Positions 1 through 56,015 of a stretch of 56,015 nt of DNA are shown in pieces (within the stretch, counting starts at the first letter, position 1; each line of letters begins with the position of its first letter). This stretch comes from a virus. The stretch is from the IMG/VR virus record IMGVR_UViG_3300046006_001695, positions 1 to 56,015 of that record. One strand, given 5' to 3'. The notes under the pieces were generated by a model. The model did no database searches, was not told where the DNA came from, and saw only the letters and a list, made by a program, of their open reading frames with translations. The position numbers were made by a program, and so were the translations under genes.

Positions 1-349
1 CACTATTATATTGTTTTTCTGTATATGCTTCTGGTGGGTCATTTTGTAAACAAATACCAATACTATATTTATTTAATCGAACCATTCCTTTATAATACGA
101 AATGCCCGCGTGGGAGGCTTCATACTTCGGGTCTATTAATTTAATAATAGTTCCATCACGTTGGATATAATAATGATAACTATTTCTTTTTTTAATTAAC
201 GTTCGTCTTGTCGATTTATATGAACCACCATCATCATAATGCAATACAATATAATTAGCCGTGGTACTTCTTGCGGTTTTCTTTGACGATAATGGTTTGT
301 TTAATAATGTTGGGACTATCAATTGTGCGATTAATAACATTTTTAGCAT
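1..349 (-). CDS. N-acetylmuramoyl-L-alanine amidase (endolysin), 3' end outside window
   Basis: This is the first 116 codons of a gene that runs off the left edge. The translation holds NYIVLHYD near residue 37, then YHYYIQRDGTIIKLIDPKYEASHAG, split here as a Tyr/His strand and the ASHAG turn, and a LNKYSIGICLQND segment. This series is typical of amidase_2 / PGRP-fold peptidoglycan amidases, in which the His of the LHYD-type strand binds zinc. In a phage it would cleave the bond between muramic acid and L-Ala at lysis. The start ATG at 349 has a perfect AGGAGGA ribosome site about 5 bases upstream. It lies just after the tRNA-like element. The C-terminal zinc ligands and any cell-wall-binding domain are not visible. 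Confidence 0.8.
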   Translation of the reverse strand, partial: MLKMLLIAQLIVPTLLNKPLSSKKTARSTTANYIVLHYDDGGSYKSTRRTLIKKRNSYHYYIQRDGTIIKLIDPKYEASHAGISYYKGMVRLNKYSIGICLQNDPPEAYTEKQYNS

Positions 350-362
350 ATATTCCTCCTAG

Positions 363-487
363 TGGCATCAGGGGATTCGAACCCCACATAGATTTCTCTA
401 AGTCCTTGGCTAGCATAGTGTGGTTGTAACATTCGGGTAGCGCCCGTATATCCACTCCTACCGTCGTCCCGACCGACTGTGATGCCA
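363..487 (-). ncRNA. tRNA-like RNA element, about 125 nt, identity unresolved
   Basis: On the minus strand the element starts TGGCATCA and ends TGATGCCA, a perfect 8-bp closing stem. Just inside the 3' end is a T-arm with GGGG-TTCGAAT-CCCC, the canonical T-loop. A GTCG/CGAC hairpin sits where a D-arm would be, and TAGA-GAAA-TCTA forms a tetraloop hairpin like a variable arm. At 125 nt it is far longer than an ordinary tRNA, and I cannot assign an anticodon loop. It may be a tRNA with a short insertion or intron, or a decayed tRNA. It sits between ligase and amidase genes. Confidence 0.5.
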
Positions 488-492
488 GTTTA

Positions 493-1626
493 TTAAAATT
501 CTCCGCCGATACGAATTGACACCCCGACCGGAAAGATCGGGATGCCGTCACGGCTCAACTCTTGATATCGAACCGTCAAGAACTTACCTACCAATTCCTT
601 ACGACTGAGATATAGTTCCGCTCGATTGCTCTGAGTGCCTTCTGGGCGACAATTGAAACGGTTACCTGTATCTGTTTCCAAGATGAAAATAGCAAGGCCC
701 TTGTCACTTCCATCACCGTCAATAACGTCAACAATACGATATTCTGCATCAACAAAATCCTTTAGTTTAAGTAGTGAATAGGAACGTTTTCCAATTTCAT
801 ATTCCATCGACGGATTACGAATCATGGTTCCTTCAAATCCTTCTGACACGAACTGCGTGTGCTGTTCGTAGACTTCCGTTTCATCCATACACTCCACTGT
901 CTTCACCATCACGACATTTGGTGGGGCGTTATGCAGCAAGTCAACGATAATCTGCTGACGCATGGCGTATGGCAGTTCGTTGTCCACAATGTCATATACA
1001 TGATACATGAGTAGCGGAGATAGTTCTGGACGATACTTTTTGATAGCCTTCATACTTTCCTGCAACAACTGATTATTCGGAAGCATCAGTTCGCCATCAA
1101 GAATGAACCCACCCGTATCAAACTGAAGATGCTGAATCACTTCGGGAATAATTTCCTTGTTGCCTCGACTCCGTGCGTCAGTGCCGTTGAACAACATACG
1201 CATACCGTTGAGCTTGGGCTGAATATAGGACGGCCATTCCACCTTGTTCATATGATCCTTGAACTTGTGTGCCAACATCGGCATGGGCCAACTATCTACC
1301 TTCTCACCTTCACGATAGAATCCCGTATCCAACTGCTTCTTGATAATGGCATCAAACTCAAAGAAAGCCTGCTCTTCACTGTTCCGTTCGTTTGCTCGTC
1401 CAACATTAGTCGGTGCGGCAAAGTATGGCTCGGATTGTTGCTTCTTTGTTTCACGACCCGTTTTGGTCAACTGATACCATTCACTCTGTGTATAGAAATC
1501 AACGCGTGCAACGCGGCGACCCTCGTCATATGCGGTATCGTCTTGAAGAATATGCAACCGCCAGAACTTACGATTACCTGCCTTATTTTCAGAAATGAGC
1601 AAGTCACTACTTTTAATAATTTTCAT
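493..1626 (-). CDS. ATP-dependent DNA ligase with WGR-like N-terminal domain
   Basis: The protein (377 aa) seals nicks during phage replication and recombination. Nucleotidyltransferase motifs are in order: motif I YIQPKLNGMR with the adenylated Lys at about 138, motif III FILDGELM (174-181), motif IV EGFEGTMIR (262-270) and motif V LLKLKDF (285-291), then an OB-fold-like C-terminus. Residues 15-104 (KFWRL near 20, VGRANE near 75, then a helix ending IIKKQLDTGFY) resemble a WGR domain, a DNA-end-binding module seen in PARPs; this part is inference. An in-frame GTG exists at 1635, but I prefer ATG 1626 because it overlaps the upstream stop in ATGA. It is the third gene behind the promoter at 1885-1913. 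Confidence 0.88.
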   Translation of the reverse strand: MKIIKSSDLLISENKAGNRKFWRLHILQDDTAYDEGRRVARVDFYTQSEWYQLTKTGRETKKQQSEPYFAAPTNVGRANERNSEEQAFFEFDAIIKKQLDTGFYREGEKVDSWPMPMLAHKFKDHMNKVEWPSYIQPKLNGMRMLFNGTDARSRGNKEIIPEVIQHLQFDTGGFILDGELMLPNNQLLQESMKAIKKYRPELSPLLMYHVYDIVDNELPYAMRQQIIVDLLHNAPPNVVMVKTVECMDETEVYEQHTQFVSEGFEGTMIRNPSMEYEIGKRSYSLLKLKDFVDAEYRIVDVIDGDGSDKGLAIFILETDTGNRFNCRPEGTQSNRAELYLSRKELVGKFLTVRYQELSRDGIPIFPVGVSIRIGGEF

Positions 1627-1724
1627 CGAAACCACCGTTTAAAAAGTTTACCAATTCCCATCAAAAGAAGGCCTACACCAAACACCATCAATCCCCAGTA
1701 CTCATCCATAGAATCATCAATCAT
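1623..1724 (-). CDS. Small single-span membrane protein (33 aa)
   Basis: A short frame encodes an acidic N-terminus (MIDDSMDEYW), one hydrophobic segment of about 14 residues rich in Gly, Leu, Val and Met, and a basic tail KLFKRWFR. This is a classic small N-out membrane protein shape. It starts directly after the TAA of the Cys-rich gene (TAA then ATG) and its TGA overlaps the ligase ATG, so both junctions are translationally coupled. Function is unknown; a holin-like or inhibitor role cannot be shown from sequence. Confidence 0.5.
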   Translation of the reverse strand: MIDDSMDEYWGLMVFGVGLLLMGIGKLFKRWFR

Positions 1725-1856
1725 TTAGTTATTTCTCAGGTTGTTAGATGTACATGAACACATACCTTGACACTTGGGACAATCACATTCACCATAGGAA
1801 TATGCCGTGCAATGGCGGGAGAGCAACTTAAAGTATTTGATACAGTACTTACACAT
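1725..1856 (-). CDS. Cys-rich mini-protein (43 aa), possible zinc-binding
   Basis: The ATG at 1856 follows a GAGG ribosome site about 9 bases upstream and is the first gene after the promoter at 1885-1913. The peptide has eight cysteines, in the spacings MCKYC, SRHC, GECDCPKC and GMCSC. These pairs could hold one or two zinc ions. A longer in-frame extension to 1913 would cross the promoter, so I reject it. It is not recognised as a known family; a small host-takeover or regulatory protein is possible but unproven. Confidence 0.55.
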   Translation of the reverse strand: MCKYCIKYFKLLSRHCTAYSYGECDCPKCQGMCSCTSNNLRNN

Positions 1857-1884
1857 ATTTTGACCTCGGTTGTGGTATACTAGT

Positions 1885-1913
1885 AATATAACTGATCTTG
1901 CCCCAAAAGTCAA
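1885..1913 (-). promoter_or_regulatory. Sigma70-type promoter for Cys-rich protein and ligase
   Basis: On the minus strand TTGACT (1913-1908) and TATATT (1890-1885) are separated by exactly 17 bases. It lies just after the polymerase stop codon and reads toward the Cys-rich mini-protein gene. Confidence 0.65.
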
Positions 1914-1919
1914 GGGGCA
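1899..1919 (-). promoter_or_regulatory. Inverted repeat over the -35 box, operator or terminator
   Basis: TGCCCC and GGGGCA form a 6-bp stem with a 9-base loop that contains the TTGACT -35 box. It follows the polymerase stop by about 10 bases. There is no T-run behind it, so an operator or a weak terminator is equally possible. Confidence 0.4.
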
Positions 1920-1929
1920 AAATTATCTA

Positions 1930-4449
1930 TTAAAAGGAGAAGAAATCGTTCGCATTCTGGTTAATTTCCGTTGGGATATTTCCCCATTTTAACGCCGTAT
2001 AAAAGTCATCCAATTTATTCCGTAATTCATTTTCAAATAACGCATCCGTATCAATATATTCGGTAACCATTTCCACGATTTGTGGTGGGTCTTGGTATCC
2101 CTTAATTGCCAATGTGTCAATGTGCAACGGATTGTCCTTCAGATATACATACTTAATCTTTGCACCATCTGCGATGGGTTCATATCGTGTTTGAATATCG
2201 AAGTGCGTCAATAACCTGTTATACACAATTGCTGCCTTAATATGTGCAGGAGTTCCTTTCTTGAATCGGTTGATTCCTCCACCGCCCTCCCCTGCGGCAA
2301 ACTGACTGATATTATTTGCCGATGTATTTCGTGCAACTTCTAAATAATGACGAGTCTTCAATGAAGTTTTTAACGCAAGAATCTTCTCGTCTAATTCGTT
2401 CTTATCTACTCTGCCCAAAATATCTGTCAACATCTGCGTCATGAATTCCCGAAATGCTTTGGGGAACGATGACCTTACGACATCTAATCCCTTCACGACA
2501 AGTTTACTGACGTTCTGACGGGTTTCCAAATCATACACCTTGTCCAATGCATATCGCTTCTTAGCGACCCAGAATCCCGTCTTAGCGACACTTTCTCCCT
2601 TAATATGGAACTTATGACTATCGCAATTGAACATACGTTTTGCCATAGAATCATAGAACTTATTCAGTCCACTTTCCATGTCATACGCAATGTCAATGGT
2701 TGCCGCAAGAGCATCGGTGGAACCCTCAGTAAACAATGGCTTTGCTGGAAAGTACACTGAGTCCGTATCGACATACACACAATGGTCTTTCTTCTCACCA
2801 GTTGCCTTTTCGTATTTCAAATTGATAAACTTGGCTGTCGTCTTAATTACATCTTGCCCCGTCAATGTTACTGCAGCAGCATTGTCTACGTCATAGAAAC
2901 GGAACACGGGTAATCCCAGCACACCATACAATGAGTTCAAGAAAATCTTTTGAATATGTTGCCGCTGATCGTAATAAGCAGCCTGCACCTTATCACCGTC
3001 GTTAGTATACTTCTTCATCAGATTCTTATATTCCACACGTTTAGCAAACCATTCTTCTAATACCTCTGGGATAATTCCCTTTGATATTGTACTATACAAT
3101 ACACCATTAGACGCCATCGTGAGATTATTCTCTTGTATAAACTGGACGAACGCATCATACTCTAATTCTACTGTCGTATCATTACCCATTTCTTGAACCA
3201 CATACGCAACAATTTCTTTACGGAAATGTTGCTCCATGTCAAAGTTCAATACTTTGGCTACCTTGGTTTCTGGACTGATATTGAGGCTCATAATAATACT
3301 GGGATACAGCGATTGCAAATCGAGCGAATATACCCAATCATACAATCCCGGCACAGGTTCTTGTACATATGCTCCCGCAAATCCTTCTCTATCACCCATT
3401 GCATCCATCTGTTCTCTACCATCCTTGGGTTTATCGGTCACGATAATTCCCTTGCGATGCAGATAGGTAACAATAGTACCTTCAAGGAAACGGGAACTCA
3501 TGCCATAGTCTTCGTATGGCACGTGTCCAATGTGACAGATACCTCGTACAAGGTCGATGAGATTCAGTTTCTTATCTAGGTCAACGATAATGCGCACGTC
3601 CTGTAAGTTGTACTCAATAAATTTATCCAAGTCATCTCGGAACAAATCATCAAGAGAACCTTCGTAGTCTACCTTGCCCATACCCACTTCCAATCGTCCA
3701 ATCGTATCAAGACGATAATTGGGTTGTTGGGTATACGTGAACTTCTTATACAGGTCTAAATAATCCAATGACGATACTCCAGCAATTTTATATCGTTCCA
3801 TGCGTTCGGAATATTTCACGCGGCCAATAGGACTCAATCTGTTTGCCGTGCCTTTTCCACACACTTGACGAATGCGATTGTATAGATAGGGTACGTCGAA
3901 TCCGTTACTATTCCATCCACTGATAATGGTGGGGCGGATTTGTTCATATGAATTAATAAACTTATGAAGCAGATCTACTTCATCCATACAGAAATGTACG
4001 GATGCTTCTTCAGATTCACGATCTGTATACAATCCACGCTTGTCCAGTACAAAGACTTCATATTTCTTTACGAGAGGATCGTATAATGCAATAGAAGTAA
4101 TTTCATTATTTGGGTTCTTGGTATTCGGAATACCATTTTCCATTGACACCTCAATGTCAAAGAATAAGGTGATATTCCCTTCGGACGAGGTATCTTCGTT
4201 CAGATATAAATCTGTAAGAACGCGAGTTTCTTTTGGAAGGTCACTCTCAAATACATTGGGGGTACCACGGATGAAGCGCCTCGTTTTACTGAGGCGTTCT
4301 CCTGTCATACTGATATACTTTCCTTTGGGGTCACGGACGTATGCGTAATTAAAGTCAGACAATGGTAGAGTAATAAGTCCCTGCGCATCATCCCAAATAT
4401 ATACTACTTGTTCGTCTGATGTTGAGTCGATAAAAATATTTTGATACAT
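1930..4449 (-). CDS. Family B DNA polymerase, T4 gp43-like
   Basis: This 839-aa replicative polymerase has a complete set of motifs. The 3'-5' exonuclease has ExoI FFDIE (D98, E100), ExoII NSNGFD (about 180-185) and ExoIII YNLQDV (280-285). The polymerase has motif A SLDLQSLYPS (375-384), motif B KIFLNSLYG (501-509) and motif C YVDTDSVYF (559-567), then a KKRY motif. It copies the phage genome with proofreading. The start ATG 4449 has AAGGGG 5-6 bases upstream and lies under its own promoter at 4480-4508. It is slightly shorter than T4 gp43. A second, family A-like polymerase lies at 15480-16769. Confidence 0.96.
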   Translation of the reverse strand: MYQNIFIDSTSDEQVVYIWDDAQGLITLPLSDFNYAYVRDPKGKYISMTGERLSKTRRFIRGTPNVFESDLPKETRVLTDLYLNEDTSSEGNITLFFDIEVSMENGIPNTKNPNNEITSIALYDPLVKKYEVFVLDKRGLYTDRESEEASVHFCMDEVDLLHKFINSYEQIRPTIISGWNSNGFDVPYLYNRIRQVCGKGTANRLSPIGRVKYSERMERYKIAGVSSLDYLDLYKKFTYTQQPNYRLDTIGRLEVGMGKVDYEGSLDDLFRDDLDKFIEYNLQDVRIIVDLDKKLNLIDLVRGICHIGHVPYEDYGMSSRFLEGTIVTYLHRKGIIVTDKPKDGREQMDAMGDREGFAGAYVQEPVPGLYDWVYSLDLQSLYPSIIMSLNISPETKVAKVLNFDMEQHFRKEIVAYVVQEMGNDTTVELEYDAFVQFIQENNLTMASNGVLYSTISKGIIPEVLEEWFAKRVEYKNLMKKYTNDGDKVQAAYYDQRQHIQKIFLNSLYGVLGLPVFRFYDVDNAAAVTLTGQDVIKTTAKFINLKYEKATGEKKDHCVYVDTDSVYFPAKPLFTEGSTDALAATIDIAYDMESGLNKFYDSMAKRMFNCDSHKFHIKGESVAKTGFWVAKKRYALDKVYDLETRQNVSKLVVKGLDVVRSSFPKAFREFMTQMLTDILGRVDKNELDEKILALKTSLKTRHYLEVARNTSANNISQFAAGEGGGGINRFKKGTPAHIKAAIVYNRLLTHFDIQTRYEPIADGAKIKYVYLKDNPLHIDTLAIKGYQDPPQIVEMVTEYIDTDALFENELRNKLDDFYTALKWGNIPTEINQNANDFFSF

Positions 4450-4479
4450 GTAACCCCTTAAATGAGAAGAACTACGTTA

Positions 4480-4508
4480 AGTATATATCACCACAGTACT
4501 TATGTCAA
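4480..4508 (-). promoter_or_regulatory. Sigma70-type promoter for DNA polymerase B
   Basis: TTGACA (4508-4503) and TATACT (4485-4480) with a 17-base spacer on the minus strand. The -35 box contains the TGA stop codon of the upstream dUTPase gene, so the polymerase gets its own transcript inside a longer operon. Confidence 0.7.
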
Positions 4509-4924
4509 GTCCCTGTGGAACCAAATCCACCAGTTCCTCGTTCGTCCGCCGACACTAATTCGTCTACTTCTTCGGGGTTGAAGTTTACGGTGGGGATGAG
4601 AATGAGTTGTGCAATTTTTTCTCCGACCATAATACGCTCAAATCCATCCGTGGAGTTATGTAAGGCAATCAGTATTTCTCCGATATATCCATTATCAATT
4701 ACACCGGCCACCACGAATAAATTTCGTTTGGTAGCAACTGATGAACGGTCCCGAAGTAATCCACCATATCCTTCTGGGAACTGAATGGCGATACCCGTAG
4801 ATACTAACCTTGTTTGCCCTGCCATTAAAATTACTTCTTCAGAAGCATATAAATCATATCCCAAATCACCTGCGTGCGCCTTGTGTGGCAGTACTGAATT
4901 TTCTGATAACCGTTTAACTTTCAT
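4505..4924 (-). CDS. dut: dUTP diphosphatase (trimeric dUTPase)
   Basis: The 139-aa protein hydrolyses dUTP to dUMP and pyrophosphate, keeping uracil out of phage DNA and supplying dUMP. All five family motifs are visible: AGDLGYDLYAS near 18, RDRSS near 58, GVIDNGYIGEI with the catalytic Asp near 75, GEKIAQLILIP near 101, and the C-terminal RGTGGFGSTG that closes over the active site. Length is normal for the trimeric family. It starts directly after the TAA of the upstream thioredoxin gene. Confidence 0.95.
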   Translation of the reverse strand: MKVKRLSENSVLPHKAHAGDLGYDLYASEEVILMAGQTRLVSTGIAIQFPEGYGGLLRDRSSVATKRNLFVVAGVIDNGYIGEILIALHNSTDGFERIMVGEKIAQLILIPTVNFNPEEVDELVSADERGTGGFGSTGT

Positions 4925-5302
4925 TTATTCCTTCTCCTGAAATTTCTTTAGTGTTTCGTATATTGCGTCTTGCACAAACTGCTTCATAGTTTCTTCATCT
5001 CCGCCGCCAGTCTTTTCTATAACTTGATCACTGCGACAAAATACTTTGAAATGTGGAACGCCCTGTATACCCCACGTTTCTCTACAATGGACTTTTTGTT
5101 CTTCTGGGGCCCACGCATTTATCTTAAAAAATTGAATGTGTGCACCTTTTTCTGTATAGAAATTAGCAACCGCTTCATAGTTAGGCAGTGTTGCCTTGCA
5201 CGGACCACAGGTTTCTCCATAAAACATAATGACATACATATCATTATATGTTTTTATTGGAACGCCGGTGGTCATTTCTTTCATGGTAATTTCAGTAACC
5301 AT
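4925..5302 (-). CDS. Thioredoxin-like protein 1 (CGPC)
   Basis: A 125-aa thioredoxin fold with the redox motif ETCGPCK near residue 31 after a FYGETC strand, and a cis-Pro loop VPHF near 82. It probably reduces disulfides for the phage ribonucleotide reductase encoded in the same operon (inference). The ATG at 5302 has a GAGGAA ribosome site. The C-terminus has a charged extension KKFQEKE. A second thioredoxin lies two genes upstream, with a nuclease gene between them. Confidence 0.9.
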   Translation of the reverse strand: MVTEITMKEMTTGVPIKTYNDMYVIMFYGETCGPCKATLPNYEAVANFYTEKGAHIQFFKINAWAPEEQKVHCRETWGIQGVPHFKVFCRSDQVIEKTGGGDEETMKQFVQDAIYETLKKFQEKE

Positions 5303-5309
5303 ACTTTCC

Positions 5310-5699
5310 TCACTTAATATAACGTTTTAATGTTGCTTTTATATCTTTGATATTATTATTAATTTCATGTTCCCAAAAATATAATACTTTGTAACCCAAC
5401 CGTTCTAAATCACGTTTTCGTTGTTCGTCACGTTTCCAGATTTCTGCTGCAGTTTTTTTCTTCCCACGGTTGTAATAATCCGCGGAATATCTGGCTGGAT
5501 TACAATGCCAGTAATCCCCATAACATTCTATAATATACTTCTCGTCAATCAAAAAGTCAACATTATAATTATCAATTGTTGCTTGAGATTCATACGAAAG
5601 ATTCATTGAATGTAATACACTCATCATTTTTTGTTCAATTGCATTCAACGAACTTTTTTCCTTTTTTACTTCCTTTTTACGCCCCATCTCTCGCTGCAT
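5310..5699 (-). CDS. Vsr-like / PD-(D/E)XK endonuclease
   Basis: The 129-aa protein has a Lys-rich N-terminus, then VDFLIDEKYIIECYGDYWH (about 48-66) and a long helix IWKRDEQRKRDLERLGYKVLYFWEHEI split over residues 87-113. The D...E-C-x-G-x-x-WH core and the final YFWEHEI strand are typical of very-short-patch-repair-type and phage DUF559-like nucleases, often freestanding homing endonucleases. It sits between two thioredoxin genes and its start overlaps the upstream gene by 23 bases. An alternative start is ATG 5687. Neither start has a clear ribosome site. Confidence 0.75.
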   Translation of the reverse strand: MQREMGRKKEVKKEKSSLNAIEQKMMSVLHSMNLSYESQATIDNYNVDFLIDEKYIIECYGDYWHCNPARYSADYYNRGKKKTAAEIWKRDEQRKRDLERLGYKVLYFWEHEINNNIKDIKATLKRYIK

Positions 5700-5946
5700 T
5701 AATGGCGGTAATATACTTTTGTTTACTTTGTACTCCTACAAATTTTTCAATTAGTACATTATCCTTTTCAATGATAACGGTGGGAACGGTTCGAATAGAA
5801 TATAACTGTGCAATAGATGGCTTCTCTTCTACGTCGATGGAAATAAACGTTGCATCAAGCGTCATGTCCTCTAACTCCCGAAATACAGGAGCTAACGCCC
5901 TACAAGGGCCGCACCACGGTGCGCTAAATTTAGTAACGGTAATCAT
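5677..5946 (-). CDS. Thioredoxin-like protein 2 (CGPC)
   Basis: A compact 89-aa thioredoxin beginning MITVTKFSAPWCGPCRALAP, with the WCGPC active site at 11-15 and the cis-Pro segment RTVPTVII near 52-59. It has the length of phage mini-thioredoxins. It would act as electron donor to ribonucleotide reductase or as a polymerase partner; the sequence does not decide which. Its ATG overlaps the phosphoesterase stop in ATGA, so the two are coupled. Confidence 0.92.
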   Translation of the reverse strand: MITVTKFSAPWCGPCRALAPVFRELEDMTLDATFISIDVEEKPSIAQLYSIRTVPTVIIEKDNVLIEKFVGVQSKQKYITAINAARDGA

Positions 5947-6671
5947 TTGTGAAACTCCTTTATACTGATATTATTATTATGGTCTATTACAATTGCGGTT
6001 AAACTCTCCACCCAATCACCGGAATTCAAATAATGTATTCCCGCAATTTGTCTATTTTCTGGTTGGTGAATATGTCCACAGATAACCCCATCACAATTAT
6101 GTTGCTTTGCAAGTTTTGTTGCCGTTACTTCAAAATCTGTGATGTAGTTTACTGCCGCCTTCACACCTTTTTTAATGTCTTTGGAAATGGAGTAATACGG
6201 TAACTTCCTCCACTTCCTCCACTTATTGTACCATGTATTTAATTTTAATGCTAAGTCATACCCACGACCGCCTATTTTTGCAATCCATTTCCATTTAGAA
6301 ACAAATACATCTAGGATATCTCCGTGAAAAATAAAATATCTTTTTCCTTCACCTAAATCCAAGATATAATTTTCTTCTACCTGTAGTTTGCCTAAATGCA
6401 TATGCATAAAATCATGTAAAAATTCGTCATGATTTCCACGAATCCATACCACAGGTATTTTTCTGGAGATATCCAACACTTTGGAAATTACCTTGGTGTG
6501 TTTACTTCTCCATCGCTGTCCCCGAGAAATTGCCCACCCGTCCACAAAGTCTCCGTTGATAATTAGAATGTCGGTATGGTGGGTGTTTAAAAATTCCAAA
6601 AATTCTGCTGCTTTACTATTGTCTGTTCCTAAATGTACATCGGATACTATGATAGCTTTATATCGTGTCAT
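5943..6671 (-). CDS. Calcineurin-like phosphoesterase, LpxH-like
   Basis: The 242-aa protein has all metal-binding motifs of the fold: SDVHLG (D11, H13), NGDFVDG (D41), RGNHD (N80, H81), FHGD (H116) and CGHIHQP (H200, H202), ending in YLNSGDWVESLTAIV. This last motif matches UDP-2,3-diacylglucosamine pyrophosphatase-like enzymes, which act on lipid A precursors at the inner membrane. Such a role in a phage would fit host envelope remodelling, but a nucleotide or nucleic acid substrate is not excluded. It lies between a GT2 glycosyltransferase and a thioredoxin. Confidence 0.85.
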   Translation of the reverse strand: MTRYKAIIVSDVHLGTDNSKAAEFLEFLNTHHTDILIINGDFVDGWAISRGQRWRSKHTKVISKVLDISRKIPVVWIRGNHDEFLHDFMHMHLGKLQVEENYILDLGEGKRYFIFHGDILDVFVSKWKWIAKIGGRGYDLALKLNTWYNKWRKWRKLPYYSISKDIKKGVKAAVNYITDFEVTATKLAKQHNCDGVICGHIHQPENRQIAGIHYLNSGDWVESLTAIVIDHNNNISIKEFHK

Positions 6672-6673
6672 AA

Positions 6674-7387
6674 TTAGTTCCAGTAGTTAACTGTAGTTTT
6701 TTCAAAATATGCTAGGTTATTTCGGTTGAAGAAGTTTACTGTCATATACCACAACATTCCCAAATAACCCAACTTTTTAAATCGGCGTTCGTCTTGACCA
6801 AAATAATGATTTACAATTTTAAACTTAGTTGAATCATATTGCTTGCTTAAAATATAATCTTCGGAGGTATCATATTTATTTGGAAATCCTCCGAACACTT
6901 CAAACATACTGCGACGAGTCAAGAAAAATGCACCAATTGCAAACGGTGTAAACTTTGTCATGACTTTGTTACATAGACTAAACAGATAGAATAAAATAGA
7001 TGCTCTCCATTCAGTTCCATAGTTTTTTGGGCTCAATGTAACTAAATCTAAATTTTCTTGATGTATACATTGTACAGCATCATATATTGCAGCTGTCGAA
7101 AATAACCGAACATCTGCATCAAGAAATAAAATATATGGAGTAGTAACTAATTTGGCACCATTGTTTCTTCCCTCTGAAACCTGTCCACCTTGAATTATCT
7201 CAATGTTCAATCCATGTGACCAATTCTTAATGATATTTCGGGTGTTGTCTGTAGAATCTGCATCGGCAATAATAATTCGTACTTCTCCAATTTCCACCGA
7301 GAGAAATAAATCTCCCAACAAGTGTCCAATATATTTTTCTTCGTTTTTACAAGGAATAACAATGGTGACCAAATCTTTTAACTTCAT
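6674..7387 (-). CDS. Family 2 glycosyltransferase (GT-A)
   Basis: The 237-aa enzyme opens LVTIVIPCKNEEKYIGHLL, the GT2 nucleotide-sugar strand. It has IIADADSTDNT near 38-48 and the DxD-type FLDADVRLF near 88-96 that binds metal and UDP- or GDP-sugar. The mid-region (ILFYLFSLCNKVM) is hydrophobic and may touch membrane. It is coupled to the ribonucleotide reductase by an ATGA overlap and followed by the LpxH-like gene, suggesting a small envelope-modifying pair inside the replication operon. Acceptor and donor are unknown. Confidence 0.85.
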   Translation of the reverse strand: MKLKDLVTIVIPCKNEEKYIGHLLGDLFLSVEIGEVRIIIADADSTDNTRNIIKNWSHGLNIEIIQGGQVSEGRNNGAKLVTTPYILFLDADVRLFSTAAIYDAVQCIHQENLDLVTLSPKNYGTEWRASILFYLFSLCNKVMTKFTPFAIGAFFLTRRSMFEVFGGFPNKYDTSEDYILSKQYDSTKFKIVNHYFGQDERRFKKLGYLGMLWYMTVNFFNRNNLAYFEKTTVNYWN

Positions 7388-9234
7388 ACTACTTCACACC
7401 CGGCGCCGCCACACGCAAGTTCGCCAGATAAATCAGTAGTATCATCTAACTCCACCACCTGACTTAAATCAATATTATGAAGGTGTCCCACCAATTCTTC
7501 GTAATGTTCTGGGGTGATGTCTTCGAACGGCGCTTGAATATAGGTGTGTTCCGAATGCGGTAAAACACTTAATGCGGTGAAGTGCTCCTTATTCGTCCAC
7601 ATCCATTCTCCAACTTCTTCCCATTCGTTTGACTTAATCGTCACGGTGACCGATACATTGTTCTTATTTTCACCCTTACGATGACCGGGCTTCACCCACT
7701 CCTTCCATACCTTACTGACACGGGCGAGTAAGTCTAGAGCCGATTCCTGACGAGTTACCGCCCCGTCTGGAGCCTTCTGGGGCACAGAAATAACTGCTTG
7801 TTGGTTTGGCTTGAAGTATTCATCTTCCAACAATTCTGGATGATTAATCAACAGATAGGTATAAATACTTTCGTTCTTACCCACCCGAATACGACGGATA
7901 TAATGTTCATTGTGCCATGCGTGAATGCCCGACGAGGAACCCAACACCAGTGACGAAGTACCACTTGGCTTGACCGTCGTTGTTCGTGCAGCCTTGTTAA
8001 TACCAATCATTCCAGCCACTCGTTCGTTTTCTGCCTTCACCACATTTGCTGCTTCCTTCATATCCAACTTCAATACGGCACCAGACGCAATACCCGTCAT
8101 ACCAACGCCAATTAACGCTTCACGTTCAGTGGTCCGTTTCCAGATATCACGAAGATAATGGAAATTGGTATAACTTGCCTGTAACGTTCCAATGAACGCT
8201 GCTGCTCTTGCCCGTGCATTATAATCGTCTTGGTCAACAATATCAGATGCATTGATTTCACAGAGGTTACAGAACTGGAATGGACGGAGGCTGATTTCCG
8301 CACAAGGATTCAATCCCCATGCCGCATCATTCGTAAAGAAGAATCCAGGTTCGCCAGAACCACTCAATTCAATCTTCTTCCAGAGATCAAGGAAGATTTC
8401 CTTTTCAATCTTGTGACGAACAATCACCGCAGAGTTATTTGCACGGCCACGTTGTGCTTCATTCTCCCACCAGTTGCCAAACTTGCACGTGAGCATATCG
8501 TCATCGTCAAGGTCAAACAACGCAATCATTGCCGACCGACGAATACCGCCCGACAATACCGCATCTGCAATATAACACATAATGTCATGCACTTCCAATG
8601 TGGTGAGTTGTTCACCATTTGCCTTGCGGTCCAATACCTTTTGGATATTGTGAAGGCAATCCTTCAATGGTTCAGCACCGGGCGCCTTCCCGCCCGCCGT
8701 AATCAACATTGCACCCTTTGGACGAATGTCACGGAAGTCAAACAATGGATATGCCTTGCCCTTCATGTAAGCAGTCACTAACACCTTCACGGCATCTGCC
8801 CATCCTTCGATGCTATCCGCAACAAGGTAACGACGAGACTTGGTTGGTTTATTAATTTCTGGGAGCTTTTCTACGTGCTGACGTTGTACGGAATATCCCA
8901 CACCAGTTCCCGACAATAATAGGAACATGATTTCACTGAATGCGTCACTGTGGTCTACGGGAAGAAAACAACAATTGTATAAACGAGTATTGTTTAAATC
9001 AACTGGCTTTCCCGCAAACTGCAAGGAACGCATCGATGGGAGGATTTTCTTATCATATACAAATGTATATGCGGCATCAATTTCCTCTTTCAACTGAGGG
9101 AACTTCTCTAGATGCATGTTTTTGTTTCTATCAACTAACTCTGTCCATGTTTCTCTACGTTGCTTGTCTGGCAGGTACTTACTGTACTTCATAAAAGTCG
9201 TAATGGCCGACAATAATTTTGATTCTAGCTGCAT
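7384..9234 (-). CDS. nrdJ: Class II (adenosylcobalamin-dependent) ribonucleoside reductase
   Basis: The protein (616 aa from ATG 9234) converts ribonucleotides to deoxyribonucleotides. It carries RLYNCCF (Cys near 88-89), the catalytic loop LNPCAEISLRP (Cys near 311, Glu near 313), FQFCNLCE with the partner Cys, a KPSGTSSLVLGSSSG phosphate loop, and a C-terminal CGGAGCEVV redox pair with four residues between the cysteines. This pattern and length fit the monomeric B12-dependent family. The frame extends to a TTG at 9243, but ATG 9234 with GGAG about 10 bases upstream is better. It implies that the host supplies cobalamin. Two thioredoxins downstream are plausible reductants. Confidence 0.92.
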   Translation of the reverse strand: MQLESKLLSAITTFMKYSKYLPDKQRRETWTELVDRNKNMHLEKFPQLKEEIDAAYTFVYDKKILPSMRSLQFAGKPVDLNNTRLYNCCFLPVDHSDAFSEIMFLLLSGTGVGYSVQRQHVEKLPEINKPTKSRRYLVADSIEGWADAVKVLVTAYMKGKAYPLFDFRDIRPKGAMLITAGGKAPGAEPLKDCLHNIQKVLDRKANGEQLTTLEVHDIMCYIADAVLSGGIRRSAMIALFDLDDDDMLTCKFGNWWENEAQRGRANNSAVIVRHKIEKEIFLDLWKKIELSGSGEPGFFFTNDAAWGLNPCAEISLRPFQFCNLCEINASDIVDQDDYNARARAAAFIGTLQASYTNFHYLRDIWKRTTEREALIGVGMTGIASGAVLKLDMKEAANVVKAENERVAGMIGINKAARTTTVKPSGTSSLVLGSSSGIHAWHNEHYIRRIRVGKNESIYTYLLINHPELLEDEYFKPNQQAVISVPQKAPDGAVTRQESALDLLARVSKVWKEWVKPGHRKGENKNNVSVTVTIKSNEWEEVGEWMWTNKEHFTALSVLPHSEHTYIQAPFEDITPEHYEELVGHLHNIDLSQVVELDDTTDLSGELACGGAGCEVV

Positions 9235-9284
9235 TTCGGGCAATCTCCGAGCGGTTTAGGTTCATTGGTTCTAATAATTATCAC

Positions 9285-10670
9285 TCACTCTTCCGAAAAA
9301 TCATCGTGGAGTTCAGATAATTTCTTTGCAAGAGTCTTTTTTAACATACCTTCTCCCGCCTGCATTTGCTTCTTCAACAGAATGCCCTTGGAAGAATTTT
9401 CATCATAAATTTCAATCTTTCCAAGACCAGTGTTCATATATACGGGCAACGTAACACCATCAACACCGAATCGATTCTTCATAACATGGCAACGGCCAGT
9501 ATGATTTGCCTTATCTTCCAGTTTACGCGACAGGGAAATCACCAAGTCAGCGGTCATAATTTTCTGGTATGATTCGGCAATCTTATCCGCTTGAATAACT
9601 TCATCTTGAATACTACTGCGTTGTGTTTGTGAGGCGGTCCAGCAGGGAATGGCCATCTCACCAGACATACCACGAATTTCTTCATAGATTGCCCCCAGTT
9701 CTTGGTGTCGAGCGTCTATACGATCAGTAGAACGCATAAGATCGGCATAATCAATTAGTATTAAATCGGGTTTGAGTTTATTACTAATCAAATGATCGAG
9801 ATGTGCCCGAATCGTATGAACGGTAATGGATCGTGCAGGATAATATTTAATGATAATATCACCCGTAACCCCATCGACTGCATCTCGCACCAACTGAGGA
9901 TGTTGTGGAACATTACCCGGCTCAATACCCGTAAAGATCGTATCATATCGAAGTCCAACATAATTCTCGTTCAACTCCAAGGTATAATATACCACCCGTT
10001 TTCCTGCCTTTGCAGCGTTTGCTCCAATCGTGGCAAGTGCCCAACTCTTACCAATACCAGATGGTGCAGCAATCACACCAAGTTCACCAGCACCCAATCC
10101 ACCACCGATTAATTGATCAATGGAATCCCAACCAGTGGGAACCACAATACGAGAAATACCCGATAGTCGAATACCAATGTCGTCTCTCCAATTATGTCCA
10201 ATGTTACGAGGCTGTCCTGCTTTCATTGCCCCATCAATCAAATTCTTAATTTCACCATATTGTCCCATTTGCAATAAATCAACGGAACGGATAATAGCAG
10301 ACTTAATTGCTTGGTTTTTTGCAAAGTCTAGAAAACTATCACGGATATATTGCAAGTCTTCATCGTTCTTTCTTTGAAACGCCGACCGTAATTGGTCTTT
10401 AATGGCAATCTTCAACACATCATCATTAATCACATCCAGCTTCACTTTAAATACTTCTAGCGTGGGTAACGCCTTATAATCAGCAAAGTAATCAATCGTC
10501 GTATCAACAATCCATTGCCCCGCGTTTGATTCAAAGAATTTAGGATTTAATACATCCAACGATTGTTGTAAAAATTCGGTAGACGACAACAAACTTGCTA
10601 ATACTTTTGCCTGAAACGTTGGTCCGTATTTTGCAAGATTGTCTACTGTCGTATCATACTGTGGTGTCAT
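9285..10670 (-). CDS. Replicative DNA helicase, DnaB / T4 gp41-like
   Basis: The 461-aa RecA-fold helicase has an N-terminal helical DnaB-type domain (about 1-150). It then has GWDSIDQLIGGGLGAGELG, Walker A APSGIGKS (202-209), the H1a-type region YYTLELNE (228-235), Walker B LILIDYAD (303-310) and TASQTQR (345-351). It unwinds DNA 5'-3' at the fork ahead of polymerase B. The start overlaps the end of the exonuclease gene by 17 bases. No separate primase gene is seen in this window. Confidence 0.93.
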   Translation of the reverse strand: MTPQYDTTVDNLAKYGPTFQAKVLASLLSSTEFLQQSLDVLNPKFFESNAGQWIVDTTIDYFADYKALPTLEVFKVKLDVINDDVLKIAIKDQLRSAFQRKNDEDLQYIRDSFLDFAKNQAIKSAIIRSVDLLQMGQYGEIKNLIDGAMKAGQPRNIGHNWRDDIGIRLSGISRIVVPTGWDSIDQLIGGGLGAGELGVIAAPSGIGKSWALATIGANAAKAGKRVVYYTLELNENYVGLRYDTIFTGIEPGNVPQHPQLVRDAVDGVTGDIIIKYYPARSITVHTIRAHLDHLISNKLKPDLILIDYADLMRSTDRIDARHQELGAIYEEIRGMSGEMAIPCWTASQTQRSSIQDEVIQADKIAESYQKIMTADLVISLSRKLEDKANHTGRCHVMKNRFGVDGVTLPVYMNTGLGKIEIYDENSSKGILLKKQMQAGEGMLKKTLAKKLSELHDDFSEE

Positions 10671-11706
10671 TGTTAAACCTGCTAAGAGGAATGAAATTCT
10701 GCGATAACCAACTGTCGTAGTTGGGGAATGCTTGTAGTAATCTAGACTTCATCATCAACTTTGTCAAGTCTACCTTCCGCAATGAAGTTTGTGTCGTCTG
10801 AAATCTATTGACTACCTTCATTTTAGCATCAATCGACATGATACTTTCGTGGAGATTCATTAATGTAATATTTCGTTCAACTATATCTTCATTATTTAAA
10901 ATGTTCTCAATCATCTTGGGAACCTTTTTTATATTTGCATATTTATTGCGAATCATGTCTACCGAAATTTCTGCGGTTGGGTCAGCAATTTCTGGAAGAT
11001 ACTTTTTCAGATTAGTTTCTCCAACACCCTTTACTCCATCAATATTATCACTCTTATCCCCATCTAACGCACGGAAGAAATGAAAGTGTTTTGGATGAAT
11101 GCCATAATCTTCCAAGATTACTTGGTCACTAAATGTTTTCTTTTTGATGGGATTATAGATTTTGATATTTTCTGCGGCAAGTTGAAAGAAATCCTTATCA
11201 GTAGAATAAATAATACTATCTCCGCCGTCTGCCGTAACCAATTGTGATAAATATGCAATCACATCATCTGCTTCTACGTTGTCCAACGCAAAAATAGTAA
11301 CGGGCAAACATTCCAGCATTTCAACCAATGATACCAACTGCCACTTCATATTTTCTTTTTCTTGTTCATCCGTCGTTAAATCATAACTCCGGTTCAACCG
11401 AACCGGAGGTTTACGATTTGCCTTATACTGCGGATAAATCTTTCTACGACTTTGGCTGCCACCCTTTCCATCAAAAACAATGATGGTCCGGGTGGGCTTA
11501 AACGTGCGAATAGCAAGACCTAAACTCTTAAAGAATCCAATCATGCCCCCAATGTGATTTCCATCGTCATCCATTGAAGGCACGGCAGAATACGAACGTA
11601 TGAAAAGGTTCATCGCGTCAACCAACAATACCCGACTGTTATATGTCATACCTTGCGGGTCTTCTTCAAACTTCATATTGTGAAAAATATCTTGCAGATT
11701 AGCCAT
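10654..11706 (-). CDS. 5'-3' exonuclease / flap endonuclease (T4 RNase H-like)
   Basis: The 350-aa protein has the FEN/PIN nuclease acidic residues: LLVDAMNLFIRSY near 28-40, TIIVFDGKGG near 75, NVEADDVIAYL near 145, STDKDFFQL near 168, and DGDKSDNIDGVKGVG near 215-229, which is a helix-hairpin-helix metal region. It would remove RNA primers and flaps. I chose ATG 11706 (MANLQDIF) rather than the longer open frame, because it overlaps the upstream stop (ATGGCTAA). It is coupled to the helicase gene downstream. Confidence 0.9.
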   Translation of the reverse strand: MANLQDIFHNMKFEEDPQGMTYNSRVLLVDAMNLFIRSYSAVPSMDDDGNHIGGMIGFFKSLGLAIRTFKPTRTIIVFDGKGGSQSRRKIYPQYKANRKPPVRLNRSYDLTTDEQEKENMKWQLVSLVEMLECLPVTIFALDNVEADDVIAYLSQLVTADGGDSIIYSTDKDFFQLAAENIKIYNPIKKKTFSDQVILEDYGIHPKHFHFFRALDGDKSDNIDGVKGVGETNLKKYLPEIADPTAEISVDMIRNKYANIKKVPKMIENILNNEDIVERNITLMNLHESIMSIDAKMKVVNRFQTTQTSLRKVDLTKLMMKSRLLQAFPNYDSWLSQNFIPLSRFNNDTTV

Positions 11707-12028
11707 GTAGGATTTCTTTATTGATAATGTTTGATTGAACACCCATAGCATCTGTTTGGGTGGTGGTCCATGTGCCCATCAAGTTCGGTGGATTAATTGT
11801 GTAGGTGTGCGCAGGAGAGGTACGAATGGTTACTGATGCCTCCCCGCCCCGCTTTAAGGGTCCGACTGGTTTCAACTGAACCTGTGGCTCTGCTTGCATT
11901 AACAACCGACGAAGTTCTAATTCGAAATCGTCACGGTGCTGGGCGACTCCTGGCCAGGAGTACTTGTCGTCCCACGACTTATCATACGCAGACAATACAA
12001 GCTGCACAATATCTTCTGGATTATTCAT
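11699..12028 (-). CDS. Hypothetical protein between recA and exonuclease
   Basis: A 109-aa frame of unknown family. It has an acidic helical N-terminus (NNPEDIVQLVLSAYDKSW, then a helix with ELELRRLLMQAEPQ) and a Thr- and Pro-rich C-terminal part with SVTIRTSPAHTYTINPPNL. The start overlaps the recA stop and the stop overlaps the exonuclease start, so it is a true operon member. Position suggests a recombination or replication accessory, for example a mediator or loader, but nothing in the sequence proves it. Confidence 0.7.
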   Translation of the reverse strand: MNNPEDIVQLVLSAYDKSWDDKYSWPGVAQHRDDFELELRRLLMQAEPQVQLKPVGPLKRGGEASVTIRTSPAHTYTINPPNLMGTWTTTQTDAMGVQSNIINKEILHG

Positions 12029-13163
12029 CTTCAGTTGCCGCCATAATACTCACATCTTCAGGATCAAATTCACTCTGATACTTCATAATCAGTGAATCAC
12101 AAATCTCACTGTAGAGTGCTTCCTTCCGAATAGGGTCTGCATCTAAGAACGCTTGAAAGTCCTTCGATTGAAACTTCGTTTCTTCTCCCGTAGTAGGATC
12201 GACATAGGCATACCATGCCCCTGCCTGCTTGACCATTTTGTTTTCCTTCAATACCTTCAGCCAACTACCCAAATCGTCAATACCACGATTAAAGTAAATT
12301 TCAAATTCTGCCGTGCGATGTGGCGGTCCAAGACGATTCTTGACAACATTTGCCTTCACCTTCACACCGATCACATCACCACTGGAATTACTAATCTTAC
12401 CGAGCAACGACAATCGAAGACGAGTCGATGCGTGGAATGCAATTGCCTTACCACCCGAAGTCGTCCACGGGTCAGAGAACGCCATTGCATTCATCTTCTG
12501 ACGGAGCTGATTCGTGAAGACGAGTGCAATCCGTTCACGGCCCAACAATCCCGTAATCTTACGCATTGCCTTACTGATGATGATAGCCTTGTCGGTCGCA
12601 TATCCATCCTTCCCGAAGTCTGCTTCCATTTCCTTCTTGGTGGATGCGGCGGCAACGGAGTCTACTACGATGGTGACAAGCTTATCCCGTTTCTTGGGGT
12701 CTTTGCGCACTTCTTCGATAATAACCGTGATTGCGTCAAAGATTTCTTCAACCGTCTGCAACTGGACATATACCAACTTATTCATGTCGATACCGACTGC
12801 CTTAAAGAACTCCGCATTGACTGCTGTCTCAGTGTCAATCAGAACCCCTACCCCACCCCTTCTCTGCGTGTTTGCAATCATCTGTGCCCCTATCAGAGAC
12901 TTCCCAGACCCCTCTAATCCAGTGAGTTCGGTGATACGCCCAACCGCAATTCCTCCATTCGGACGATTACTAATTGCCACATCCAACATGGTTGCGCCCG
13001 TTGAAATGAAGTCGGTAAAATCCGTTGGCGTTGATTCTCGTCCATCAAGGAAGAATGCAACTTGGTCACTATCCTTATTCATTTTATTCAAAGATACTGC
13101 AATAAGTTGTGCTAACTCATCACGATCTGGTTCTTGAATAACTTTCTTATCTGGTTTTGCCAT
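12021..13163 (-). CDS. RecA/UvsX-like recombinase
   Basis: The 380-aa strand-exchange ATPase has Walker A GLEGSGKS (82-89), a catalytic Glu after VLIDTETAVN, and Walker B TIVVDSVAAASTKKEME near 165-180. FTNQLRQKM resembles the RecA signal loop, and TTSGGKAIAFHASTRL follows near 240. It would coat ssDNA and drive recombination-dependent replication. ATG 13163 has AGGA about 7 bases upstream. Its own promoter with an overlapping inverted repeat lies at 13196-13235, shared in design with the ssb gene just upstream. Confidence 0.94.
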   Translation of the reverse strand: MAKPDKKVIQEPDRDELAQLIAVSLNKMNKDSDQVAFFLDGRESTPTDFTDFISTGATMLDVAISNRPNGGIAVGRITELTGLEGSGKSLIGAQMIANTQRRGGVGVLIDTETAVNAEFFKAVGIDMNKLVYVQLQTVEEIFDAITVIIEEVRKDPKKRDKLVTIVVDSVAAASTKKEMEADFGKDGYATDKAIIISKAMRKITGLLGRERIALVFTNQLRQKMNAMAFSDPWTTSGGKAIAFHASTRLRLSLLGKISNSSGDVIGVKVKANVVKNRLGPPHRTAEFEIYFNRGIDDLGSWLKVLKENKMVKQAGAWYAYVDPTTGEETKFQSKDFQAFLDADPIRKEALYSEICDSLIMKYQSEFDPEDVSIMAATEDE

Positions 13164-13195
13164 ATTATTTTCCTATAGTATAATAACGTGAATGA

Positions 13196-13217
13196 CCCAC
13201 TATGTAAATATAGTGGG
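13196..13217 (-). promoter_or_regulatory. Inverted repeat over the recA -10 box
   Basis: CCCACTAT and ATAGTGGG form a perfect 8-bp dyad with a 6-base loop. The upstream half contains the -10 hexamer, which fits an operator better than a leader hairpin. A close relative lies before the ssb gene at 14084-14107. Confidence 0.6.
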
Positions 13218-13235
13218 CCATCCAAGTAAAGTCAA
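13207..13235 (-). promoter_or_regulatory. Sigma70-type promoter for recA
   Basis: TTGACT (13235-13230), a 17-base spacer and TATATT (13212-13207) on the minus strand. It lies 44 bases upstream of the recA ATG and 7 bases after the ssb stop codon. Confidence 0.7.
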
Positions 13236-13241
13236 GTGATG

Positions 13242-14036
13242 TTAGTTAAATACTTCGTCAAACTCGTCAATCATATCCTTGACTGACGTTGACTTAAGTT
13301 CTACTGACTTAGCTGCCGTGGGTGAGGTGGGCTTAGTTACAACTTCTTCCTTCACAGGAGCAGCAGTGGGAGGAGCCTTGACTGCATCTGGGTCAAGGTA
13401 TCGTTCGAGCGCAACTTTCAGTTCTTCGTATGAGGGTTCCTTGAAAATTGAACGAATGTCCGGCTGGTCCGTAAGAAACTTCTGAATCTTCTCTGCAGAA
13501 TCCGCAAGTGGCGTCTGATTCGGCTTAGGACGAACCATCGTCTTGGCAAAGTTCGTATCACTCTTTTCCTGCGGGATATATTCTACCACAATGTCACGGC
13601 CGTTCTGTACATCGGTGATATCGCCGTAATCGGGGTCAGAGATAATAGACAACAGTTCGGTGTATACAATCTTGCCAAACGACATGAAGCGAACGCCCTT
13701 ATCTTCTTCACCACGAACAATGATAGGAACGAATGTACGCAACTTTGGACGGAACGGACGTGCCTGCTGCCAATCATCCTTAGAACCGCCGGCCTGTAGT
13801 GCGTCTGCAAATTCTACGATAGGATCACGGTTACCGTTTGAGGTAGGAGACAGATGCGTCTTATTGCCGAGATAATGAAAATATAGTTCAACGAACGGAT
13901 TTTCCTTGTTATCCTTCCACGGAACAATACGAATAACCGTCTTACCTTCCGTGGGCTTCCATAGTGCGTCACTACGGTCGTTCTGACGAGTGAACTGATT
14001 GAGCTTAGACTTGAGTGCTGAGATGTTAATTCCCAT
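13242..14036 (-). CDS. Single-stranded DNA-binding protein, T4 gp32-like
   Basis: A 264-aa protein with a basic N-terminus (LKSKLNQFTRQNDR), a core with VIRIVPWKDNKENPFVELYFHYLG near 33-56 (split as IRIVPW and VELYFHYLG), FRPKLRTFVPIIVRG near 100, and a low-complexity Pro/Thr/Lys linker leading to the acidic tail MIDEFDEVFN. This layout matches gp32-type SSBs: N-terminal cooperativity region, OB-fold core, acidic tail for partner binding. It would organise ssDNA for helicase and recombinase. ATG 14036 follows AGAGGT about 9 bases upstream. Confidence 0.88.
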   Translation of the reverse strand: MGINISALKSKLNQFTRQNDRSDALWKPTEGKTVIRIVPWKDNKENPFVELYFHYLGNKTHLSPTSNGNRDPIVEFADALQAGGSKDDWQQARPFRPKLRTFVPIIVRGEEDKGVRFMSFGKIVYTELLSIISDPDYGDITDVQNGRDIVVEYIPQEKSDTNFAKTMVRPKPNQTPLADSAEKIQKFLTDQPDIRSIFKEPSYEELKVALERYLDPDAVKAPPTAAPVKEEVVTKPTSPTAAKSVELKSTSVKDMIDEFDEVFN

Positions 14037-14083
14037 ACGTGTGTACCTCTTAGAGTTTAGAATGTTTTGTTTAGTGAGTTATT

Positions 14084-14107
14084 GCCCACTTTGTAAAGGT
14101 AGTGGGC
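14084..14107 (-). promoter_or_regulatory. Inverted repeat in the ssb promoter region
   Basis: GCCCACT and AGTGGGC form a 7-bp dyad with a 10-base loop. Arms and loop (TTTACA) are close to the recA repeat at 13196-13217, so both genes may answer to the same regulator. Confidence 0.55.
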
Positions 14108-14124
14108 CGACCTTAGTTTGTCAA
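14096..14124 (-). promoter_or_regulatory. Probable promoter for ssb
   Basis: A perfect TTGACA (14124-14119) is followed after 17 bases by TACCTT (14101-14096). The -10 is poor by itself, but its place relative to the dyad matches the recA promoter exactly, which supports it. Confidence 0.5.
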
Positions 14125-14133
14125 GGGGTGATA

Positions 14134-14541
14134 TTATAATTCTATGATATCGGATAATTTAGTATTAACTACTTTAAGTTTACCGTATGCGGTAACCAAT
14201 ACAGAATTTTTTAATTCATCCCAATTAATTCGAAATGATTTATCTAATACGCCATTGTTTTTCAATTCAATCAATTTATTAATTGCATTTATTGTATAGA
14301 TTGTATTCGTTTGCTTTTTTCTATGTACCGAAATTGTTGACGCCGGTGGTAATGTATTTGAATGTGTTTTCGTAATATTATATGTTAGTACTAATTGATT
14401 GGCATCTTCTATATTTTCTAGTAGATATAATTTATTGAATACTAACACATACGAATTTTTTATAATATCAATAGTGGCGTCTAACTCATCTACGGATGTG
14501 AACGTGCATAATAATTGCGTTTCAGTATTCATATATAACAT
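14134..14541 (-). CDS. Hypothetical phage protein (135 aa)
   Basis: Unrecognised protein with an alpha/beta look: a FTSVDELDATIDIIKNSY helix near 14-31, a VFNKLYLLENIEDANQLVLTY stretch in the middle and a Lys-rich segment near 76 (VHRKKQTNTIYTINAINKL). No cysteines beyond one, no membrane segment. It has its own strong promoter at 14571-14599 and lies directly upstream of ssb. Two in-frame ATGs (14541 and 14532) are possible; neither has a strong ribosome site. A replication-linked regulatory role is only a guess from place. Confidence 0.65.
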   Translation of the reverse strand: MLYMNTETQLLCTFTSVDELDATIDIIKNSYVLVFNKLYLLENIEDANQLVLTYNITKTHSNTLPPASTISVHRKKQTNTIYTINAINKLIELKNNGVLDKSFRINWDELKNSVLVTAYGKLKVVNTKLSDIIEL

Positions 14542-14570
14542 CCATTAAAGGTATAACAGTATTAATAAAT

Positions 14571-14599
14571 ATTATAAATAAACGTCAAACCACCGTCAA
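14571..14599 (-). promoter_or_regulatory. Sigma70-type promoter for the 135-aa protein
   Basis: TTGACG (14599-14594), spacer of 17, and a perfect TATAAT (14576-14571) on the minus strand, 30 bases upstream of the ATG. Confidence 0.7.
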
Positions 14600-14622
14600 G
14601 TCACCGTAAAATAATGGGTATT

Positions 14623-15483
14623 TTACTCTGAAATTGCTCTTCCTTTCAGCATCTCCCAATCTTTCTCTGGACGGTCGATTGTAATGTTTCTTGTCCATGC
14701 CGCATCTAATACCGGAGTGGGTACATTAAGTTCTCGTGCTACATGACGAATTGCCGAAATATCTTTGGGGAAACACGTGCCACCAAATCCATTGTGACCA
14801 TCCGGCCCAGGAACTTGCCAGTGCGATTTACCCATACGAGAATCTGACACTATGGCATCTTTCATAGTATTCCAATTAACATTTAATCTAGAAGCAAGTG
14901 CTTCCATTTCATTCGCAAATGATACTTTGGTAGCAAGAAATGTATTACACAAATACTTATAAAATTCAGCATCAGTTGCACCAACCGTTGCAGAATATTT
15001 AACAGAATCTACAGTACTTTTAATTTCAGTTAGTACATCGAATGCAATGTCTCTCCATACCCATCCACAATATCCTAATAACATAACATCTTGATTTAAA
15101 TAATCATTTTTATAATTTGCTTCCGTTAAAAACTCTGGATTAAACATTACGACATGTTTATTATTCATATCTTGTAATTTCTCCGTTGTCTTAGGCGGTA
15201 CTGTAGATTTTATGACTATTAGTTTCGGGGTCTTACTTTTACCAATATCATTTACCACTGACTCAACAATCGACGTATCACATTCACCGGAAGATTTCAT
15301 CGGCGTTGGTACGGCAACATATATCAAATCAACCAACTCCACCAATTCTTGTAACGATTTGCATGATGGGGTTGTTTCTGGATTAACATCAAATGTATGT
15401 ACCTTGCGATTTTTTAAAGTATATGCGTTTAATACAGCACCCCCCACATATCCCAATCCAACGATTCCTATCTTAAAACTCAT
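14623..15483 (-). CDS. UDP-glucose/nucleotide-sugar 6-dehydrogenase-like, short form
   Basis: The 286-aa NAD-dependent enzyme has a Rossmann N-terminus GIVGLGYVGGAV (6-17), VAVPTP (57-62), KSTVPP (92-97), FNPEFLTE (114-121), and the central helix with NTFLATKVSFANE (180-192). The catalytic-Cys loop FGGTCFPKD has Cys at about 237. This family oxidises UDP-glucose or GDP-mannose twice to the uronic acid. It ends near residue 286, so the usual C-terminal nucleotide-binding domain (another 100 or more residues) is missing. Its substrate range or activity may therefore differ. It overlaps the polymerase A-like gene by ATGA. Confidence 0.85.
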   Translation of the reverse strand: MSFKIGIVGLGYVGGAVLNAYTLKNRKVHTFDVNPETTPSCKSLQELVELVDLIYVAVPTPMKSSGECDTSIVESVVNDIGKSKTPKLIVIKSTVPPKTTEKLQDMNNKHVVMFNPEFLTEANYKNDYLNQDVMLLGYCGWVWRDIAFDVLTEIKSTVDSVKYSATVGATDAEFYKYLCNTFLATKVSFANEMEALASRLNVNWNTMKDAIVSDSRMGKSHWQVPGPDGHNGFGGTCFPKDISAIRHVARELNVPTPVLDAAWTRNITIDRPEKDWEMLKGRAISE

Positions 15484-16769
15484 AACCGTATCTCCTTAAT
15501 GTTACCGTATGTATTTCCTGAATATATACGCACAGGGAATTTTTTATTTTCTTCTAAAATCTCTTGTATCTTCTGTAGGATATTAATATCCATAGTTTGC
15601 ATATCCAACAGTATACTATCATATGTATACAACACCAAATGATTTGTAGTATTTTTCATGAGTTCAATAATACGAGTTAATTTTGGCAATGTTCGTACCA
15701 TTTCTAATGATTGTACATAATAATTGAACAGTTTACTTGCATTTGGTGACGGTACATTAACAGTAATACCGTTAGGTAACTTGATGAAGTTCACCCGTTC
15801 ATATTGCTTTCTATGTTCGTGAATCTTTTCAAATAATTCAAAATTATAGGTTTCGATGCTCGTGCCATACATAACTTCAAAAGTGCGCCGTTTACTTTCC
15901 GCATACATATCTTCTGTAATATCTAATGTATTGAAGTATACCTTCGCAAGTTCGGTATGAATTGATTGTTCACTGGGTAAGTCTACTCCCAGTTCATTTG
16001 CCATCAATCGTAGATGATATGCCTCAAAATCCATTTGTACCAGTGACCCAGATGGATATCTACTAATAAAACTATCACGGGAACCGTCTGACTTATTTAA
16101 TGCGGCAAAGTTTATACCACCAAATCTATTACTTGGACGACCTGTAGCAGTATATGGATTATATTCGGTATATACCATGTTATCTTTGAACGCACGTTTT
16201 GTATCAGACGAAAAATGTTCTGATAATAATGTCCTGTCTACGCACAGTCCCGCAGATTCAATATCTTTCAACGTAGACAACAATTTGTACATATACTCAT
16301 ATTGTGGCGGATCATATAATGGAATGAATTTACGTAGCATCGTATTATACTGTTCGCCAATTGCACCCCACGTTGTTAATGGAATGATTCTATTTACGTG
16401 ACGCATATTGTGAAACATGTTATGTGTATCACGAATGTACGAGGTAAATGTATCTTCTAATGTTGGGACATTCATTTGATGAATATACGCAATTGCTGAT
16501 ACGTCTACATCAAGGCACGGTGTAGTCAGTACTTTACTGTTTGCCGTAAAACACAGTGCATTTCCAACCGGCATTTCAAAGTGCGGAGCATCGTCATGTG
16601 AAATGGACACGGTAAAACTTTCACCGTTCATGAACGTTATACATACACATAACAATTCATTTTCCATAACATGATAATATAAATCACGAAAGATCGGCGT
16701 GCAAATATGCATCTCCCGATCCATCCGTGACTTCAACTCGTTATATTGTTCGTAACTATTAATAACCAT
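15480..16769 (-). CDS. Divergent family A DNA polymerase-like protein
   Basis: The 429-aa protein has a readable polymerase I palm and fingers. The T-GR segment YTATGRPSNRF is at 206-216, motif A VQMDFEAYHLRLMANE at 244-259 (Asp 247), motif B YAESKRRTFEVMYG at 289-302 (Lys 293, Phe 297 and Tyr 301 align with the family), and motif C VLYTYDSILLDM at 379-390 (Asp 384). The usual His and Glu of motif C are Tyr and Ser. The N-terminal 200 residues may be a degenerate 3'-5' exonuclease domain without its acidic residues. It is not the main replicase, since polymerase B is intact. It may act in repair or be a non-canonical polymerase. Confidence 0.7.
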   Translation of the reverse strand: MVINSYEQYNELKSRMDREMHICTPIFRDLYYHVMENELLCVCITFMNGESFTVSISHDDAPHFEMPVGNALCFTANSKVLTTPCLDVDVSAIAYIHQMNVPTLEDTFTSYIRDTHNMFHNMRHVNRIIPLTTWGAIGEQYNTMLRKFIPLYDPPQYEYMYKLLSTLKDIESAGLCVDRTLLSEHFSSDTKRAFKDNMVYTEYNPYTATGRPSNRFGGINFAALNKSDGSRDSFISRYPSGSLVQMDFEAYHLRLMANELGVDLPSEQSIHTELAKVYFNTLDITEDMYAESKRRTFEVMYGTSIETYNFELFEKIHEHRKQYERVNFIKLPNGITVNVPSPNASKLFNYYVQSLEMVRTLPKLTRIIELMKNTTNHLVLYTYDSILLDMQTMDINILQKIQEILEENKKFPVRIYSGNTYGNIKEIRL

Positions 16770-17177
16770 TTATACCTCTTCGGCGAACCAATACTCCAGA
16801 TAACTTGTAATATACTTCAACAGTCCTCCAAAAGTCAAGTCCGCCTCGGATACTACTACACGATTCGTATCTTCTACCCCATAAATTGTTACACCATTTA
16901 AAAGTTTTATATTTTGTTTTTTGCCCACAATTTTCCATTTTATTTCTGTCGTAACAAACCGTGGGTTTTCTTTCAGTTCGTAATATTGACTATCATTTAC
17001 CTCTACAATAAAGTCTTTATCGGTGACCTGCCGTACAAAATATCGTATAATAAATCCATTTTTAGCATCAGTCTGCGTAACAATCGGCAATGACTGCGTA
17101 GGCATTTCATCCAAAATACGGGTTAATCGTTGTTCGTCAGACTTATAAAGTTTTTGTATTAAATCGATGTCAATCAT
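16770..17177 (-). CDS. Hypothetical protein after the baseplate hub gene
   Basis: A 135-aa protein with an N-terminal helix (IDLIQKLYKSDEQRLTRIL), beta-rich middle (GFIIRYFVRQVTDKDFIVEV), YYELKENPRFVTTEIKW, and an aromatic C-terminus LLKYITSYLEYWFAEEV. No family recognised. It abuts the hub gene (3 bases apart) and the polymerase A-like gene (next base), so it lies at the junction of the tail and replication blocks. A tail-completion or assembly role is possible. Confidence 0.65.
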   Translation of the reverse strand: MIDIDLIQKLYKSDEQRLTRILDEMPTQSLPIVTQTDAKNGFIIRYFVRQVTDKDFIVEVNDSQYYELKENPRFVTTEIKWKIVGKKQNIKLLNGVTIYGVEDTNRVVVSEADLTFGGLLKYITSYLEYWFAEEV

Positions 17178-17179
17178 TA

Positions 17180-20100
17180 TTATGTACCTACTGGGGCAGT
17201 GATATTTGATGCTCGGGTAGTCTTAGCGGTTTTAAATTTTGCCTCCATTGCGGCTTTCCAATTAGTTCCCAAATAATTAAATGTTGAATGTACTTTAGTC
17301 GTCCATCCCTCTCTACCAATGGTATCTTCAATACCCATAATTTGAAATGCTCCAAATGCTTTATAAAAGGTAGGAATACGATCAATCCAAAATAATTCAC
17401 CGATGCGCAACCCTGCTATACCAGGCATCTCGATATCACCTTTTATTGATAGTGCTCCTGGAGATGCGCCAAAAGCATTAGCAAACTGACCATTAGCAGA
17501 ATCTGTAATTTCTGAAACCATCATATCTGGAAATATTTCAATATATCTAAATATTCTATTCATACCCGGGAAATCTCTGATTGCCTTTTCGGCTGCCTTG
17601 GTTGCTTTATCTTTTTCTGCTATTACTACGGCAGTTTGAGTCATTACAGTTTTTGCTGTTTCACAATTTGCACACCGCTTCTTTCCTTCTTTAATTTGAG
17701 AGTCTCTAAAGATGGTACCATCAAAACCAATCGTTCCAATTTCAATATATGCCTCGTCACTACATACTTTAGTACTGGATGTCGATGATTTGCGTTGATT
17801 AAGTGCTGCATAATATTCCGTGCTGTCTAATCTAGTATCTCCTGCAATACCTCTATTCAACGAGTCATAATTTCCTTCACCCTTTGCAATAAACTCTTTT
17901 AACGACTGTAAACTTTTATTTTGTCTGGCAATACGTAATGCTTCTTGATATTTTGCAGAACTTGCGGTGGATCTATTTCCTGCTATTCCGTAATAATAGG
18001 ATTGCCCCGCTTCAAGTACTGCTCCTGGATCAGATTTTGATGCTGCTCCGGCGGGTCTAGTAACTCTATATGGAACTGGGATTGATGCAAATTCTTTTGC
18101 TAATTCTAATTGCGCATCTTCTATTGTTATAGATGTATCTCCATTAACAAATCTTCCCACCTTCGGTCGTTTACCAACAATTAACCAATCACCCAATTTT
18201 TCTTGCGTAGCACTATCAAATACAGTATCCGTTGGAATTTTCTGTGCCGCAATCCACGCTTTAAACGTAACAGGAATTGCTTGATATTTACCGACTGCAA
18301 GAACTGTACCAGTAGGTTTTTGTACAGATAATACTTCTGATATCGTTAATTGCGATAATTTCTTATTCGTTGGTTGTGTAGTAACGGGCGGCGCTTTTGG
18401 TGGTGGACAAGTCTGACATTTTTTACATACTTCAGATTCCAATGTTTTCTTTGCTTTTTCCTGTTCTTTTTTTAATTCATCTGCATTTTTATTGTTCAAG
18501 TTTGCAGACGGGTCAACTGCACCCGGCTTTTGTCCAACACCACCTGTGTTTGCGGTGGTTTGCACATTACCTTTTCCACATACTGCACTTGCCCTTAATT
18601 GTGCTTCGCGGGCAGTTTTTGGAAGTACCGTAATATCTGGACCTTGGATGTTGGCATCGAAATTTCCGTCCTTGTCTACACCTGCGAGGGATGTAATAGC
18701 AAACATTTTGCGCAGGGTGTCATTCGGATCAGATATTTTTGGTGGTTTATTCGGACCAAGGCCAGTTTTAGCAGCAGCAGCTGCTTCTTCTGCCAGTTCG
18801 TCTTTAGTCTTACCGGCATTTGCAATTTCCTGCATGTCTTCGGGTTGTACCAATCCCAACGTGGCAATTTGCGTAAATAATCGTTTCGGCAACGATAAAT
18901 CAATAGAACACTCGGTTAACTCCGATCCTACCAACTTGCCCGTTGCAGCATCGGTGCGAACGTATTTATTAAATGTATGCACTTTATCTATAAACTCTGA
19001 CACCGCTCGGTCAGAACTTTCTCTAAAGTTGGCATCTATTACCATGTAATTATATGGATGTTCCGAACCTTTAATTGGTTCTGCTACATCTATAGCCAAC
19101 TTCCAATAGTTTAATGTTGCGTGATTCATACGTTCCAGTAAACTCACAATACCGCGAAGAATGGTAGTACTACCTACCATACATTCTGCAACTGCCTTAT
19201 GATTTAACCACACACCGGAACTTAAAAAACCACGATCTTCTGCTGCTTTATAGGCGGTTGTAGACTCTTCAAACAATCCACGGGGATCATTTTTGTTTGA
19301 TTGATCATAAAACTTTTTTGTTTCATCATTCGTATCAAAAAACTTTACATCAGATGTTGGTATATTATACTGTGGATTTGCCTGCGCTAGTTGTACCGCT
19401 TTTTCATTAACTATAATCAATGTAGATGGGTCAATAGATCGTAAAAACTTATTCATACCAACATATGATTCCATTGGATCGTCTATATACTTTAAACTTT
19501 CTACATTTGTATTTTTTCGACCGTCGCCGGTTGCATATGGTAATAATAATCCTATTTTTTTCAGTTCCTCATCGCTCATCATCTTACTAAAAATATATTT
19601 CAGTCCCTTATAAGTTTCATCGGTACTATTCAGTACTATATTAACAAAGTATCTCCATGTTATGAAATATGCATCTTCTGAGTCCGCAAAACTATTTTGA
19701 CTTATGACGGGACTTTGTTCAGTTGCGGTCGGATCTCCACCTTTTTTATTTCCACCTTCAAGAAATTGTACATGTTTCTGCCACGGACCAGCGTTATTTC
19801 GAGTGTCGTCTAATAAAGTTTTAAAATTTATACCACCGGTAACGGTTTCTGTGAAATATGACGATACACTGGTGGTATCAGATGCACAAAAGTATTTTGT
19901 ACTGGAGTCTTTTGATGGAATTACTGTATTTTGCGTAGAGTATGCAAACGAATCTTCTGACGGTCCTACAATTTTTACTGTACAATTAAATGATCCATCG
20001 GAATTGGATTTGGTACTAAAGTTTGCCACACGACCAAACATCCACATGTACTGCCCCTGTGATGTATATGCATAATCATCTAAAATTTCTTTTAGTCCTA

Positions 20101-20755
20101 ATTGATTAGTTGCCAATTTATTTAAAATTTCCATAAGTTTGGTACGATCATGCCATGGAAATAAATTTGCGGATATGTCTGGCAATTCTCCCAAACTTGG
20201 TTTTAATTCTGGGGCAAATTGCTGTCCCCATTCTAAGATCATACCAACACCAGGAATTAAAAACGTTCTGTGCAAATTTTCTAATTGCACCAGTGATGGT
20301 ACGGAGATTTCCATCGATGCCTGTGCCAGTACACCGTTCTTAGCTCTACCAACGGTTACTTTAGTAATACCAGGCGGTGGGATTCTGACAAAGTTCGTTG
20401 TTTTATATAACATACCCTGTGTATCAAATATCCCAGATATTATTTGATCGTTTGGGTCTGTTGCATACACTCGTTTGGAGTTTCCTTCTGCCGTATACGT
20501 ATACCCAATCAACGGCATATCTCCCTGTTGTGATGCGTACATATCTTCATATCGTACATCTTCATCTATAGCATGTAATCCTAATGTAAACCCAATATTA
20601 CCTTTACCAAGTTCTGGTAATTCAATAGTGGTGGTGGCTCTTATGAACGGCATAGAAACTTGAATCGTATTATCCAGTTCAGACCGTGCATCCAATAATT
20701 TACTTATGTCTTCATTTATTACTTTGTAGTCAAAAGACCCTTGATCGTGTGCCAT
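17180..20755 (-). CDS. Large baseplate hub protein with embedded muralytic domain
   Basis: A 1191-aa virion protein. Residues 1-250 are beta-rich with LEWGQQF near 174. Residues 650-800 are a low-complexity linker with SEVCKKCQTC. Residues 803-895 (LTISEV, GKYQAIP at 822-828, FDSATQEKLGDWLI, AQLELAKEFASIPVP) and 957-975 (AKGEGNYDSLNRGIAGDT) match the two halves of phage tail muramidase or transglycosylase domains, but in swapped order. A second CxxC (CANC) is near 1028. The C-terminus (GLRIGELFWIDRIPTFYKAF, then HSTFNYLG) resembles hub-type tail proteins. It probably both builds the tail tip and opens peptidoglycan at entry. The start at 20755 is 7 bases after the LysM gene. Confidence 0.75.
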   Translation of the reverse strand: MAHDQGSFDYKVINEDISKLLDARSELDNTIQVSMPFIRATTTIELPELGKGNIGFTLGLHAIDEDVRYEDMYASQQGDMPLIGYTYTAEGNSKRVYATDPNDQIISGIFDTQGMLYKTTNFVRIPPPGITKVTVGRAKNGVLAQASMEISVPSLVQLENLHRTFLIPGVGMILEWGQQFAPELKPSLGELPDISANLFPWHDRTKLMEILNKLATNQLGLKEILDDYAYTSQGQYMWMFGRVANFSTKSNSDGSFNCTVKIVGPSEDSFAYSTQNTVIPSKDSSTKYFCASDTTSVSSYFTETVTGGINFKTLLDDTRNNAGPWQKHVQFLEGGNKKGGDPTATEQSPVISQNSFADSEDAYFITWRYFVNIVLNSTDETYKGLKYIFSKMMSDEELKKIGLLLPYATGDGRKNTNVESLKYIDDPMESYVGMNKFLRSIDPSTLIIVNEKAVQLAQANPQYNIPTSDVKFFDTNDETKKFYDQSNKNDPRGLFEESTTAYKAAEDRGFLSSGVWLNHKAVAECMVGSTTILRGIVSLLERMNHATLNYWKLAIDVAEPIKGSEHPYNYMVIDANFRESSDRAVSEFIDKVHTFNKYVRTDAATGKLVGSELTECSIDLSLPKRLFTQIATLGLVQPEDMQEIANAGKTKDELAEEAAAAAKTGLGPNKPPKISDPNDTLRKMFAITSLAGVDKDGNFDANIQGPDITVLPKTAREAQLRASAVCGKGNVQTTANTGGVGQKPGAVDPSANLNNKNADELKKEQEKAKKTLESEVCKKCQTCPPPKAPPVTTQPTNKKLSQLTISEVLSVQKPTGTVLAVGKYQAIPVTFKAWIAAQKIPTDTVFDSATQEKLGDWLIVGKRPKVGRFVNGDTSITIEDAQLELAKEFASIPVPYRVTRPAGAASKSDPGAVLEAGQSYYYGIAGNRSTASSAKYQEALRIARQNKSLQSLKEFIAKGEGNYDSLNRGIAGDTRLDSTEYYAALNQRKSSTSSTKVCSDEAYIEIGTIGFDGTIFRDSQIKEGKKRCANCETAKTVMTQTAVVIAEKDKATKAAEKAIRDFPGMNRIFRYIEIFPDMMVSEITDSANGQFANAFGASPGALSIKGDIEMPGIAGLRIGELFWIDRIPTFYKAFGAFQIMGIEDTIGREGWTTKVHSTFNYLGTNWKAAMEAKFKTAKTTRASNITAPVGT

Positions 20756-20761
20756 AGTATT

Positions 20762-21025
20762 TTAATAGTTTTGAGGTATCGTGATAACTGTTCCCGGCTT
20801 AATAAATATAGAGCCGTTCAGTCCATTATTCGCATTTGCAACCACATACCACAAAGTTGCTGATCCTAAATATTTGTAGGCAATCGTATCCCACCGGTCA
20901 CCCATACGTGCTTCATGGGTATATTGAATTTGATCTTCAATAGGATCAGTGGGGATGGCGGATGTATAATATCGCACACCGTCGTCTGTTTTTTTTACAG
21001 TTATACTATTTTGATAACGTGGCAT
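20762..21025 (-). CDS. LysM-type baseplate protein
   Basis: From ATG 21025 the protein is 87 aa. It has the LysM core GDRWDTIAYKYLGSATLWYV followed by ANANNGL and a final KPGTVITIPQNY, the usual end of small LysM baseplate proteins in contractile tails (T4 gp53-like or P2 gpX-like). These clamp the hub region rather than bind free peptidoglycan. An upstream in-frame ATG at 21061 overlaps the previous gene and has no better ribosome site. It lies between two large tail proteins, as expected. Confidence 0.85.
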   Translation of the reverse strand: MPRYQNSITVKKTDDGVRYYTSAIPTDPIEDQIQYTHEARMGDRWDTIAYKYLGSATLWYVVANANNGLNGSIFIKPGTVITIPQNY

Positions 21026-21038
21026 ATTTTTATTAAGA

Positions 21039-23084
21039 TTAAGGTCTATTAGGTAATGCACCTGGCGTCAATCTTTCACGGCGTATGGTACCTAGGCGCT
21101 GCATAATTGCATCAATTTGTTGGCGTGATGTACCATTTTTTATGGCTATATTATATGCGTCGATAAGATTTTTTTCTACCCCATCATATTCTGGGTTACT
21201 AGGTTTTCGCGATTCTACACGGGTGGCAATTGGATTACCCGGAGGTGCATCTGGCGTGAGATTAGTTGCAAATCCTTCCATTTTTTCGGTGATGCCATAA
21301 AACGGAGAATCGGCAACCTTAGACGATTTTTCAATTATGGTAAATTTAATATCCATTTCTGCTGCAATTGGTACTTGTCGTCCACCATCAATTTCCCATG
21401 ACGTACCTAATTCGTTAAAATTGGTGTTCAGTGAAGTGACATATCCCGGTTGTTCTGTATATACATCTCCAATCGTTAACCGCACAATGTTTGGTTGAAA
21501 AATACCACGATTAAATCCGTATGGGAATACTAAGCCCGTCAAATAATTAATACGTTTCCAGCACCCATCCAACTCGTCTTTAGAAAATGCAATCACGCCC
21601 AATTTAAATGATATTTCTCGTTGCACCCCAACATAATTAACAAATTTTTCCATACGACCAATGTATTGGTATGATTTATATTCTGGCGTTGCCGATTGTT
21701 GTAAATCTTTGATAAATGCTCTAAATCGAATGGGTCCATCAGTGCCCATTGCAAATGATACCACGATTGGATCATCAAATGCATTATTAATTGATTGATA
21801 TGCTTTTTTAGAGACGGCATTATTTGGGAGTGCTGCTGGTAAATTTGATTCATCTTTTAGATACGTGAGCCGTTTATCTTGTGCTGGGCCCGTTTTAAAA
21901 GCCTTTATTCGTTCTTGCATGTTACTAGTTTTTCCATCTATTATTTCCGAAGCATTCAGACTGGCAAGTCCTGCATTTCCCGCAGAAAAATATCTAACGA
22001 ATGCCTTACCCTGATATTCCGCAAGTACAGGTAATCCACTTGCACGTACTATTGGTCTAGGATTTAATCGTTCAATGTCTGATAATATTTGTGATACTTC
22101 TGCAGCGGTACTTATTTGAGAATCTATTGCTTTTCTGTAATCTTTAGCAGAATCGTAGTCCGCTTTTATGCCAGATTTTTTAGCAACGTTAGATACATCT
22201 GGTCGGCCTGTTGTTGGCCAAGCAACTTGGTTATATTTTGCCAATCTATAACTGGCATAATCCGTTTGTCTTGTTAGTGGCCAAGTTTTTTTATCGTTAC
22301 TATAGGTTAAATACGTGGTATAGTTACCATTCCAACTACCAGGCGACGATGGTATCGCGCCATATACTGACCGAGTAAATCCTACGGTACTTATATTTCC
22401 CCCAAATTTAAACGCAGGCGGTCTAAATCCAACTGCATAATCTTTATCTGACTTTCCTAATTCTGGTCGAGATTTTTTCCATCCTTCTGCACTTGACGGT
22501 GTACCATATCCAAATTCTTCTCCGATATTCTTCTTTGCAGTAAATGCGGAAATGGTGTTAGTAATTGGTCCCGCAAGTTTTTTAAAAAACGCACCAATGC
22601 CACCACCAGCATTTTGTGTAAAACTGTCATACGTAGATTTTTGTAATTGGCCAAGTTTTCTTACGTTTGCATAAGAAACATCGGTCTTTGCTAATAAGGC
22701 ACCGCCTGGGCCACCAGTAATTGGCCGTAAATGTCTACGTAAATGTAAAAACGGGACGGCGTTTCCTACTGTAAATAATGGATTAATTAATCGTGTTTGT
22801 TCAAATGTATTGCCAGTTTGTAGTAATTGTTGTTTTGCTAAAAACAAAAGTCCACGTTTACTGAGAGTAAATAGCGTTAATCTTTTTACGTCTATTAGTG
22901 CACTTCGTACAGGAAGACTTCTACTTTCTCCGAATCCCCAATATCCATTTCCGGGTTTACGTACTATTAATGGGTCGTCGTTTCTTCCATTACTCGGCGC
23001 TCCGTTTTCAAACTTCAACGTACCGGCGCTATATAATCTATTGACGTTTTCGTTAAACCGACTTTCTAAGTTTTTAAATGCCAT
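21039..23084 (-). CDS. Large baseplate / tail structural protein
   Basis: A 681-aa virion protein. The N-terminal half is Gly-, Pro- and Tyr-rich. The C-terminal part (about 440-610) is a beta domain with DDPIVVSFAMGTDGPIRFRAF, INYLTGLVFPYGF, VRLTIGDVYTEQPGYVTSL and GTSWEIDGGRQVPIAAEM. The last three look like a tail-tube-fold domain used by tube initiator and baseplate proteins. It is encoded between the tape measure and the LysM protein, so I place it at the tail-tube/baseplate junction; the exact T4 equivalent (gp48 or gp54) is uncertain. Confidence 0.65.
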   Translation of the reverse strand: MAFKNLESRFNENVNRLYSAGTLKFENGAPSNGRNDDPLIVRKPGNGYWGFGESRSLPVRSALIDVKRLTLFTLSKRGLLFLAKQQLLQTGNTFEQTRLINPLFTVGNAVPFLHLRRHLRPITGGPGGALLAKTDVSYANVRKLGQLQKSTYDSFTQNAGGGIGAFFKKLAGPITNTISAFTAKKNIGEEFGYGTPSSAEGWKKSRPELGKSDKDYAVGFRPPAFKFGGNISTVGFTRSVYGAIPSSPGSWNGNYTTYLTYSNDKKTWPLTRQTDYASYRLAKYNQVAWPTTGRPDVSNVAKKSGIKADYDSAKDYRKAIDSQISTAAEVSQILSDIERLNPRPIVRASGLPVLAEYQGKAFVRYFSAGNAGLASLNASEIIDGKTSNMQERIKAFKTGPAQDKRLTYLKDESNLPAALPNNAVSKKAYQSINNAFDDPIVVSFAMGTDGPIRFRAFIKDLQQSATPEYKSYQYIGRMEKFVNYVGVQREISFKLGVIAFSKDELDGCWKRINYLTGLVFPYGFNRGIFQPNIVRLTIGDVYTEQPGYVTSLNTNFNELGTSWEIDGGRQVPIAAEMDIKFTIIEKSSKVADSPFYGITEKMEGFATNLTPDAPPGNPIATRVESRKPSNPEYDGVEKNLIDAYNIAIKNGTSRQQIDAIMQRLGTIRRERLTPGALPNRP

Positions 23085-23104
23085 GTGTATTTCTCATACA
23101 AAGT

Positions 23105-26100
23105 TTAACGGGACTGTTCACGGAACACGCCGAGCGATGATGCGGCGTCATTACTATTTACTAATGCTTTTCCAACCTTTGCTCCATCCATATGAATCTG
23201 TATACCTTGAAGGGCATTGATGAAATTATTCAGTTGCTTTTCTATACCGGCAGTATCGACGGAAATTGGCGCCTGCGGTTGTGACGTGCCTTGTGCTGCA
23301 GTGGATTGTGTCCCAGAAAGAAATGGAAGCATCGACATCATGTTCCCCATGTCAGGCATCATTGCACTCATTGCAGAAACTGCGGGTGCCTTCTTCTTCC
23401 CAAATAATCCACCGATCTTACCCAATGCACTACCCATTAACTTACCAGGACCACCTGCAATTGACGCAAGGGCACCGCCGACCAATGGAATTTTCTTGAG
23501 TAATGGTGCTGCCAAGCCCATTGGTCCGCCGGCTATACTACTGACGACACCTTTACCTTTCTTGCTACCTAGAAATCCACCAATTTTACCCAATGCACTA
23601 CCCATCAACTTACCAGGACCACCTGCAATTGACGCAAGGGCACCGCCAACGAGAGGAATTTTCTTGAGTAATGGTGCCGCCAACGAACCCGCCAATCCCA
23701 TTGGTCCGCCCAATAAACTACCGCCAAGACTGCCCAATCCTACTTTTCCAAGTAAGCTTCCGGCCACTCCTTTTAATCCACCGCCACCTAATAATCCCGT
23801 AGCTTTTCCGAGTAATCCACCAAGGCCAGGAATCTTAGTTGCCATACCCATTAAATTACTGGTCGTTGATCCACCACCTGTGAATAGATTGCTTATACTA
23901 GACATTGCCCCACCGGCCTTACCACCGAACATATCACCAAATTTGTTTTGCGCCATGGAAAGTAATCCGCTAGTGCCACCTGCCTTCAGTTCTTGGGCTT
24001 TGGCAATTGCTCCACCGGCCTTACCACCAAACATACCACCAAACTTGTTTTGCGCCATGGAAAGTAATCCGCTAGTACCACCTGCTTTTAGTTCTTGTGC
24101 TTTAGCAACGCTTTCACCGGCTTTTCCGCCAAATAATCCACTTAACTTTCCTTGCGCCATGGAAAGTAAGCCACCAGTACCACCTGCTTTTAGTTCTTGT
24201 GCTTTAGCAACTGCCCCACCAATTGGCTTATTTAAGTCGGTATTGATAAATTTAGAAACTTTCCCAAATCCACCATTGGGGGCAACTAGTCCAGAAAAAA
24301 CATCGTTTACTTGTTTTTTAAATACATCAAGTTGTTCGTATTTTTCACCTGCTTTCTTTGCAATAGACCCATATGGTAGTTTTGTGGTACCGGCCAAATC
24401 ATCTGCATATGCAATGATATTATCTTTATTATTTAATGCAATGACCCCAGACGGTGTTACCAAGGAACGTTTGCCGTAGCCGGGTTGAGATATTACATCA
24501 TCGCCTTTAGTTGCTGCTGCTTCAATCGCACCTTCTCCTGCACCAAGTATGCCACCGGCGGTACCACCCACTAATCCGCCAGCTGCCATACTTGCTCCTA
24601 TAACAGCCAATCCTGCTGGTATACCAACCCCACTGCCCATTAGTAATAAACCGGCGCCTATACCAGCTAAAGAAGCGCCGCCACCCGCCCCTATTCCAGC
24701 CCCTTGTTGCGTTCGTCCTTTAATTAATTGACCAACCCCTCCCTCTTCGCCCGCGGCAATTTTTCTTTTGCCCTCTTCTACATTTTTTGATCCAAATTTA
24801 AAAAGAGCAATTGCCGCGGCAATCGTTGCAATTCCTGCTGCAGCTGCCATGATGGGTGCTGCCATGCCACTAGTTGCAAATGCGGTTATTCCCGTATTAA
24901 ATGCAATTGTTGCTAGTATAGCATTTGCAGCAATACCTGCTAATTTGGTTAGTAAATCTATCCCAACCGCCATTCGATTTAAAAATCCATTGCCTTCTGC
25001 TTGTAATTCTTCGGGACTTTTTGTATCTCCGTCAGGCGTTTCACCTGCCATTTTTTGCATGTCACTGATAGTCATACCAAACATCGATTCTAACTCAAGT
25101 CGTTCTGATCTACGAAGTTTGGTAATGTCTTTGCCTGTATTGGCTAATTGTGACTTTAGTTCATTGTATAAATCAGCGTCACTACCCGTTTCAGAAATCT
25201 GTGCCAATCTATTGGAATCAAGATTAAATCCCATTGCCCCAAGAGCTGCTGTACCTTCTAAGAATCCTTCAAAATTATTGATGAGACTATCACCAAATTG
25301 ACTGACTTTATTTAAATCAATTCCAATTTTCTTTGCGTCCGCAGCGGCACGAGTAAATGATTGTGCAAATCGTGTACCATTACGTGCTAGTAGTTCCGAA
25401 TACTGTGAAATGGCCTGCATTGCATCTTTTGATGTCAATCCTTTCTTGGCAAATTCTGCAATAAATTTATCTTGTGATTTTTTTGCTTCCGCAACATTTC
25501 CCAACGATTGTGCCGTAAATACACGACGGGCCTTTGTTAGTTGCTCCGTAGTAACGCCCATTGTACGTGCTTGCATTGCTAAATCTTTAGCGGCATCAGT
25601 CGTTAATATACCACCAAATTCATTTTGATATGCGGCTTGTGCACGTTCGATCATTTCGGCAGAAACACCAAACTCTGGTTTTCCACTGAATAAAGATTTT
25701 GCTGATTCTACATAGCTATTAAAACTTGATACGATATTGTCTACTTTAAGATTTGCCGCTTGTCCTGCGGCGATACCAAACTGTTCTTGAGTTTTGTTGA
25801 TAGCACCTACTAACTTTTGCATTTCTGTATTAGCAGAATTTACTGTTGTTGCGAATGCAGTTAACTTTATATTTTTTAATTCAGATGTTTTTAGTCGAGT
25901 TGATTGCTCAAGAGCATTTACACTGTTAGAACTCTTTCTTTCTGCCTCGGAAGCTTTATTTAAATTATCTCGTAAAGTACCACGTATAGCACGCAACCTC
26001 TGATATTCAATTTCTTCTGCTAAACTTCGGCCGGCAGCGGTTCTTCCCTTTGCCGTTAATGATCTATACTCATCCCTCTGTCGTGCATTATCCTGCAAAG

Positions 26101-26371
26101 CACGCATATCCGAGTCGTGTTTCTTTTTAGCAATAGTCAACTGCGTGCGGATTACTTCTATTTCTTGCTTTTTAAGTGCAGTATTTGTCTTTGCATGCGC
26201 AATATCTTGCACCATAGACGCAATACTAGCAACTACTGTATTTGCGTGTTTAGATAAGATTTGTGTCAATCTATTTTGCGATGCCATAGCACTTCTAGTA
26301 GCAATACTAGCGTTATGATATTCTTTTGCTAAATCTTCTGCTTCTCTTTCTAGTCGGTTTGTTGGCGCCAT
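23105..26371 (-). CDS. Tail tape measure protein
   Basis: A 1088-aa protein with a long coiled-coil N-terminus (about 1-200, Lys/Arg/Gln-rich helices), a middle with FGVSAEMIERAQAAYQNEF, and a strongly hydrophobic Gly/Ala-rich region (about 490-620) that fits membrane-penetrating segments. The C-terminal half is built of repeats: three 34-residue units (KAQELKAGG, LLSMAQNKFG, FGGKAGG) and two 56-residue units (PLLKKIPLVGGALAS, GKLMGSALGKIGG). It sets tail length and leaves the tail at DNA entry. Length and repeats are typical. It sits between gp26-like genes and the baseplate genes. Confidence 0.9.
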   Translation of the reverse strand: MAPTNRLEREAEDLAKEYHNASIATRSAMASQNRLTQILSKHANTVVASIASMVQDIAHAKTNTALKKQEIEVIRTQLTIAKKKHDSDMRALQDNARQRDEYRSLTAKGRTAAGRSLAEEIEYQRLRAIRGTLRDNLNKASEAERKSSNSVNALEQSTRLKTSELKNIKLTAFATTVNSANTEMQKLVGAINKTQEQFGIAAGQAANLKVDNIVSSFNSYVESAKSLFSGKPEFGVSAEMIERAQAAYQNEFGGILTTDAAKDLAMQARTMGVTTEQLTKARRVFTAQSLGNVAEAKKSQDKFIAEFAKKGLTSKDAMQAISQYSELLARNGTRFAQSFTRAAADAKKIGIDLNKVSQFGDSLINNFEGFLEGTAALGAMGFNLDSNRLAQISETGSDADLYNELKSQLANTGKDITKLRRSERLELESMFGMTISDMQKMAGETPDGDTKSPEELQAEGNGFLNRMAVGIDLLTKLAGIAANAILATIAFNTGITAFATSGMAAPIMAAAAGIATIAAAIALFKFGSKNVEEGKRKIAAGEEGGVGQLIKGRTQQGAGIGAGGGASLAGIGAGLLLMGSGVGIPAGLAVIGASMAAGGLVGGTAGGILGAGEGAIEAAATKGDDVISQPGYGKRSLVTPSGVIALNNKDNIIAYADDLAGTTKLPYGSIAKKAGEKYEQLDVFKKQVNDVFSGLVAPNGGFGKVSKFINTDLNKPIGGAVAKAQELKAGGTGGLLSMAQGKLSGLFGGKAGESVAKAQELKAGGTSGLLSMAQNKFGGMFGGKAGGAIAKAQELKAGGTSGLLSMAQNKFGDMFGGKAGGAMSSISNLFTGGGSTTSNLMGMATKIPGLGGLLGKATGLLGGGGLKGVAGSLLGKVGLGSLGGSLLGGPMGLAGSLAAPLLKKIPLVGGALASIAGGPGKLMGSALGKIGGFLGSKKGKGVVSSIAGGPMGLAAPLLKKIPLVGGALASIAGGPGKLMGSALGKIGGLFGKKKAPAVSAMSAMMPDMGNMMSMLPFLSGTQSTAAQGTSQPQAPISVDTAGIEKQLNNFINALQGIQIHMDGAKVGKALVNSNDAASSLGVFREQSR
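23401..23690 (-). repeat. Tape measure 168-bp repeats (two copies)
   Basis: The segment beginning CCCAATGCACTACCCAT occurs at 23421 and again at 23589, 168 bases (56 codons) apart, with the surrounding 100 bases nearly identical. Confidence 0.8.
23930..24225 (-). repeat. Tape measure 102-bp repeats (three copies)
   Basis: CGCCATGGAAAGTAA recurs at 23951, 24053 and 24155, each 102 bases (34 codons) apart. The repeats keep frame, so copy-number change would alter tail length in 34-residue steps. Confidence 0.85.
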
Positions 26372-26375
26372 TTAC

Positions 26376-26747
26376 TTACTCAACCAAAGCGTGATACGTT
26401 GCAATAAACAACGTGGTAACATTTCCACTGGGAACCGTGACAAGCGGTGATCCTGAAACTGCCATTCCTTTGTATGATCTGGTTCGTTCTAATCGTGCCA
26501 ATGGCGCACCCGATACTGACATTCCCTTAAAGATAAGGTCACCGACTAATGTTGCTAATGGAGAACCCGATACCGACATCCCCGCATATAGTTTATTGCC
26601 TACTACGGTATATAACGGCGTACCAGAAACAGCCATGCCTTTGAAAGCCCGTCGATCCCCTACTAAGGTAATCAACGGACTTCCCGACACGGACATTCCT
26701 TTATAAGCTCTATCATTTTCTGCTAAAAGATGTCGAAGTAATATCAT
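26376..26747 (-). CDS. Small protein of five 19-20-residue repeats
   Basis: The 123-aa protein is almost wholly made of a repeat of the form (Y/F)KGM(S/A)VSG(S/T/A)PL followed by a short TLVGD-type turn. Copies start near residues 15, 35, 54, 73 and 92, with spacing of 20, 19, 19 and 19. Short unrelated ends flank them (MILLRHLLAEND and a hydrophobic IATYHALVE). I do not recognise the family. Regular beta-strand-turn repeats suggest a beta-solenoid or a stacked fibre. It lies between the gp26-like pair and the tape measure, so a tail-tip or assembly role is likely. Confidence 0.75.
   Translation of the reverse strand: MILLRHLLAENDRAYKGMSVSGSPLITLVGDRRAFKGMAVSGTPLYTVVGNKLYAGMSVSGSPLATLVGDLIFKGMSVSGAPLARLERTRSYKGMAVSGSPLVTVPSGNVTTLFIATYHALVE
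26433..26708 (-). repeat. 57-60-bp coding repeats
   Basis: Five in-frame repeats encoding the KGM-VSG-PL unit. DNA copies are diverged at third positions, so selection acts on the protein. Confidence 0.75.
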
Positions 26748-26950
26748 TGTTTACTCGCCTTTTTCAATTGTTTACTTTCTTCTTCCTTCAATTTTCCAAA
26801 TTCTTTGATATAGAAGTTTCGTAAATAGACGGGCATTTGGTATAAATCCATTACACTAAATGCTCCTTTTGAATAATGCGCAATAGTCATTATAGTTCGT
26901 AACAGATCAACCTTATACTCGGGCGTCAGGCCAAAAGAAGTTGACGCCAA
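26744..26950 (-). CDS. Small tail/baseplate assembly protein with TTG start
   Basis: A 68-aa helical protein (SFGLTPEYKVDLLRTIM, MDLYQMPVYLRNFYI, then a Lys/Glu-rich coiled tail). The only start that gives the full frame is TTG at 26950, with GAGG seven bases upstream. It overlaps the gp26-like gene by 38 bases in another frame, as tail assembly partners often do. The repeat protein start overlaps its stop in turn. The family is uncertain; it resembles small proteins found beside gp26-like genes in T4-like phages. Confidence 0.65.
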   Translation of the reverse strand: MASTSFGLTPEYKVDLLRTIMTIAHYSKGAFSVMDLYQMPVYLRNFYIKEFGKLKEEESKQLKKASKQ

Positions 26951-27686
26951 TCGGCAACCTCACGGTCTGTGCTGTACCGCACGTACAATCCACGGAGACA
27001 TTGAAATTAATATCAGGTACTTTGGTACGATACTGTTCACGAAGATATCTGGCATCTTTAACTAATAAACTATCTACAAATGCCCAAATCTTTCCTTTTG
27101 TCGTATCACCATTTACTGATTTAATCATTGCTTTTAATCGGGAGGTACTGTCCGATTCAACATCAGAACTGATTTTTTTCAATGCTTTTAATTCTTTATC
27201 AATTGCCAATTCGTCGCCGCGAGTTAACAACTTCAATGTAATTTCTGCTTTAGACAATGGAAGTACTAACGTAAATTCACTGGGTTCTGAAGATTCTGGT
27301 GCATTTTCTGTTTCAAGATCCGATAAGTTTACTACTTGTTCTACTACGGTTCCACACGACGGACATTCTAATGATACATCATAATCTTTGCCATACCCCA
27401 AAATTCTTGCGGCAATCATTACTGCATTTAAATCACCCAAGTACAAATCTGCCGCTTTCACCCCCTTTGTGGCAATTAAAGCGTCAATCAATCGATCTAA
27501 TACAACACCCTTTTGAATTAAATTCTGTGAAGTTAGAATATCTTCGTGCTTCGCAGTCATGTAGCGTAATTCAATTTGTCCACTTCGCAATGGACTATCT
27601 TCTGGATAAAACACGCCCTTCGATGGAAGGTCGATTGTTTCTGTTGGGAAAGCGTCAACTATTTCTGTAACTGTTTGTTCTACCAT
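26913..27686 (-). CDS. T4 gp26-like baseplate hub protein with CxxC pairs
   Basis: A 257-aa protein. Its N-terminus TIDLPSKGVFYPEDSPLRSG followed by IELRYMTAKHEDIL and a KGVVLDRLIDALI helix is the recognisable head of T4-type baseplate hub assembly proteins. Two cysteine pairs, LECPSCG near 125 and DCTCG near 238, probably bind zinc. It would help assemble the central baseplate on which the tape measure starts. It opens a transcription unit: a GATATTTATG box lies 28 bases upstream and the helicase gene ends just before it. Confidence 0.75.
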   Translation of the reverse strand: MVEQTVTEIVDAFPTETIDLPSKGVFYPEDSPLRSGQIELRYMTAKHEDILTSQNLIQKGVVLDRLIDALIATKGVKAADLYLGDLNAVMIAARILGYGKDYDVSLECPSCGTVVEQVVNLSDLETENAPESSEPSEFTLVLPLSKAEITLKLLTRGDELAIDKELKALKKISSDVESDSTSRLKAMIKSVNGDTTKGKIWAFVDSLLVKDARYLREQYRTKVPDINFNVSVDCTCGTAQTVRLPIGVNFFWPDARV

Positions 27687-27713
27687 AAAACCTCTCGGAT
27701 AAAAGTATACTTA

Positions 27714-27723
27714 CATAAATATC
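27714..27723 (-). promoter_or_regulatory. Candidate late promoter box before the gp26-like gene
   Basis: GATATTTATG on the minus strand, 28 bases upstream of the start codon. No TTGACA lies at -35. It matches boxes at 51129, 52908, 53536 and 37858. Confidence 0.45.
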
Positions 27724-27724
27724 A

Positions 27725-29605
27725 CTAGTCTAATGTTTCTGTCTCAAACTGTTGTCGATATTCAATATTAATTCGTTTTACGAACTCTTTAAACATGGAT
27801 TTACTGCGTTCTGGAGTAACTAATGCTCCATCGACAATCATATCTGCCGTTGCTTGCTTTTCTTTCAAGGTATCCCGCATGTTTTCATCGACGGTGCCTT
27901 CACACATCATATAATACACTTGGACTTGACCTTTTTGGCCGATACGATGGGTACGATCTTCTGCTTGTTCGTGTTCCGCAGGCAACCAGCCCATGTCGAT
28001 AAACACCACCGTATCAATTGCTTTTTGTAATCCGTCAATCCCCATCCCCGCAGCACGTAAACTAAACAATCCTACCTTTGCTTCCCCAGAGATTAGTTTA
28101 TCAATCGATACCTGCCGCACATTTCTGTTCATTTCACCGGTTAATAATGCTGCTTTATCTCCGTAGTGTTCGGTTAACAGTTTTAACGGTTTAATATAGC
28201 AACTGAAGACTAGTATGGACCTATCGTTGTCGATAAATTCATCAATCATTTCAATTAATCGTGGTAATTTCTTTTCAATTAAGAATCCCTGCAATTTTGG
28301 CATATGTTGAATCGACGGGCGTCCATCCATCTTCCATTTCCCAAACATTTCTTTCAACAGTTTGTTATATTCACCCTTTTCATCTTTGGTAAGTTCGACA
28401 TACAAATCATTCCGTTGTTTATTCGGTAATTCTTTAAGTACTTGGTCTTTTTTCCGTCGAATAACGAGGTCTTTTGTGCGGTCATGTAAATCTTGCAGAT
28501 TCATCGGTGCCGCACCTTTCCATCCGCCATATCGCTGCGTAAAATGGAAGAAGTTATTGAATCGTTCTTTATCTAAGAAATTCAATAACGCGAACGCTTC
28601 AATCGGACGGGACATCACAGGAGTTCCCGTCAAAAATATTGTATATTTTGTTTTAATACCCGGAAACTTTCGTCGTTCTTTCCATGACCCTAAGATAGAT
28701 TTTGCCCGAATGGTTTGTCGGTTCTTTAAATAGGTTGCTTCATCACAGACTAACAAATCAAAGTTTTGGTCACGTAACCAATGATTGTTTTTGGCAACTG
28801 CATCATAATGCGTAATATGAAATTGGTGGTCAAGGTGCCCATCATAGGTTTTACTATCCCAGATCGTTGCATCCTTTCCCGTGAACTTTTTGACCTCGCG
28901 TTGCCAGTTCACGACCACGCTAAGGGGACATACAATAAGGGTCTTCAAGTTATGTAGTTGGGCATAAGCAATGGCCTGTACGGTCTTGCCAAGACCAGGA
29001 GCGTCTGCAATTAGACACCTTCCACCTGCTCTATCGACAAACTGCACGCCGACTTTTTGATAGCCATATAAATTTAATTTTAATCCTGGGACCGTGAATG
29101 TGGTATCTTCTTGTTCACGGATTTCGTCTAAATCTTCTCGTCGTTCTTGTAATTTTCCTAATAGTTTTTCCGCAGAACTTGACAGAATTGCATTAGGAAA
29201 TGTTTTCATCATCTTGGGCAATTGTACCGAGGGAAATTCCCATCGTTTATCGTCCCCATTCCATTTTCGTCCATCAATTTCGTACTTAAATTGCGCTAGT
29301 AATGTTTTATCATACGGCATGACAACGTAGGCCGTTTTAGCATCCTTTAAATGAATGTTAATTGGGCCTGTTTGCGCTTCTTGTGTTGTTTGTGGTACGT
29401 GGGACAGTTTAGTACGGGGCAATGATAAGTCACTTATGTCCTCATCCAATAATGCCCGTCTAGATGCTTCTACCCAAACCGCCGGTAATCCTGGCGTGGA
29501 GGTGATCCATTGTAAATATTGCGGGGCAGAGCGTCTTACATTCCCTAACGTCTGCCCCGTATATTTACCCCACGTAAAAATTACTTCGTCTAACGACGGA
29601 TGCAT
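27725..29605 (-). CDS. SNF2-family helicase with HARP-like domain
   Basis: A 626-aa ATPase. Residues 1-50 (FTWGKYTGQTLGNVRRSAPQYLQW) are a small GKYxG-type domain. Residues 80-140 look like a HARP domain (FKYEIDGRKWNGDDKRWEFP), as in SMARCAL1 annealing helicases. Walker A DAPGLGKT (201-208), motif II DEAT (288-291), FLTGTP and the C-terminal QAEDRTHRIGQ complete the SNF2 engine. It may rewind or remodel branched DNA, a role comparable to T4 UvsW. It is coupled to the upstream 79-aa gene by TAATG. Confidence 0.9.
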   Translation of the reverse strand: MHPSLDEVIFTWGKYTGQTLGNVRRSAPQYLQWITSTPGLPAVWVEASRRALLDEDISDLSLPRTKLSHVPQTTQEAQTGPINIHLKDAKTAYVVMPYDKTLLAQFKYEIDGRKWNGDDKRWEFPSVQLPKMMKTFPNAILSSSAEKLLGKLQERREDLDEIREQEDTTFTVPGLKLNLYGYQKVGVQFVDRAGGRCLIADAPGLGKTVQAIAYAQLHNLKTLIVCPLSVVVNWQREVKKFTGKDATIWDSKTYDGHLDHQFHITHYDAVAKNNHWLRDQNFDLLVCDEATYLKNRQTIRAKSILGSWKERRKFPGIKTKYTIFLTGTPVMSRPIEAFALLNFLDKERFNNFFHFTQRYGGWKGAAPMNLQDLHDRTKDLVIRRKKDQVLKELPNKQRNDLYVELTKDEKGEYNKLLKEMFGKWKMDGRPSIQHMPKLQGFLIEKKLPRLIEMIDEFIDNDRSILVFSCYIKPLKLLTEHYGDKAALLTGEMNRNVRQVSIDKLISGEAKVGLFSLRAAGMGIDGLQKAIDTVVFIDMGWLPAEHEQAEDRTHRIGQKGQVQVYYMMCEGTVDENMRDTLKEKQATADMIVDGALVTPERSKSMFKEFVKRINIEYRQQFETETLD

Positions 29606-29844
29606 TACGCGTCAGTGGTTTCCGTAAGGTCTTCTTCGGTTTTTGGACGGACATAGACCATCCGTTCCATATCCAACTTCCATCCCGCTTCTCCACTCAG
29701 TCGGAGAATCTGCATCATTTGTGCATTCGATTCTTGAATTTGCTGGAGTAATTCACCTTGATACTTTCGCAATAGCTGATTGTTTGTTTGAATCAATTGT
29801 TGTAGTGCTAGTGGCACTTCTAATGTAACTTCTTCTTGTGTCAT
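29605..29844 (-). CDS. Small coiled-coil protein upstream of the helicase
   Basis: A 79-aa protein, mostly one amphipathic helix (LALQQLIQTNNQLLRKYQGE then LLQQIQESNAQMMQILRL) followed by GWKLDMERMVYVRPK and an acidic end. It looks like a dimerising coiled coil. It shares the TAATG junction with the helicase gene, so it may be a helicase partner. No family recognised. Confidence 0.65.
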   Translation of the reverse strand: MTQEEVTLEVPLALQQLIQTNNQLLRKYQGELLQQIQESNAQMMQILRLSGEAGWKLDMERMVYVRPKTEEDLTETTDA

Positions 29845-29845
29845 A

Positions 29846-30694
29846 TTACTTCCCCTTTTGTTGTTTTATGTCAGCAATATACTGATCCATTTTTTTAGTA
29901 TTTTCTATAAAATATTCCGGCGTTGTAAATGGTGCCGTTTGTTTATCAACGAACTCAGGAACATTTATTTTCGTTCTATGTACCGATTCTTGCTCGCCTG
30001 TTGGTTGTACATGAAATGGACACTTTCGTTCCCCATCGGGTGGGTAATTTCCTTTGATATAATTTTTCTGCCATAGATCGCCCTTGATTTCTCCAACACT
30101 TTTTTTCTTTGCAAAATTGGATCGTTCATGATTCCAATTCCAATAATCAGCCGAAAATTGTTCATCGTCGGCAAGTGTTCTATATTCAGGCTCTACATGA
30201 TCAAACACTGTAATATCGACCGGAAATACTTGGCAAATGGGTTCATCTTTTTCAATGATGACTTCTCCAGGATGGGTGAATCGCCAATTCATGGTAAACG
30301 TAAAGGGAACCCAATACGTTTCCACAATTCCAGATAACGCAACAACATTGTGTTTTGGATAGTTTGGAGCGCCCATAACATATAACGCATATGGATATTC
30401 TGTTTTAAACAAATGTCCCGTATGCCATGTAAATGTTGCTTCTCCGAACAACGAAGTAGCAGACCCTACTCCATCAAGTGTAGTTACTTTTATATCTGAC
30501 GGGAGTATTCCGCCATTCCAACTAACAACAAATTTTGATGGAGATAGTATCTCCCAACCGTACCCGTTTGCTATACTCAGTGGTAAACATCTATATGGGT
30601 TTTTTGCATTTGCCGCATCCATCCAATCTCGTTTTAGATTTGCGGGCCTGATTTTATACGGATTGCCATGAACAGGATAGACTATTAGTTTCAT
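29846..30694 (-). CDS. DUF6065-like protein
   Basis: From ATG 30694 the protein is 282 aa, beginning MKLIVYPVHGNPYKIRPANL, with WMDAANAKNPYRCLPLSIA, YGWEIL, a TWHTGHLF segment and CQVFPVDITVF. This matches my memory of DUF6065, a family of unknown function often found near 2OG-Fe(II) oxygenases in phages and bacteria. The pairing holds here: the oxygenase gene ends 7 bases upstream. The final third is Lys/Glu-rich with ERKCPFH. The open frame upstream of 30694 runs into the oxygenase gene, so I reject that extension. Confidence 0.75.
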   Translation of the reverse strand: MKLIVYPVHGNPYKIRPANLKRDWMDAANAKNPYRCLPLSIANGYGWEILSPSKFVVSWNGGILPSDIKVTTLDGVGSATSLFGEATFTWHTGHLFKTEYPYALYVMGAPNYPKHNVVALSGIVETYWVPFTFTMNWRFTHPGEVIIEKDEPICQVFPVDITVFDHVEPEYRTLADDEQFSADYWNWNHERSNFAKKKSVGEIKGDLWQKNYIKGNYPPDGERKCPFHVQPTGEQESVHRTKINVPEFVDKQTAPFTTPEYFIENTKKMDQYIADIKQQKGK

Positions 30695-30701
30695 AATACA
30701 A

Positions 30702-31235
30702 TTATTTGGGGAATGACCAGTGCATGAATAACTGACATAGATGTTGATTTTCTGCACAAACCAAATCATTACGCCAATGTGTCATTTGCGTGCCCAGCAT
30801 CATGCCGCCGTCGCCACGCTCAATATTAATGGGAACTTCGTTGCCGAGCTTATCAATACACCACAGTGGCCATTCTGTATCAAGGGTATTATCTAATGTG
30901 ATAGAAAGTGTATAGTTCAACCCGTCACGATCAGTGTGTCGATGTAAAGTACCGCCATTATAATAAATACGAGCAAACGAATTTGCTGGAGTCATTTTAA
31001 CTCCTAGTTCATGTTCCAATCGTGGAGTTAATTCACGAAGTGCCGCTTCAAATTCTGGGTGATTTCCTCCATACGAATTATCATAAAACGCGGCGTTGCC
31101 ACCTTCATATACAAGTTGTTCTGCATGTTTCATATCCAGTAGTAATTTAGTAAAATCATTACACTGCTGGTCCGATAATACATTCTTAATATATGAGTAT
31201 CCATGTTTATTAAAAAACTCTGCGGGTGTTTCCAT
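30702..31235 (-). CDS. 2OG-Fe(II) oxygenase, possible prolyl hydroxylase type
   Basis: A 177-aa double-stranded beta-helix enzyme. Iron ligands are visible: LHRHTDRDG gives H100-x-D102 and MTHWRND gives the distal H153, with FARIYYNGG before and QLFMHW at the end. The family couples decarboxylation of 2-oxoglutarate to hydroxylation of a protein or small molecule. The substrate cannot be read from sequence, but neighbours are glycosyltransferases and Pro-rich fibre genes, so a protein-hydroxylating role is plausible. It has its own promoter at 31265-31293 and a ribosome site AGGAGAAA before ATG 31235. Confidence 0.85.
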   Translation of the reverse strand: METPAEFFNKHGYSYIKNVLSDQQCNDFTKLLLDMKHAEQLVYEGGNAAFYDNSYGGNHPEFEAALRELTPRLEHELGVKMTPANSFARIYYNGGTLHRHTDRDGLNYTLSITLDNTLDTEWPLWCIDKLGNEVPINIERGDGGMMLGTQMTHWRNDLVCAENQHLCQLFMHWSFPK

Positions 31236-31264
31236 AACTAATTTCTCCTAAATGGGTGTAAATA

Positions 31265-31293
31265 AATATACTTCAATAAATTTTAATTGTCAA
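31265..31293 (-). promoter_or_regulatory. Sigma70-type promoter for the oxygenase
   Basis: TTGACA (31293-31288), a 17-base spacer and TATATT (31270-31265). The -35 overlaps the end of the upstream glycosyltransferase gene. The -10 also reads as TATATTTATT, similar to the late-type boxes. Confidence 0.7.
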
Positions 31294-32090
31294 GTGGTAG
31301 ATTCAATATGATTGTTATAATATTCCAACACCTTATTGTGAAACCGTATATATTCGTCTGTAGTATGACTTCTGAATCTATATGCGTTGTAGTTATCGTT
31401 TGGATTGTAGTTCTCCAGATACGATATTAGCTTTCCACCATCGGTTGCATGATAAAATGTTATATTATGTGGTTCATCCCAATATGCATAGTTTAATTTA
31501 TACATCAATATATATCCCACCAGAACATCTTCATGCTTTAACCACGGAAGTTCAGTCGAGGGCGCGGCCAAGTAATCTTCTTTATGGTTAACTAATTGTT
31601 CCGTGCAATCTCTCGACATATATGTGAAATATCCCGTACAAAATGGATAGGTATATTCAATTAAATTTCTTACGCCGTCATATTGTCTTTCTTTTCTTTC
31701 TAAAGAATGCAAAAATTTATGGAGCTTATTACTATCAATATATGTGGTATTACAAATTCTTACAATATAATCAAATTCTAAATTGTTAAGACACCATTCA
31801 TATGCCAAGATTAATTTTTCTGTCCGAGGGTCGATGCCATCATGTACGACATCAGTAGTCCCGCATACTAAAATATTATTTCCGTCAATGATATTCAATG
31901 ATACATTACCTTTGGCTGGTATAGTTCCAAGCGTAGATATTTCTGATCCATCGGTATTATATCCACCGTAATAATGAATTACCGTAACATCTGGGTGTGG
32001 TATTTTTGACCATGTTGTTTTTGATAGCTCATCCACTACACTATAGGACGATTCAACTGTATTTTGTACTAGTATTACTATTTTTGTCAT
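31290..32090 (-). CDS. Putative glycosyltransferase, GT31-like
   Basis: A 266-aa protein. It opens with a Rossmann-like strand TKIVILVQNTVESSY. The middle EFDYIVRICNTTYIDSNKLHKFL resembles the (F/Y)D-x-V-R-x-N-D-T-Y region of beta-galactosyltransferase-type GT-A enzymes, followed by a GYF strand (FCTGYFTYMSRD) and WLKHEDVLVGYIL, like the E-D-V-x-x-G motif. The DxD is not canonical, so activity is uncertain. It lies directly after a GT-B gene in the sugar cluster and could add galactose or a related sugar. Confidence 0.6.
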   Translation of the reverse strand: MTKIVILVQNTVESSYSVVDELSKTTWSKIPHPDVTVIHYYGGYNTDGSEISTLGTIPAKGNVSLNIIDGNNILVCGTTDVVHDGIDPRTEKLILAYEWCLNNLEFDYIVRICNTTYIDSNKLHKFLHSLERKERQYDGVRNLIEYTYPFCTGYFTYMSRDCTEQLVNHKEDYLAAPSTELPWLKHEDVLVGYILMYKLNYAYWDEPHNITFYHATDGGKLISYLENYNPNDNYNAYRFRSHTTDEYIRFHNKVLEYYNNHIESTT

Positions 32091-32097
32091 AACATTC

Positions 32098-33093
32098 TCA
32101 TTGAAAAGTATTTACTACATGTTTTTTTACACTTACCCACCCTTCAGAATTTATAGTACTATTTCCATATGGAAGATTTATAAAGTCGGACATTTTATTA
32201 TTGACTAAATCAAAAAAATCAAACCCTATAACATCACATACATTTTTTAATACATAAAAAAACTGACTGCGTTGAAAGTTTAGTTTTGCCAAAAAATTAT
32301 TTCGTATTACAGTTGCATCCAATTTCATATCCAATAATAAGTGTATGGATTCTTGTATAGAATAGTCATTTCTATTACATACGATTGAATTGGAATTATC
32401 TAACCACAACTCTCTACCTCCCAGCGTATTAGGTAACGATAAACCATAGACCGCTTCAGTTTTAAAATGTGGATAATAATTTTCTTTTTGTGCATCAGTT
32501 TTGATTTTTACTGATACCACGGGAATGCCGCACGATAGCATTTCTCCCACAGATAAACATGATCCTTCCGATTCTGTTGTCATCAATCCACATTTTGCCA
32601 TATTATAATATTCTGTCATTTTTTCTCCCAGAACGGGATATTCTTTCAGTCTATTCATAATTAAAATATTTAATGGGGTATATGGCACTTCAAACAAATT
32701 AATTCCTTTTGCGGGTCTTCCTGGAAATATGCAATCTATTGTTTTATTTATGTTTGGACTTATGTTATATCTTTCTTCGTTAGTAAAAATGTACTCGCTT
32801 ATCGTGTGTGAGGTTACTCCTTTTTGCATACAAAGTTTTGCTATTTCTAAATTATTAGATAATACCGTGAATTTTTCTGGATTTAACCCGTGAAAGTTTT
32901 TATCTAGAAAAAAGTTTATGAGTTCGGGCATAACCCCGTGCGTTAGTATAATATGATAGTCATCAAATGTTTTTAAGAGTTCAATATTGAGTTTATCAAA
33001 TTTACCAAATCGTACACAATCAAACATAGTTAACAATTTATTGTCTTGAACTATAGATGTTGTATATTCATCTAACATAAATTTTTTTGTCAT
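32098..33093 (-). CDS. Glycosyltransferase, GT-B fold
   Basis: A 331-aa protein. The C-terminal half has YYNMAKCGLMTTESEGSCLS (about 164-183) then VGEMLSCGIPVVS (about 184-196), the donor-binding E-x7-E-type signature of GT-B enzymes (family 4-like). The N-terminal half has alternating strands and helices with ILTHGVMPELINFFL. It would use a nucleotide sugar made from host or phage pools. Its gene is in line with the giant transferase upstream and GT31-like gene downstream, implying stepwise building of one glycan. Confidence 0.75.
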   Translation of the reverse strand: MTKKFMLDEYTTSIVQDNKLLTMFDCVRFGKFDKLNIELLKTFDDYHIILTHGVMPELINFFLDKNFHGLNPEKFTVLSNNLEIAKLCMQKGVTSHTISEYIFTNEERYNISPNINKTIDCIFPGRPAKGINLFEVPYTPLNILIMNRLKEYPVLGEKMTEYYNMAKCGLMTTESEGSCLSVGEMLSCGIPVVSVKIKTDAQKENYYPHFKTEAVYGLSLPNTLGGRELWLDNSNSIVCNRNDYSIQESIHLLLDMKLDATVIRNNFLAKLNFQRSQFFYVLKNVCDVIGFDFFDLVNNKMSDFINLPYGNSTINSEGWVSVKKHVVNTFQ

Positions 33094-33104
33094 TATTTAT
33101 TTTC

Positions 33105-36100
33105 CTATATATTAGACCGTGGCAAAAAGTTTCTTTCACTTATTTTTAAATTAACAAAATCAATTCCAGAAAATCCCATAAATTCTCGTATAGATCTAGT
33201 AGTTCCCTTTCCATATTTCCCTAAATCTCCGCCAAATATAAGTGAATTTAATCGTTTCATTGCATGCGCATGTTTTTGATTTCCAACACTACTTCCGTGA
33301 ACTTGCCAATGTTTTGGACACAACCCCGGATCTCCACTCCTATGCCATGTTATAATTTGTTTTGGAGTAAATATGTCATATCCATGTGTAAAAGAGCGTA
33401 TGGAAAGTGCTAATTCTTCGCCAGTATAATAATGTTCAGGATCTTGCTCAACATCTACCACCCAACTACCTTGTGTAAATACAAATCCACCGTACAATAG
33501 TGGCACGCCTACATTTTTAAATCCGGTATTTAATTCATTTTGATATCCACCATATTCTACCCATAGTTCAGAAACAATGTTCCTAATTTTTACAATATCA
33601 ATCTTATCAAGTTCTGTTTCATGTTGAAAATATACATCTACTCCCTTTTCATCATCTCTGATATACGATGGCGAGCAATATGATAGTAATGGTTTGCGTA
33701 TTCCCCTAGATTTTAAATCTTCATAGTCATTGATTATTAATTCGTCCCAATTTTGTATAAATCGAAGATGTGAATCTATTTGCAAAGAGTAGTGCTCTCC
33801 ATTGTAAGCTTGTTGTGCTATTTGCCGAGCCCAACAACCGCCCTGTCCAATTGAATAGTGATATTTTTTTATCTGTATATTATATTGAGATACTAAATCG
33901 TCAATAGCCGATTCGTTCGTGCCTTCTTTTTCATCATATTGCAGACAGATAGAAAACACTAAATTTTCTGGATACTTTGCTTTGTTAATACAGTCCAGTA
34001 TAGTATTCCGTAATTCCAAATCTAAATGGCTAGCAATTGCTACAAATATTTTTTTCGTGTCATGCATCTCAATTGGACGGTGAAGTGAGTTGGTTCTATT
34101 ACTTTCATCTTCTTTTTCTTCAGTTTGTTTAAATTCAATCGAAAGAAATTCTTCCAGGTTCTTTAAAGACCGTGTATATGAATTACCAGTATTAAATAAT
34201 ACATCATTAATAACTTCAATGGAGTGGTCTTGTTGTAAATTATTGTGATTTATTTCTCTGTATCGTGTGTTATCTGGGTTATGTGCGTTATAATTGTGCC
34301 ATATTACCGTTTCGGCCGGCAATTTTATGTCCCATCCATGTAAATATGATGAAAATGTTTGATAATCTTCCTCTCCTTTGCACAACATGGTAGTTGGAAC
34401 TTTTATCTCTTGAACCCATTCAACCGGAGCAAATATAAATCCCGCCCCTATCCATTTTGTGTCAACCACATCATAGTCATCCAGCGCGGCCAAATTTCGT
34501 GTATGGAGTCTATTATCCGTGGGGGCTTCACTAAAAAATTCTCTAATTACTAGTGGCGCATTTGTTGGATATTTTAGTTCGATGTCATCCAATTCAAATC
34601 CATTTGGATAAGTGGAAATAACAACACGGTTGTGTGGCATACTTTTGTGTTGATGTATTAGAATCCCATCCCAATGTTTTTTGAATCTGCTATGTGCATC
34701 TATTTGAAAGAAATATTGTTCGTCCGTAATAAGTTCGTTTTTTATTTTTTCACGTGCCCACACTACCCCCAACGATTCTCCGTGGGGAGTAAATATAATT
34801 TTTATATTTGGGAAGTTTTCTGCTAGTAATTTATTATAATATTCTTCGGTATCTTGTAGATGCACTCCCACCGTTATGCGACTTATATCCTGTGCATTTT
34901 TGTACAAATTATGCAAGGTTGGAATTAACTGCGTATCTCTGTAACTGGCAATCGAAACAAGTATAGTGTTTTGTTTCATATCCCACACATCTTTAAATTC
35001 TCTAGCCCAATTTGCGATGAAATTTTTTGTATCTATAAAATTACATTGCGTTTCTTGATTGTACACACTAGTATTTACATAAAAATTTTTATCGTCTATA
35101 TCATTCATGTAACCACGAAGTCTATACACATATGATGATAAGGTAGAATAGTCATTGCCTATAAATTTAATTGCTCTAGAACAAATTAGTTGTTCTATGA
35201 TAGGGATAAAATTATAGTGGGCATCTATATCTGCGGCATTGGATACATCGTCGTAAAAATACAATTTATAATGTGTAGATAAAACATCAAAAAATAATTT
35301 ATCTTGTTCGTCGGTTGCTATATACAACACTGAATTTTCTGGCACAATCTCTTTTATATTTTCATAAATTTGCTCTGCTGATATAAACAAAGATTTGTAC
35401 TGAAAATCATTTCGTCTAATGTGTATTGCATAATACTGCTGATTACCCAACCATTCTACGCCTTTCCACCCCAAATCAAAAATTTCATTTGTGTAATGGA
35501 CATGTTTAGCTATCAATTGTTTAAGTTCAACATCAAGATGTGTGTATATTGTTTGATAGAAATTACCTAGCAGTTTACCATCAAAAAATAAACATTCATC
35601 GGTTCCTATCAATTCTAACATGTTCGTTATTGGCCTATGTTTTGTAAATTTTTCATTGGGTCTACTCTTAGAAAAATTTAATACATGATTATCGGGTTCA
35701 GTTATTACTTTACTTATTGATTTGACCGCATCAAATGTATTGTCAATATTTTTAATTTGGCAAAATTCATCAAATTGCATAAATTTAATACCAATATCAT
35801 TTATATCAAAAAAATCTTCTAAGCCCATTTGGTCTTTAAGAAGATACATGTTATATTTCGGAGGTAATACCAAAGTTTTATTGGTTAGATATGAAATACA
35901 TACGGCCAATTCTAACGACATTCGTATATTATTAAATCCACCGGGCCACGGTTTCAGTATTAAATACCCATCGGCACCGTCATAATTAATAAATAAATTT
36001 TCAAAATTCCATTTTAAATGATATAAATAATCGGTGCGTTCTTGTGTAACATTCATAAGTAACAATTCCTCTATTTTATTTCTAGCACTATGCGCTGATA

Positions 36101-36887
36101 TTGGTATTGCTTGATTAAATGTATAATCTTGTTTAAAGAACAATGTAGTGTTATAAGTTTCGTCGGTTATGACATTGGGAAAATGTATAATTTGACTTAC
36201 TTCAGTGCTATTATTTTCTTTCCATGCCGTACAACATCCAAAATCTTCACGATATTGAATATGTAAATTATTTTTCTTAACTGCATAATCCAATCCCCAC
36301 ATTTCTGCTTCCCATCGTTTTGTTTTCCTGCGTATTTCTTCTGATGCAGTTTTGTAGTCCTGCATAATAGTTTTTACTGTTTTAAACTTCATACAAAACG
36401 GATACATTATTCCCTTGCCGTATTCTTCGTTGGGTAACGCCGTCCAATCTTCCATCGGTACATAGTGAATAAACCGTTGAGCAATTACTTCGTTGTCTGT
36501 CGGTTTGTATGTGATGGGTTCTAAAAATATCATATCAGGATCAAGAAATAACAGTGTATCATCATCTTGAAAGTGATTGTTGTCACACAACCATTTTATT
36601 GACATATACTTGTTAGGAATTGCTCCCCACCAATATTTTTCTCCCCGCTTTGCTTCTTCTTCTGCGTGTTCCCACTCCAATGCATAATCGGGCAAATCAA
36701 TAACTTCTACATCTGTATCGGTGTATACATCTAACGGACGATTGTTACCCATCTCGTCTGCGCATCTAAGAAATATTAATTTTCCTTGTTGTTTAACCTT
36801 TTTTCGTGACCAGTTCAATAATCTACATTGCCACGATTGATAATCACTATTGCTGGTTGGTACTATGATATAATCCATATTGCCCAT
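33105..36887 (-). CDS. Giant multi-module glycosyltransferase (GT-A + O-FucT-like + two GT60-like)
   Basis: About 1260 aa with four modules; residue numbers count from the TTG at 36911. Residues 10-290 are a GT-A domain with LLFLDPDMIF (DPD, 120-129). Residues 310-620 resemble GDP-fucose O-fucosyltransferases: PWPGGFNNIRMSLELA near 322 and YYAIHIRRNDFQ near 494. Residues 645-900 (VSIASYRDTQLIPTLHN, FFQIDAHSRFKKHWD near 735) and 955-1200 (VAIASHLDLELRNTILDCI, YSLQIDSHLRFIQNWD near 1041) are two copies of a GT60 / Skp1-GlcNAc-transferase-type domain. The exact start is unsure: TTG 36911, ATG 36887 or ATG 36878; it overlaps the epimerase gene. One chain could add several sugars in order. Confidence 0.85.
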   Translation of the reverse strand: MGNMDYIIVPTSNSDYQSWQCRLLNWSRKKVKQQGKLIFLRCADEMGNNRPLDVYTDTDVEVIDLPDYALEWEHAEEEAKRGEKYWWGAIPNKYMSIKWLCDNNHFQDDDTLLFLDPDMIFLEPITYKPTDNEVIAQRFIHYVPMEDWTALPNEEYGKGIMYPFCMKFKTVKTIMQDYKTASEEIRRKTKRWEAEMWGLDYAVKKNNLHIQYREDFGCCTAWKENNSTEVSQIIHFPNVITDETYNTTLFFKQDYTFNQAIPISAHSARNKIEELLLMNVTQERTDYLYHLKWNFENLFINYDGADGYLILKPWPGGFNNIRMSLELAVCISYLTNKTLVLPPKYNMYLLKDQMGLEDFFDINDIGIKFMQFDEFCQIKNIDNTFDAVKSISKVITEPDNHVLNFSKSRPNEKFTKHRPITNMLELIGTDECLFFDGKLLGNFYQTIYTHLDVELKQLIAKHVHYTNEIFDLGWKGVEWLGNQQYYAIHIRRNDFQYKSLFISAEQIYENIKEIVPENSVLYIATDEQDKLFFDVLSTHYKLYFYDDVSNAADIDAHYNFIPIIEQLICSRAIKFIGNDYSTLSSYVYRLRGYMNDIDDKNFYVNTSVYNQETQCNFIDTKNFIANWAREFKDVWDMKQNTILVSIASYRDTQLIPTLHNLYKNAQDISRITVGVHLQDTEEYYNKLLAENFPNIKIIFTPHGESLGVVWAREKIKNELITDEQYFFQIDAHSRFKKHWDGILIHQHKSMPHNRVVISTYPNGFELDDIELKYPTNAPLVIREFFSEAPTDNRLHTRNLAALDDYDVVDTKWIGAGFIFAPVEWVQEIKVPTTMLCKGEEDYQTFSSYLHGWDIKLPAETVIWHNYNAHNPDNTRYREINHNNLQQDHSIEVINDVLFNTGNSYTRSLKNLEEFLSIEFKQTEEKEDESNRTNSLHRPIEMHDTKKIFVAIASHLDLELRNTILDCINKAKYPENLVFSICLQYDEKEGTNESAIDDLVSQYNIQIKKYHYSIGQGGCWARQIAQQAYNGEHYSLQIDSHLRFIQNWDELIINDYEDLKSRGIRKPLLSYCSPSYIRDDEKGVDVYFQHETELDKIDIVKIRNIVSELWVEYGGYQNELNTGFKNVGVPLLYGGFVFTQGSWVVDVEQDPEHYYTGEELALSIRSFTHGYDIFTPKQIITWHRSGDPGLCPKHWQVHGSSVGNQKHAHAMKRLNSLIFGGDLGKYGKGTTRSIREFMGFSGIDFVNLKISERNFLPRSNI

Positions 36888-37824
36888 GTATCCAATTAAA
36901 TGTTTTTGCAATACCTTCTTCCAATGTGATAGACGGTTCCCAATTTAATAAATTTTTAACTTTTTCGTTGTGAGAATTTCTTCCACGGACGCCTAATGGA
37001 CCGTCTATATATTTACGCTGTAACTTTATATTTGCTGTATTTTCTATAATAGTAATCAACTCGTTCACCGATACCATACGGTCTGACCCAATATTAAATG
37101 CCGATTGATGGTTACTATCCATTACTTGAATGGTTCCTTCGACGGCATCATCAATATACAAGAAAGAACGGGTTTGTTCACCGTCACCCCACACTTCAAT
37201 CTCATTAGAATTGGTGTGTAACGCATGGGCCACTTTTCGACATAATGCGGCGGGAGCCTTTTCTCGTCCCCCTTGCCAGGTACCTACTGGACCATATACA
37301 TTGTGATATCGTACAATTCGGGTTTCAATTCCATAATCTTCAGAGAAGTGACGGCACATTCTTTCCATAAATAATTTTTCCCACCCATATCCATCTTCGG
37401 GGTCGGCAGGATATTCGGTCCCTTCAATTAAAGGTTCTGGGATAGTGGTGTGTTGTTTGTATGAAGGATATATACATGCCGTCGAGGCAAACAGAAATTT
37501 CTTTACTCCACTCACTTGTGCCGCCTTTAGTGTATTGGTATCGGGGATGATAGATAACATACACAGTGTTTTGTTATGTTCAATAAATCCCATACCACCC
37601 ATATCACATGCCATATGATAGACTTCATCAATGGTTTGAGTGGCATGTAGCGCAATGTCATACTCAGTTAAGTCTCCGACAATATTTTCTGCGGAGTCTA
37701 TCACTTGATACCATTTCTCTAATGGTTTTTTGTCAATTGCCCGAACCTTGTATGATTCAGATAATTTTTTGACGAGATGACCGCCGATAAATCCACCGGC
37801 GCCGGTAACCAATATTGTTTTCAT
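36847..37824 (-). CDS. GDP-mannose 3,5-epimerase-like
   Basis: A 325-aa short-chain dehydrogenase fold: GAGGFIGGHLV (8-18), MACDMGGMGFIEHNK (71-85), STACIYP (114-120), the catalytic YGWEK (146-150), GPVGTWQGGREKAPAALCRK (178-197), WGDGEQTRSF, NIGSDRMVSVNEL and GPLGVRGRNSHN. This series is very close to plant GDP-mannose 3,5-epimerases, which make GDP-L-galactose (and GDP-L-gulose). GDP-L-galactose is GDP-L-fucose with one extra hydroxyl, a good donor for the fucosyltransferase-like module encoded next. A late-type box lies 34 bases upstream. Confidence 0.9.
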   Translation of the reverse strand: MKTILVTGAGGFIGGHLVKKLSESYKVRAIDKKPLEKWYQVIDSAENIVGDLTEYDIALHATQTIDEVYHMACDMGGMGFIEHNKTLCMLSIIPDTNTLKAAQVSGVKKFLFASTACIYPSYKQHTTIPEPLIEGTEYPADPEDGYGWEKLFMERMCRHFSEDYGIETRIVRYHNVYGPVGTWQGGREKAPAALCRKVAHALHTNSNEIEVWGDGEQTRSFLYIDDAVEGTIQVMDSNHQSAFNIGSDRMVSVNELITIIENTANIKLQRKYIDGPLGVRGRNSHNEKVKNLLNWEPSITLEEGIAKTFNWIHGQYGLYHSTNQQ

Positions 37825-37857
37825 ATAAAACCTAAATTAATGTTAAATGACTTCAAG

Positions 37858-37867
37858 AATAAATATA
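37858..37867 (-). promoter_or_regulatory. Candidate late promoter box before the epimerase
   Basis: TATATTTATT on the minus strand, 34 bases upstream of ATG 37824, no TTGACA at -35. If real, the sugar cluster is expressed with virion genes. Confidence 0.4.
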
Positions 37868-37888
37868 ATCTTGTGTTATGTAATTATA

Positions 37889-39109
37889 TTATTCAGGTGC
37901 ACCGCATACACTGCCGCCAACACATACTAATGAACAACACTCTTCATTAAAACTACATGATTCTCCAGTACCTAAGCACGACACTGGCGATGGTGTTGGT
38001 TCCGGCACCACCGGCGATGGCGTTACCGGCGACGGTGTTGGTGATACTGGTGATGGGGTTGGTACTGAGAAACATGTTCCATTTAATTCAAAGTCACACG
38101 GACATTCTGCTGGACATGTACCTAATGAGTTTCCTGAACCGTCTGTACATGCACTACCACATCCAAGCGCCGATGTTGGTGACGGCGTTACTGGCGACGG
38201 TGTTACTGGCGACGGTGTTACTGGCGACGGTGTTACTGGTGACGGTGTTACTGGTGACGGCGTTACTGGCGACGGTGTTGGTGACGGTGTTACTGGTGAC
38301 GGTGTTACTGGTGACGGCGTTACTGGCGACGGTGTTGGTGACGGCGTTACTGGCGACGGTGTTGGTGACGGCGTTACTGGCGACGGTGTTGGTGACGGCG
38401 TTACTGGCGACGGTGTTGGTGACGGAGTTGGTGCCACGCAAGCAGAACAATTAGTTGTCTCGCACGATCCAATACCACACGCAGTTGTTGTATAGTAGTT
38501 GCGTAAGAAGACTCCTCCCCCAATTGATTCGCATGAAATTGTCGTTCCTACTACACATGCTACTGGTGACGGTGTTACTGGTGACGGTGTTACTGGTGAC
38601 GGTGTTACTGGCGACGGTGTTACTGGCGACGGTGTTACTGGCGACGGTGTTACTGGTGACGGCGTTGGTGATGGTGTTGGCGTTACTGGCGATGGCGTTG
38701 GTGATGGTGTTGGCGCTACTGGCGATGGTGTTGGTGAAGGTGTTGGTGCCGGTGTTACTGGTGATGGTGTTACTGGTGATGGTGTTACTGGTGATGGTGT
38801 TGGTGAAGGCGTTGGTGAAGGCGTTGGCGCCGGTGTTGGTGACGGCGTTGGTGCTACAGGTGACGGTGTTGGCGCAGGTGCATAACACAAAAAATAATTG
38901 CGTGGTTTTGCTGCAATTAAAGTATAATTTACTTCGGTATATCCACTTGGACATGATGCCGACGGCGTTCCCGATGCACCTGTAGTCCCATATGACGCAG
39001 TTAATGCGTATGCAGGAATGTATGACGGATTATCGATGGTATTTACACGACTTGCCGTGACCGCATAAGAACTGGTTGACGGAATGCCAAATGGAAAAAA
39101 TATACTCAT
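37889..39109 (-). CDS. (PTPSPV)n fibre protein with Cys-rich modules and knottin-like end
   Basis: A 406-aa protein. Residues 1-50 share FPFGIP and SSYAVTAS with the two genes upstream, a likely fibre attachment segment. Long Pro/Thr/Ser/Val repeats (78-184, 225-312, 348-376) alternate with Cys modules: C53-C75, C185-C224, C317-C347, and a C-terminal C378-x6-C-x5-CC-x3-C-x5-C402. That last spacing is the inhibitor-cystine-knot pattern. Extended Pro/Thr stalks with disulfide heads look like a mucin-like adhesin. The ATG overlaps the upstream stop (TAATG). It is encoded beside glycosyltransferases, so the stalk may be glycosylated. Confidence 0.8.
38166..38436 (-). repeat. 15-bp tandem repeat encoding PSPVT
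   Basis: Repeats of GGTGTTACTGGCGAC-type units, with single-base variants, encode the second Pro-rich stalk. Repeat number is likely to vary between relatives. Confidence 0.9.
38563..38880 (-). repeat. 15-bp and 18-bp tandem repeats encoding PSPVT / PTPSPV
   Basis: Same unit as 38166-38436 but with more variants, encoding the first Pro-rich stalk. Confidence 0.9.
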
Positions 39110-39297
39110 TATAGGTACCCAAACCCCTGCCGTGTGACGGTGATTGCCGGCGGACCACCCGGACCCACATAGGCAATTGAAAATTCTGCAAATGATGCGG
39201 TGGCGGGTACTGGACCCAATAAAGTCGTTGCATAACTTGCATTTACTGCATACGAACTACTAAAGGGTATACCCAGCGGGAAAAAACGAATCGTCAT
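39109..39297 (-). CDS. Small fibre-associated protein with SSYAV motif
   Basis: A 62-aa protein beginning [28 protein letters not shown], split as FPLGIPF and [10 protein letters not shown], then a [15 protein letters not shown] end. Its N-terminus matches those of the proteins at 37889 and 39307, so the three are paralogous or share an attachment segment. A stand-alone copy this short may be a fibre joint. Start ATG 39297 has GTAGAG upstream; the stop forms TAATG with the next gene. Confidence 0.6.
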
Positions 39298-39306
39298 ATA
39301 AATACT

Positions 39307-39546
39307 CTACACATTACAGAATTCAACATATCCTGACCCCGAACCAGCCTGTAGCGCTACATATTCTGCAAATGATATTAAACATACACTTTTTCCCCGT
39401 GATCCTGACTGTGGAAACAATACCGTTCCCGCAGTAGATGCGGATATGACCGTTTTAATAAAACTTGCCGACACTGCACATGATGCAGTTACTGCATAGG
39501 ATGCGGTATATAATGACCCCGACCCAAATGGATATACCGACAACAT
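39307..39546 (-). CDS. Small fibre-associated protein with ASYAVTAS motif
   Basis: A 79-aa protein: VYPFGSGSLYTASYAVTASCAVSASF at the N-terminus (YPFG and ASYAVTAS shared with the two genes downstream), then SGSRGKSVCLISFAEYVALQAGSGSGY. Three cysteines. The ASYAxxAS phrase recurs in the long fibres at 49023-52525. It probably joins or caps a fibre; no enzyme motif is seen. Confidence 0.6.
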   Translation of the reverse strand: MLSVYPFGSGSLYTASYAVTASCAVSASFIKTVISASTAGTVLFPQSGSRGKSVCLISFAEYVALQAGSGSGYVEFCNV

Positions 39547-40395
39547 TTAATTTTCTACCGAAACTACATGAATTGATGCCGTCATATCTTGTGCTCCACC
39601 AGTAGTTGCCATGCTTTGAAATATATAGTATAGTTCATTGTTTCCTTGTGGGACATTCAATGCATTTAGTACGGTTCCCATATTTTCTAAGTTTGCCCCA
39701 ATAATTTTTGGAATAAAATAGGTAGTTTCACTGCCCGTAATGATTGCGTCTACTAACAACGAGTTCATTTGCGATTCCGTTACAAACGACCTGTTTTTTT
39801 CGGTAGCATCATTAATAGAAGTCAGTGTACTATACAATCGTACTCGGGCTGCAGTTGTCGTTGCATTTAATGACGCACTCACTAATAAGTAGGTCTTTGG
39901 AATTTGAACATCCGAAATTGACCCACTAATTATTTGCCCGACACTTAAACTTCCGGTGATTTTTGGCAACGATACTCTATTGCTCGTACTTATCGTTGCA
40001 TCTTCTAATAAATATCGATTGAATGTTAAATTTGGATATTGTCCAGACGCCGTGGTGTCTACACGATAATAAGTTAGTTTTGTATTGGCAGGAGTTACCA
40101 CGCCATACATCACGGGGTCAATCGTGTATGTGCCGGCGCTCATCGTGAAATCTCCAATTAATGCTACTGAACTTGAGATGTTTGTATTACCGAATGTTCT
40201 ACTTTTTTCACCTAAATTATTAAGACTAGCTGACGTATCATATAATCGCAATCTACATGGAAAATTTGTTTGAATACTAAGTAACGCATACGCAGACCCC
40301 AGTTCTACCGAACCCGACCCGGTTTCATCGGTCTGGGTAGTAATTAAGCCTCGTGAAAGATTCGCCCCTAATCTAATATATTCTTTTAATCCCAT
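39547..40395 (-). CDS. Virion protein with internal duplication
   Basis: A 282-aa beta-rich protein beginning MGLKEYIRLGANLSRG. Two halves repeat a theme: CRLRLYDTSASLNNLGEKSRTFG near 47-69 (as CRLRLYDTSAS and GEKSRTFG) and ARVRLYSTLTSINDATEKNRSF near 183-204. This suggests a duplicated beta-sandwich of a tail fibre or baseplate attachment. Its stop adjoins the next gene start. Function beyond structural is unknown. Confidence 0.65.
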   Translation of the reverse strand: MGLKEYIRLGANLSRGLITTQTDETGSGSVELGSAYALLSIQTNFPCRLRLYDTSASLNNLGEKSRTFGNTNISSSVALIGDFTMSAGTYTIDPVMYGVVTPANTKLTYYRVDTTASGQYPNLTFNRYLLEDATISTSNRVSLPKITGSLSVGQIISGSISDVQIPKTYLLVSASLNATTTAARVRLYSTLTSINDATEKNRSFVTESQMNSLLVDAIITGSETTYFIPKIIGANLENMGTVLNALNVPQGNNELYYIFQSMATTGGAQDMTASIHVVSVEN

Positions 40396-40490
40396 AAATT
40401 ATATTCTTTATAAGTATGTTCTGTATATAACTAGTTTGCCGTTATGTTTTAATACGTAGTTGTTGCCCATGCAAATGTCTCTAAAATGTA

Positions 40491-40811
40491 CTACGGTTCT
40501 GGCGTAGGCTCAGGAGTAGGTTCCGGCGTTGGTTCAGGTGTTGGTTCCGGTGTTGGCTCCGGTATTGGTTCAGGAGTAGGTTCTGGTGTTGGTACTGGTA
40601 GATATTCCAATCCTAACGCATCACATATTTCGTCTTCATCCCACGTTTGCTTACTCTTGGCAGCTGCGGCAGCAATTAACGCAGTATCCGATAAATTTGC
40701 CTGTGCTTGTAATTGTCCTACATCAGTAACATCAGTGTAATAAATAACTTGTACCGCATCGGAATTGACGTTTTTACTATAATACATTAGGTACTTTAAA
40801 AATGCTGACAT
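40491..40811 (-). CDS. Small protein with (PTPE)n tail
   Basis: A 106-aa protein: residues 1-72 are a compact, mostly helical domain (QLQAQANLSDTALIAAAAAK, WDEDEICDALGLEYLP), then eight or so PTPE units run to the stop. An acidic Pro/Thr stalk with a small head differs from the neutral PTPSPV stalk of the fibre gene nearby. It may be an extended linker or spike. Upstream sequence has GTAGAG before ATG. Confidence 0.65.
   Translation of the reverse strand: MSAFLKYLMYYSKNVNSDAVQVIYYTDVTDVGQLQAQANLSDTALIAAAAAKSKQTWDEDEICDALGLEYLPVPTPEPTPEPIPEPTPEPTPEPTPEPTPEPTPEP
40497..40600 (-). repeat. 12-bp tandem repeat encoding PTPE
   Basis: About eight near-identical 12-base units (GGTTCAGGTGTT-type and variants on the plus strand). 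Confidence 0.85.
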
Positions 40812-40860
40812 ATTGTGTCTCTACAAATAAAAGGTTAATACTGACTTATACAAATATTTT

Positions 40861-41613
40861 TTAAATTCCAAATCTGCTGCGATTGGCGTTAAAGTTTTGA
40901 CGAACTTCGTCTGCGGTTAATGCAACATTTTTATAAATTCTTACGGTAGCAATTTTTCCTGTTGTTCTACTACCACCGTTTATTATACTTGCAATAGAAC
41001 CACTTGCCGCCGCGCCCGACGATGTAAACACTGTAGCCAACCCATTGGTAATAGTACTCACTAAACTACCCGTCATATAATATGAAATGTTTGTACCTTG
41101 GCGAGTTATACAAAATTGATACCAATTGTTTGCAGAAATACTACTTGCAATAGACGAGGTATATACTATTTGCGGCGGCGACCCCGTTCCTTGTGCGGCT
41201 GCTATTCTATACCCACCGCTTCCACTAACAATACTCAAATCACATTCAGTAATACCGCCCGAACTTTTTCTAAATAATGTTGCGGTAGTAGTGGCGGCGT
41301 CAATGCCCGGTAACGTATTAAAATTTACCCATGCTTCTATACTATAATCTGCGGTGCCCATGCGTAAATTAACATTGTTTAACACAACTGCACGGTCGTC
41401 TATTCCATCAAAGACAATGCTCCCGCCATTTGCCGTATCAAATGTGGGTCCATTTGTTAATGTTGCATTATTATTATTCCCACTTAAATCGGTCCATGTG
41501 ATTCCACTTTCCGGATACGAATTATCATTCATGGCATCTACCCAAAGTACTAATCCATTTTTAATTATCTTAGAGTAATTGGATTGAACAATTCCATGCG
41601 TTGCTGCAATCAT
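40861..41613 (-). CDS. LamG-type tail adhesin, copy 1
   Basis: A 250-aa LamG / concanavalin-like lectin fold: GLVLWVDAMND (about 21-31), SGITWTDLSGNNNNATL, GGSIVFDGIDDRAVV, a WYQFCITRQGTNISYY strand, and the final VALTADEVRQNFNANRSRFGI. This fold binds sugars in many phage receptor-binding proteins. ATG 41613 overlaps the upstream stop as ATGA, which I prefer over the longer frame from 41640. Two close paralogues lie at 42671 and 43385. Confidence 0.8.
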   Translation of the reverse strand: MIAATHGIVQSNYSKIIKNGLVLWVDAMNDNSYPESGITWTDLSGNNNNATLTNGPTFDTANGGSIVFDGIDDRAVVLNNVNLRMGTADYSIEAWVNFNTLPGIDAATTTATLFRKSSGGITECDLSIVSGSGGYRIAAAQGTGSPPQIVYTSSIASSISANNWYQFCITRQGTNISYYMTGSLVSTITNGLATVFTSSGAAASGSIASIINGGSRTTGKIATVRIYKNVALTADEVRQNFNANRSRFGI

Positions 41614-42350
41614 ACCGTAATATCCCCGAACAAATACCATGCGTTTGCGTCAGTTTTTATCAATGTTGCCGCACTATATCGGTTTGCAATTTTTAAAGCA
41701 TTGTTTGCACTAAGTAACGTTACGCCAGTGCTAGCACTGGTAAACCGTGTTTGCCCCGACCCACTTTGTGTAAGCATAACTTGGGCACCTATTGGAAAAT
41801 TTACGGTAGAACTTGATGGTACGGTCACGATATTTGCCCCGCCCGATGCCATGAATATTAATCTTCCTTCATCCCCAAGTGCAATTGTATAATTTGTAGT
41901 TTGTGTACTTAAATTCAATCGGTTTCTGACTACGCCATTCATAATAACATCATTAGCAAAACTTGCCGACCCTGACACTGTAAGCCCCGTGCTGCCGGTA
42001 ATAATCAATGACCCCGTAATAAATACGCTACCACTAATATCTAAATCGGCGGTGGGTACTGCTTTATCTATACCAATCCGACTACCAGTAACAACAAGGG
42101 TATTTCTATTAAAGGTACCCATGACCACTCTATCGTCGCTAAAGACTTCTAGTATGGGTAACCCAGAAATGTCATTCACACTCATGAGTGAGCCAGATAA
42201 TTGGTCAGTAATAGAGAATAATGACCCGCTGTTACCATAGAACGCCACACTACCGGACGCTTCTACTTGGAGACGAATCGTATCGTTATTTGCTGACCCA
42301 CTAAATTGTATACTGGCAGAACCAGGTGTGATAATAATATTATTTGGCAC
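41610..42350 (-). CDS. Tail fibre protein
   Basis: A 246-aa Ser/Gly/Thr-rich fibre segment: N-terminal NIIITPGSASIQFSGSAN, repeated SGSxxITGS turns (VFITGSLIITGSTGLTVSGS in the middle, as ITGSLIITGS), ending in RFTSASTGVTLLSANNALKI. Beta-helix fibre repeats and an end domain common in cyanophage-type fibres. It overlaps the LamG gene by ATGA. Receptor specificity unknown. Confidence 0.75.
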   Translation of the reverse strand: MPNNIIITPGSASIQFSGSANNDTIRLQVEASGSVAFYGNSGSLFSITDQLSGSLMSVNDISGLPILEVFSDDRVVMGTFNRNTLVVTGSRIGIDKAVPTADLDISGSVFITGSLIITGSTGLTVSGSASFANDVIMNGVVRNRLNLSTQTTNYTIALGDEGRLIFMASGGANIVTVPSSSTVNFPIGAQVMLTQSGSGQTRFTSASTGVTLLSANNALKIANRYSAATLIKTDANAWYLFGDITV

Positions 42351-42406
42351 TAGTACTCCTCATGTAAGTCGTATATATACATATCAGTTATACCCACAAA
42401 TGACAC

Positions 42407-42667
42407 TCATTCTATGTGCCAAGGCGGTAACCATTCTGGAGTTGCTAATATGGTCAGTATTTCATCATAGGTATAATACATACTTTTTGTGGTTAGTGTT
42501 TCTACGCACAATGGAACTGTTTCCGTATCCCATTTTACAAATGTCTTGGTTCCATCTACTGAGGTTCTTACGGTGTCCGCAGATGTTTCAAGCACTTGCG
42601 TAAAATCTATGGATGCTATTTCTGCTACATCAAATATTACAAATTGTCTATGTTCATAGGTATGCAT
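42407..42667 (-). CDS. Hypothetical small protein in fibre cluster
   Basis: An 86-aa protein beginning MHTYEHRQFVIFDVAEIASIDF, with TKTFVKWDTETVP and an aromatic acidic end (ATPEWLPPWHIE). Alternating strands and acidic residues; no cysteine pairs or membrane segment. It starts 3 bases after a LamG gene. It is similar in size to small proteins that sit between fibre genes in marine T4-like phages, but I cannot name it. Confidence 0.6.
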   Translation of the reverse strand: MHTYEHRQFVIFDVAEIASIDFTQVLETSADTVRTSVDGTKTFVKWDTETVPLCVETLTTKSMYYTYDEILTILATPEWLPPWHIE

Positions 42668-42670
42668 AAT

Positions 42671-43381
42671 TTATACTCCGAATCTACTACGAGTGGCGTT
42701 AAAGTTTTGAAGGACTTCTGTTGCGGTGAGTGCACGGTTGTATATTAAAAATGAAGATGATTTACCATTTATATAATCAACAATACTATTAGCATAATAT
42801 CCACTATTTAAAGTGATTGTTGTATTTGGTGTTAAAAAGGTATTAGTATCACTTACCGTATTTTGTAGTATTCCATTTTCATATAAACTAATGGCGGCGG
42901 TGGTTAATACTGCTGTATAATTATACCAAATATTAGTTACTATTACGTTATTAGAGTTTACTGGTACGATACCTCCACTACTTAAAACTATTGAAAAATT
43001 TACATTATTTAATACAACACCCTCTGAAGTTGCGCCTGCCTTTTGAAAATAAAAACGTCCTCTATCGATTGCTTGAGATGTATCTTGACCAAAAAATGTT
43101 TGATATCCCGTTAAACCACTTAGGTTTACCCATATTGAAAATGTACAAGGTCTATCTAAATTTTGTATGGGAGTTGAAATGTAATCATTCGTTCCATCAA
43201 AAACAATACTCCCGCCATTTCCACCATTAAATGTTGGACCATTGGTTAGTGTTCCGGTATTATTATTGCCACTTAAATCGGTCCACGTTGTTCCACTGCG
43301 CGGATATGATTTCGTATTTGCTGCATCTAAATATAATACCAATCCTTCTTCTGATATATTCGGACCTCTACTAACACTCAT
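42671..43381 (-). CDS. LamG-type tail adhesin, copy 2
   Basis: A 236-aa protein with the same blocks as the other two copies: EGLVLYLDAANTKSYPRSGT (12-31), TWTDLSGNNNTGTLTNGP, GGSIVFDGTNDYIS, and the end LTATEVLQNFNATRSRFGV. Middle strands differ (FYFQKAGATSEG), the region that would carry specificity. Likely from tandem gene duplication with copy 3. Confidence 0.8.
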   Translation of the reverse strand: MSVSRGPNISEEGLVLYLDAANTKSYPRSGTTWTDLSGNNNTGTLTNGPTFNGGNGGSIVFDGTNDYISTPIQNLDRPCTFSIWVNLSGLTGYQTFFGQDTSQAIDRGRFYFQKAGATSEGVVLNNVNFSIVLSSGGIVPVNSNNVIVTNIWYNYTAVLTTAAISLYENGILQNTVSDTNTFLTPNTTITLNSGYYANSIVDYINGKSSSFLIYNRALTATEVLQNFNATRSRFGV

Positions 43382-43384
43382 AAT

Positions 43385-44086
43385 TTATACTCCAAATCTG
43401 CCGCGAGTGGCGTTAAAGTTTTGTAGAACTTCGTTTGCGGAGAGTGCTCTTCTATAAATTGTAGCAGCACCTAAATTTCCTTGAAATGTAAAAGTTGTTG
43501 AACCGATACGAGCATTTGGTGTATTTCCTGTTACCGATAACATTCCATTTGTATCTGATACCTTACGCTCACCGTTTATGTATACTTGACGAGACGCTCC
43601 ATTAATCACACCTACAACATTTATATATTTATTTTGTAAATGATAATTATCTTGATGTGCTAACCAATTGGTTGCTGTATCTGTTGTATTTCTCGTAAGT
43701 AATGCTATTGTTCCCGTACTGACTACTGCGTCTTCATTCAATACTAATGCAAATAATAATAATCCACTATTTCCCGTCAATTGGATTACTCTAGATATTG
43801 TTGACTTACTATATTTTATCCACACACTTACTGTTAATGTTTGTAAATTGTCACCAGTAATACTATTACTAGACGGTAATAGAATTGTATCATCGGTCCC
43901 GTCAAATACCATCACTCCAGAATTTTCTGAAGAAAATGCAACGCCCGCAACTAAACTTCCACTATTATTATTCCCACTTAAATCTGCCCACGCTGTTCCA
44001 CTACCCGGATACGACTTCGCATTTGCCGCATCTAAGGCAAGTACTAATCCATCAGTGACTATTTTTGGACTATAGGATGTAGACAT
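43385..44086 (-). CDS. LamG-type tail adhesin, copy 3
   Basis: A 233-aa protein: DGLVLALDAANAKSYPGSGT, AWADLSGNNNSGSL, SGVMVFDGTDDTILLP, VSVWIKYSKST and the end LSANEVLQNFNATRGRFGV. The N- and C-terminal blocks are nearly identical to copy 2. It starts just after the fibre gene at 44088. A lectin-type receptor-binding role is likely. Confidence 0.8.
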   Translation of the reverse strand: MSTSYSPKIVTDGLVLALDAANAKSYPGSGTAWADLSGNNNSGSLVAGVAFSSENSGVMVFDGTDDTILLPSSNSITGDNLQTLTVSVWIKYSKSTISRVIQLTGNSGLLLFALVLNEDAVVSTGTIALLTRNTTDTATNWLAHQDNYHLQNKYINVVGVINGASRQVYINGERKVSDTNGMLSVTGNTPNARIGSTTFTFQGNLGAATIYRRALSANEVLQNFNATRGRFGV

Positions 44087-44087
44087 A

Positions 44088-44756
44088 CTACTCCACAGTC
44101 GTCAATGGAGCAACGTCTTTACGTGTTGCTTGTACATAGTAGAAACAATCAATTGGTGTATTGGAATTAATAATTACGGTATTATTTTCAATGTTTTGTA
44201 CATATAATATTTGTTGTGTACCAATTGGAGTTAATTGTACGGTAATACTATCGGGGTCTATTAACCATTCCCATTCTTCTGGTAGTTGAATAACTGTATT
44301 TTTTGTTAATCGTCCCCGCACATATACGCCGTGTTCTGGGCCTTCCAATACACCGTAGATAAGTTTCTTGCCCAGCAATAATTGATGGTCAATTTTGAAA
44401 CTCTTGGTGGTTGCTTGGAATGCTCCAAGAACGGTTGCTGAACCCGTGATACTTAATGCGTTACTGCCCGTAATAATCAACGACCCACTAATAACTGCAT
44501 TACCCGTGTATGGGAATGCGGTTGCCGTAACACCCGTTAATCCTGTGCCATTGCCCTTGAATGACCCTGTAAATGAACCGGTAAACGGAAGAGTTAATGA
44601 ATTAAATTGCAGGGAACTAGAGACTGTACCAGCGGGAATTGATCTAAATCCACTTAACACCGCTGAACTGCTTACTGCTGCATCAAAATTTACTATAATA
44701 GACGAGGATACGCTATTATCAAATATTTGTAGTCCAGATATTTTTGCTGTTGTCAT
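44088..44756 (-). CDS. Tail fibre tip protein
   Basis: A 222-aa protein. Residues 40-115 are fibre repeats (VSSSLQF, TGSFTGSFKGNGTGLTGV, SGSLIITGSNALSITGS). The C-terminal domain KSFKIDHQLLLGKKLIYGVLEGPEHG (as FKIDHQLLLGKKL and YGVLEGPEHG) with RGRLTKNTVIQLPEEWEWL is a conserved end domain of T4-like marine phage fibres. It probably forms the distal part of a fibre or docks the adhesins encoded after it. Confidence 0.8.
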   Translation of the reverse strand: MTTAKISGLQIFDNSVSSSIIVNFDAAVSSSAVLSGFRSIPAGTVSSSLQFNSLTLPFTGSFTGSFKGNGTGLTGVTATAFPYTGNAVISGSLIITGSNALSITGSATVLGAFQATTKSFKIDHQLLLGKKLIYGVLEGPEHGVYVRGRLTKNTVIQLPEEWEWLIDPDSITVQLTPIGTQQILYVQNIENNTVIINSNTPIDCFYYVQATRKDVAPLTTVE

Positions 44757-44831
44757 AGGTATCTTGTAATAAAGGAATTCTGCCGCACTTCTATAATTAG
44801 TTAGTATCTATACAATAGTATAATTTGTTGG

Positions 44832-45335
44832 TTAGCTCTGCGGTCTGCGTGGCCACAGCGGAGGAGTAGATGCATCCGTGACACCATCCATATACTCTCG
44901 CAACTGTTGTCGATACGTTGCCCACTCGGCCCGCTTCTCGGTCGTCAGCGGCACATCGGGCAATTGCGTGTAGTCGCATGCTTGCAACATCATATTGCGA
45001 TGGCCACGTAAGCTTGCCAATGCGTTCTGTTTAGACGTTTCTATTTCGGCAGCAGTAAACGGGGTGTTCACCCAGCTGTTGGTATAGGCGTCTTTTGTTG
45101 CATCCCACACAATTGGCCCGTCAGATGTGTGCTCAAATTGCACGGGCACTGGTTGTTCCGTGTACTTAAACACCGCGTATCCATAGTCCATTAAGAAACT
45201 GTTGTCTGGTAACGCAGGAAAGCTTGTTTGTGGATGAATCATGCGAAAGTTACTGTACGTCAGCGGGTAGTTGACGGGTTCGCCGTCTTGTATTTGAATG
45301 ACCAGCAAGTCACTATCAGAAATGGTAAGTCCCAT
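44832..45335 (-). CDS. Tail fibre assembly chaperone-like protein
   Basis: A 167-aa protein with a C-terminal stretch HRNMMLQACDYTQLPDVPL followed by KRAEWATYRQQLREYM, matching the phage tail assembly chaperone signature (R-N-x-L-L ... D-W-T-Q-L-P-D-x-P-L ... W-x-x-Y-R-Q-x-L-R). These proteins fold or attach fibres and some remain in the virion. It lies directly after the Gly-rich fibre gene, as is usual. Confidence 0.8.
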   Translation of the reverse strand: MGLTISDSDLLVIQIQDGEPVNYPLTYSNFRMIHPQTSFPALPDNSFLMDYGYAVFKYTEQPVPVQFEHTSDGPIVWDATKDAYTNSWVNTPFTAAEIETSKQNALASLRGHRNMMLQACDYTQLPDVPLTTEKRAEWATYRQQLREYMDGVTDASTPPLWPRRPQS

Positions 45336-45358
45336 AGTATTCTCAGTTAAAGTTAAAG

Positions 45359-46246
45359 TTACACGTTTGCAGCGTTCGACGGATAGCTGCGACCAGCGCC
45401 CCAGATGATGCGGACAGCGCCAGAGCGACTAGCTCCACTACTGCCGTAAAGTGTGGGGGAATAGAATTCGGAATAAGCCCCACCACCACCACCGCCACCA
45501 TATAGCCCGCCATTGCCGCCAGCCCCAGCAATACCGGAATTCCCGTAATCGCCTGCTGCCCCGCCAGAGCCACCCCCGCCGCCAAATCCGGGAGAGTCAA
45601 TCCCAACTGGAGCGCCGCTGCCGCCGGCGCCGCTTGCCCCAGTGCCAAGAATACCAACGCCACCGCCAGCGCCAGATGCTCTAGCTTCGTCTGGCGGACC
45701 AGCATAAAGCGTACCTGCTCCGCCTCCACCAGCACCTCCTCCTGCCCCATCTGCGCCATTGCCGTTATAAGTGCCAGCGCCAGCGCCCCCAGCCCCAGAA
45801 TACCCACCAGCGCCACCACCGCCAAAGCTACCAGCGCCACCGGAGAAGCTTGTGCCAACAGCAGCAGAGAAATCAGCTCCTCCTCTCCCTCTGCACACAA
45901 CAGTAGAAGAAGGGTTGTATGTGACGTTGCTGTTCGCTCCCGGATTTCCCGTGTTTGTTGTTCCACCTGCGCCAACAACAACAGCAAAGGTTTCTCCTGC
46001 GCTACATGAGATGCTGTTGGTGTAGGACAAATAGCCGCCAGCACCGCCGCTTATGTCTGCTCCAGCCTGTGCGCCGCCAACGCAGAGGATCGACACACTC
46101 GTCACGCCAGCAGGCACAACAAATGTGTACGTTCCCGCCGTCGTGTAGGCTTGCTGCCCCTGCGCAGCGACGGCTACACTTCTTCGGAATGATCGACCAA
46201 ATCCTCTGGCTGAACCGCCACCCAATGCTGCTAAAAATGGTGTCAT
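45359..46246 (-). CDS. Glycine-rich tail fibre protein
   Basis: A 295-aa protein. After MTPFLAALGGG and a basic stretch it has AYTTAGTYTFVVPAGVTSVS, the opening beta domain of many Gly-rich phage adhesins, then a long Gly/Ala/Ser-rich region (about 60-265), probably polyglycine-II-type sandwich, and YPSNAANV at the end. Polyglycine tips can carry host-specific loops, as in T-even gp38. Another frame on the same strand (45343-46044) is a repeat-driven shadow. Confidence 0.75.
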   Translation of the reverse strand: MTPFLAALGGGSARGFGRSFRRSVAVAAQGQQAYTTAGTYTFVVPAGVTSVSILCVGGAQAGADISGGAGGYLSYTNSISCSAGETFAVVVGAGGTTNTGNPGANSNVTYNPSSTVVCRGRGGADFSAAVGTSFSGGAGSFGGGGAGGYSGAGGAGAGTYNGNGADGAGGGAGGGGAGTLYAGPPDEARASGAGGGVGILGTGASGAGGSGAPVGIDSPGFGGGGGSGGAAGDYGNSGIAGAGGNGGLYGGGGGGGAYSEFYSPTLYGSSGASRSGAVRIIWGAGRSYPSNAANV

Positions 46247-46249
46247 AGT

Positions 46250-48892
46250 TTATGCGAACTTTGTTTGTGACGCAAATATATTAAACGCTGCGTTTGCGGT
46301 TTTAATCAATGTATAACTGTAAATATCCGTACTCGTGCCACTGCCCGAAGGCAATGTACCCCCCTGCCAACGTGGAGTAATTGCCGTGCCATCTACTTGA
46401 TGCACAGATGCGGTATATCCCACCGATGCGTGATTGACCAACACCGCAAAGGTCATACTTTGTCCAGGATACATCATACTATTTAAGGAGGTTGCTGCAC
46501 TTCCCCGAAAATTAATTGTCCAGTTATTTGCACTACTACCACTTAGATAAAATACTGACCCACTGAGTGCGTCAAAATTTAAGGTGGTTGGTGGAGCTGA
46601 TGCGGTAATATTAACTCGTTCGATAACTCCTTGTAGTATCGTAGTGCCAACTACATGGAATGACGCACTTGGAGTTGTTGTATTGATGCCAAGATTACTT
46701 GCACTTTGAAATAGTACACTGGATGATAATGCTGTTGTGCTTGACCATCGTGGAATATAATTTGTCGTGCCGCCTGCTACATTACTGGCCGTGCCTAATA
46801 ATGAACCACTGAATGAGCCCACTGAACCAGTAGATACATTTACTATTGCACGAACGAATATACTTGATTGTGATGGCGGAGCAACTAAAAATGATAAGGT
46901 TGTACTAGCTAATGTATAATGTATTGTACTGGTTTGAGTAAGACCACCAACCGTTACAGTTAGGGATGAAATATCATATGCTTTGTCCAGTGTATAATTA
47001 GATACACTACCGTTACCCGTAAATGTGTAAGAATCAATGACGATTGAACTAGCTCCCGCAGACGGTGCAGATGGTGCCCATGATGCGGACACTGCAAAAC
47101 TTGCGGAGGTTGCATTTGACGCAGTACCAAACAGTGACGCAGTAATATTACTGGTGGAGAAGACTTTATTGGTTGCCGTTTCTAATACTAAAAGCGTATT
47201 TGGACCAGGATTACCAGAAAGTACTAAATTCACATTAGATGCGGTAACACTACCCGAAATATTCAATGACCCGCTAATGACTACTGGGCCGCGAGTGGTT
47301 TGACTACCCGTGACAAATAATGACCCTGTAACATCTATACCATTTGAAACCAGCAAATTTCCTGACACATGCAACTTAGCCGATGGACTCGTAATACCCA
47401 CACCCACGTTTCCGCCGTTAGGCACTAACGCGGTGGTACCATCTTGTAGACTGACTACGATTCTGGATAGTTCACTACCTCCAGTTGGGACTCCGAATAC
47501 AACAAATGATTGGGCGCCGCCGGCGAAGACGCCAGTGCGAGTATCCAATCTAAAGATGCCACCAACTACACCTGTATTACGTGTGCCAATCTGAGATGTG
47601 TTGATTGCATAGGATAATATGGACCCTGATACTTCTGTAAACAGCGCCGCCGGGTATTGGCCTGGTAGCGCCAATCCTGTGTCCGTTGAGGTGGTTCCCG
47701 TGGTGATGTCACCCAACCGAATACTACCACTCGTTGGGGTGTTTACTATCAATACCGGCCCATTAAACACGGAGGCGGTTGTTGCAAAGGATGCAGTTGC
47801 TGGCGTAAAGGTAATTGACGTTGCCGCACTTGAGGTGGTGGCAAATGATGCACTGGTAACTAGTACTTTTGCTACACCCCCAGTGAAATGTGCCGACCCC
47901 GTATCAAGCGTTATTGTTCCCGCACCGGTAATTGTACCACCCGTCAATCCACTACCGGCGGTTACGGAAGTTACCGTACCAGACCCACCAGTTAAATTCG
48001 TACTAGCTCCTGCTCCGAGTGTGGTAATGTCCCAATATCCACCGCGAGCAGTACCACCTTGTTCAAATATTCGTAATCTATTTTGGAAGACATCAATCGT
48101 TACACCAGTACCGGCTATTGTACTATTAGTTTGCGGTTTTGCTAATAGAATTTCTCCACCTTCATCACCGGTAGAGTTATTGGATACGAGATATTGTCCT
48201 GCTGTAATATTTCCAGTTGCTCGTATTTCCCCAGCAGCCCACCCTACATCTGGTGTCAATCCAACACCAAGTGCGCCGTACACACGGGTACCGTAAAGAT
48301 CATATCTTCCACGAATATCACTGTTGGTATAAATACCAATTGCCGAACCACCAATTCCTGCAATATACCTAGTTGTATCGGTGAGATATATTTTACTATC
48401 GTCGTTACCCGATTCTAGATATATGGATGGAGAAGTTGTTTTGCTAATGTGTAAATCATAACTCGGTGTTCCGCCAATTCCAACGCGATTAAACTGCACG
48501 TTGCCATCATTGTCACGAAGGGCAATAGTATTTGCCGTTGCTGTTGTTGCAGAATCATATCCATCCAATAAATTTGCATTTGCTGCAAACGAAGCAGATG
48601 TTATACTACCACTGAAACTCCCGGTGTTAATTTGCACCGAACTAGAAACGGTTCCCGCAGGGAGTAATGTTTTAACTTGGGTAGAACTACTAACCACCCC
48701 TACTGGAACATTTGTCAGAGTTGCCGCGTTAACGCCATATATATTTGCCCCGCTTCCAGAAAACGATCCCGATATTGAAGTTGCGGTAAGACTGCTTGCA
48801 ATAGTGGCCGAACCAGACACAGTTAAACTTCCCGATAATACGGTATTACCAAAAACTGTCAGTCCTTTGCGGGCAACAAACTCATTCGCCAT
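46250..48892 (-). CDS. Long tail fibre protein (880 aa)
   Basis: Begins MANEFVARKGLTVFGNTVLSG, the same N-terminal attachment motif as the protein at 49023, so both likely fix to one baseplate site. The body is Ser/Thr/Gly-rich with TGSLIVTGS-type turns and GSAxFTGGVAKVLVTSASFA segments. A NWTINFRGSAATSLNSM block near 800 and a Thr/Ala end follow. It is a trimeric beta-fibre by composition. It lies 130 bases after the upstream fibre gene; a palindrome lies between them. Confidence 0.85.
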   Translation of the reverse strand: MANEFVARKGLTVFGNTVLSGSLTVSGSATIASSLTATSISGSFSGSGANIYGVNAATLTNVPVGVVSSSTQVKTLLPAGTVSSSVQINTGSFSGSITSASFAANANLLDGYDSATTATANTIALRDNDGNVQFNRVGIGGTPSYDLHISKTTSPSIYLESGNDDSKIYLTDTTRYIAGIGGSAIGIYTNSDIRGRYDLYGTRVYGALGVGLTPDVGWAAGEIRATGNITAGQYLVSNNSTGDEGGEILLAKPQTNSTIAGTGVTIDVFQNRLRIFEQGGTARGGYWDITTLGAGASTNLTGGSGTVTSVTAGSGLTGGTITGAGTITLDTGSAHFTGGVAKVLVTSASFATTSSAATSITFTPATASFATTASVFNGPVLIVNTPTSGSIRLGDITTGTTSTDTGLALPGQYPAALFTEVSGSILSYAINTSQIGTRNTGVVGGIFRLDTRTGVFAGGAQSFVVFGVPTGGSELSRIVVSLQDGTTALVPNGGNVGVGITSPSAKLHVSGNLLVSNGIDVTGSLFVTGSQTTRGPVVISGSLNISGSVTASNVNLVLSGNPGPNTLLVLETATNKVFSTSNITASLFGTASNATSASFAVSASWAPSAPSAGASSIVIDSYTFTGNGSVSNYTLDKAYDISSLTVTVGGLTQTSTIHYTLASTTLSFLVAPPSQSSIFVRAIVNVSTGSVGSFSGSLLGTASNVAGGTTNYIPRWSSTTALSSSVLFQSASNLGINTTTPSASFHVVGTTILQGVIERVNITASAPPTTLNFDALSGSVFYLSGSSANNWTINFRGSAATSLNSMMYPGQSMTFAVLVNHASVGYTASVHQVDGTAITPRWQGGTLPSGSGTSTDIYSYTLIKTANAAFNIFASQTKFA

Positions 48893-48908
48893 AGATTATA
48901 TCAAGTAA

Positions 48909-48939
48909 AATGTCCACTGAAAATATTTCACTGGACATT
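48909..48939. other. 31-base near-perfect palindrome between fibre genes
   Basis: AATGTCCA and TGGACATT arms, one mismatch, then TGAAA/TTTCA and a 3-base loop. On the minus strand it is followed by TTTTACTT and TATAAT just before the next ATG. It could be a terminator for the upstream fibre gene or an operator. Confidence 0.6.
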
Positions 48940-49022
48940 ACCGAGGATGCATGTATTAATTTACACACATCCCCTTCATTGTCCAGGGAGTGTACTGCAC
49001 ATATAACTAGTTAAGTATTACA

Positions 49023-51104
49023 CTAAATCATTCTAATTGCAGTCTTAACCGTCCATGTATTACTATCGCCCGTCAACTTCAACCGAACGTTTGCACCTAA
49101 AATATCTGCTGTAAAACTTTCACTCAAAGTATCACCAATGTCTGCGGTTGACGTATCAGTAAATTCAATAGTTGAAGTGCCAGCTTGCCATATCGTTAAA
49201 ACTGTTCCAGTTCTAAGATTTGCCCCACTCTTTAATACGTAATCAAAATGTGCAGCATCATAACTACTCGTTGGAAGTGTTGCAACCACGGAGTTGGACG
49301 GGCTTGAAACTGTTGAACTTCCCGAAGTTAACAATATTCCGTGGATAATTGCTCCACCGTTAAGAGTTACTTGAGTTGTTGTAGTTGCACCTTGTGCAGT
49401 AATTTCCGAAAGTGTGATATTACGAGTTCCACCAAGCGTGACACCCGTACCATTGATGGTAATATTATTGGATGTTACTTCTCCACCGGTAACTGAGAAG
49501 TTTGTACTATTGAATGATGCAACACCTTTTGCCGTGGTCGTTGCATTACTACCACTGATAGTAATTGTTTGCCCCGATACGGTTGCCGCAATACCATTCG
49601 TGCCACTAACAATCAATCCTTGGGTCTTGAGAGATACTGTTCCGGTGCCACTTGTTGAGCCGGTAATATTAAGATTGGTGACAATGCCGGTAAGATTACT
49701 ACCATCACCACTGAATCCTACAGACGATGAGATTGACCCAGTGACAACTAATCCCGCTTCCACATGCGTAAGTCTACTTGGAAAATCCACACGAATGGAA
49801 CTGGATGCTGCTCGGCTATCAATATGGTCATCGCCACTTGCCACTGGAACTCGGCCAACGGTTAATCCAACTTCATTGCCCAGTGTGCTTGTGTTTTTTG
49901 GACCAGCAATAAACATTGCACTATTATACGGCTGCCCGCTGATGTTTTCGTAGATAAATTTATCATTTAAACTATCCCAGTATATTGATGCGGTGGCACT
50001 TGTGGACCCAGAATCAAATATTGATAGTCCTGCAAATCTTACATTGTCATCATCATTGAGAACAATTTTACTGGTACCGATATTATATTGCGACGATGTG
50101 ACATACTGCGTACTCATTGAAACCGCTGTCAACAATCCAGTAACCCGCAAGCTTCCCGAAATATTCACATCTTTAGCAATACCCACACCACCTTGAACAA
50201 TTAATGCACCATTGCTGAACACTGTGCTGTTCGTGGTATTGCTAATTGTTTGAACACCAGTGAAGGTGTTAGAACCGGTGGTAGCAATCGTTGCAATACC
50301 CGTGGTATTTCGTACATCTATTTGAACAGAACTACTAACCGTTCCTGCTGGAGCCGAGACAGTTATGGTTTGTCCCGACGCATTTGTTGTAATACCGTTT
50401 GCACCATTAACAGTTAATGTCTGTGTCTTAAGGTCAACGGTACCAGTACCGGTAGTTCCCGCAGTGCTAAGTGTTGCCGCAACTCCAGTTAATCCAGAAC
50501 CGTCACCCTTAAATGAGCCTGTGAATGATCCGGTAAATGGAGATGCAAGATTATTAAATTGTAGTGAGCTACTGACCGTACCAGCGGGCAATTGAGCAGA
50601 ACTACTAAATACTCCTTCCGTATTAAGTTCTTTCTTTACGCCATCCAAGAAATGTACCGAACTTGTATCTAACGTCAATGTACGAGTTGCGGTAATATTA
50701 CCACCACCACTTAAACCAGATCCAGCCGAAATAGATACCGTACTATGATCAATGTGTTGGTTTGCTACATAATTAGTAGTTAGATTATGATCAATCTGCC
50801 CCGATGAGGAAATTGTTCCAGCAGGTGATTGTATTGTTACCGGAAATGTAGACCCATCACCTTTTGTAAACGTGATAGTGTTTCCTGCCCCACTTGCAGT
50901 AACAATACCTGTAGTAGCAACCGAGGAAGTTAACGCATATGACGAACTAATTACGCCCGTAACATTAGCACCATTACCATAAAAAGCATTAGCTCTAATG
51001 TTACCCGAGGACGTAACATCTGCACTAAACACACTGGACCCAGTAACGTCTAGACCAGCCGCCAGTACCTTCAGTCCTTTACGCGCTACAAATTCATTTG
51101 CCAT
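49023..51104 (-). CDS. Long tail fibre protein (693 aa)
   Basis: Starts MANEFVARKGLKVLAAGLDV, homologous to the fibre at 46250. Repeats such as SGSxxFTGSFTGSFKGDGSGL (as TGSFTGSFKGDG) and GTVSLKTQGLIVSGTNGI fill the body; the end YDAAHFDYVLKSGANLRTG with IEFTDTSTADIGDT is a C-terminal domain also seen, in variant form, at the end of the 51137 protein. Late-type promoter box at 51129 lies 25 bases upstream. No enzyme motif. Confidence 0.85.
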   Translation of the reverse strand: MANEFVARKGLKVLAAGLDVTGSSVFSADVTSSGNIRANAFYGNGANVTGVISSSYALTSSVATTGIVTASGAGNTITFTKGDGSTFPVTIQSPAGTISSSGQIDHNLTTNYVANQHIDHSTVSISAGSGLSGGGNITATRTLTLDTSSVHFLDGVKKELNTEGVFSSSAQLPAGTVSSSLQFNNLASPFTGSFTGSFKGDGSGLTGVAATLSTAGTTGTGTVDLKTQTLTVNGANGITTNASGQTITVSAPAGTVSSSVQIDVRNTTGIATIATTGSNTFTGVQTISNTTNSTVFSNGALIVQGGVGIAKDVNISGSLRVTGLLTAVSMSTQYVTSSQYNIGTSKIVLNDDDNVRFAGLSIFDSGSTSATASIYWDSLNDKFIYENISGQPYNSAMFIAGPKNTSTLGNEVGLTVGRVPVASGDDHIDSRAASSSIRVDFPSRLTHVEAGLVVTGSISSSVGFSGDGSNLTGIVTNLNITGSTSGTGTVSLKTQGLIVSGTNGIAATVSGQTITISGSNATTTAKGVASFNSTNFSVTGGEVTSNNITINGTGVTLGGTRNITLSEITAQGATTTTQVTLNGGAIIHGILLTSGSSTVSSPSNSVVATLPTSSYDAAHFDYVLKSGANLRTGTVLTIWQAGTSTIEFTDTSTADIGDTLSESFTADILGANVRLKLTGDSNTWTVKTAIRMI

Positions 51105-51128
51105 ACGTTATCTCCGAAATGGTTTGTA

Positions 51129-51138
51129 TATAAATATC
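51129..51138 (-). promoter_or_regulatory. Candidate late promoter box before the 693-aa fibre
   Basis: GATATTTATA on the minus strand, 25 bases upstream of ATG 51104. The start also has GGAG about 7 bases upstream. Confidence 0.5.
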
Positions 51139-52525
51139 ATAATAGTTTAGGAAACATCTTAAATAAGAATTGCACAGTCCAATCCCCCGACCCAGATCCC
51201 AAACTATTAGCACGTAATATGATATCTGACCCAACTTTAATAAAATTAAAAGATAAATCGTAGGTTTCCCCCACATCCGCGTTAGAAACGTCGGTGAACG
51301 ATATATCACTACCACTCCACGATGCAAGGATAAATCCCGACCGAACTGATCCTATCCGCTGGGCATTATATTCAATAGAAACTCCACTAAATACATCGCT
51401 AGGTATATATGGTTCTATTTGTTCCGTTGCACTAAATATGCCACGTTTTACTGATGAGGAGATAATCGTACTAATTGATGCGGTAGCTGTCGTAACGGCA
51501 ATTTGTGTAGTAGCTAACTTACCAACAAATGATGAGCCGGTAATGCTGGTAGTAACATTCAGTGAACCAGTTATCTGTACTTCATTTCCCGCAGCATATA
51601 TAAGATTACTTCTATTACCATCGTCAGTTCCATTACCTACAATAAAAGCGGCAGGTATAGATGATACAGCGTTAAATTGGCCTTGAACGTGTTGATGATT
51701 GGCTAATGCTATTGTTTGATAACCCTCTGCATGTGAATATGAACCCGATGCTATTGTTTCTTGACCTTCAGCGTGTGAGTAGTCTCCTTTTGCTTGGGTA
51801 TTATCTCCTTCAGCATGTGAGTAGTTTCCTATTGCTTTAGTAATACTTCCTTCAGCATGGGAGTTCTCTCCGGTTGCTATATTCCCCTCTAATCCTTGAA
51901 TAAGAGAGCCTGTTATAGTTTGATTGCCATTAAATGAATTTGAACCAGTTGTTGCAAATCCAAGCGCAACAATTTGAGTTGAACCACTGACAATATTTAC
52001 AGGTATGTTAGCGAGTCCAGTATATGATACTTGCGCAGAACTTGATACGATACCACTCGGAACATTACTAAGTCCCGTATACGAGACTTGTGAGGAACTG
52101 GAGACTACTCCTGACGGGAGTCCTGAAGGTGGCACATACGATGCACTCGTTGCCCAACTGCTTGTTCCTACAAGGTTGCCAACGAATGACCCAGTAAATA
52201 AATTGGCTCTAATAGATTGTGATACGGTAAGATTGCCAAAATAGGCATTGGAGGCAGAAATGGTATCATATACAATTGAGCCACCAGCAGCCAGTGATTG
52301 CGCAACCAGTGCGTAACTAGCCGTGCTTGCATAATCCGCAACGGTAAGATAACTACCAGAGTTATTTGTTACGATGATATCATGGTTATCCACAACAACA
52401 TTATAGTTGTCTCCAGTATTAACCAATACCTGATATACTTCGCTTGGAGTTACCGTGGAAAGATATTCGCTTCCTTTTTCAATAACAACGGTAATATCCG
52501 GTATATCTAGTTTTATATTGTGCAT
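51137..52525 (-). CDS. Fibre protein with YadA-like SHAEG repeats
   Basis: A 462-aa protein. N-terminus HNIKLDIPDITVVIEKGSEY and DYASTASYALVAQSL (shared ASYAL phrase), then VSSSSQVSYTG repeats. Residues 218-270 contain four SHAEG units 14 residues apart (NSHAEGS, YSHAEGD, YSHAEGQ, YSHAEGY), the trimeric autotransporter head repeat. The C-terminal part has VSNADVGETYDLSF, shared in outline with the 49023 protein. Such repeats make a trimeric left-handed beta-roll for binding surfaces. Confidence 0.85.
   Translation of the reverse strand: MHNIKLDIPDITVVIEKGSEYLSTVTPSEVYQVLVNTGDNYNVVVDNHDIIVTNNSGSYLTVADYASTASYALVAQSLAAGGSIVYDTISASNAYFGNLTVSQSIRANLFTGSFVGNLVGTSSWATSASYVPPSGLPSGVVSSSSQVSYTGLSNVPSGIVSSSAQVSYTGLANIPVNIVSGSTQIVALGFATTGSNSFNGNQTITGSLIQGLEGNIATGENSHAEGSITKAIGNYSHAEGDNTQAKGDYSHAEGQETIASGSYSHAEGYQTIALANHQHVQGQFNAVSSIPAAFIVGNGTDDGNRSNLIYAAGNEVQITGSLNVTTSITGSSFVGKLATTQIAVTTATASISTIISSSVKRGIFSATEQIEPYIPSDVFSGVSIEYNAQRIGSVRSGFILASWSGSDISFTDVSNADVGETYDLSFNFIKVGSDIILRANSLGSGSGDWTVQFLFKMFPKLL
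51716..51874 (-). repeat. 42-bp repeats encoding SHAEG units
   Basis: Four in-frame 14-codon repeats with SHAEG cores at residues 222, 236, 250 and 264. Confidence 0.8.
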
Positions 52526-52528
52526 TTA

Positions 52529-52879
52529 TTATCTAGTTACCGTTGGTCTTACTGTTAATCCGCCTTCTAGGATGCGACGAACTACTGGACCTGTTGAGCC
52601 ACTGGTAATATTAATATCATATACATACTTACGTTGTGTTAGTTGTAGTGTAGATGCAGGATCTAGTTGTATAAATAAACTGCCCGAGGTATATGGAGTT
52701 GCCTTTTCAAACGAAAATGTTGCGGCAACTTCATCTGTGGTGTAATTTTCTCGTAATTGGCCGGTGAACGTATAATTGGTAATATCCAATGGAGTATTGT
52801 TATTACTACGATTTTGCAATTGTACGAGTATTTTAAATGTTTCACCTTGCCCGACTTGAAAATCTGTAATATCTGCCAT
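52529..52879 (-). CDS. Small Ig-like virion protein
   Basis: A 116-aa protein with VGQGETFKILVQLQNRSN, DITNYTFTGQLRENYTTDE and LDPASTLQLTQRKYVYDINI. The GETF ... DITxY-x-FxGQLR pattern is that of small beta-sandwich domains at the base of phage fibres (BppU-like N-terminal domains). It probably anchors the fibre encoded next (3 bases away). A late-type box lies 29 bases upstream. Confidence 0.7.
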   Translation of the reverse strand: MADITDFQVGQGETFKILVQLQNRSNNNTPLDITNYTFTGQLRENYTTDEVAATFSFEKATPYTSGSLFIQLDPASTLQLTQRKYVYDINITSGSTGPVVRRILEGGLTVRPTVTR

Positions 52880-52907
52880 ATAATTCTCATTATAAAGAAT
52901 ACTCTAG

Positions 52908-52917
52908 TATAAATATC
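52908..52917 (-). promoter_or_regulatory. Candidate late promoter box before the Ig-like protein
   Basis: GATATTTATA on the minus strand, 29 bases upstream of ATG 52879 and after the tail tube terminator. Confidence 0.5.
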
Positions 52918-52961
52918 AAAAAGTATGTTAATAGGGTGGTTTTATATGACTTTATATACAA

Positions 52962-52997
52962 AATCTCCACAGCGTAATTTGTAACGCCGTGGAGATT
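52962..52997 (-). terminator. Rho-independent terminator after tail tube gene
   Basis: AATCTCCAC and GTGGAGATT make a 9-bp stem with an inner GCGT/ACGC stem, followed on the minus strand by TTTT. It lies 24 bases after the tail tube stop. Confidence 0.75.
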
Positions 52998-53020
52998 CTA
53001 TATCTATTATTACAACAAGA

Positions 53021-53509
53021 TCAATAATTCAAAACACAATAGTCGGGCTGGACGGTAAGTGTGAATGTCATCACATCATCAGTACTCCAATCCATTTCAC
53101 CAAAGTTGACTTCAGTAATTTGTGCGCCCTTGATAATCCATTCTTCGACTTTATCACCCACTGGGCCAAGCACATTGAGTGTTAAGTCTTTCTTGTAGAA
53201 TTCAAGATATCCGTCACGACCCGTGACCGATTCATGATGTAAACGCACCCATTCCATAACGGCTTGTGCGCCTGATGGGACGATTGGGTCATATAATTCC
53301 AATGCCATACTTCCCCATGTAGTCTTTCCTTTCACATATCGTTGTACATTGATATGATCAAGTGGCTTTGAATCTTGTTTAATAGTTGGCCGTGCTACTT
53401 TTTTTACGAGATAAGAAGGAATTCCATCCATGTATAGGATGAAACGATTTTTCATTTTTGGTTCAAATGCTGTAAAGAACAGCTCTTGTTCTGATACTAG
53501 GTTTGCCAT
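53021..53509 (-). CDS. Tail tube protein, T4 gp19-like
   Basis: A 162-aa protein with FEPKMKNRFILYMDGIPSYLV near 15-35 (as KNRFILYMDGIPSYLV), TIKQDSKPLDHINVQRYVKG, WVRLHHESVTGRDGY and the end FTLTVQPDYCVLNY. These are hallmarks of the T4-type tail tube. It stacks in hexameric rings inside the sheath. Its gene follows the sheath with a terminator and a late-type box between, as expected for a highly expressed protein. Confidence 0.92.
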   Translation of the reverse strand: MANLVSEQELFFTAFEPKMKNRFILYMDGIPSYLVKKVARPTIKQDSKPLDHINVQRYVKGKTTWGSMALELYDPIVPSGAQAVMEWVRLHHESVTGRDGYLEFYKKDLTLNVLGPVGDKVEEWIIKGAQITEVNFGEMDWSTDDVMTFTLTVQPDYCVLNY

Positions 53510-53535
53510 GTATAATCTCCGAAAGGATATCTAAC

Positions 53536-53545
53536 TATAAATATA
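53536..53545 (-). promoter_or_regulatory. Candidate late promoter box before tail tube
   Basis: TATATTTATA on the minus strand, 27 bases upstream of ATG 53509. A CGGAGA ribosome site lies between. Confidence 0.5.
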
Positions 53546-53560
53546 AGAAGGTTGAAAATT

Positions 53561-53587
53561 GTGAGGGGAGATTTTACCTCCCCCCAC
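53561..53587 (-). terminator. Rho-independent terminator after tail sheath gene
   Basis: GTGGGGGGAG and CTCCCCTCAC pair with one mismatch around a GTAAAAT loop, followed by AATTTT on the minus strand, 10 bases after the sheath stop. Confidence 0.8.
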
Positions 53588-53597
53588 CTTTCTCAAT

Positions 53598-55934
53598 TTA
53601 CGCGGTTGGGAACGTTGCGCCTGTTGGGAGAACATTGAAATCAAGAATAATGAATTCTGCTGTTCGTGTGGGTTGTAGATAGAGTTGTCCGTACAGGATG
53701 TTTCTATCAATCACATCAGGCGTGTTATTTGTTTCATCCATGACCACGCGGAATGCGTACAATCCAGAACGTTCTTGTACACTTGCAAGGTATGGGTTGA
53801 CAATGTTGAGGAAACGATTGCGTGTTGCTTCAACATTCTGTTCGAACACTAAATAACGTGCCGAACTTGCAATATACTTCTTCACCGCAATTAACAAACG
53901 ACGGACGTTCACACGATCAAGTGCTGATGAACGGCGTTGTAGTGTCTTCTGACCCCATACGCAGATACCTTGTCCTGGGAACTGTGCAATTGGGTTTACC
54001 TTTCCTTCGTAGAGTGTATCACGACTTGCTTGTGGTAAGCGAACCTTGACACCGACTGCACTTGCAATGCCACCACGATTTAATCCAGCAGGTGCAAACC
54101 ATTCTGCTGCAACATTATCGTTGTAAGCATAAATTTCTGGAAGAATTACTGACGGTGGAACCCAAATTAACTTATTGGTATTGGTATCAATGACTCGTAA
54201 CCACGGATAGTAGGTTGCTGCGTAGTTACTATCAATTTCACCCGCCTTTGCTGTTGCTGTTGCTAATGTAGCGGTTAATCCCGTAGTATCCATGATGTAA
54301 AATGCATCTCCACGATCTTCACACAAGGTTAATGCATAATCTGCAATATATGAATGATATTCATAGATAACACCAGGAAGTATTAATAAGTTAAAGTCAA
54401 ACTGATCTGGATTACTGATGGCATCCAATGCTTTCTTATATGATACTGATCCTGCTGACACAGAGGTTGATAAATTGAACCCTTGACTATTGGTAGCAAC
54501 GATGTCACCGCCCATGTTAATGTCACGTGCAGGATTTAATCCGTCAAATCCGCCTTGGAAGGCCACCGAGAACTTACGATAGATGAAACTATCTGCGTCT
54601 GACAGTGAGATTGCCTTTGGCACTGCTCCATTTGGCACATCCACGATGTTTTCAAGATTAAATACTGTACCAACGGTAACTGAGCCCGATGGAATTGGTC
54701 CAAGATAAGAATTATTGGTTTCATTTCCTGCGTCAAAATTCCAACCATAATAATATTTCTTGTCGATTGATTGTGTAGTATATCCTTCAACTGCGCCGTC
54801 AAGCCAACGACTTGTGACATAATCTGGTGCCGTTAATTCACTTGATGCCGCCGACACGGTTGATTCATATGCCGCAAATCCAAACGGAAGTGCTGTTTCT
54901 GGAATCTGCGCATCCGTCATTTCTACCCAAATATATTGTGAGTTATTTGGGAAGTCACCTTGATAATACATTTCACCCGTTACAGTATCTTCAGTTGGTG
55001 CACTGTTACCAATGACCCGTGCAATATACTGTGGACTATCTGGGTCAAGATTTACATTGTCAAACTGTTCTAATATTTCCGAACGTGCATCCGTGTCATC
55101 ATAACGACGAACGAACATTGTAAAGGTACCAAAATTATATTCAACATCTCCACTGGCTTTCATGTTTGCAAACGATACTTTAATTTCTTTGTTTGCAGAA
55201 TTGCCGTCACTGAGTGTGTGAATCTTGAATAGATCTAATTTACTACCACCCAACGTTTGTGATTGAATATACGGCGTACTGGCGTGATTGTAATTGCCAT
55301 ATGTTGAGCCATCAAAATTTAACGCAGTACTTGATGTTACTGCTTGGAATGTAATACTAGTTCCGGCGGCGGCCACTGCTTCAGGGAAAATTGCATAAAT
55401 ATATGAATTTTGTGTTGTAATTGGTGTTGAAGCAAAATAATCTTGGAATGCGTTGGAAGTTCCCTCAGTCGGACTCAGTGAACTTGCACTAATGTTGGTA
55501 CCGCCTGATGCCGATACAACTAAGCTAAAACTACTAGTAGTTCCGGTTGCTGTTGCATTCGTAATCGTATTTCCTGTACTGCTTGGATGTAATACCGCAT
55601 ATACTTTTCTACCCGACGATCCACTGGCATAAATTACCGCAGACTTTGTGGTGGTGGGGTCATATCCAGTAGTTCCTAATACACGAACGATGGTTGCTAC
55701 ACCAGATTCGCGGAGATAATTTTTTGCCGACAATCCCGTGTAATGATTGGTATCTGCTTCGCCAAATCTGGTAATATATTCCTGTTGACCACGCACGATG
55801 GTCGGGATAAACGCTGGACCTTTTGGTGTGGGTCCAATAAATGCCGCCCCGATTTCACTAATACCTTGAGTTAGGAAACTTAAATCCCGTTCTCTGGTAA
55901 ATACGCCAGGGGAAACAATTCTTTCATTTGCCAT
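53598..55934 (-). CDS. Tail sheath protein, T4 gp18-like
   Basis: A 778-aa contractile sheath protein. N-terminus MANERIVSPGVFTRERDLSF with IGAAFIGPTPKGPAF is the classic gp18 opening. The C-terminal conserved domain has YAATYYPWLRVIDTNT, WVPPSVILPEIYAYND, RGGIASAVGVKVRL, QGICVWGQKTL and NVRRLLIAVKKYIASSARYLVFEQN. The middle (about 110-450) is the variable surface-exposed domain. It forms the outer contractile tube around gp19. Start ATG 55934 has TGGAGGA upstream. Confidence 0.96.
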   Translation of the reverse strand: MANERIVSPGVFTRERDLSFLTQGISEIGAAFIGPTPKGPAFIPTIVRGQQEYITRFGEADTNHYTGLSAKNYLRESGVATIVRVLGTTGYDPTTTKSAVIYASGSSGRKVYAVLHPSSTGNTITNATATGTTSSFSLVVSASGGTNISASSLSPTEGTSNAFQDYFASTPITTQNSYIYAIFPEAVAAAGTSITFQAVTSSTALNFDGSTYGNYNHASTPYIQSQTLGGSKLDLFKIHTLSDGNSANKEIKVSFANMKASGDVEYNFGTFTMFVRRYDDTDARSEILEQFDNVNLDPDSPQYIARVIGNSAPTEDTVTGEMYYQGDFPNNSQYIWVEMTDAQIPETALPFGFAAYESTVSAASSELTAPDYVTSRWLDGAVEGYTTQSIDKKYYYGWNFDAGNETNNSYLGPIPSGSVTVGTVFNLENIVDVPNGAVPKAISLSDADSFIYRKFSVAFQGGFDGLNPARDINMGGDIVATNSQGFNLSTSVSAGSVSYKKALDAISNPDQFDFNLLILPGVIYEYHSYIADYALTLCEDRGDAFYIMDTTGLTATLATATAKAGEIDSNYAATYYPWLRVIDTNTNKLIWVPPSVILPEIYAYNDNVAAEWFAPAGLNRGGIASAVGVKVRLPQASRDTLYEGKVNPIAQFPGQGICVWGQKTLQRRSSALDRVNVRRLLIAVKKYIASSARYLVFEQNVEATRNRFLNIVNPYLASVQERSGLYAFRVVMDETNNTPDVIDRNILYGQLYLQPTRTAEFIILDFNVLPTGATFPTA

Positions 55935-55957
55935 ACGAATCCTCCAAATGGGTTATA

Positions 55958-56015
55958 TTATTCTGATACTTCCCCGGTTTCCATATCTATGTTACCAGTT
56001 CCATATGTCTGTTGC
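55958..56015 (-). CDS. C-terminal end of an upstream gene (partial)
   Basis: An open frame enters from the right edge and encodes QQTYGTGNIDMETGEVSE before TAA at 55960-55958. It is too short to identify. In T4 the gene before the sheath is the large terminase, so that is one possibility, but nothing here proves it. Confidence 0.55.
   Translation of the reverse strand, partial: QQTYGTGNIDMETGEVSE

Follow-up and report, generated by a model that had tools for sequence, protein, structure and literature searches.

A divPolA1 protein alongside an intact family B replicase: a divergent family A DNA polymerase heading a conserved phage replication block

Why would a phage that encodes an intact family B DNA polymerase carry a second, short protein related to family A polymerases (PolA)? 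The question is raised by a virus record of 56,015 bases (hereafter the window), a 56 kb fragment of a virus that infects bacteria. Its nearest relative lies on a contig of 163,934 bases, and the phages from which the protein family in question is known have genomes of 155-190 kb (PMC11348598). The gene under study occupies positions 15480-16769 and encodes 429 aa, as judged from the open reading frame, PolA profile matches and a structural model. The coordinates and length given in the first-pass annotation were correct, but the strand had to be changed to minus: the start codon is the ATG at 16769-16767 on that strand, and the plus strand at 15480-16769 has stops throughout.

The gene is part of a co-directional set, all on the minus strand. 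It follows a gene for a large protein (17180-20755) and one for a 135-aa protein (16770-17177), and its stop codon shares bases with the start codon (ATG) of the next gene, which is UDP-glucose-dehydrogenase-like (14623-15483) and separates it from a gene for a second 135-aa protein (14134-14541). The set continues with a gp32-type single-stranded-DNA-binding protein (SSB; 13242-14036; phrog_1192, E 2e-17), a UvsX-type recombinase (12021-13163; phrog_97, E 3e-69), a Pol I-type 5'-3' exonuclease encoded as a separate protein (10654-11751; PF02739, E 3e-33; phrog_107) and a DnaB/gp41-type replicative helicase (9285-10670; phrog_19, E 2e-72). It ends with a ribonucleotide reductase, a dUTPase, the intact family B replicase (PolB; 1930-4449; phrog_262, E 2e-187; PF00136, PF03104) and an ATP-dependent DNA ligase (493-1635; phrog_114, E 3e-64). 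Elsewhere in the window, at 38001-40000, the GC skew flips sign (+0.13, the rest being at about -0.1) and the G+C content is raised, at 0.476.

The relationship to family A emerges mainly from profiles. The single protein matches Pfam DNA_pol_A with E 1e-5 and 25.1 bits, under the curated cut-off of 34.3 bits, which several relatives pass once their pieces are summed. Neither PHROGs nor Pfam holds an adequate model for it, and a PDB search with the single sequence gave no match, Klenow being found with the family profile only. A profile of 11 family sequences retrieved Klenow structures with E 2e-7, and when a profile of 84 relatives was compared with one of five ordinary phage PolAs, the probability was 99.35% and the E-value 6.6e-21 across 257 columns. 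The first-pass annotation had made its proposal depend on a significant PolA profile match, and these matches are significant. An AlphaFold model built on 77 sequences (mean pLDDT 93.4, pTM 0.90) shows the PolA fold over the whole length of the protein, with the expected elements at the expected places: a strand at residues 242-248 carrying D247, the O-helix at 286-300, a long Q-helix at 344-371, and a motif C hairpin of strands 377-381 and 385-390 with D384 at its turn. All PDB matches listed for the model are DNA polymerases. The product of 16769-15480 is thus confirmed as a divergent family A polymerase, and the same record does encode an intact PolB, as had been proposed.

A protein of this kind has been described before. 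Yutin et al. (2024; Virol J 21:200, PMC11348598) named divPolA1 from 14 phages, Flavobacterium phage immuto included; in our full-text literature search the name occurred only in that paper and its preprint. They described a conserved palm, a truncated thumb, an inactivated exonuclease, a further polymerase (family A, B or C) in the same genome and replication genes downstream, and suggested, as a prediction, that the protein is active and involved in replication (PMC11348598). Judged by its sequence, the window protein is a member of this family, which was thus already named in 2024. It is homologous to the defining short PolA of immuto (tblastn, 29.7% identity over 86%, E 7e-41), with which it shares the invariant columns of a joint alignment. 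It keeps the catalytic residues of the palm, its exonuclease acids are replaced and its thumb is truncated; a regular polymerase is encoded alongside, and SSB, UvsX, 5' nuclease and helicase follow downstream in that order. The window protein falls in a separate clade with the sugar-dehydrogenase gene inserted behind it, and nothing in the comparison excludes membership. The divPolA2 proteins of the same study are also second PolA-like proteins beside a PolB, but are set apart by their description, having another N-terminal domain, a variable neighborhood and a barbavirus lineage (PMC11348598).

The family is far larger than its literature suggests. Whereas the single sequence found 22 close relatives, a pattern scan of IMG/VR yielded at least 583 confirmed ones. 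Six contigs from metagenome-assembled genomes (MAGs) carry relatives as well, and these are possibly phage contigs that ended up in bacterial bins; no relatives were found on plasmids. We aligned 84 distinct full-length sequences of 408-467 aa, with identities down to about 25%. Invariant in 84/84 are H58, E171, T209, R211, P212, N214, N220, D247 and H252 in the first part of the protein and K293, G302, Y350, Q353, E356, L380, Y381, Y383 and D384 in the second, while F297 (82/84), Y301 (83/84) and N349 (83/84) are near-invariant. With dN/dS at about 0.13 (0.10-0.17 for nearly all pairs, one at 0.22), divPolA1 is a strongly constrained family under purifying selection.

These residues fall into the motifs of a polymerase. 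T209-G-R-P-S-N214 (16128-16145) is the counterpart of the PolA TGRLSS motif. Motif A (residues 242-255; 16005-16046) contains the catalytic D247 and, at the steric-gate position of E. coli E710, H252. Motif B, the O-helix (286-302; 15864-15914), carries K293, F297, Y301 and G302, with Y289 at the position of E. coli R754. The start of the Q-helix (344-356; 15702-15740) comprises N349, Y350 and Q353, of which N349 and Q353 are the counterparts of E. coli N845 and Q849, followed by E356, and the motif C hairpin (377-390; 15600-15641) reads Y381-T-Y383-D384-S385, with D389 further on. The protein thereby shares with E. coli Klenow the palm and fingers fold, the aspartates of motifs A and C, the O-helix Lys, Phe and Tyr-Gly and the Q-helix Asn and Gln, and the motif residues assigned beforehand (D247, K293, F297, Y301, G302, D384) are all in place.

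Since exactly the metal ligands and the nucleotide-binding residues are kept, loss of catalysis is unlikely, and we regard the protein as very probably an active template-dependent polymerase on the strength of these conserved positions. The first-pass annotation had left room for a non-catalytic relative, such as a scaffold or regulator that merely retains the fold. The absent exonuclease acids, the changed His and Glu of motif C and the mostly lost fingers Arg would fit that reading. We nevertheless hold it to be highly improbable, as the metal-binding Asp pair and the Lys and Gly of motif B do not vary in 84 sequences reaching down to 25% identity, and Ser also stands at the motif C Glu position in four out of five ordinary phage PolAs.

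Those ordinary phage PolAs, from Pelagibacter phage HTVC033P, Roseobacter phage CRP-212 and SPO1-type Bacillus and Staphylococcus phages, are the closest sequence matches outside the family and served as controls for its departures from Pol I. They are full-length proteins of 678-1070 aa, each the single polymerase of its phage according to the annotation. Relative to E. coli Pol I, the window protein has His for E710, Tyr for R754, Tyr for H881 and Ser for E883. The replacement of Glu by Ser and of His by Tyr in motif C had been noticed correctly, but Ser is no sign of inactivation: the controls have H-D-S in 4/5 cases, which makes the Ser unremarkable and leaves the Tyr as the specific change. 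Throughout divPolA1, motif C reads Y-D-S/A in place of H-D-E (Tyr for His in 84/84), His stands at the steric-gate Glu position in 84/84, and 5/84 members keep the fingers Arg, which the other 79 have lost. The controls, in contrast, keep the steric-gate Glu in 5/5 and the fingers Arg in all four in which motif B could be matched. The real oddities are the steric-gate His, the loss of the fingers Arg and the motif C Tyr, and with these three changes catalysis may differ from that of Pol I.

Two further departures concern whole domains. Residues 1-100 (16470-16769) can be aligned with the proofreading domain and appear to be a vestigial 3'-5' exonuclease-like region, a reading based on the 84-sequence alignment, a global profile alignment to full PolAs, analogy and PMC11348598. 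Its acids are gone, as had been noted: no conserved D-x-E occurs in the first strand, position 25 is Pro in 64/84, and position 81 (exonuclease II) has no acid, whereas H58 is invariant and D89 near-invariant. The published structural comparison agrees that the divPolA1 exonuclease is inactivated (PMC11348598), and Klenow fragments without an exonuclease domain can retain polymerase activity (PMC6457538). The thumb is reduced to five profile positions versus 91 in Klenow in the 11-sequence profile alignment. Profile positions 193 and 199 flank positions 238 and 330 of the Klenow chain, and therefore about 91 thumb residues are absent; the spacer between G174 and T209 measures 18-38 residues in 84/84. 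The whole protein has 429 aa versus about 605 aa in Klenow. Together with the vestigial proofreading domain, the missing thumb suggests that synthesis would be short, distributive and non-proofreading, with low processivity following from the thumb.

The steric gate bears on a possible role in primer or RNA synthesis, for which a family A enzyme would have turned primase or RNA polymerase and would tolerate ribonucleotides through H252. In Pol I, E710 excludes ribonucleotides (PMC7200780, PMC13228545), and its replacement in 84/84 sequences is what this idea builds on, together with the lack of a detectable primase in 4/10 long relatives. A His is still bulky, however, the listed structural matches comprise no RNA polymerase or primase, and a DnaG/gp61-type primase was found in 6/10 long relatives, the records of the other four being possibly incomplete. 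The primer-synthesizing role offered at the outset is weakened by these findings, and we consider it very unlikely. A more elaborate version, to which we attach slight credence, is a split polymerase with a rebuilt nucleotide pocket (His gate, Arg lost), a thumb contributed in trans, perhaps from the downstream 135-aa protein, and an altered sugar selectivity that could allow, for instance, mixed RNA/DNA synthesis.

The altered pocket (H252, Y289) and the lack of proofreading could also be those of an enzyme for translesion synthesis or error-prone repair, which would step in where bases are damaged, as Pol nu and Pol theta do. Foldseek places Pol nu, Pol theta, apicoplast Pol and Klenow at the top of its list for the model, with E down to 1e-16 (Pol nu). 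This ranking is not specific, because Klenow is no worse a fit when TM-scores are compared: normalized by query length, E. coli Pol I (8oo6) reaches 0.74, the highest value, and Pol nu 0.70. The likeness to Pol theta and Pol nu is one of overall fold. Universal retention in the lineage beside SSB and helicase also suggests routine use. Repair or translesion was rightly listed among the options, and we rate translesion as unlikely.

What the second polymerase works beside is clear from the replicases. The window PolB has its polymerase domain (PF00136, E 7e-47), its exonuclease domain (E 1e-22) and the motifs DIE, SLYPS, NSLYG and YVDTDS. It lies about 11 kb downstream of divPolA1 in the same direction, hence 'beside' it in the sense of sharing the replication region, not of being next door. 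A full replicase is present in all 16 examined records of at least 115 kb, and the 13 IMG/VR records of that size all have a long PolB frame of 831-863 aa. Phage immuto encodes a 777-aa PolA elsewhere in its genome, Microcystis phage Mel-JY01 a PolB followed by clamp-loader genes, and the 484 kb phage LR756508.1 two PolB-like frames (1022 and 625 aa) plus a PolC-like frame (575 aa), its replicases being possibly split or multiple. The nearest long relative (164 kb) encodes homologues of the clamp-loader proteins gp44 and gp62 and a clamp candidate. divPolA1 thus accompanies replicases of different families, as expected for an accessory enzyme. In the annotation of Mel-JY01, the 5'-3' exonuclease is named 'DNA polymerase I' and divPolA1 'hypothetical protein'.

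The gene had been placed at the edge of a tail-gene block, which is only part of the picture, since divPolA1 opens a conserved block of SSB, UvsX, 5' nuclease and helicase genes. We scored the genes behind divPolA1 in the 56 loci that extend at least 6 kb downstream. The 135-aa protein (the 14134-14541 family) is encoded in all 56, SSB and UvsX in 50 each, the 5' nuclease in 49, the helicase in 46, and the order is constant: divPolA1, 135-aa protein, SSB, UvsX, 5' nuclease, helicase. The dehydrogenase insertion is confined to the clade of the window (9/12 tips); clade members L003, L004 and L005 lack the gene, with a 773-base unexplained gap at this place in L005. Upstream, the large protein of the 17180-20755 family is found in 72/73 loci and the small 16770 family in 71/73. 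Both products in the window (1191 and 135 aa, minus strand) have no Pfam matches, and they are probably tail or baseplate parts.

The adjoining UvsX and SSB genes (50/56 loci) make it conceivable that the polymerase extends 3' ends in UvsX-made joint molecules and so starts recombination-dependent replication. The 5' nuclease (49/56) and helicase (46/56) are linked nearly as tightly, though, and T4 uses gp43 at that step. We regard this role as quite unlikely; it differs in emphasis only from the gap filling that we favor below. The neighborhood cannot single out which partner matters, as the gene block is too well conserved.

The same caution applies to the downstream 135-aa protein (14134-14541). 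Of 50,697 phage records, the six that contain its family are the six that contain the polymerase, and loci fetched by this family contained the polymerase in 24/24 cases with 8.5 kb upstream. It may be a specific polymerase partner, but the co-occurrence may only mark the lineage, because two genes upstream of the polymerase vary hardly more in their presence (16770 in 71 of 73 loci, 17180 in 72). The protein carries a HRKKxTNTLYTINALN motif and an invariant W107, and has no Pfam, PHROG or PDB-fold matches. The idea of a RegA-like repressor was dropped because the model of the protein (pLDDT 89.7) matched no PDB structure with an E-value of 0.001 or lower.

Taken together, the evidence leads us to lean, with modest confidence, towards an active accessory polymerase whose main role would be gap filling or primer replacement with the SSB, 5' nuclease and ligase of the phage. 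As a family A palm-fingers enzyme with a shortened thumb and without proofreading, it would extend existing 3' ends by short stretches of DNA, using D247 and D384 for two-metal catalysis, before dissociating. Gaps left by the removal of lagging-strand RNA primers, or by recombination or damage, would be filled with SSB, UvsX, the separate Pol I-type 5' nuclease and the ligase of the same phage. The family B polymerase and clamp loader would copy the genome, while divPolA1 would do the job of bacterial Pol I. The parallel is direct: what Pol I unites in a single chain, 5' nuclease and polymerase, is split in the phage between two proteins of one gene block, and a ligase is encoded further on. 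A separate gap-filler is not obligatory, as shown by T4, which has gp43 and a 5' nuclease but no PolA.

New here for divPolA1 are its scale, the invariant residues, the sugar-gate His, the lost fingers Arg, the Ser control, the purifying selection and the companion 135-aa family. A protein known from 14 phages thus becomes a large, strongly constrained environmental family, and D247, H252, Y289, Y383 and D384, together with the companion gene, bring the role of a second polymerase in T4-like phages within reach of testing. Should divPolA1 indeed fill gaps, such phages would own a two-part Pol I; if the altered sugar gate matters, divPolA1 would be a PolA with an unusual choice of substrate.

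What the first reader, a model, noticed from the sequence alone, without database searches (positions are those of the whole stretch)
33105..36887. Single polypeptide with four glycosyltransferase modules including tandem GT60-like domains
The two GT60-like modules share IAS-x-R/L-D at their start and QID(A/S)H-x-RF-x-x-x-WD in the middle, spaced about 306 residues apart. An O-fucosyltransferase-like domain with HIRRNDF and a DPD-type GT-A domain precede them. Such a chain could build an oligosaccharide processively. Multi-GT fusions are rare in phages of this size.
Basis: partly seen in the sequence, partly recalled or inferred. Interest (0 to 1): 0.65.

Follow-up and report, generated by a model that had tools for sequence, protein, structure and literature searches.

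The report
Phage four-module protein glycosylation enzyme
A phage gene fuses four sugar-transferring enzymes into one chain, and it sits in a conserved gene set with a prolyl-hydroxylase-like enzyme and a proline-rich fibre-like protein, which suggests that some phages decorate their own proline-rich fibres with sugars much as plants and amoebae do.

Summary
One intact reading frame (window 33105-36887, minus strand, about 1,257-1,260 aa) has four modules: an HPAT-like GT-A domain, an O-fucosyltransferase-type domain, and two GT60 domains with intact motifs. All four are under purifying selection in relatives. The two GT60 modules are not a recent duplication (24% identity, separate clades). 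The second is a separate gene in many relatives.

The surroundings matter more. In 54 of 55 HPAT loci a 2-oxoglutarate oxygenase lies in the same operon. In 42 it is a prolyl 4-hydroxylase gene ending 3-7 bp upstream. In the window the oxygenase is a smaller gene (30702-31235) whose confident model best matches prolyl hydroxylases. The operon also holds a GDP-mannose 3,5-epimerase and often sits beside a P/T/S-rich repeat protein, here (TPSPV)n at 37889-39109.

HPAT (GT95) and GT60 are families known for glycosylating protein hydroxyproline in plants and protists. I conclude that this is a phage-encoded protein O-glycosylation system, probably acting on hydroxylated Pro/Thr/Ser repeats of a fibre-like protein. 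Acceptor, sugars and linkage are inferred, not shown. No paper in the searched library describes it in phages. Related clusters also occur in Bacteroidota and Myxococcota contigs.

The parts
33105..36887 (-). Four-module glycosyltransferase (HPAT-like + O-FucT + GT60 + GT60), 1260 aa from the ATG at 36887; relatives suggest a start at 36878
36018..36878 (-). Module 1: HPAT-like GT-A domain with invariant DPDM
   Evidence: PF23452 24.7 bits vs cutoff 23.9, 5 of 6 members match; AF2 pTM 0.77; GT-A fold, Foldseek E 5e-10, VIA Z 15.7 to GT6 enzymes
35106..35966 (-). Module 2: O-FucT-type domain (HIRRNDF, STLSSY)
   Evidence: PF10250 E 7.5e-25 to 2.2e-26; weak alignment to human POFUT2 over the same motifs
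34062..34994 (-). Module 3: GT60 domain a (QIDAH, GEED, WHN)
   Evidence: PF11397 4.9e-39; motif check and tree
33126..34049 (-). Module 4: GT60 domain b (QIDSH, GEEL, WHR); a separate gene in many relatives
   Evidence: PF11397 1.5e-43; tree
36847..37824 (-). GDP-mannose 3',5'-epimerase homologue, overlapping the GT gene; likely makes a GDP-L-sugar donor
   Evidence: phmmer to Arabidopsis GME E 9e-88, next family 4.5e-30
37889..39109 (-). Proline/threonine/serine-rich repeat protein (TPSPV)n, likely fibre component and probable acceptor; knottin-like Cys motif at the C-terminus
40491..40811 (-). Second Pro-rich repeat protein (PEPT)n; possible acceptor
30702..31235 (-). 2-oxoglutarate/Fe(II) oxygenase with conserved HxD...H, prolyl-hydroxylase-like fold
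   Evidence: AF2 pLDDT 95.4; top folds P. putida P4H and PHD2, E 2.6e-9, TM 0.75; iron ligands invariant in alignment
32098..33093 (-). GT-B-like glycosyltransferase, weak match
   Evidence: PF13692 3.4e-4, below cutoff; homologue in L059/G012 cluster
31290..32090 (-). Cluster gene of unassigned family, recurrent in relatives
   Evidence: no family match; recurs in clusters
29846..30769 (-). DUF6065 protein at the cluster end, conserved in the window lineage only
   Evidence: PF19541 8.5e-75

Best explanation
The chain is a multi-step O-glycosyltransferase that decorates a virion (fibre-like) protein. Proposed order: (1) a phage 2-oxoglutarate oxygenase hydroxylates prolines in the Pro/Thr/Ser-rich repeats of the neighbouring gene product; (2) the HPAT-like and/or GT60 modules start a glycan on the hydroxyprolines (GT60 could also use Thr); (3) the second GT60 and the O-FucT-type module extend it, the latter fed with a GDP-L-sugar (L-galactose or L-gulose) made by the adjacent GDP-mannose 3,5-epimerase. 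Carbamoyltransferases in relatives would cap the sugars. Shown by sequence: the module identities, the intact motifs, the operon conservation, the hydroxylase and epimerase homologies, and the Pro-rich neighbour. Inferred: the acceptor, the donors, the hydroxyproline linkage, the order, and that the repeat protein is in the virion. My estimate for protein O-glycosylation of the repeats by any linkage is about 0.7; for the hydroxyproline-linked form, about 0.5.
For: Families: HPAT, O-FucT and 2x GT60. GT95/HPAT are the plant hydroxyproline O-arabinosyltransferases (PMC8012813); GT60 includes Gnt1, which adds GlcNAc to hydroxyproline of Skp1 and needs the prolyl hydroxylase (PMC6939170). In 54 of 55 HPAT loci a 2OG oxygenase is in the operon, 42 of them a P4H gene 3-7 bp upstream; that gene matches solved prolyl 4-hydroxylases at E ~4e-27 and human P4HA2 at 2e-19. 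The window's own oxygenase folds like prolyl hydroxylases. A strict Pro-rich repeat ORF lies on the same strand near the cluster in 20 of 55 loci (many flanks are cut off), against 0 of 80 tail-sheath loci. On seven long contigs it lies unusually close to the cluster, combined permutation p 7.8e-4. From the other direction: of 80 loci picked only by a Pro-rich DNA pattern, 3 have a P4H next to the repeat gene, two of them also with GT60, one also with O-FucT. Looser P/T/S repeats also accompany cellular clusters in Bacteroidota (L261) and Myxococcota (L263). In a close relative (tail sheath 93% identical) the orthologous fibre gene carries TPTATP repeats and is followed by two lone GT60 genes. 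The epimerase is GME-like, E 9e-88.
Against: No biochemical evidence. The window lineage lacks the canonical P4H domain (PF13640 absent in the window and seven kin contigs); its small oxygenase is P4H-like by fold only, and the fold is broad. The HPAT match of the window itself barely passes the cutoff, and its model resembles GT6/glycogenin-type GT-A enzymes in general. Some clusters with ample flank (L018, L019, L022, L043) show no Pro-rich repeat. (PT)n linkers are common in phages without these genes (75 of 80 pattern loci). In GT60-only loci no hydroxylase was found nearby, so GT60 may act on Thr. The 80-locus control came from a different genome region with shorter flanks. Chlorovirus PBCV-1 encodes a P4H, yet an amino-acid analysis of particles reportedly found no hydroxyproline (reference list of PMC7019647).
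Confidence: 0.5

Rival explanations
1. Mucin-like O-glycosylation: the GT60 and other modules act on Thr/Ser of the P/T/S-rich repeats, and the oxygenases hydroxylate something else or only tune the backbone.
For: Repeats are rich in T and S next to P; GT60 also includes a Trypanosoma cruzi polypeptide GlcNAc-transferase (PMC6939170), a mucin Thr enzyme from general knowledge. GT60-only phages have TPTATP repeats and no hydroxylase found nearby.
Against: A 2OG oxygenase accompanies 54 of 55 HPAT loci, usually 3-7 bp from the GT gene, which is hard to explain if hydroxylation is unrelated.
Confidence: 0.25
2. The enzymes remodel a host surface polysaccharide or make an exopolysaccharide (serotype conversion or superinfection exclusion).
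For: Phage glycosyltransferases with that role are known (general knowledge; mentioned in PMC12619734); related clusters lie in Bacteroidota contigs beside other envelope-like genes.
Against: HPAT, GT60 and O-FucT families have protein acceptors in characterised members; the cluster lies beside tail/virion-like genes; a prolyl hydroxylase has no obvious role in polysaccharide synthesis.
Confidence: 0.12
3. DNA hypermodification: the 2OG oxygenase oxidises a base and the glycosyltransferases glycosylate it.
For: Oxygenase plus glycosyltransferase sets that modify phage DNA are known from general knowledge; phage glycosyltransferases that modify DNA are cited in PMC12619734.
Against: The oxygenases are prolyl-hydroxylase-type; the TET/JBP family did not ring in eight contigs of this group, although that search had no positive control; the cluster sits with fibre genes.
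Confidence: 0.05

Closest known systems
Skp1 hydroxyproline glycosylation pathway of Dictyostelium/Toxoplasma (PhyA, GT60 Gnt1, bifunctional PgtA)
   Same: Prolyl hydroxylase plus a GT60 GlcNAc-transferase, and a multi-domain glycosyltransferase that includes a fucosyltransferase (PMC6939170)
   Different: There one proline of Skp1 is modified; here a repeat protein in a phage is the likely acceptor, the domains are HPAT + O-FucT + 2x GT60 in one chain, and no GT74/GT2 domain was found
Plant extensin/HRGP O-glycosylation (P4H, HPAT GT95, SGT GT96)
   Same: HPAT-like module, prolyl hydroxylase, proline-rich S/T/P repeat acceptor (PMC8012813)
   Different: Plant HPATs are Golgi-anchored membrane enzymes; here the domain is part of a four-module phage fusion; similarity is remote (24.7 bits for the window)
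Chlorovirus PBCV-1 capsid glycosylation (A064R, A111/114R)
   Same: Virus-encoded multi-domain glycosyltransferases for a virion protein glycan; the virus also encodes a prolyl 4-hydroxylase (PMC7019647)
   Different: N-linked glycans on the capsid protein, eukaryotic host, other sugar-transfer activities
Mycobacteriophage virion glycosylation
   Same: Glycans on phage capsid and tail tube proteins (cited in PMC12619734)
   Different: No hydroxylase or HPAT/GT60 fusion known to me there; the primary paper was not held
Synechococcus phage S-SCSM1 O-FucT locus
   Same: O-FucT flanked by two 2OG oxygenase genes, with carbamoyltransferase and GDP-sugar genes, in a cultured phage
   Different: No HPAT or GT60 module in that stretch

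Membership tests
GT60 (PF11397) | Profile match above the curated cutoff for each module | tested here: met
   135.2 and 150.0 bits vs cutoff 21
GT60 (PF11397) | DxH metal-site motif and downstream acidic/His motifs intact | tested here: met
   QIDAH/GEED/WHN and QIDSH/GEEL/WHR; functional role of the motif is from general knowledge
GT60 (PF11397) | UDP-GlcNAc:polypeptide transfer | not testable with these tools
   needs an assay
O-fucosyltransferase (PF10250) | Profile match above the curated cutoff over the full model | tested here: met
   93.7 bits vs 31.5, profile 1-326 of 326
O-fucosyltransferase (PF10250) | Uses GDP-L-fucose | not testable with these tools
   adjacent epimerase suggests GDP-L-galactose or L-gulose instead, inference only
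HPAT / GT95 (PF23452) | Profile match above the curated cutoff | tested here: met
   window 24.7 vs 23.9; 5 of 6 homologues match, best 1.6e-12; distant members L053 and L263 fall below the cutoff
HPAT / GT95 (PF23452) | GT-A fold with acidic motif | tested here: met
   DPDM invariant in 16 sequences
HPAT / GT95 (PF23452) | Transfers L-arabinofuranose to hydroxyproline | not testable with these tools
   needs an assay
Prolyl 4-hydroxylase (operon partner in relatives) | Sequence homology to solved P4H with HxD...H...K | tested here: met
   E 4.5e-27 to 3itq/5hv0
Prolyl 4-hydroxylase (window gene 30702-31235) | Sequence homology to P4H (PF13640) | tested here: not met
   no PF13640 match in the window; no sequence match to a solved P4H
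Prolyl 4-hydroxylase (window gene 30702-31235) | Prolyl-hydroxylase-like double-stranded beta-helix with iron triad | tested here: met
   top Foldseek hits are prolyl hydroxylases, TM 0.75; H100, D102, H153 invariant
GDP-mannose 3',5'-epimerase | Full-length homology to a solved GME, far above other SDR families | tested here: met
   297.7 vs 108 bits
TET/JBP DNA-hypermodification systems | TET/JBP oxygenase (PF12851) | tested here: inconclusive
   not found in 8 contigs, but the control did not ring

The most novel reading that the evidence does not exclude
Phages (and some bacteria) possess a hydroxyproline O-glycosylation pathway, prolyl hydroxylase plus HPAT/GT60/O-FucT in one chain, that turns (T/S/V)P repeat fibres into glycosylated, extensin- or mucin-like appendages. 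It would be the first such system outside eukaryotes and their viruses, to my knowledge and in the searched library.
Probability: 0.45. Interest if true: 0.85.

Novelty: new variant of a known kind. Interest (0 to 1): 0.7.

Why it matters
A virus-encoded prolyl 4-hydroxylase was among the abundant auxiliary genes in a Baltic Sea virome, and how viruses use it was called cryptic (PMC9301287). This operon gives a concrete, testable role: preparing proline-rich repeats for glycosylation. If true, it extends hydroxyproline glycosylation to phages and bacteria, offers a one-chain enzyme for making extensin- or mucin-like glycoproteins, and suggests glycan-coated fibres as a route to host recognition or shielding.

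Tried and rejected
A recent tandem duplication of the GT60 module was rejected: the modules share 24% identity and fall in separate clades; in L011 the second GT60 belongs to a third clade. PDB sequence searches with the whole chain, the HPAT alignment or GT60 module b gave nothing useful. NCBIfam gave no match for the chain. The PHROG label 'ferrochelatase' for the window's 2OG gene was rejected on its fold and HxD...H motif. A canonical P4H elsewhere in the window or its seven kin contigs was not found. A TET/JBP oxygenase was looked for and not found, without a positive control. Literature searches for phage hydroxyproline, HPAT, GT60 or multi-GT systems returned nothing describing this; the library lacks most subscription journals.
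Full report
What is there. Window 33105-36911 (minus strand) is one open frame without internal stops. The first ATG is at 36887 (1,260 aa); relatives start at the MDYI that corresponds to 36878. The preceding gene (36847-37824) overlaps it. Pfam finds PF11397 (GT60) and PF10250 (O-FucT) far above cutoff. The N-terminal 287 residues match PF23452 (HPAT) at 24.7 bits against a cutoff of 23.9; five of six homologous domains match, best 1.6e-12. A model of this domain (pLDDT 72.5, pTM 0.77; poor after residue 240) has a GT-A fold, closest to GT6 enzymes and glycogenin. DPDM is invariant in 16 sequences. Both GT60 modules keep QID(A/S)H, GEE and WH motifs. Compared with L011 and L012, nonsynonymous differences per site are below synonymous ones in every module (pN 0.17-0.48, pS 0.70-0.81; synonymous sites near saturation), so all four are under purifying selection.

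Fusion and fission. Two searches of viral contigs gave 59 loci, several of them on the same contig. Most relatives have a three-module chain (HPAT + O-FucT + GT60, 904-923 or 1,039 aa) followed by a separate ~307-aa GT60 gene, often with a carbamoyltransferase between; others are fused like the window (L002, L042, L043, L045, L046, and L011 at 1,519 aa); in L053 O-FucT and HPAT are separate genes. A tree of 51 GT60 domains places first modules in one clade and second modules, fused or solo, in another; the second GT60 of L011 lies in a third clade. The two modules of the window are 24% identical. The tandem arrangement is therefore better read as a joining of two old, different GT60 lineages, and not as a recent duplication.

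Operon partners. In 54 of 55 non-redundant HPAT loci a 2-oxoglutarate oxygenase is encoded on the same strand; the one exception is a contig end. In 42 the oxygenase gene ends 3-7 bp before the GT gene. Its N-terminal half is a prolyl 4-hydroxylase: E 4.5e-27 to bacterial P4H structures, 2e-19 to human P4HA2, 7e-16 to Chlamydomonas P4H. The window and its closest kin (L011-L017) lack this domain and carry instead a 177-aa oxygenase that aligns with the second half of the two-domain proteins. Its model (pLDDT 95.4) best matches P. putida prolyl-4-hydroxylase, PHD2 and Dictyostelium PHD (E 2.6e-9, TM 0.75) with the HxD...H triad invariant. The overlapping gene 36847-37824 is a GDP-mannose 3,5-epimerase homologue (297.7 bits to Arabidopsis GME, next family 108 bits), so a GDP-L-sugar donor for the O-FucT-type module is plausible.

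The likely acceptor. Next to the epimerase lies a 406-aa protein made largely of (TPSPV) repeats (37889-39109), and slightly further a (PEPT) repeat protein (40491-40811); nearby genes match tail and virion structural families. Under a strict criterion a Pro-rich repeat ORF lies on the same strand near the cluster in 20 of 55 loci, many others having too little flank, against 0 of 80 tail-sheath loci (shorter flanks and another genome region, so only a rough control). On seven long contigs the nearest repeat gene lies one to four genes from the cluster; combined permutation p is 7.8e-4, or 1.1e-3 without the contig nearest to the window. In the reverse direction, 80 loci selected only by a Pro-rich DNA pattern included three with a P4H directly beside the repeat gene: L071 and L138, which also carry GT60, and L109; none of 80 tail-sheath loci had any of these domains. 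Looser (SPT)n, (VSPT)n or (TPVS)n repeats accompany the Myxococcota, Bacteroidota and L053 clusters. L018, L019, L022 and L043 have flank but no such repeat.

A natural comparison. Contig G015 has a tail sheath 93% identical to that of the window (L189) and an orthologous fibre gene with a closely similar N-terminus, but its repeats are TPTATP and it is followed by two lone GT60 genes instead of the HPAT cluster. G019 and G003 carry a 1,549-aa Pro-rich protein followed by two GT60 genes. The link between GT60 and P/T-rich repeats thus also appears without an adjacent HPAT gene. It means that Thr linkage must be kept as a rival.

Beyond phages. One scan of bacterial and archaeal genomes found four loci: a Saprospiraceae MAG and a Bacteroidetes assembly with P4H + HPAT + O-FucT + GT60-type chains of 1,516-1,532 aa, a Myxococcota MAG with separate P4H, O-FucT and HPAT genes beside an (SPT)n ORF, and a MAG contig with HPAT alone. 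These are draft contigs, so misassigned phage DNA cannot be excluded. Among cultured phages the nearest partial match is Synechococcus phage S-SCSM1 (2OG, O-FucT, 2OG, carbamoyltransferase, GDP-sugar genes). By tail sheath the window is nearest to Microcystis phage Mel-JY01 (46%), with Flavobacterium phages at 40%, so its host is uncertain.

Interpretation. GT95/HPAT enzymes add arabinose to hydroxyproline in plants (PMC8012813) and GT60 Gnt1 adds GlcNAc to hydroxyproline in Skp1, dependent on the prolyl hydroxylase (PMC6939170). A cluster that combines prolyl hydroxylase, HPAT, GT60 and O-FucT beside a proline-rich repeat protein is most simply a hydroxyproline O-glycosylation pathway for that protein. 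I put this at about 0.5, and protein O-glycosylation of the repeats by any linkage at about 0.7. Family names are not assays, and the window's own hydroxylase is assigned by fold only. Virus-encoded multi-domain glycosyltransferases for a virion protein are known from chlorovirus PBCV-1, which also encodes a P4H, but its reported amino-acid analysis found no hydroxyproline (PMC7019647). That is a warning against assuming the product.

Noticed in passing
window 37889-39109, C-terminus; also L012-L017: The repeat protein ends in a knottin-like cysteine pattern ([25 protein letters not shown]); kin proteins have a similar CC-containing motif.
   Followed up: partly
L305 (G015:12000-31000) 8811-12011: Close relative whose orthologous fibre gene has TPTATP repeats and two lone GT60 genes instead of the HPAT cluster: a cassette swap.
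   Followed up: partly
L301 (Synechococcus phage S-SCSM1, MK867354.2 102203-104620): O-FucT flanked by two 2OG oxygenase genes, with carbamoyltransferase and GDP-fucose/GME genes: a cultured phage in which to test the idea.
   Followed up: no
L300 (Xanthomonas phage XacN1): GT60 gene directly followed by a 765-aa carbamoyltransferase, with no annotated hydroxylase nearby.
   Followed up: no
L138 4775-7342: O-FucT fused to a carbamoyltransferase (856 aa), between a P4H gene and GT60, beside three Pro-rich repeat ORFs.
   Followed up: partly
window 30702-31235: PHROG families 2954/3531 label this kind of 2OG oxygenase 'ferrochelatase', which looks like a misannotation.
   Followed up: partly
window 23904-24220: 102-bp tandem repeat, about 3 copies, inside the 1088-aa ORF 23105-26371.
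   Followed up: no
window 29846-30769: DUF6065 protein conserved at the cluster end in the window lineage only, function unknown.
   Followed up: no
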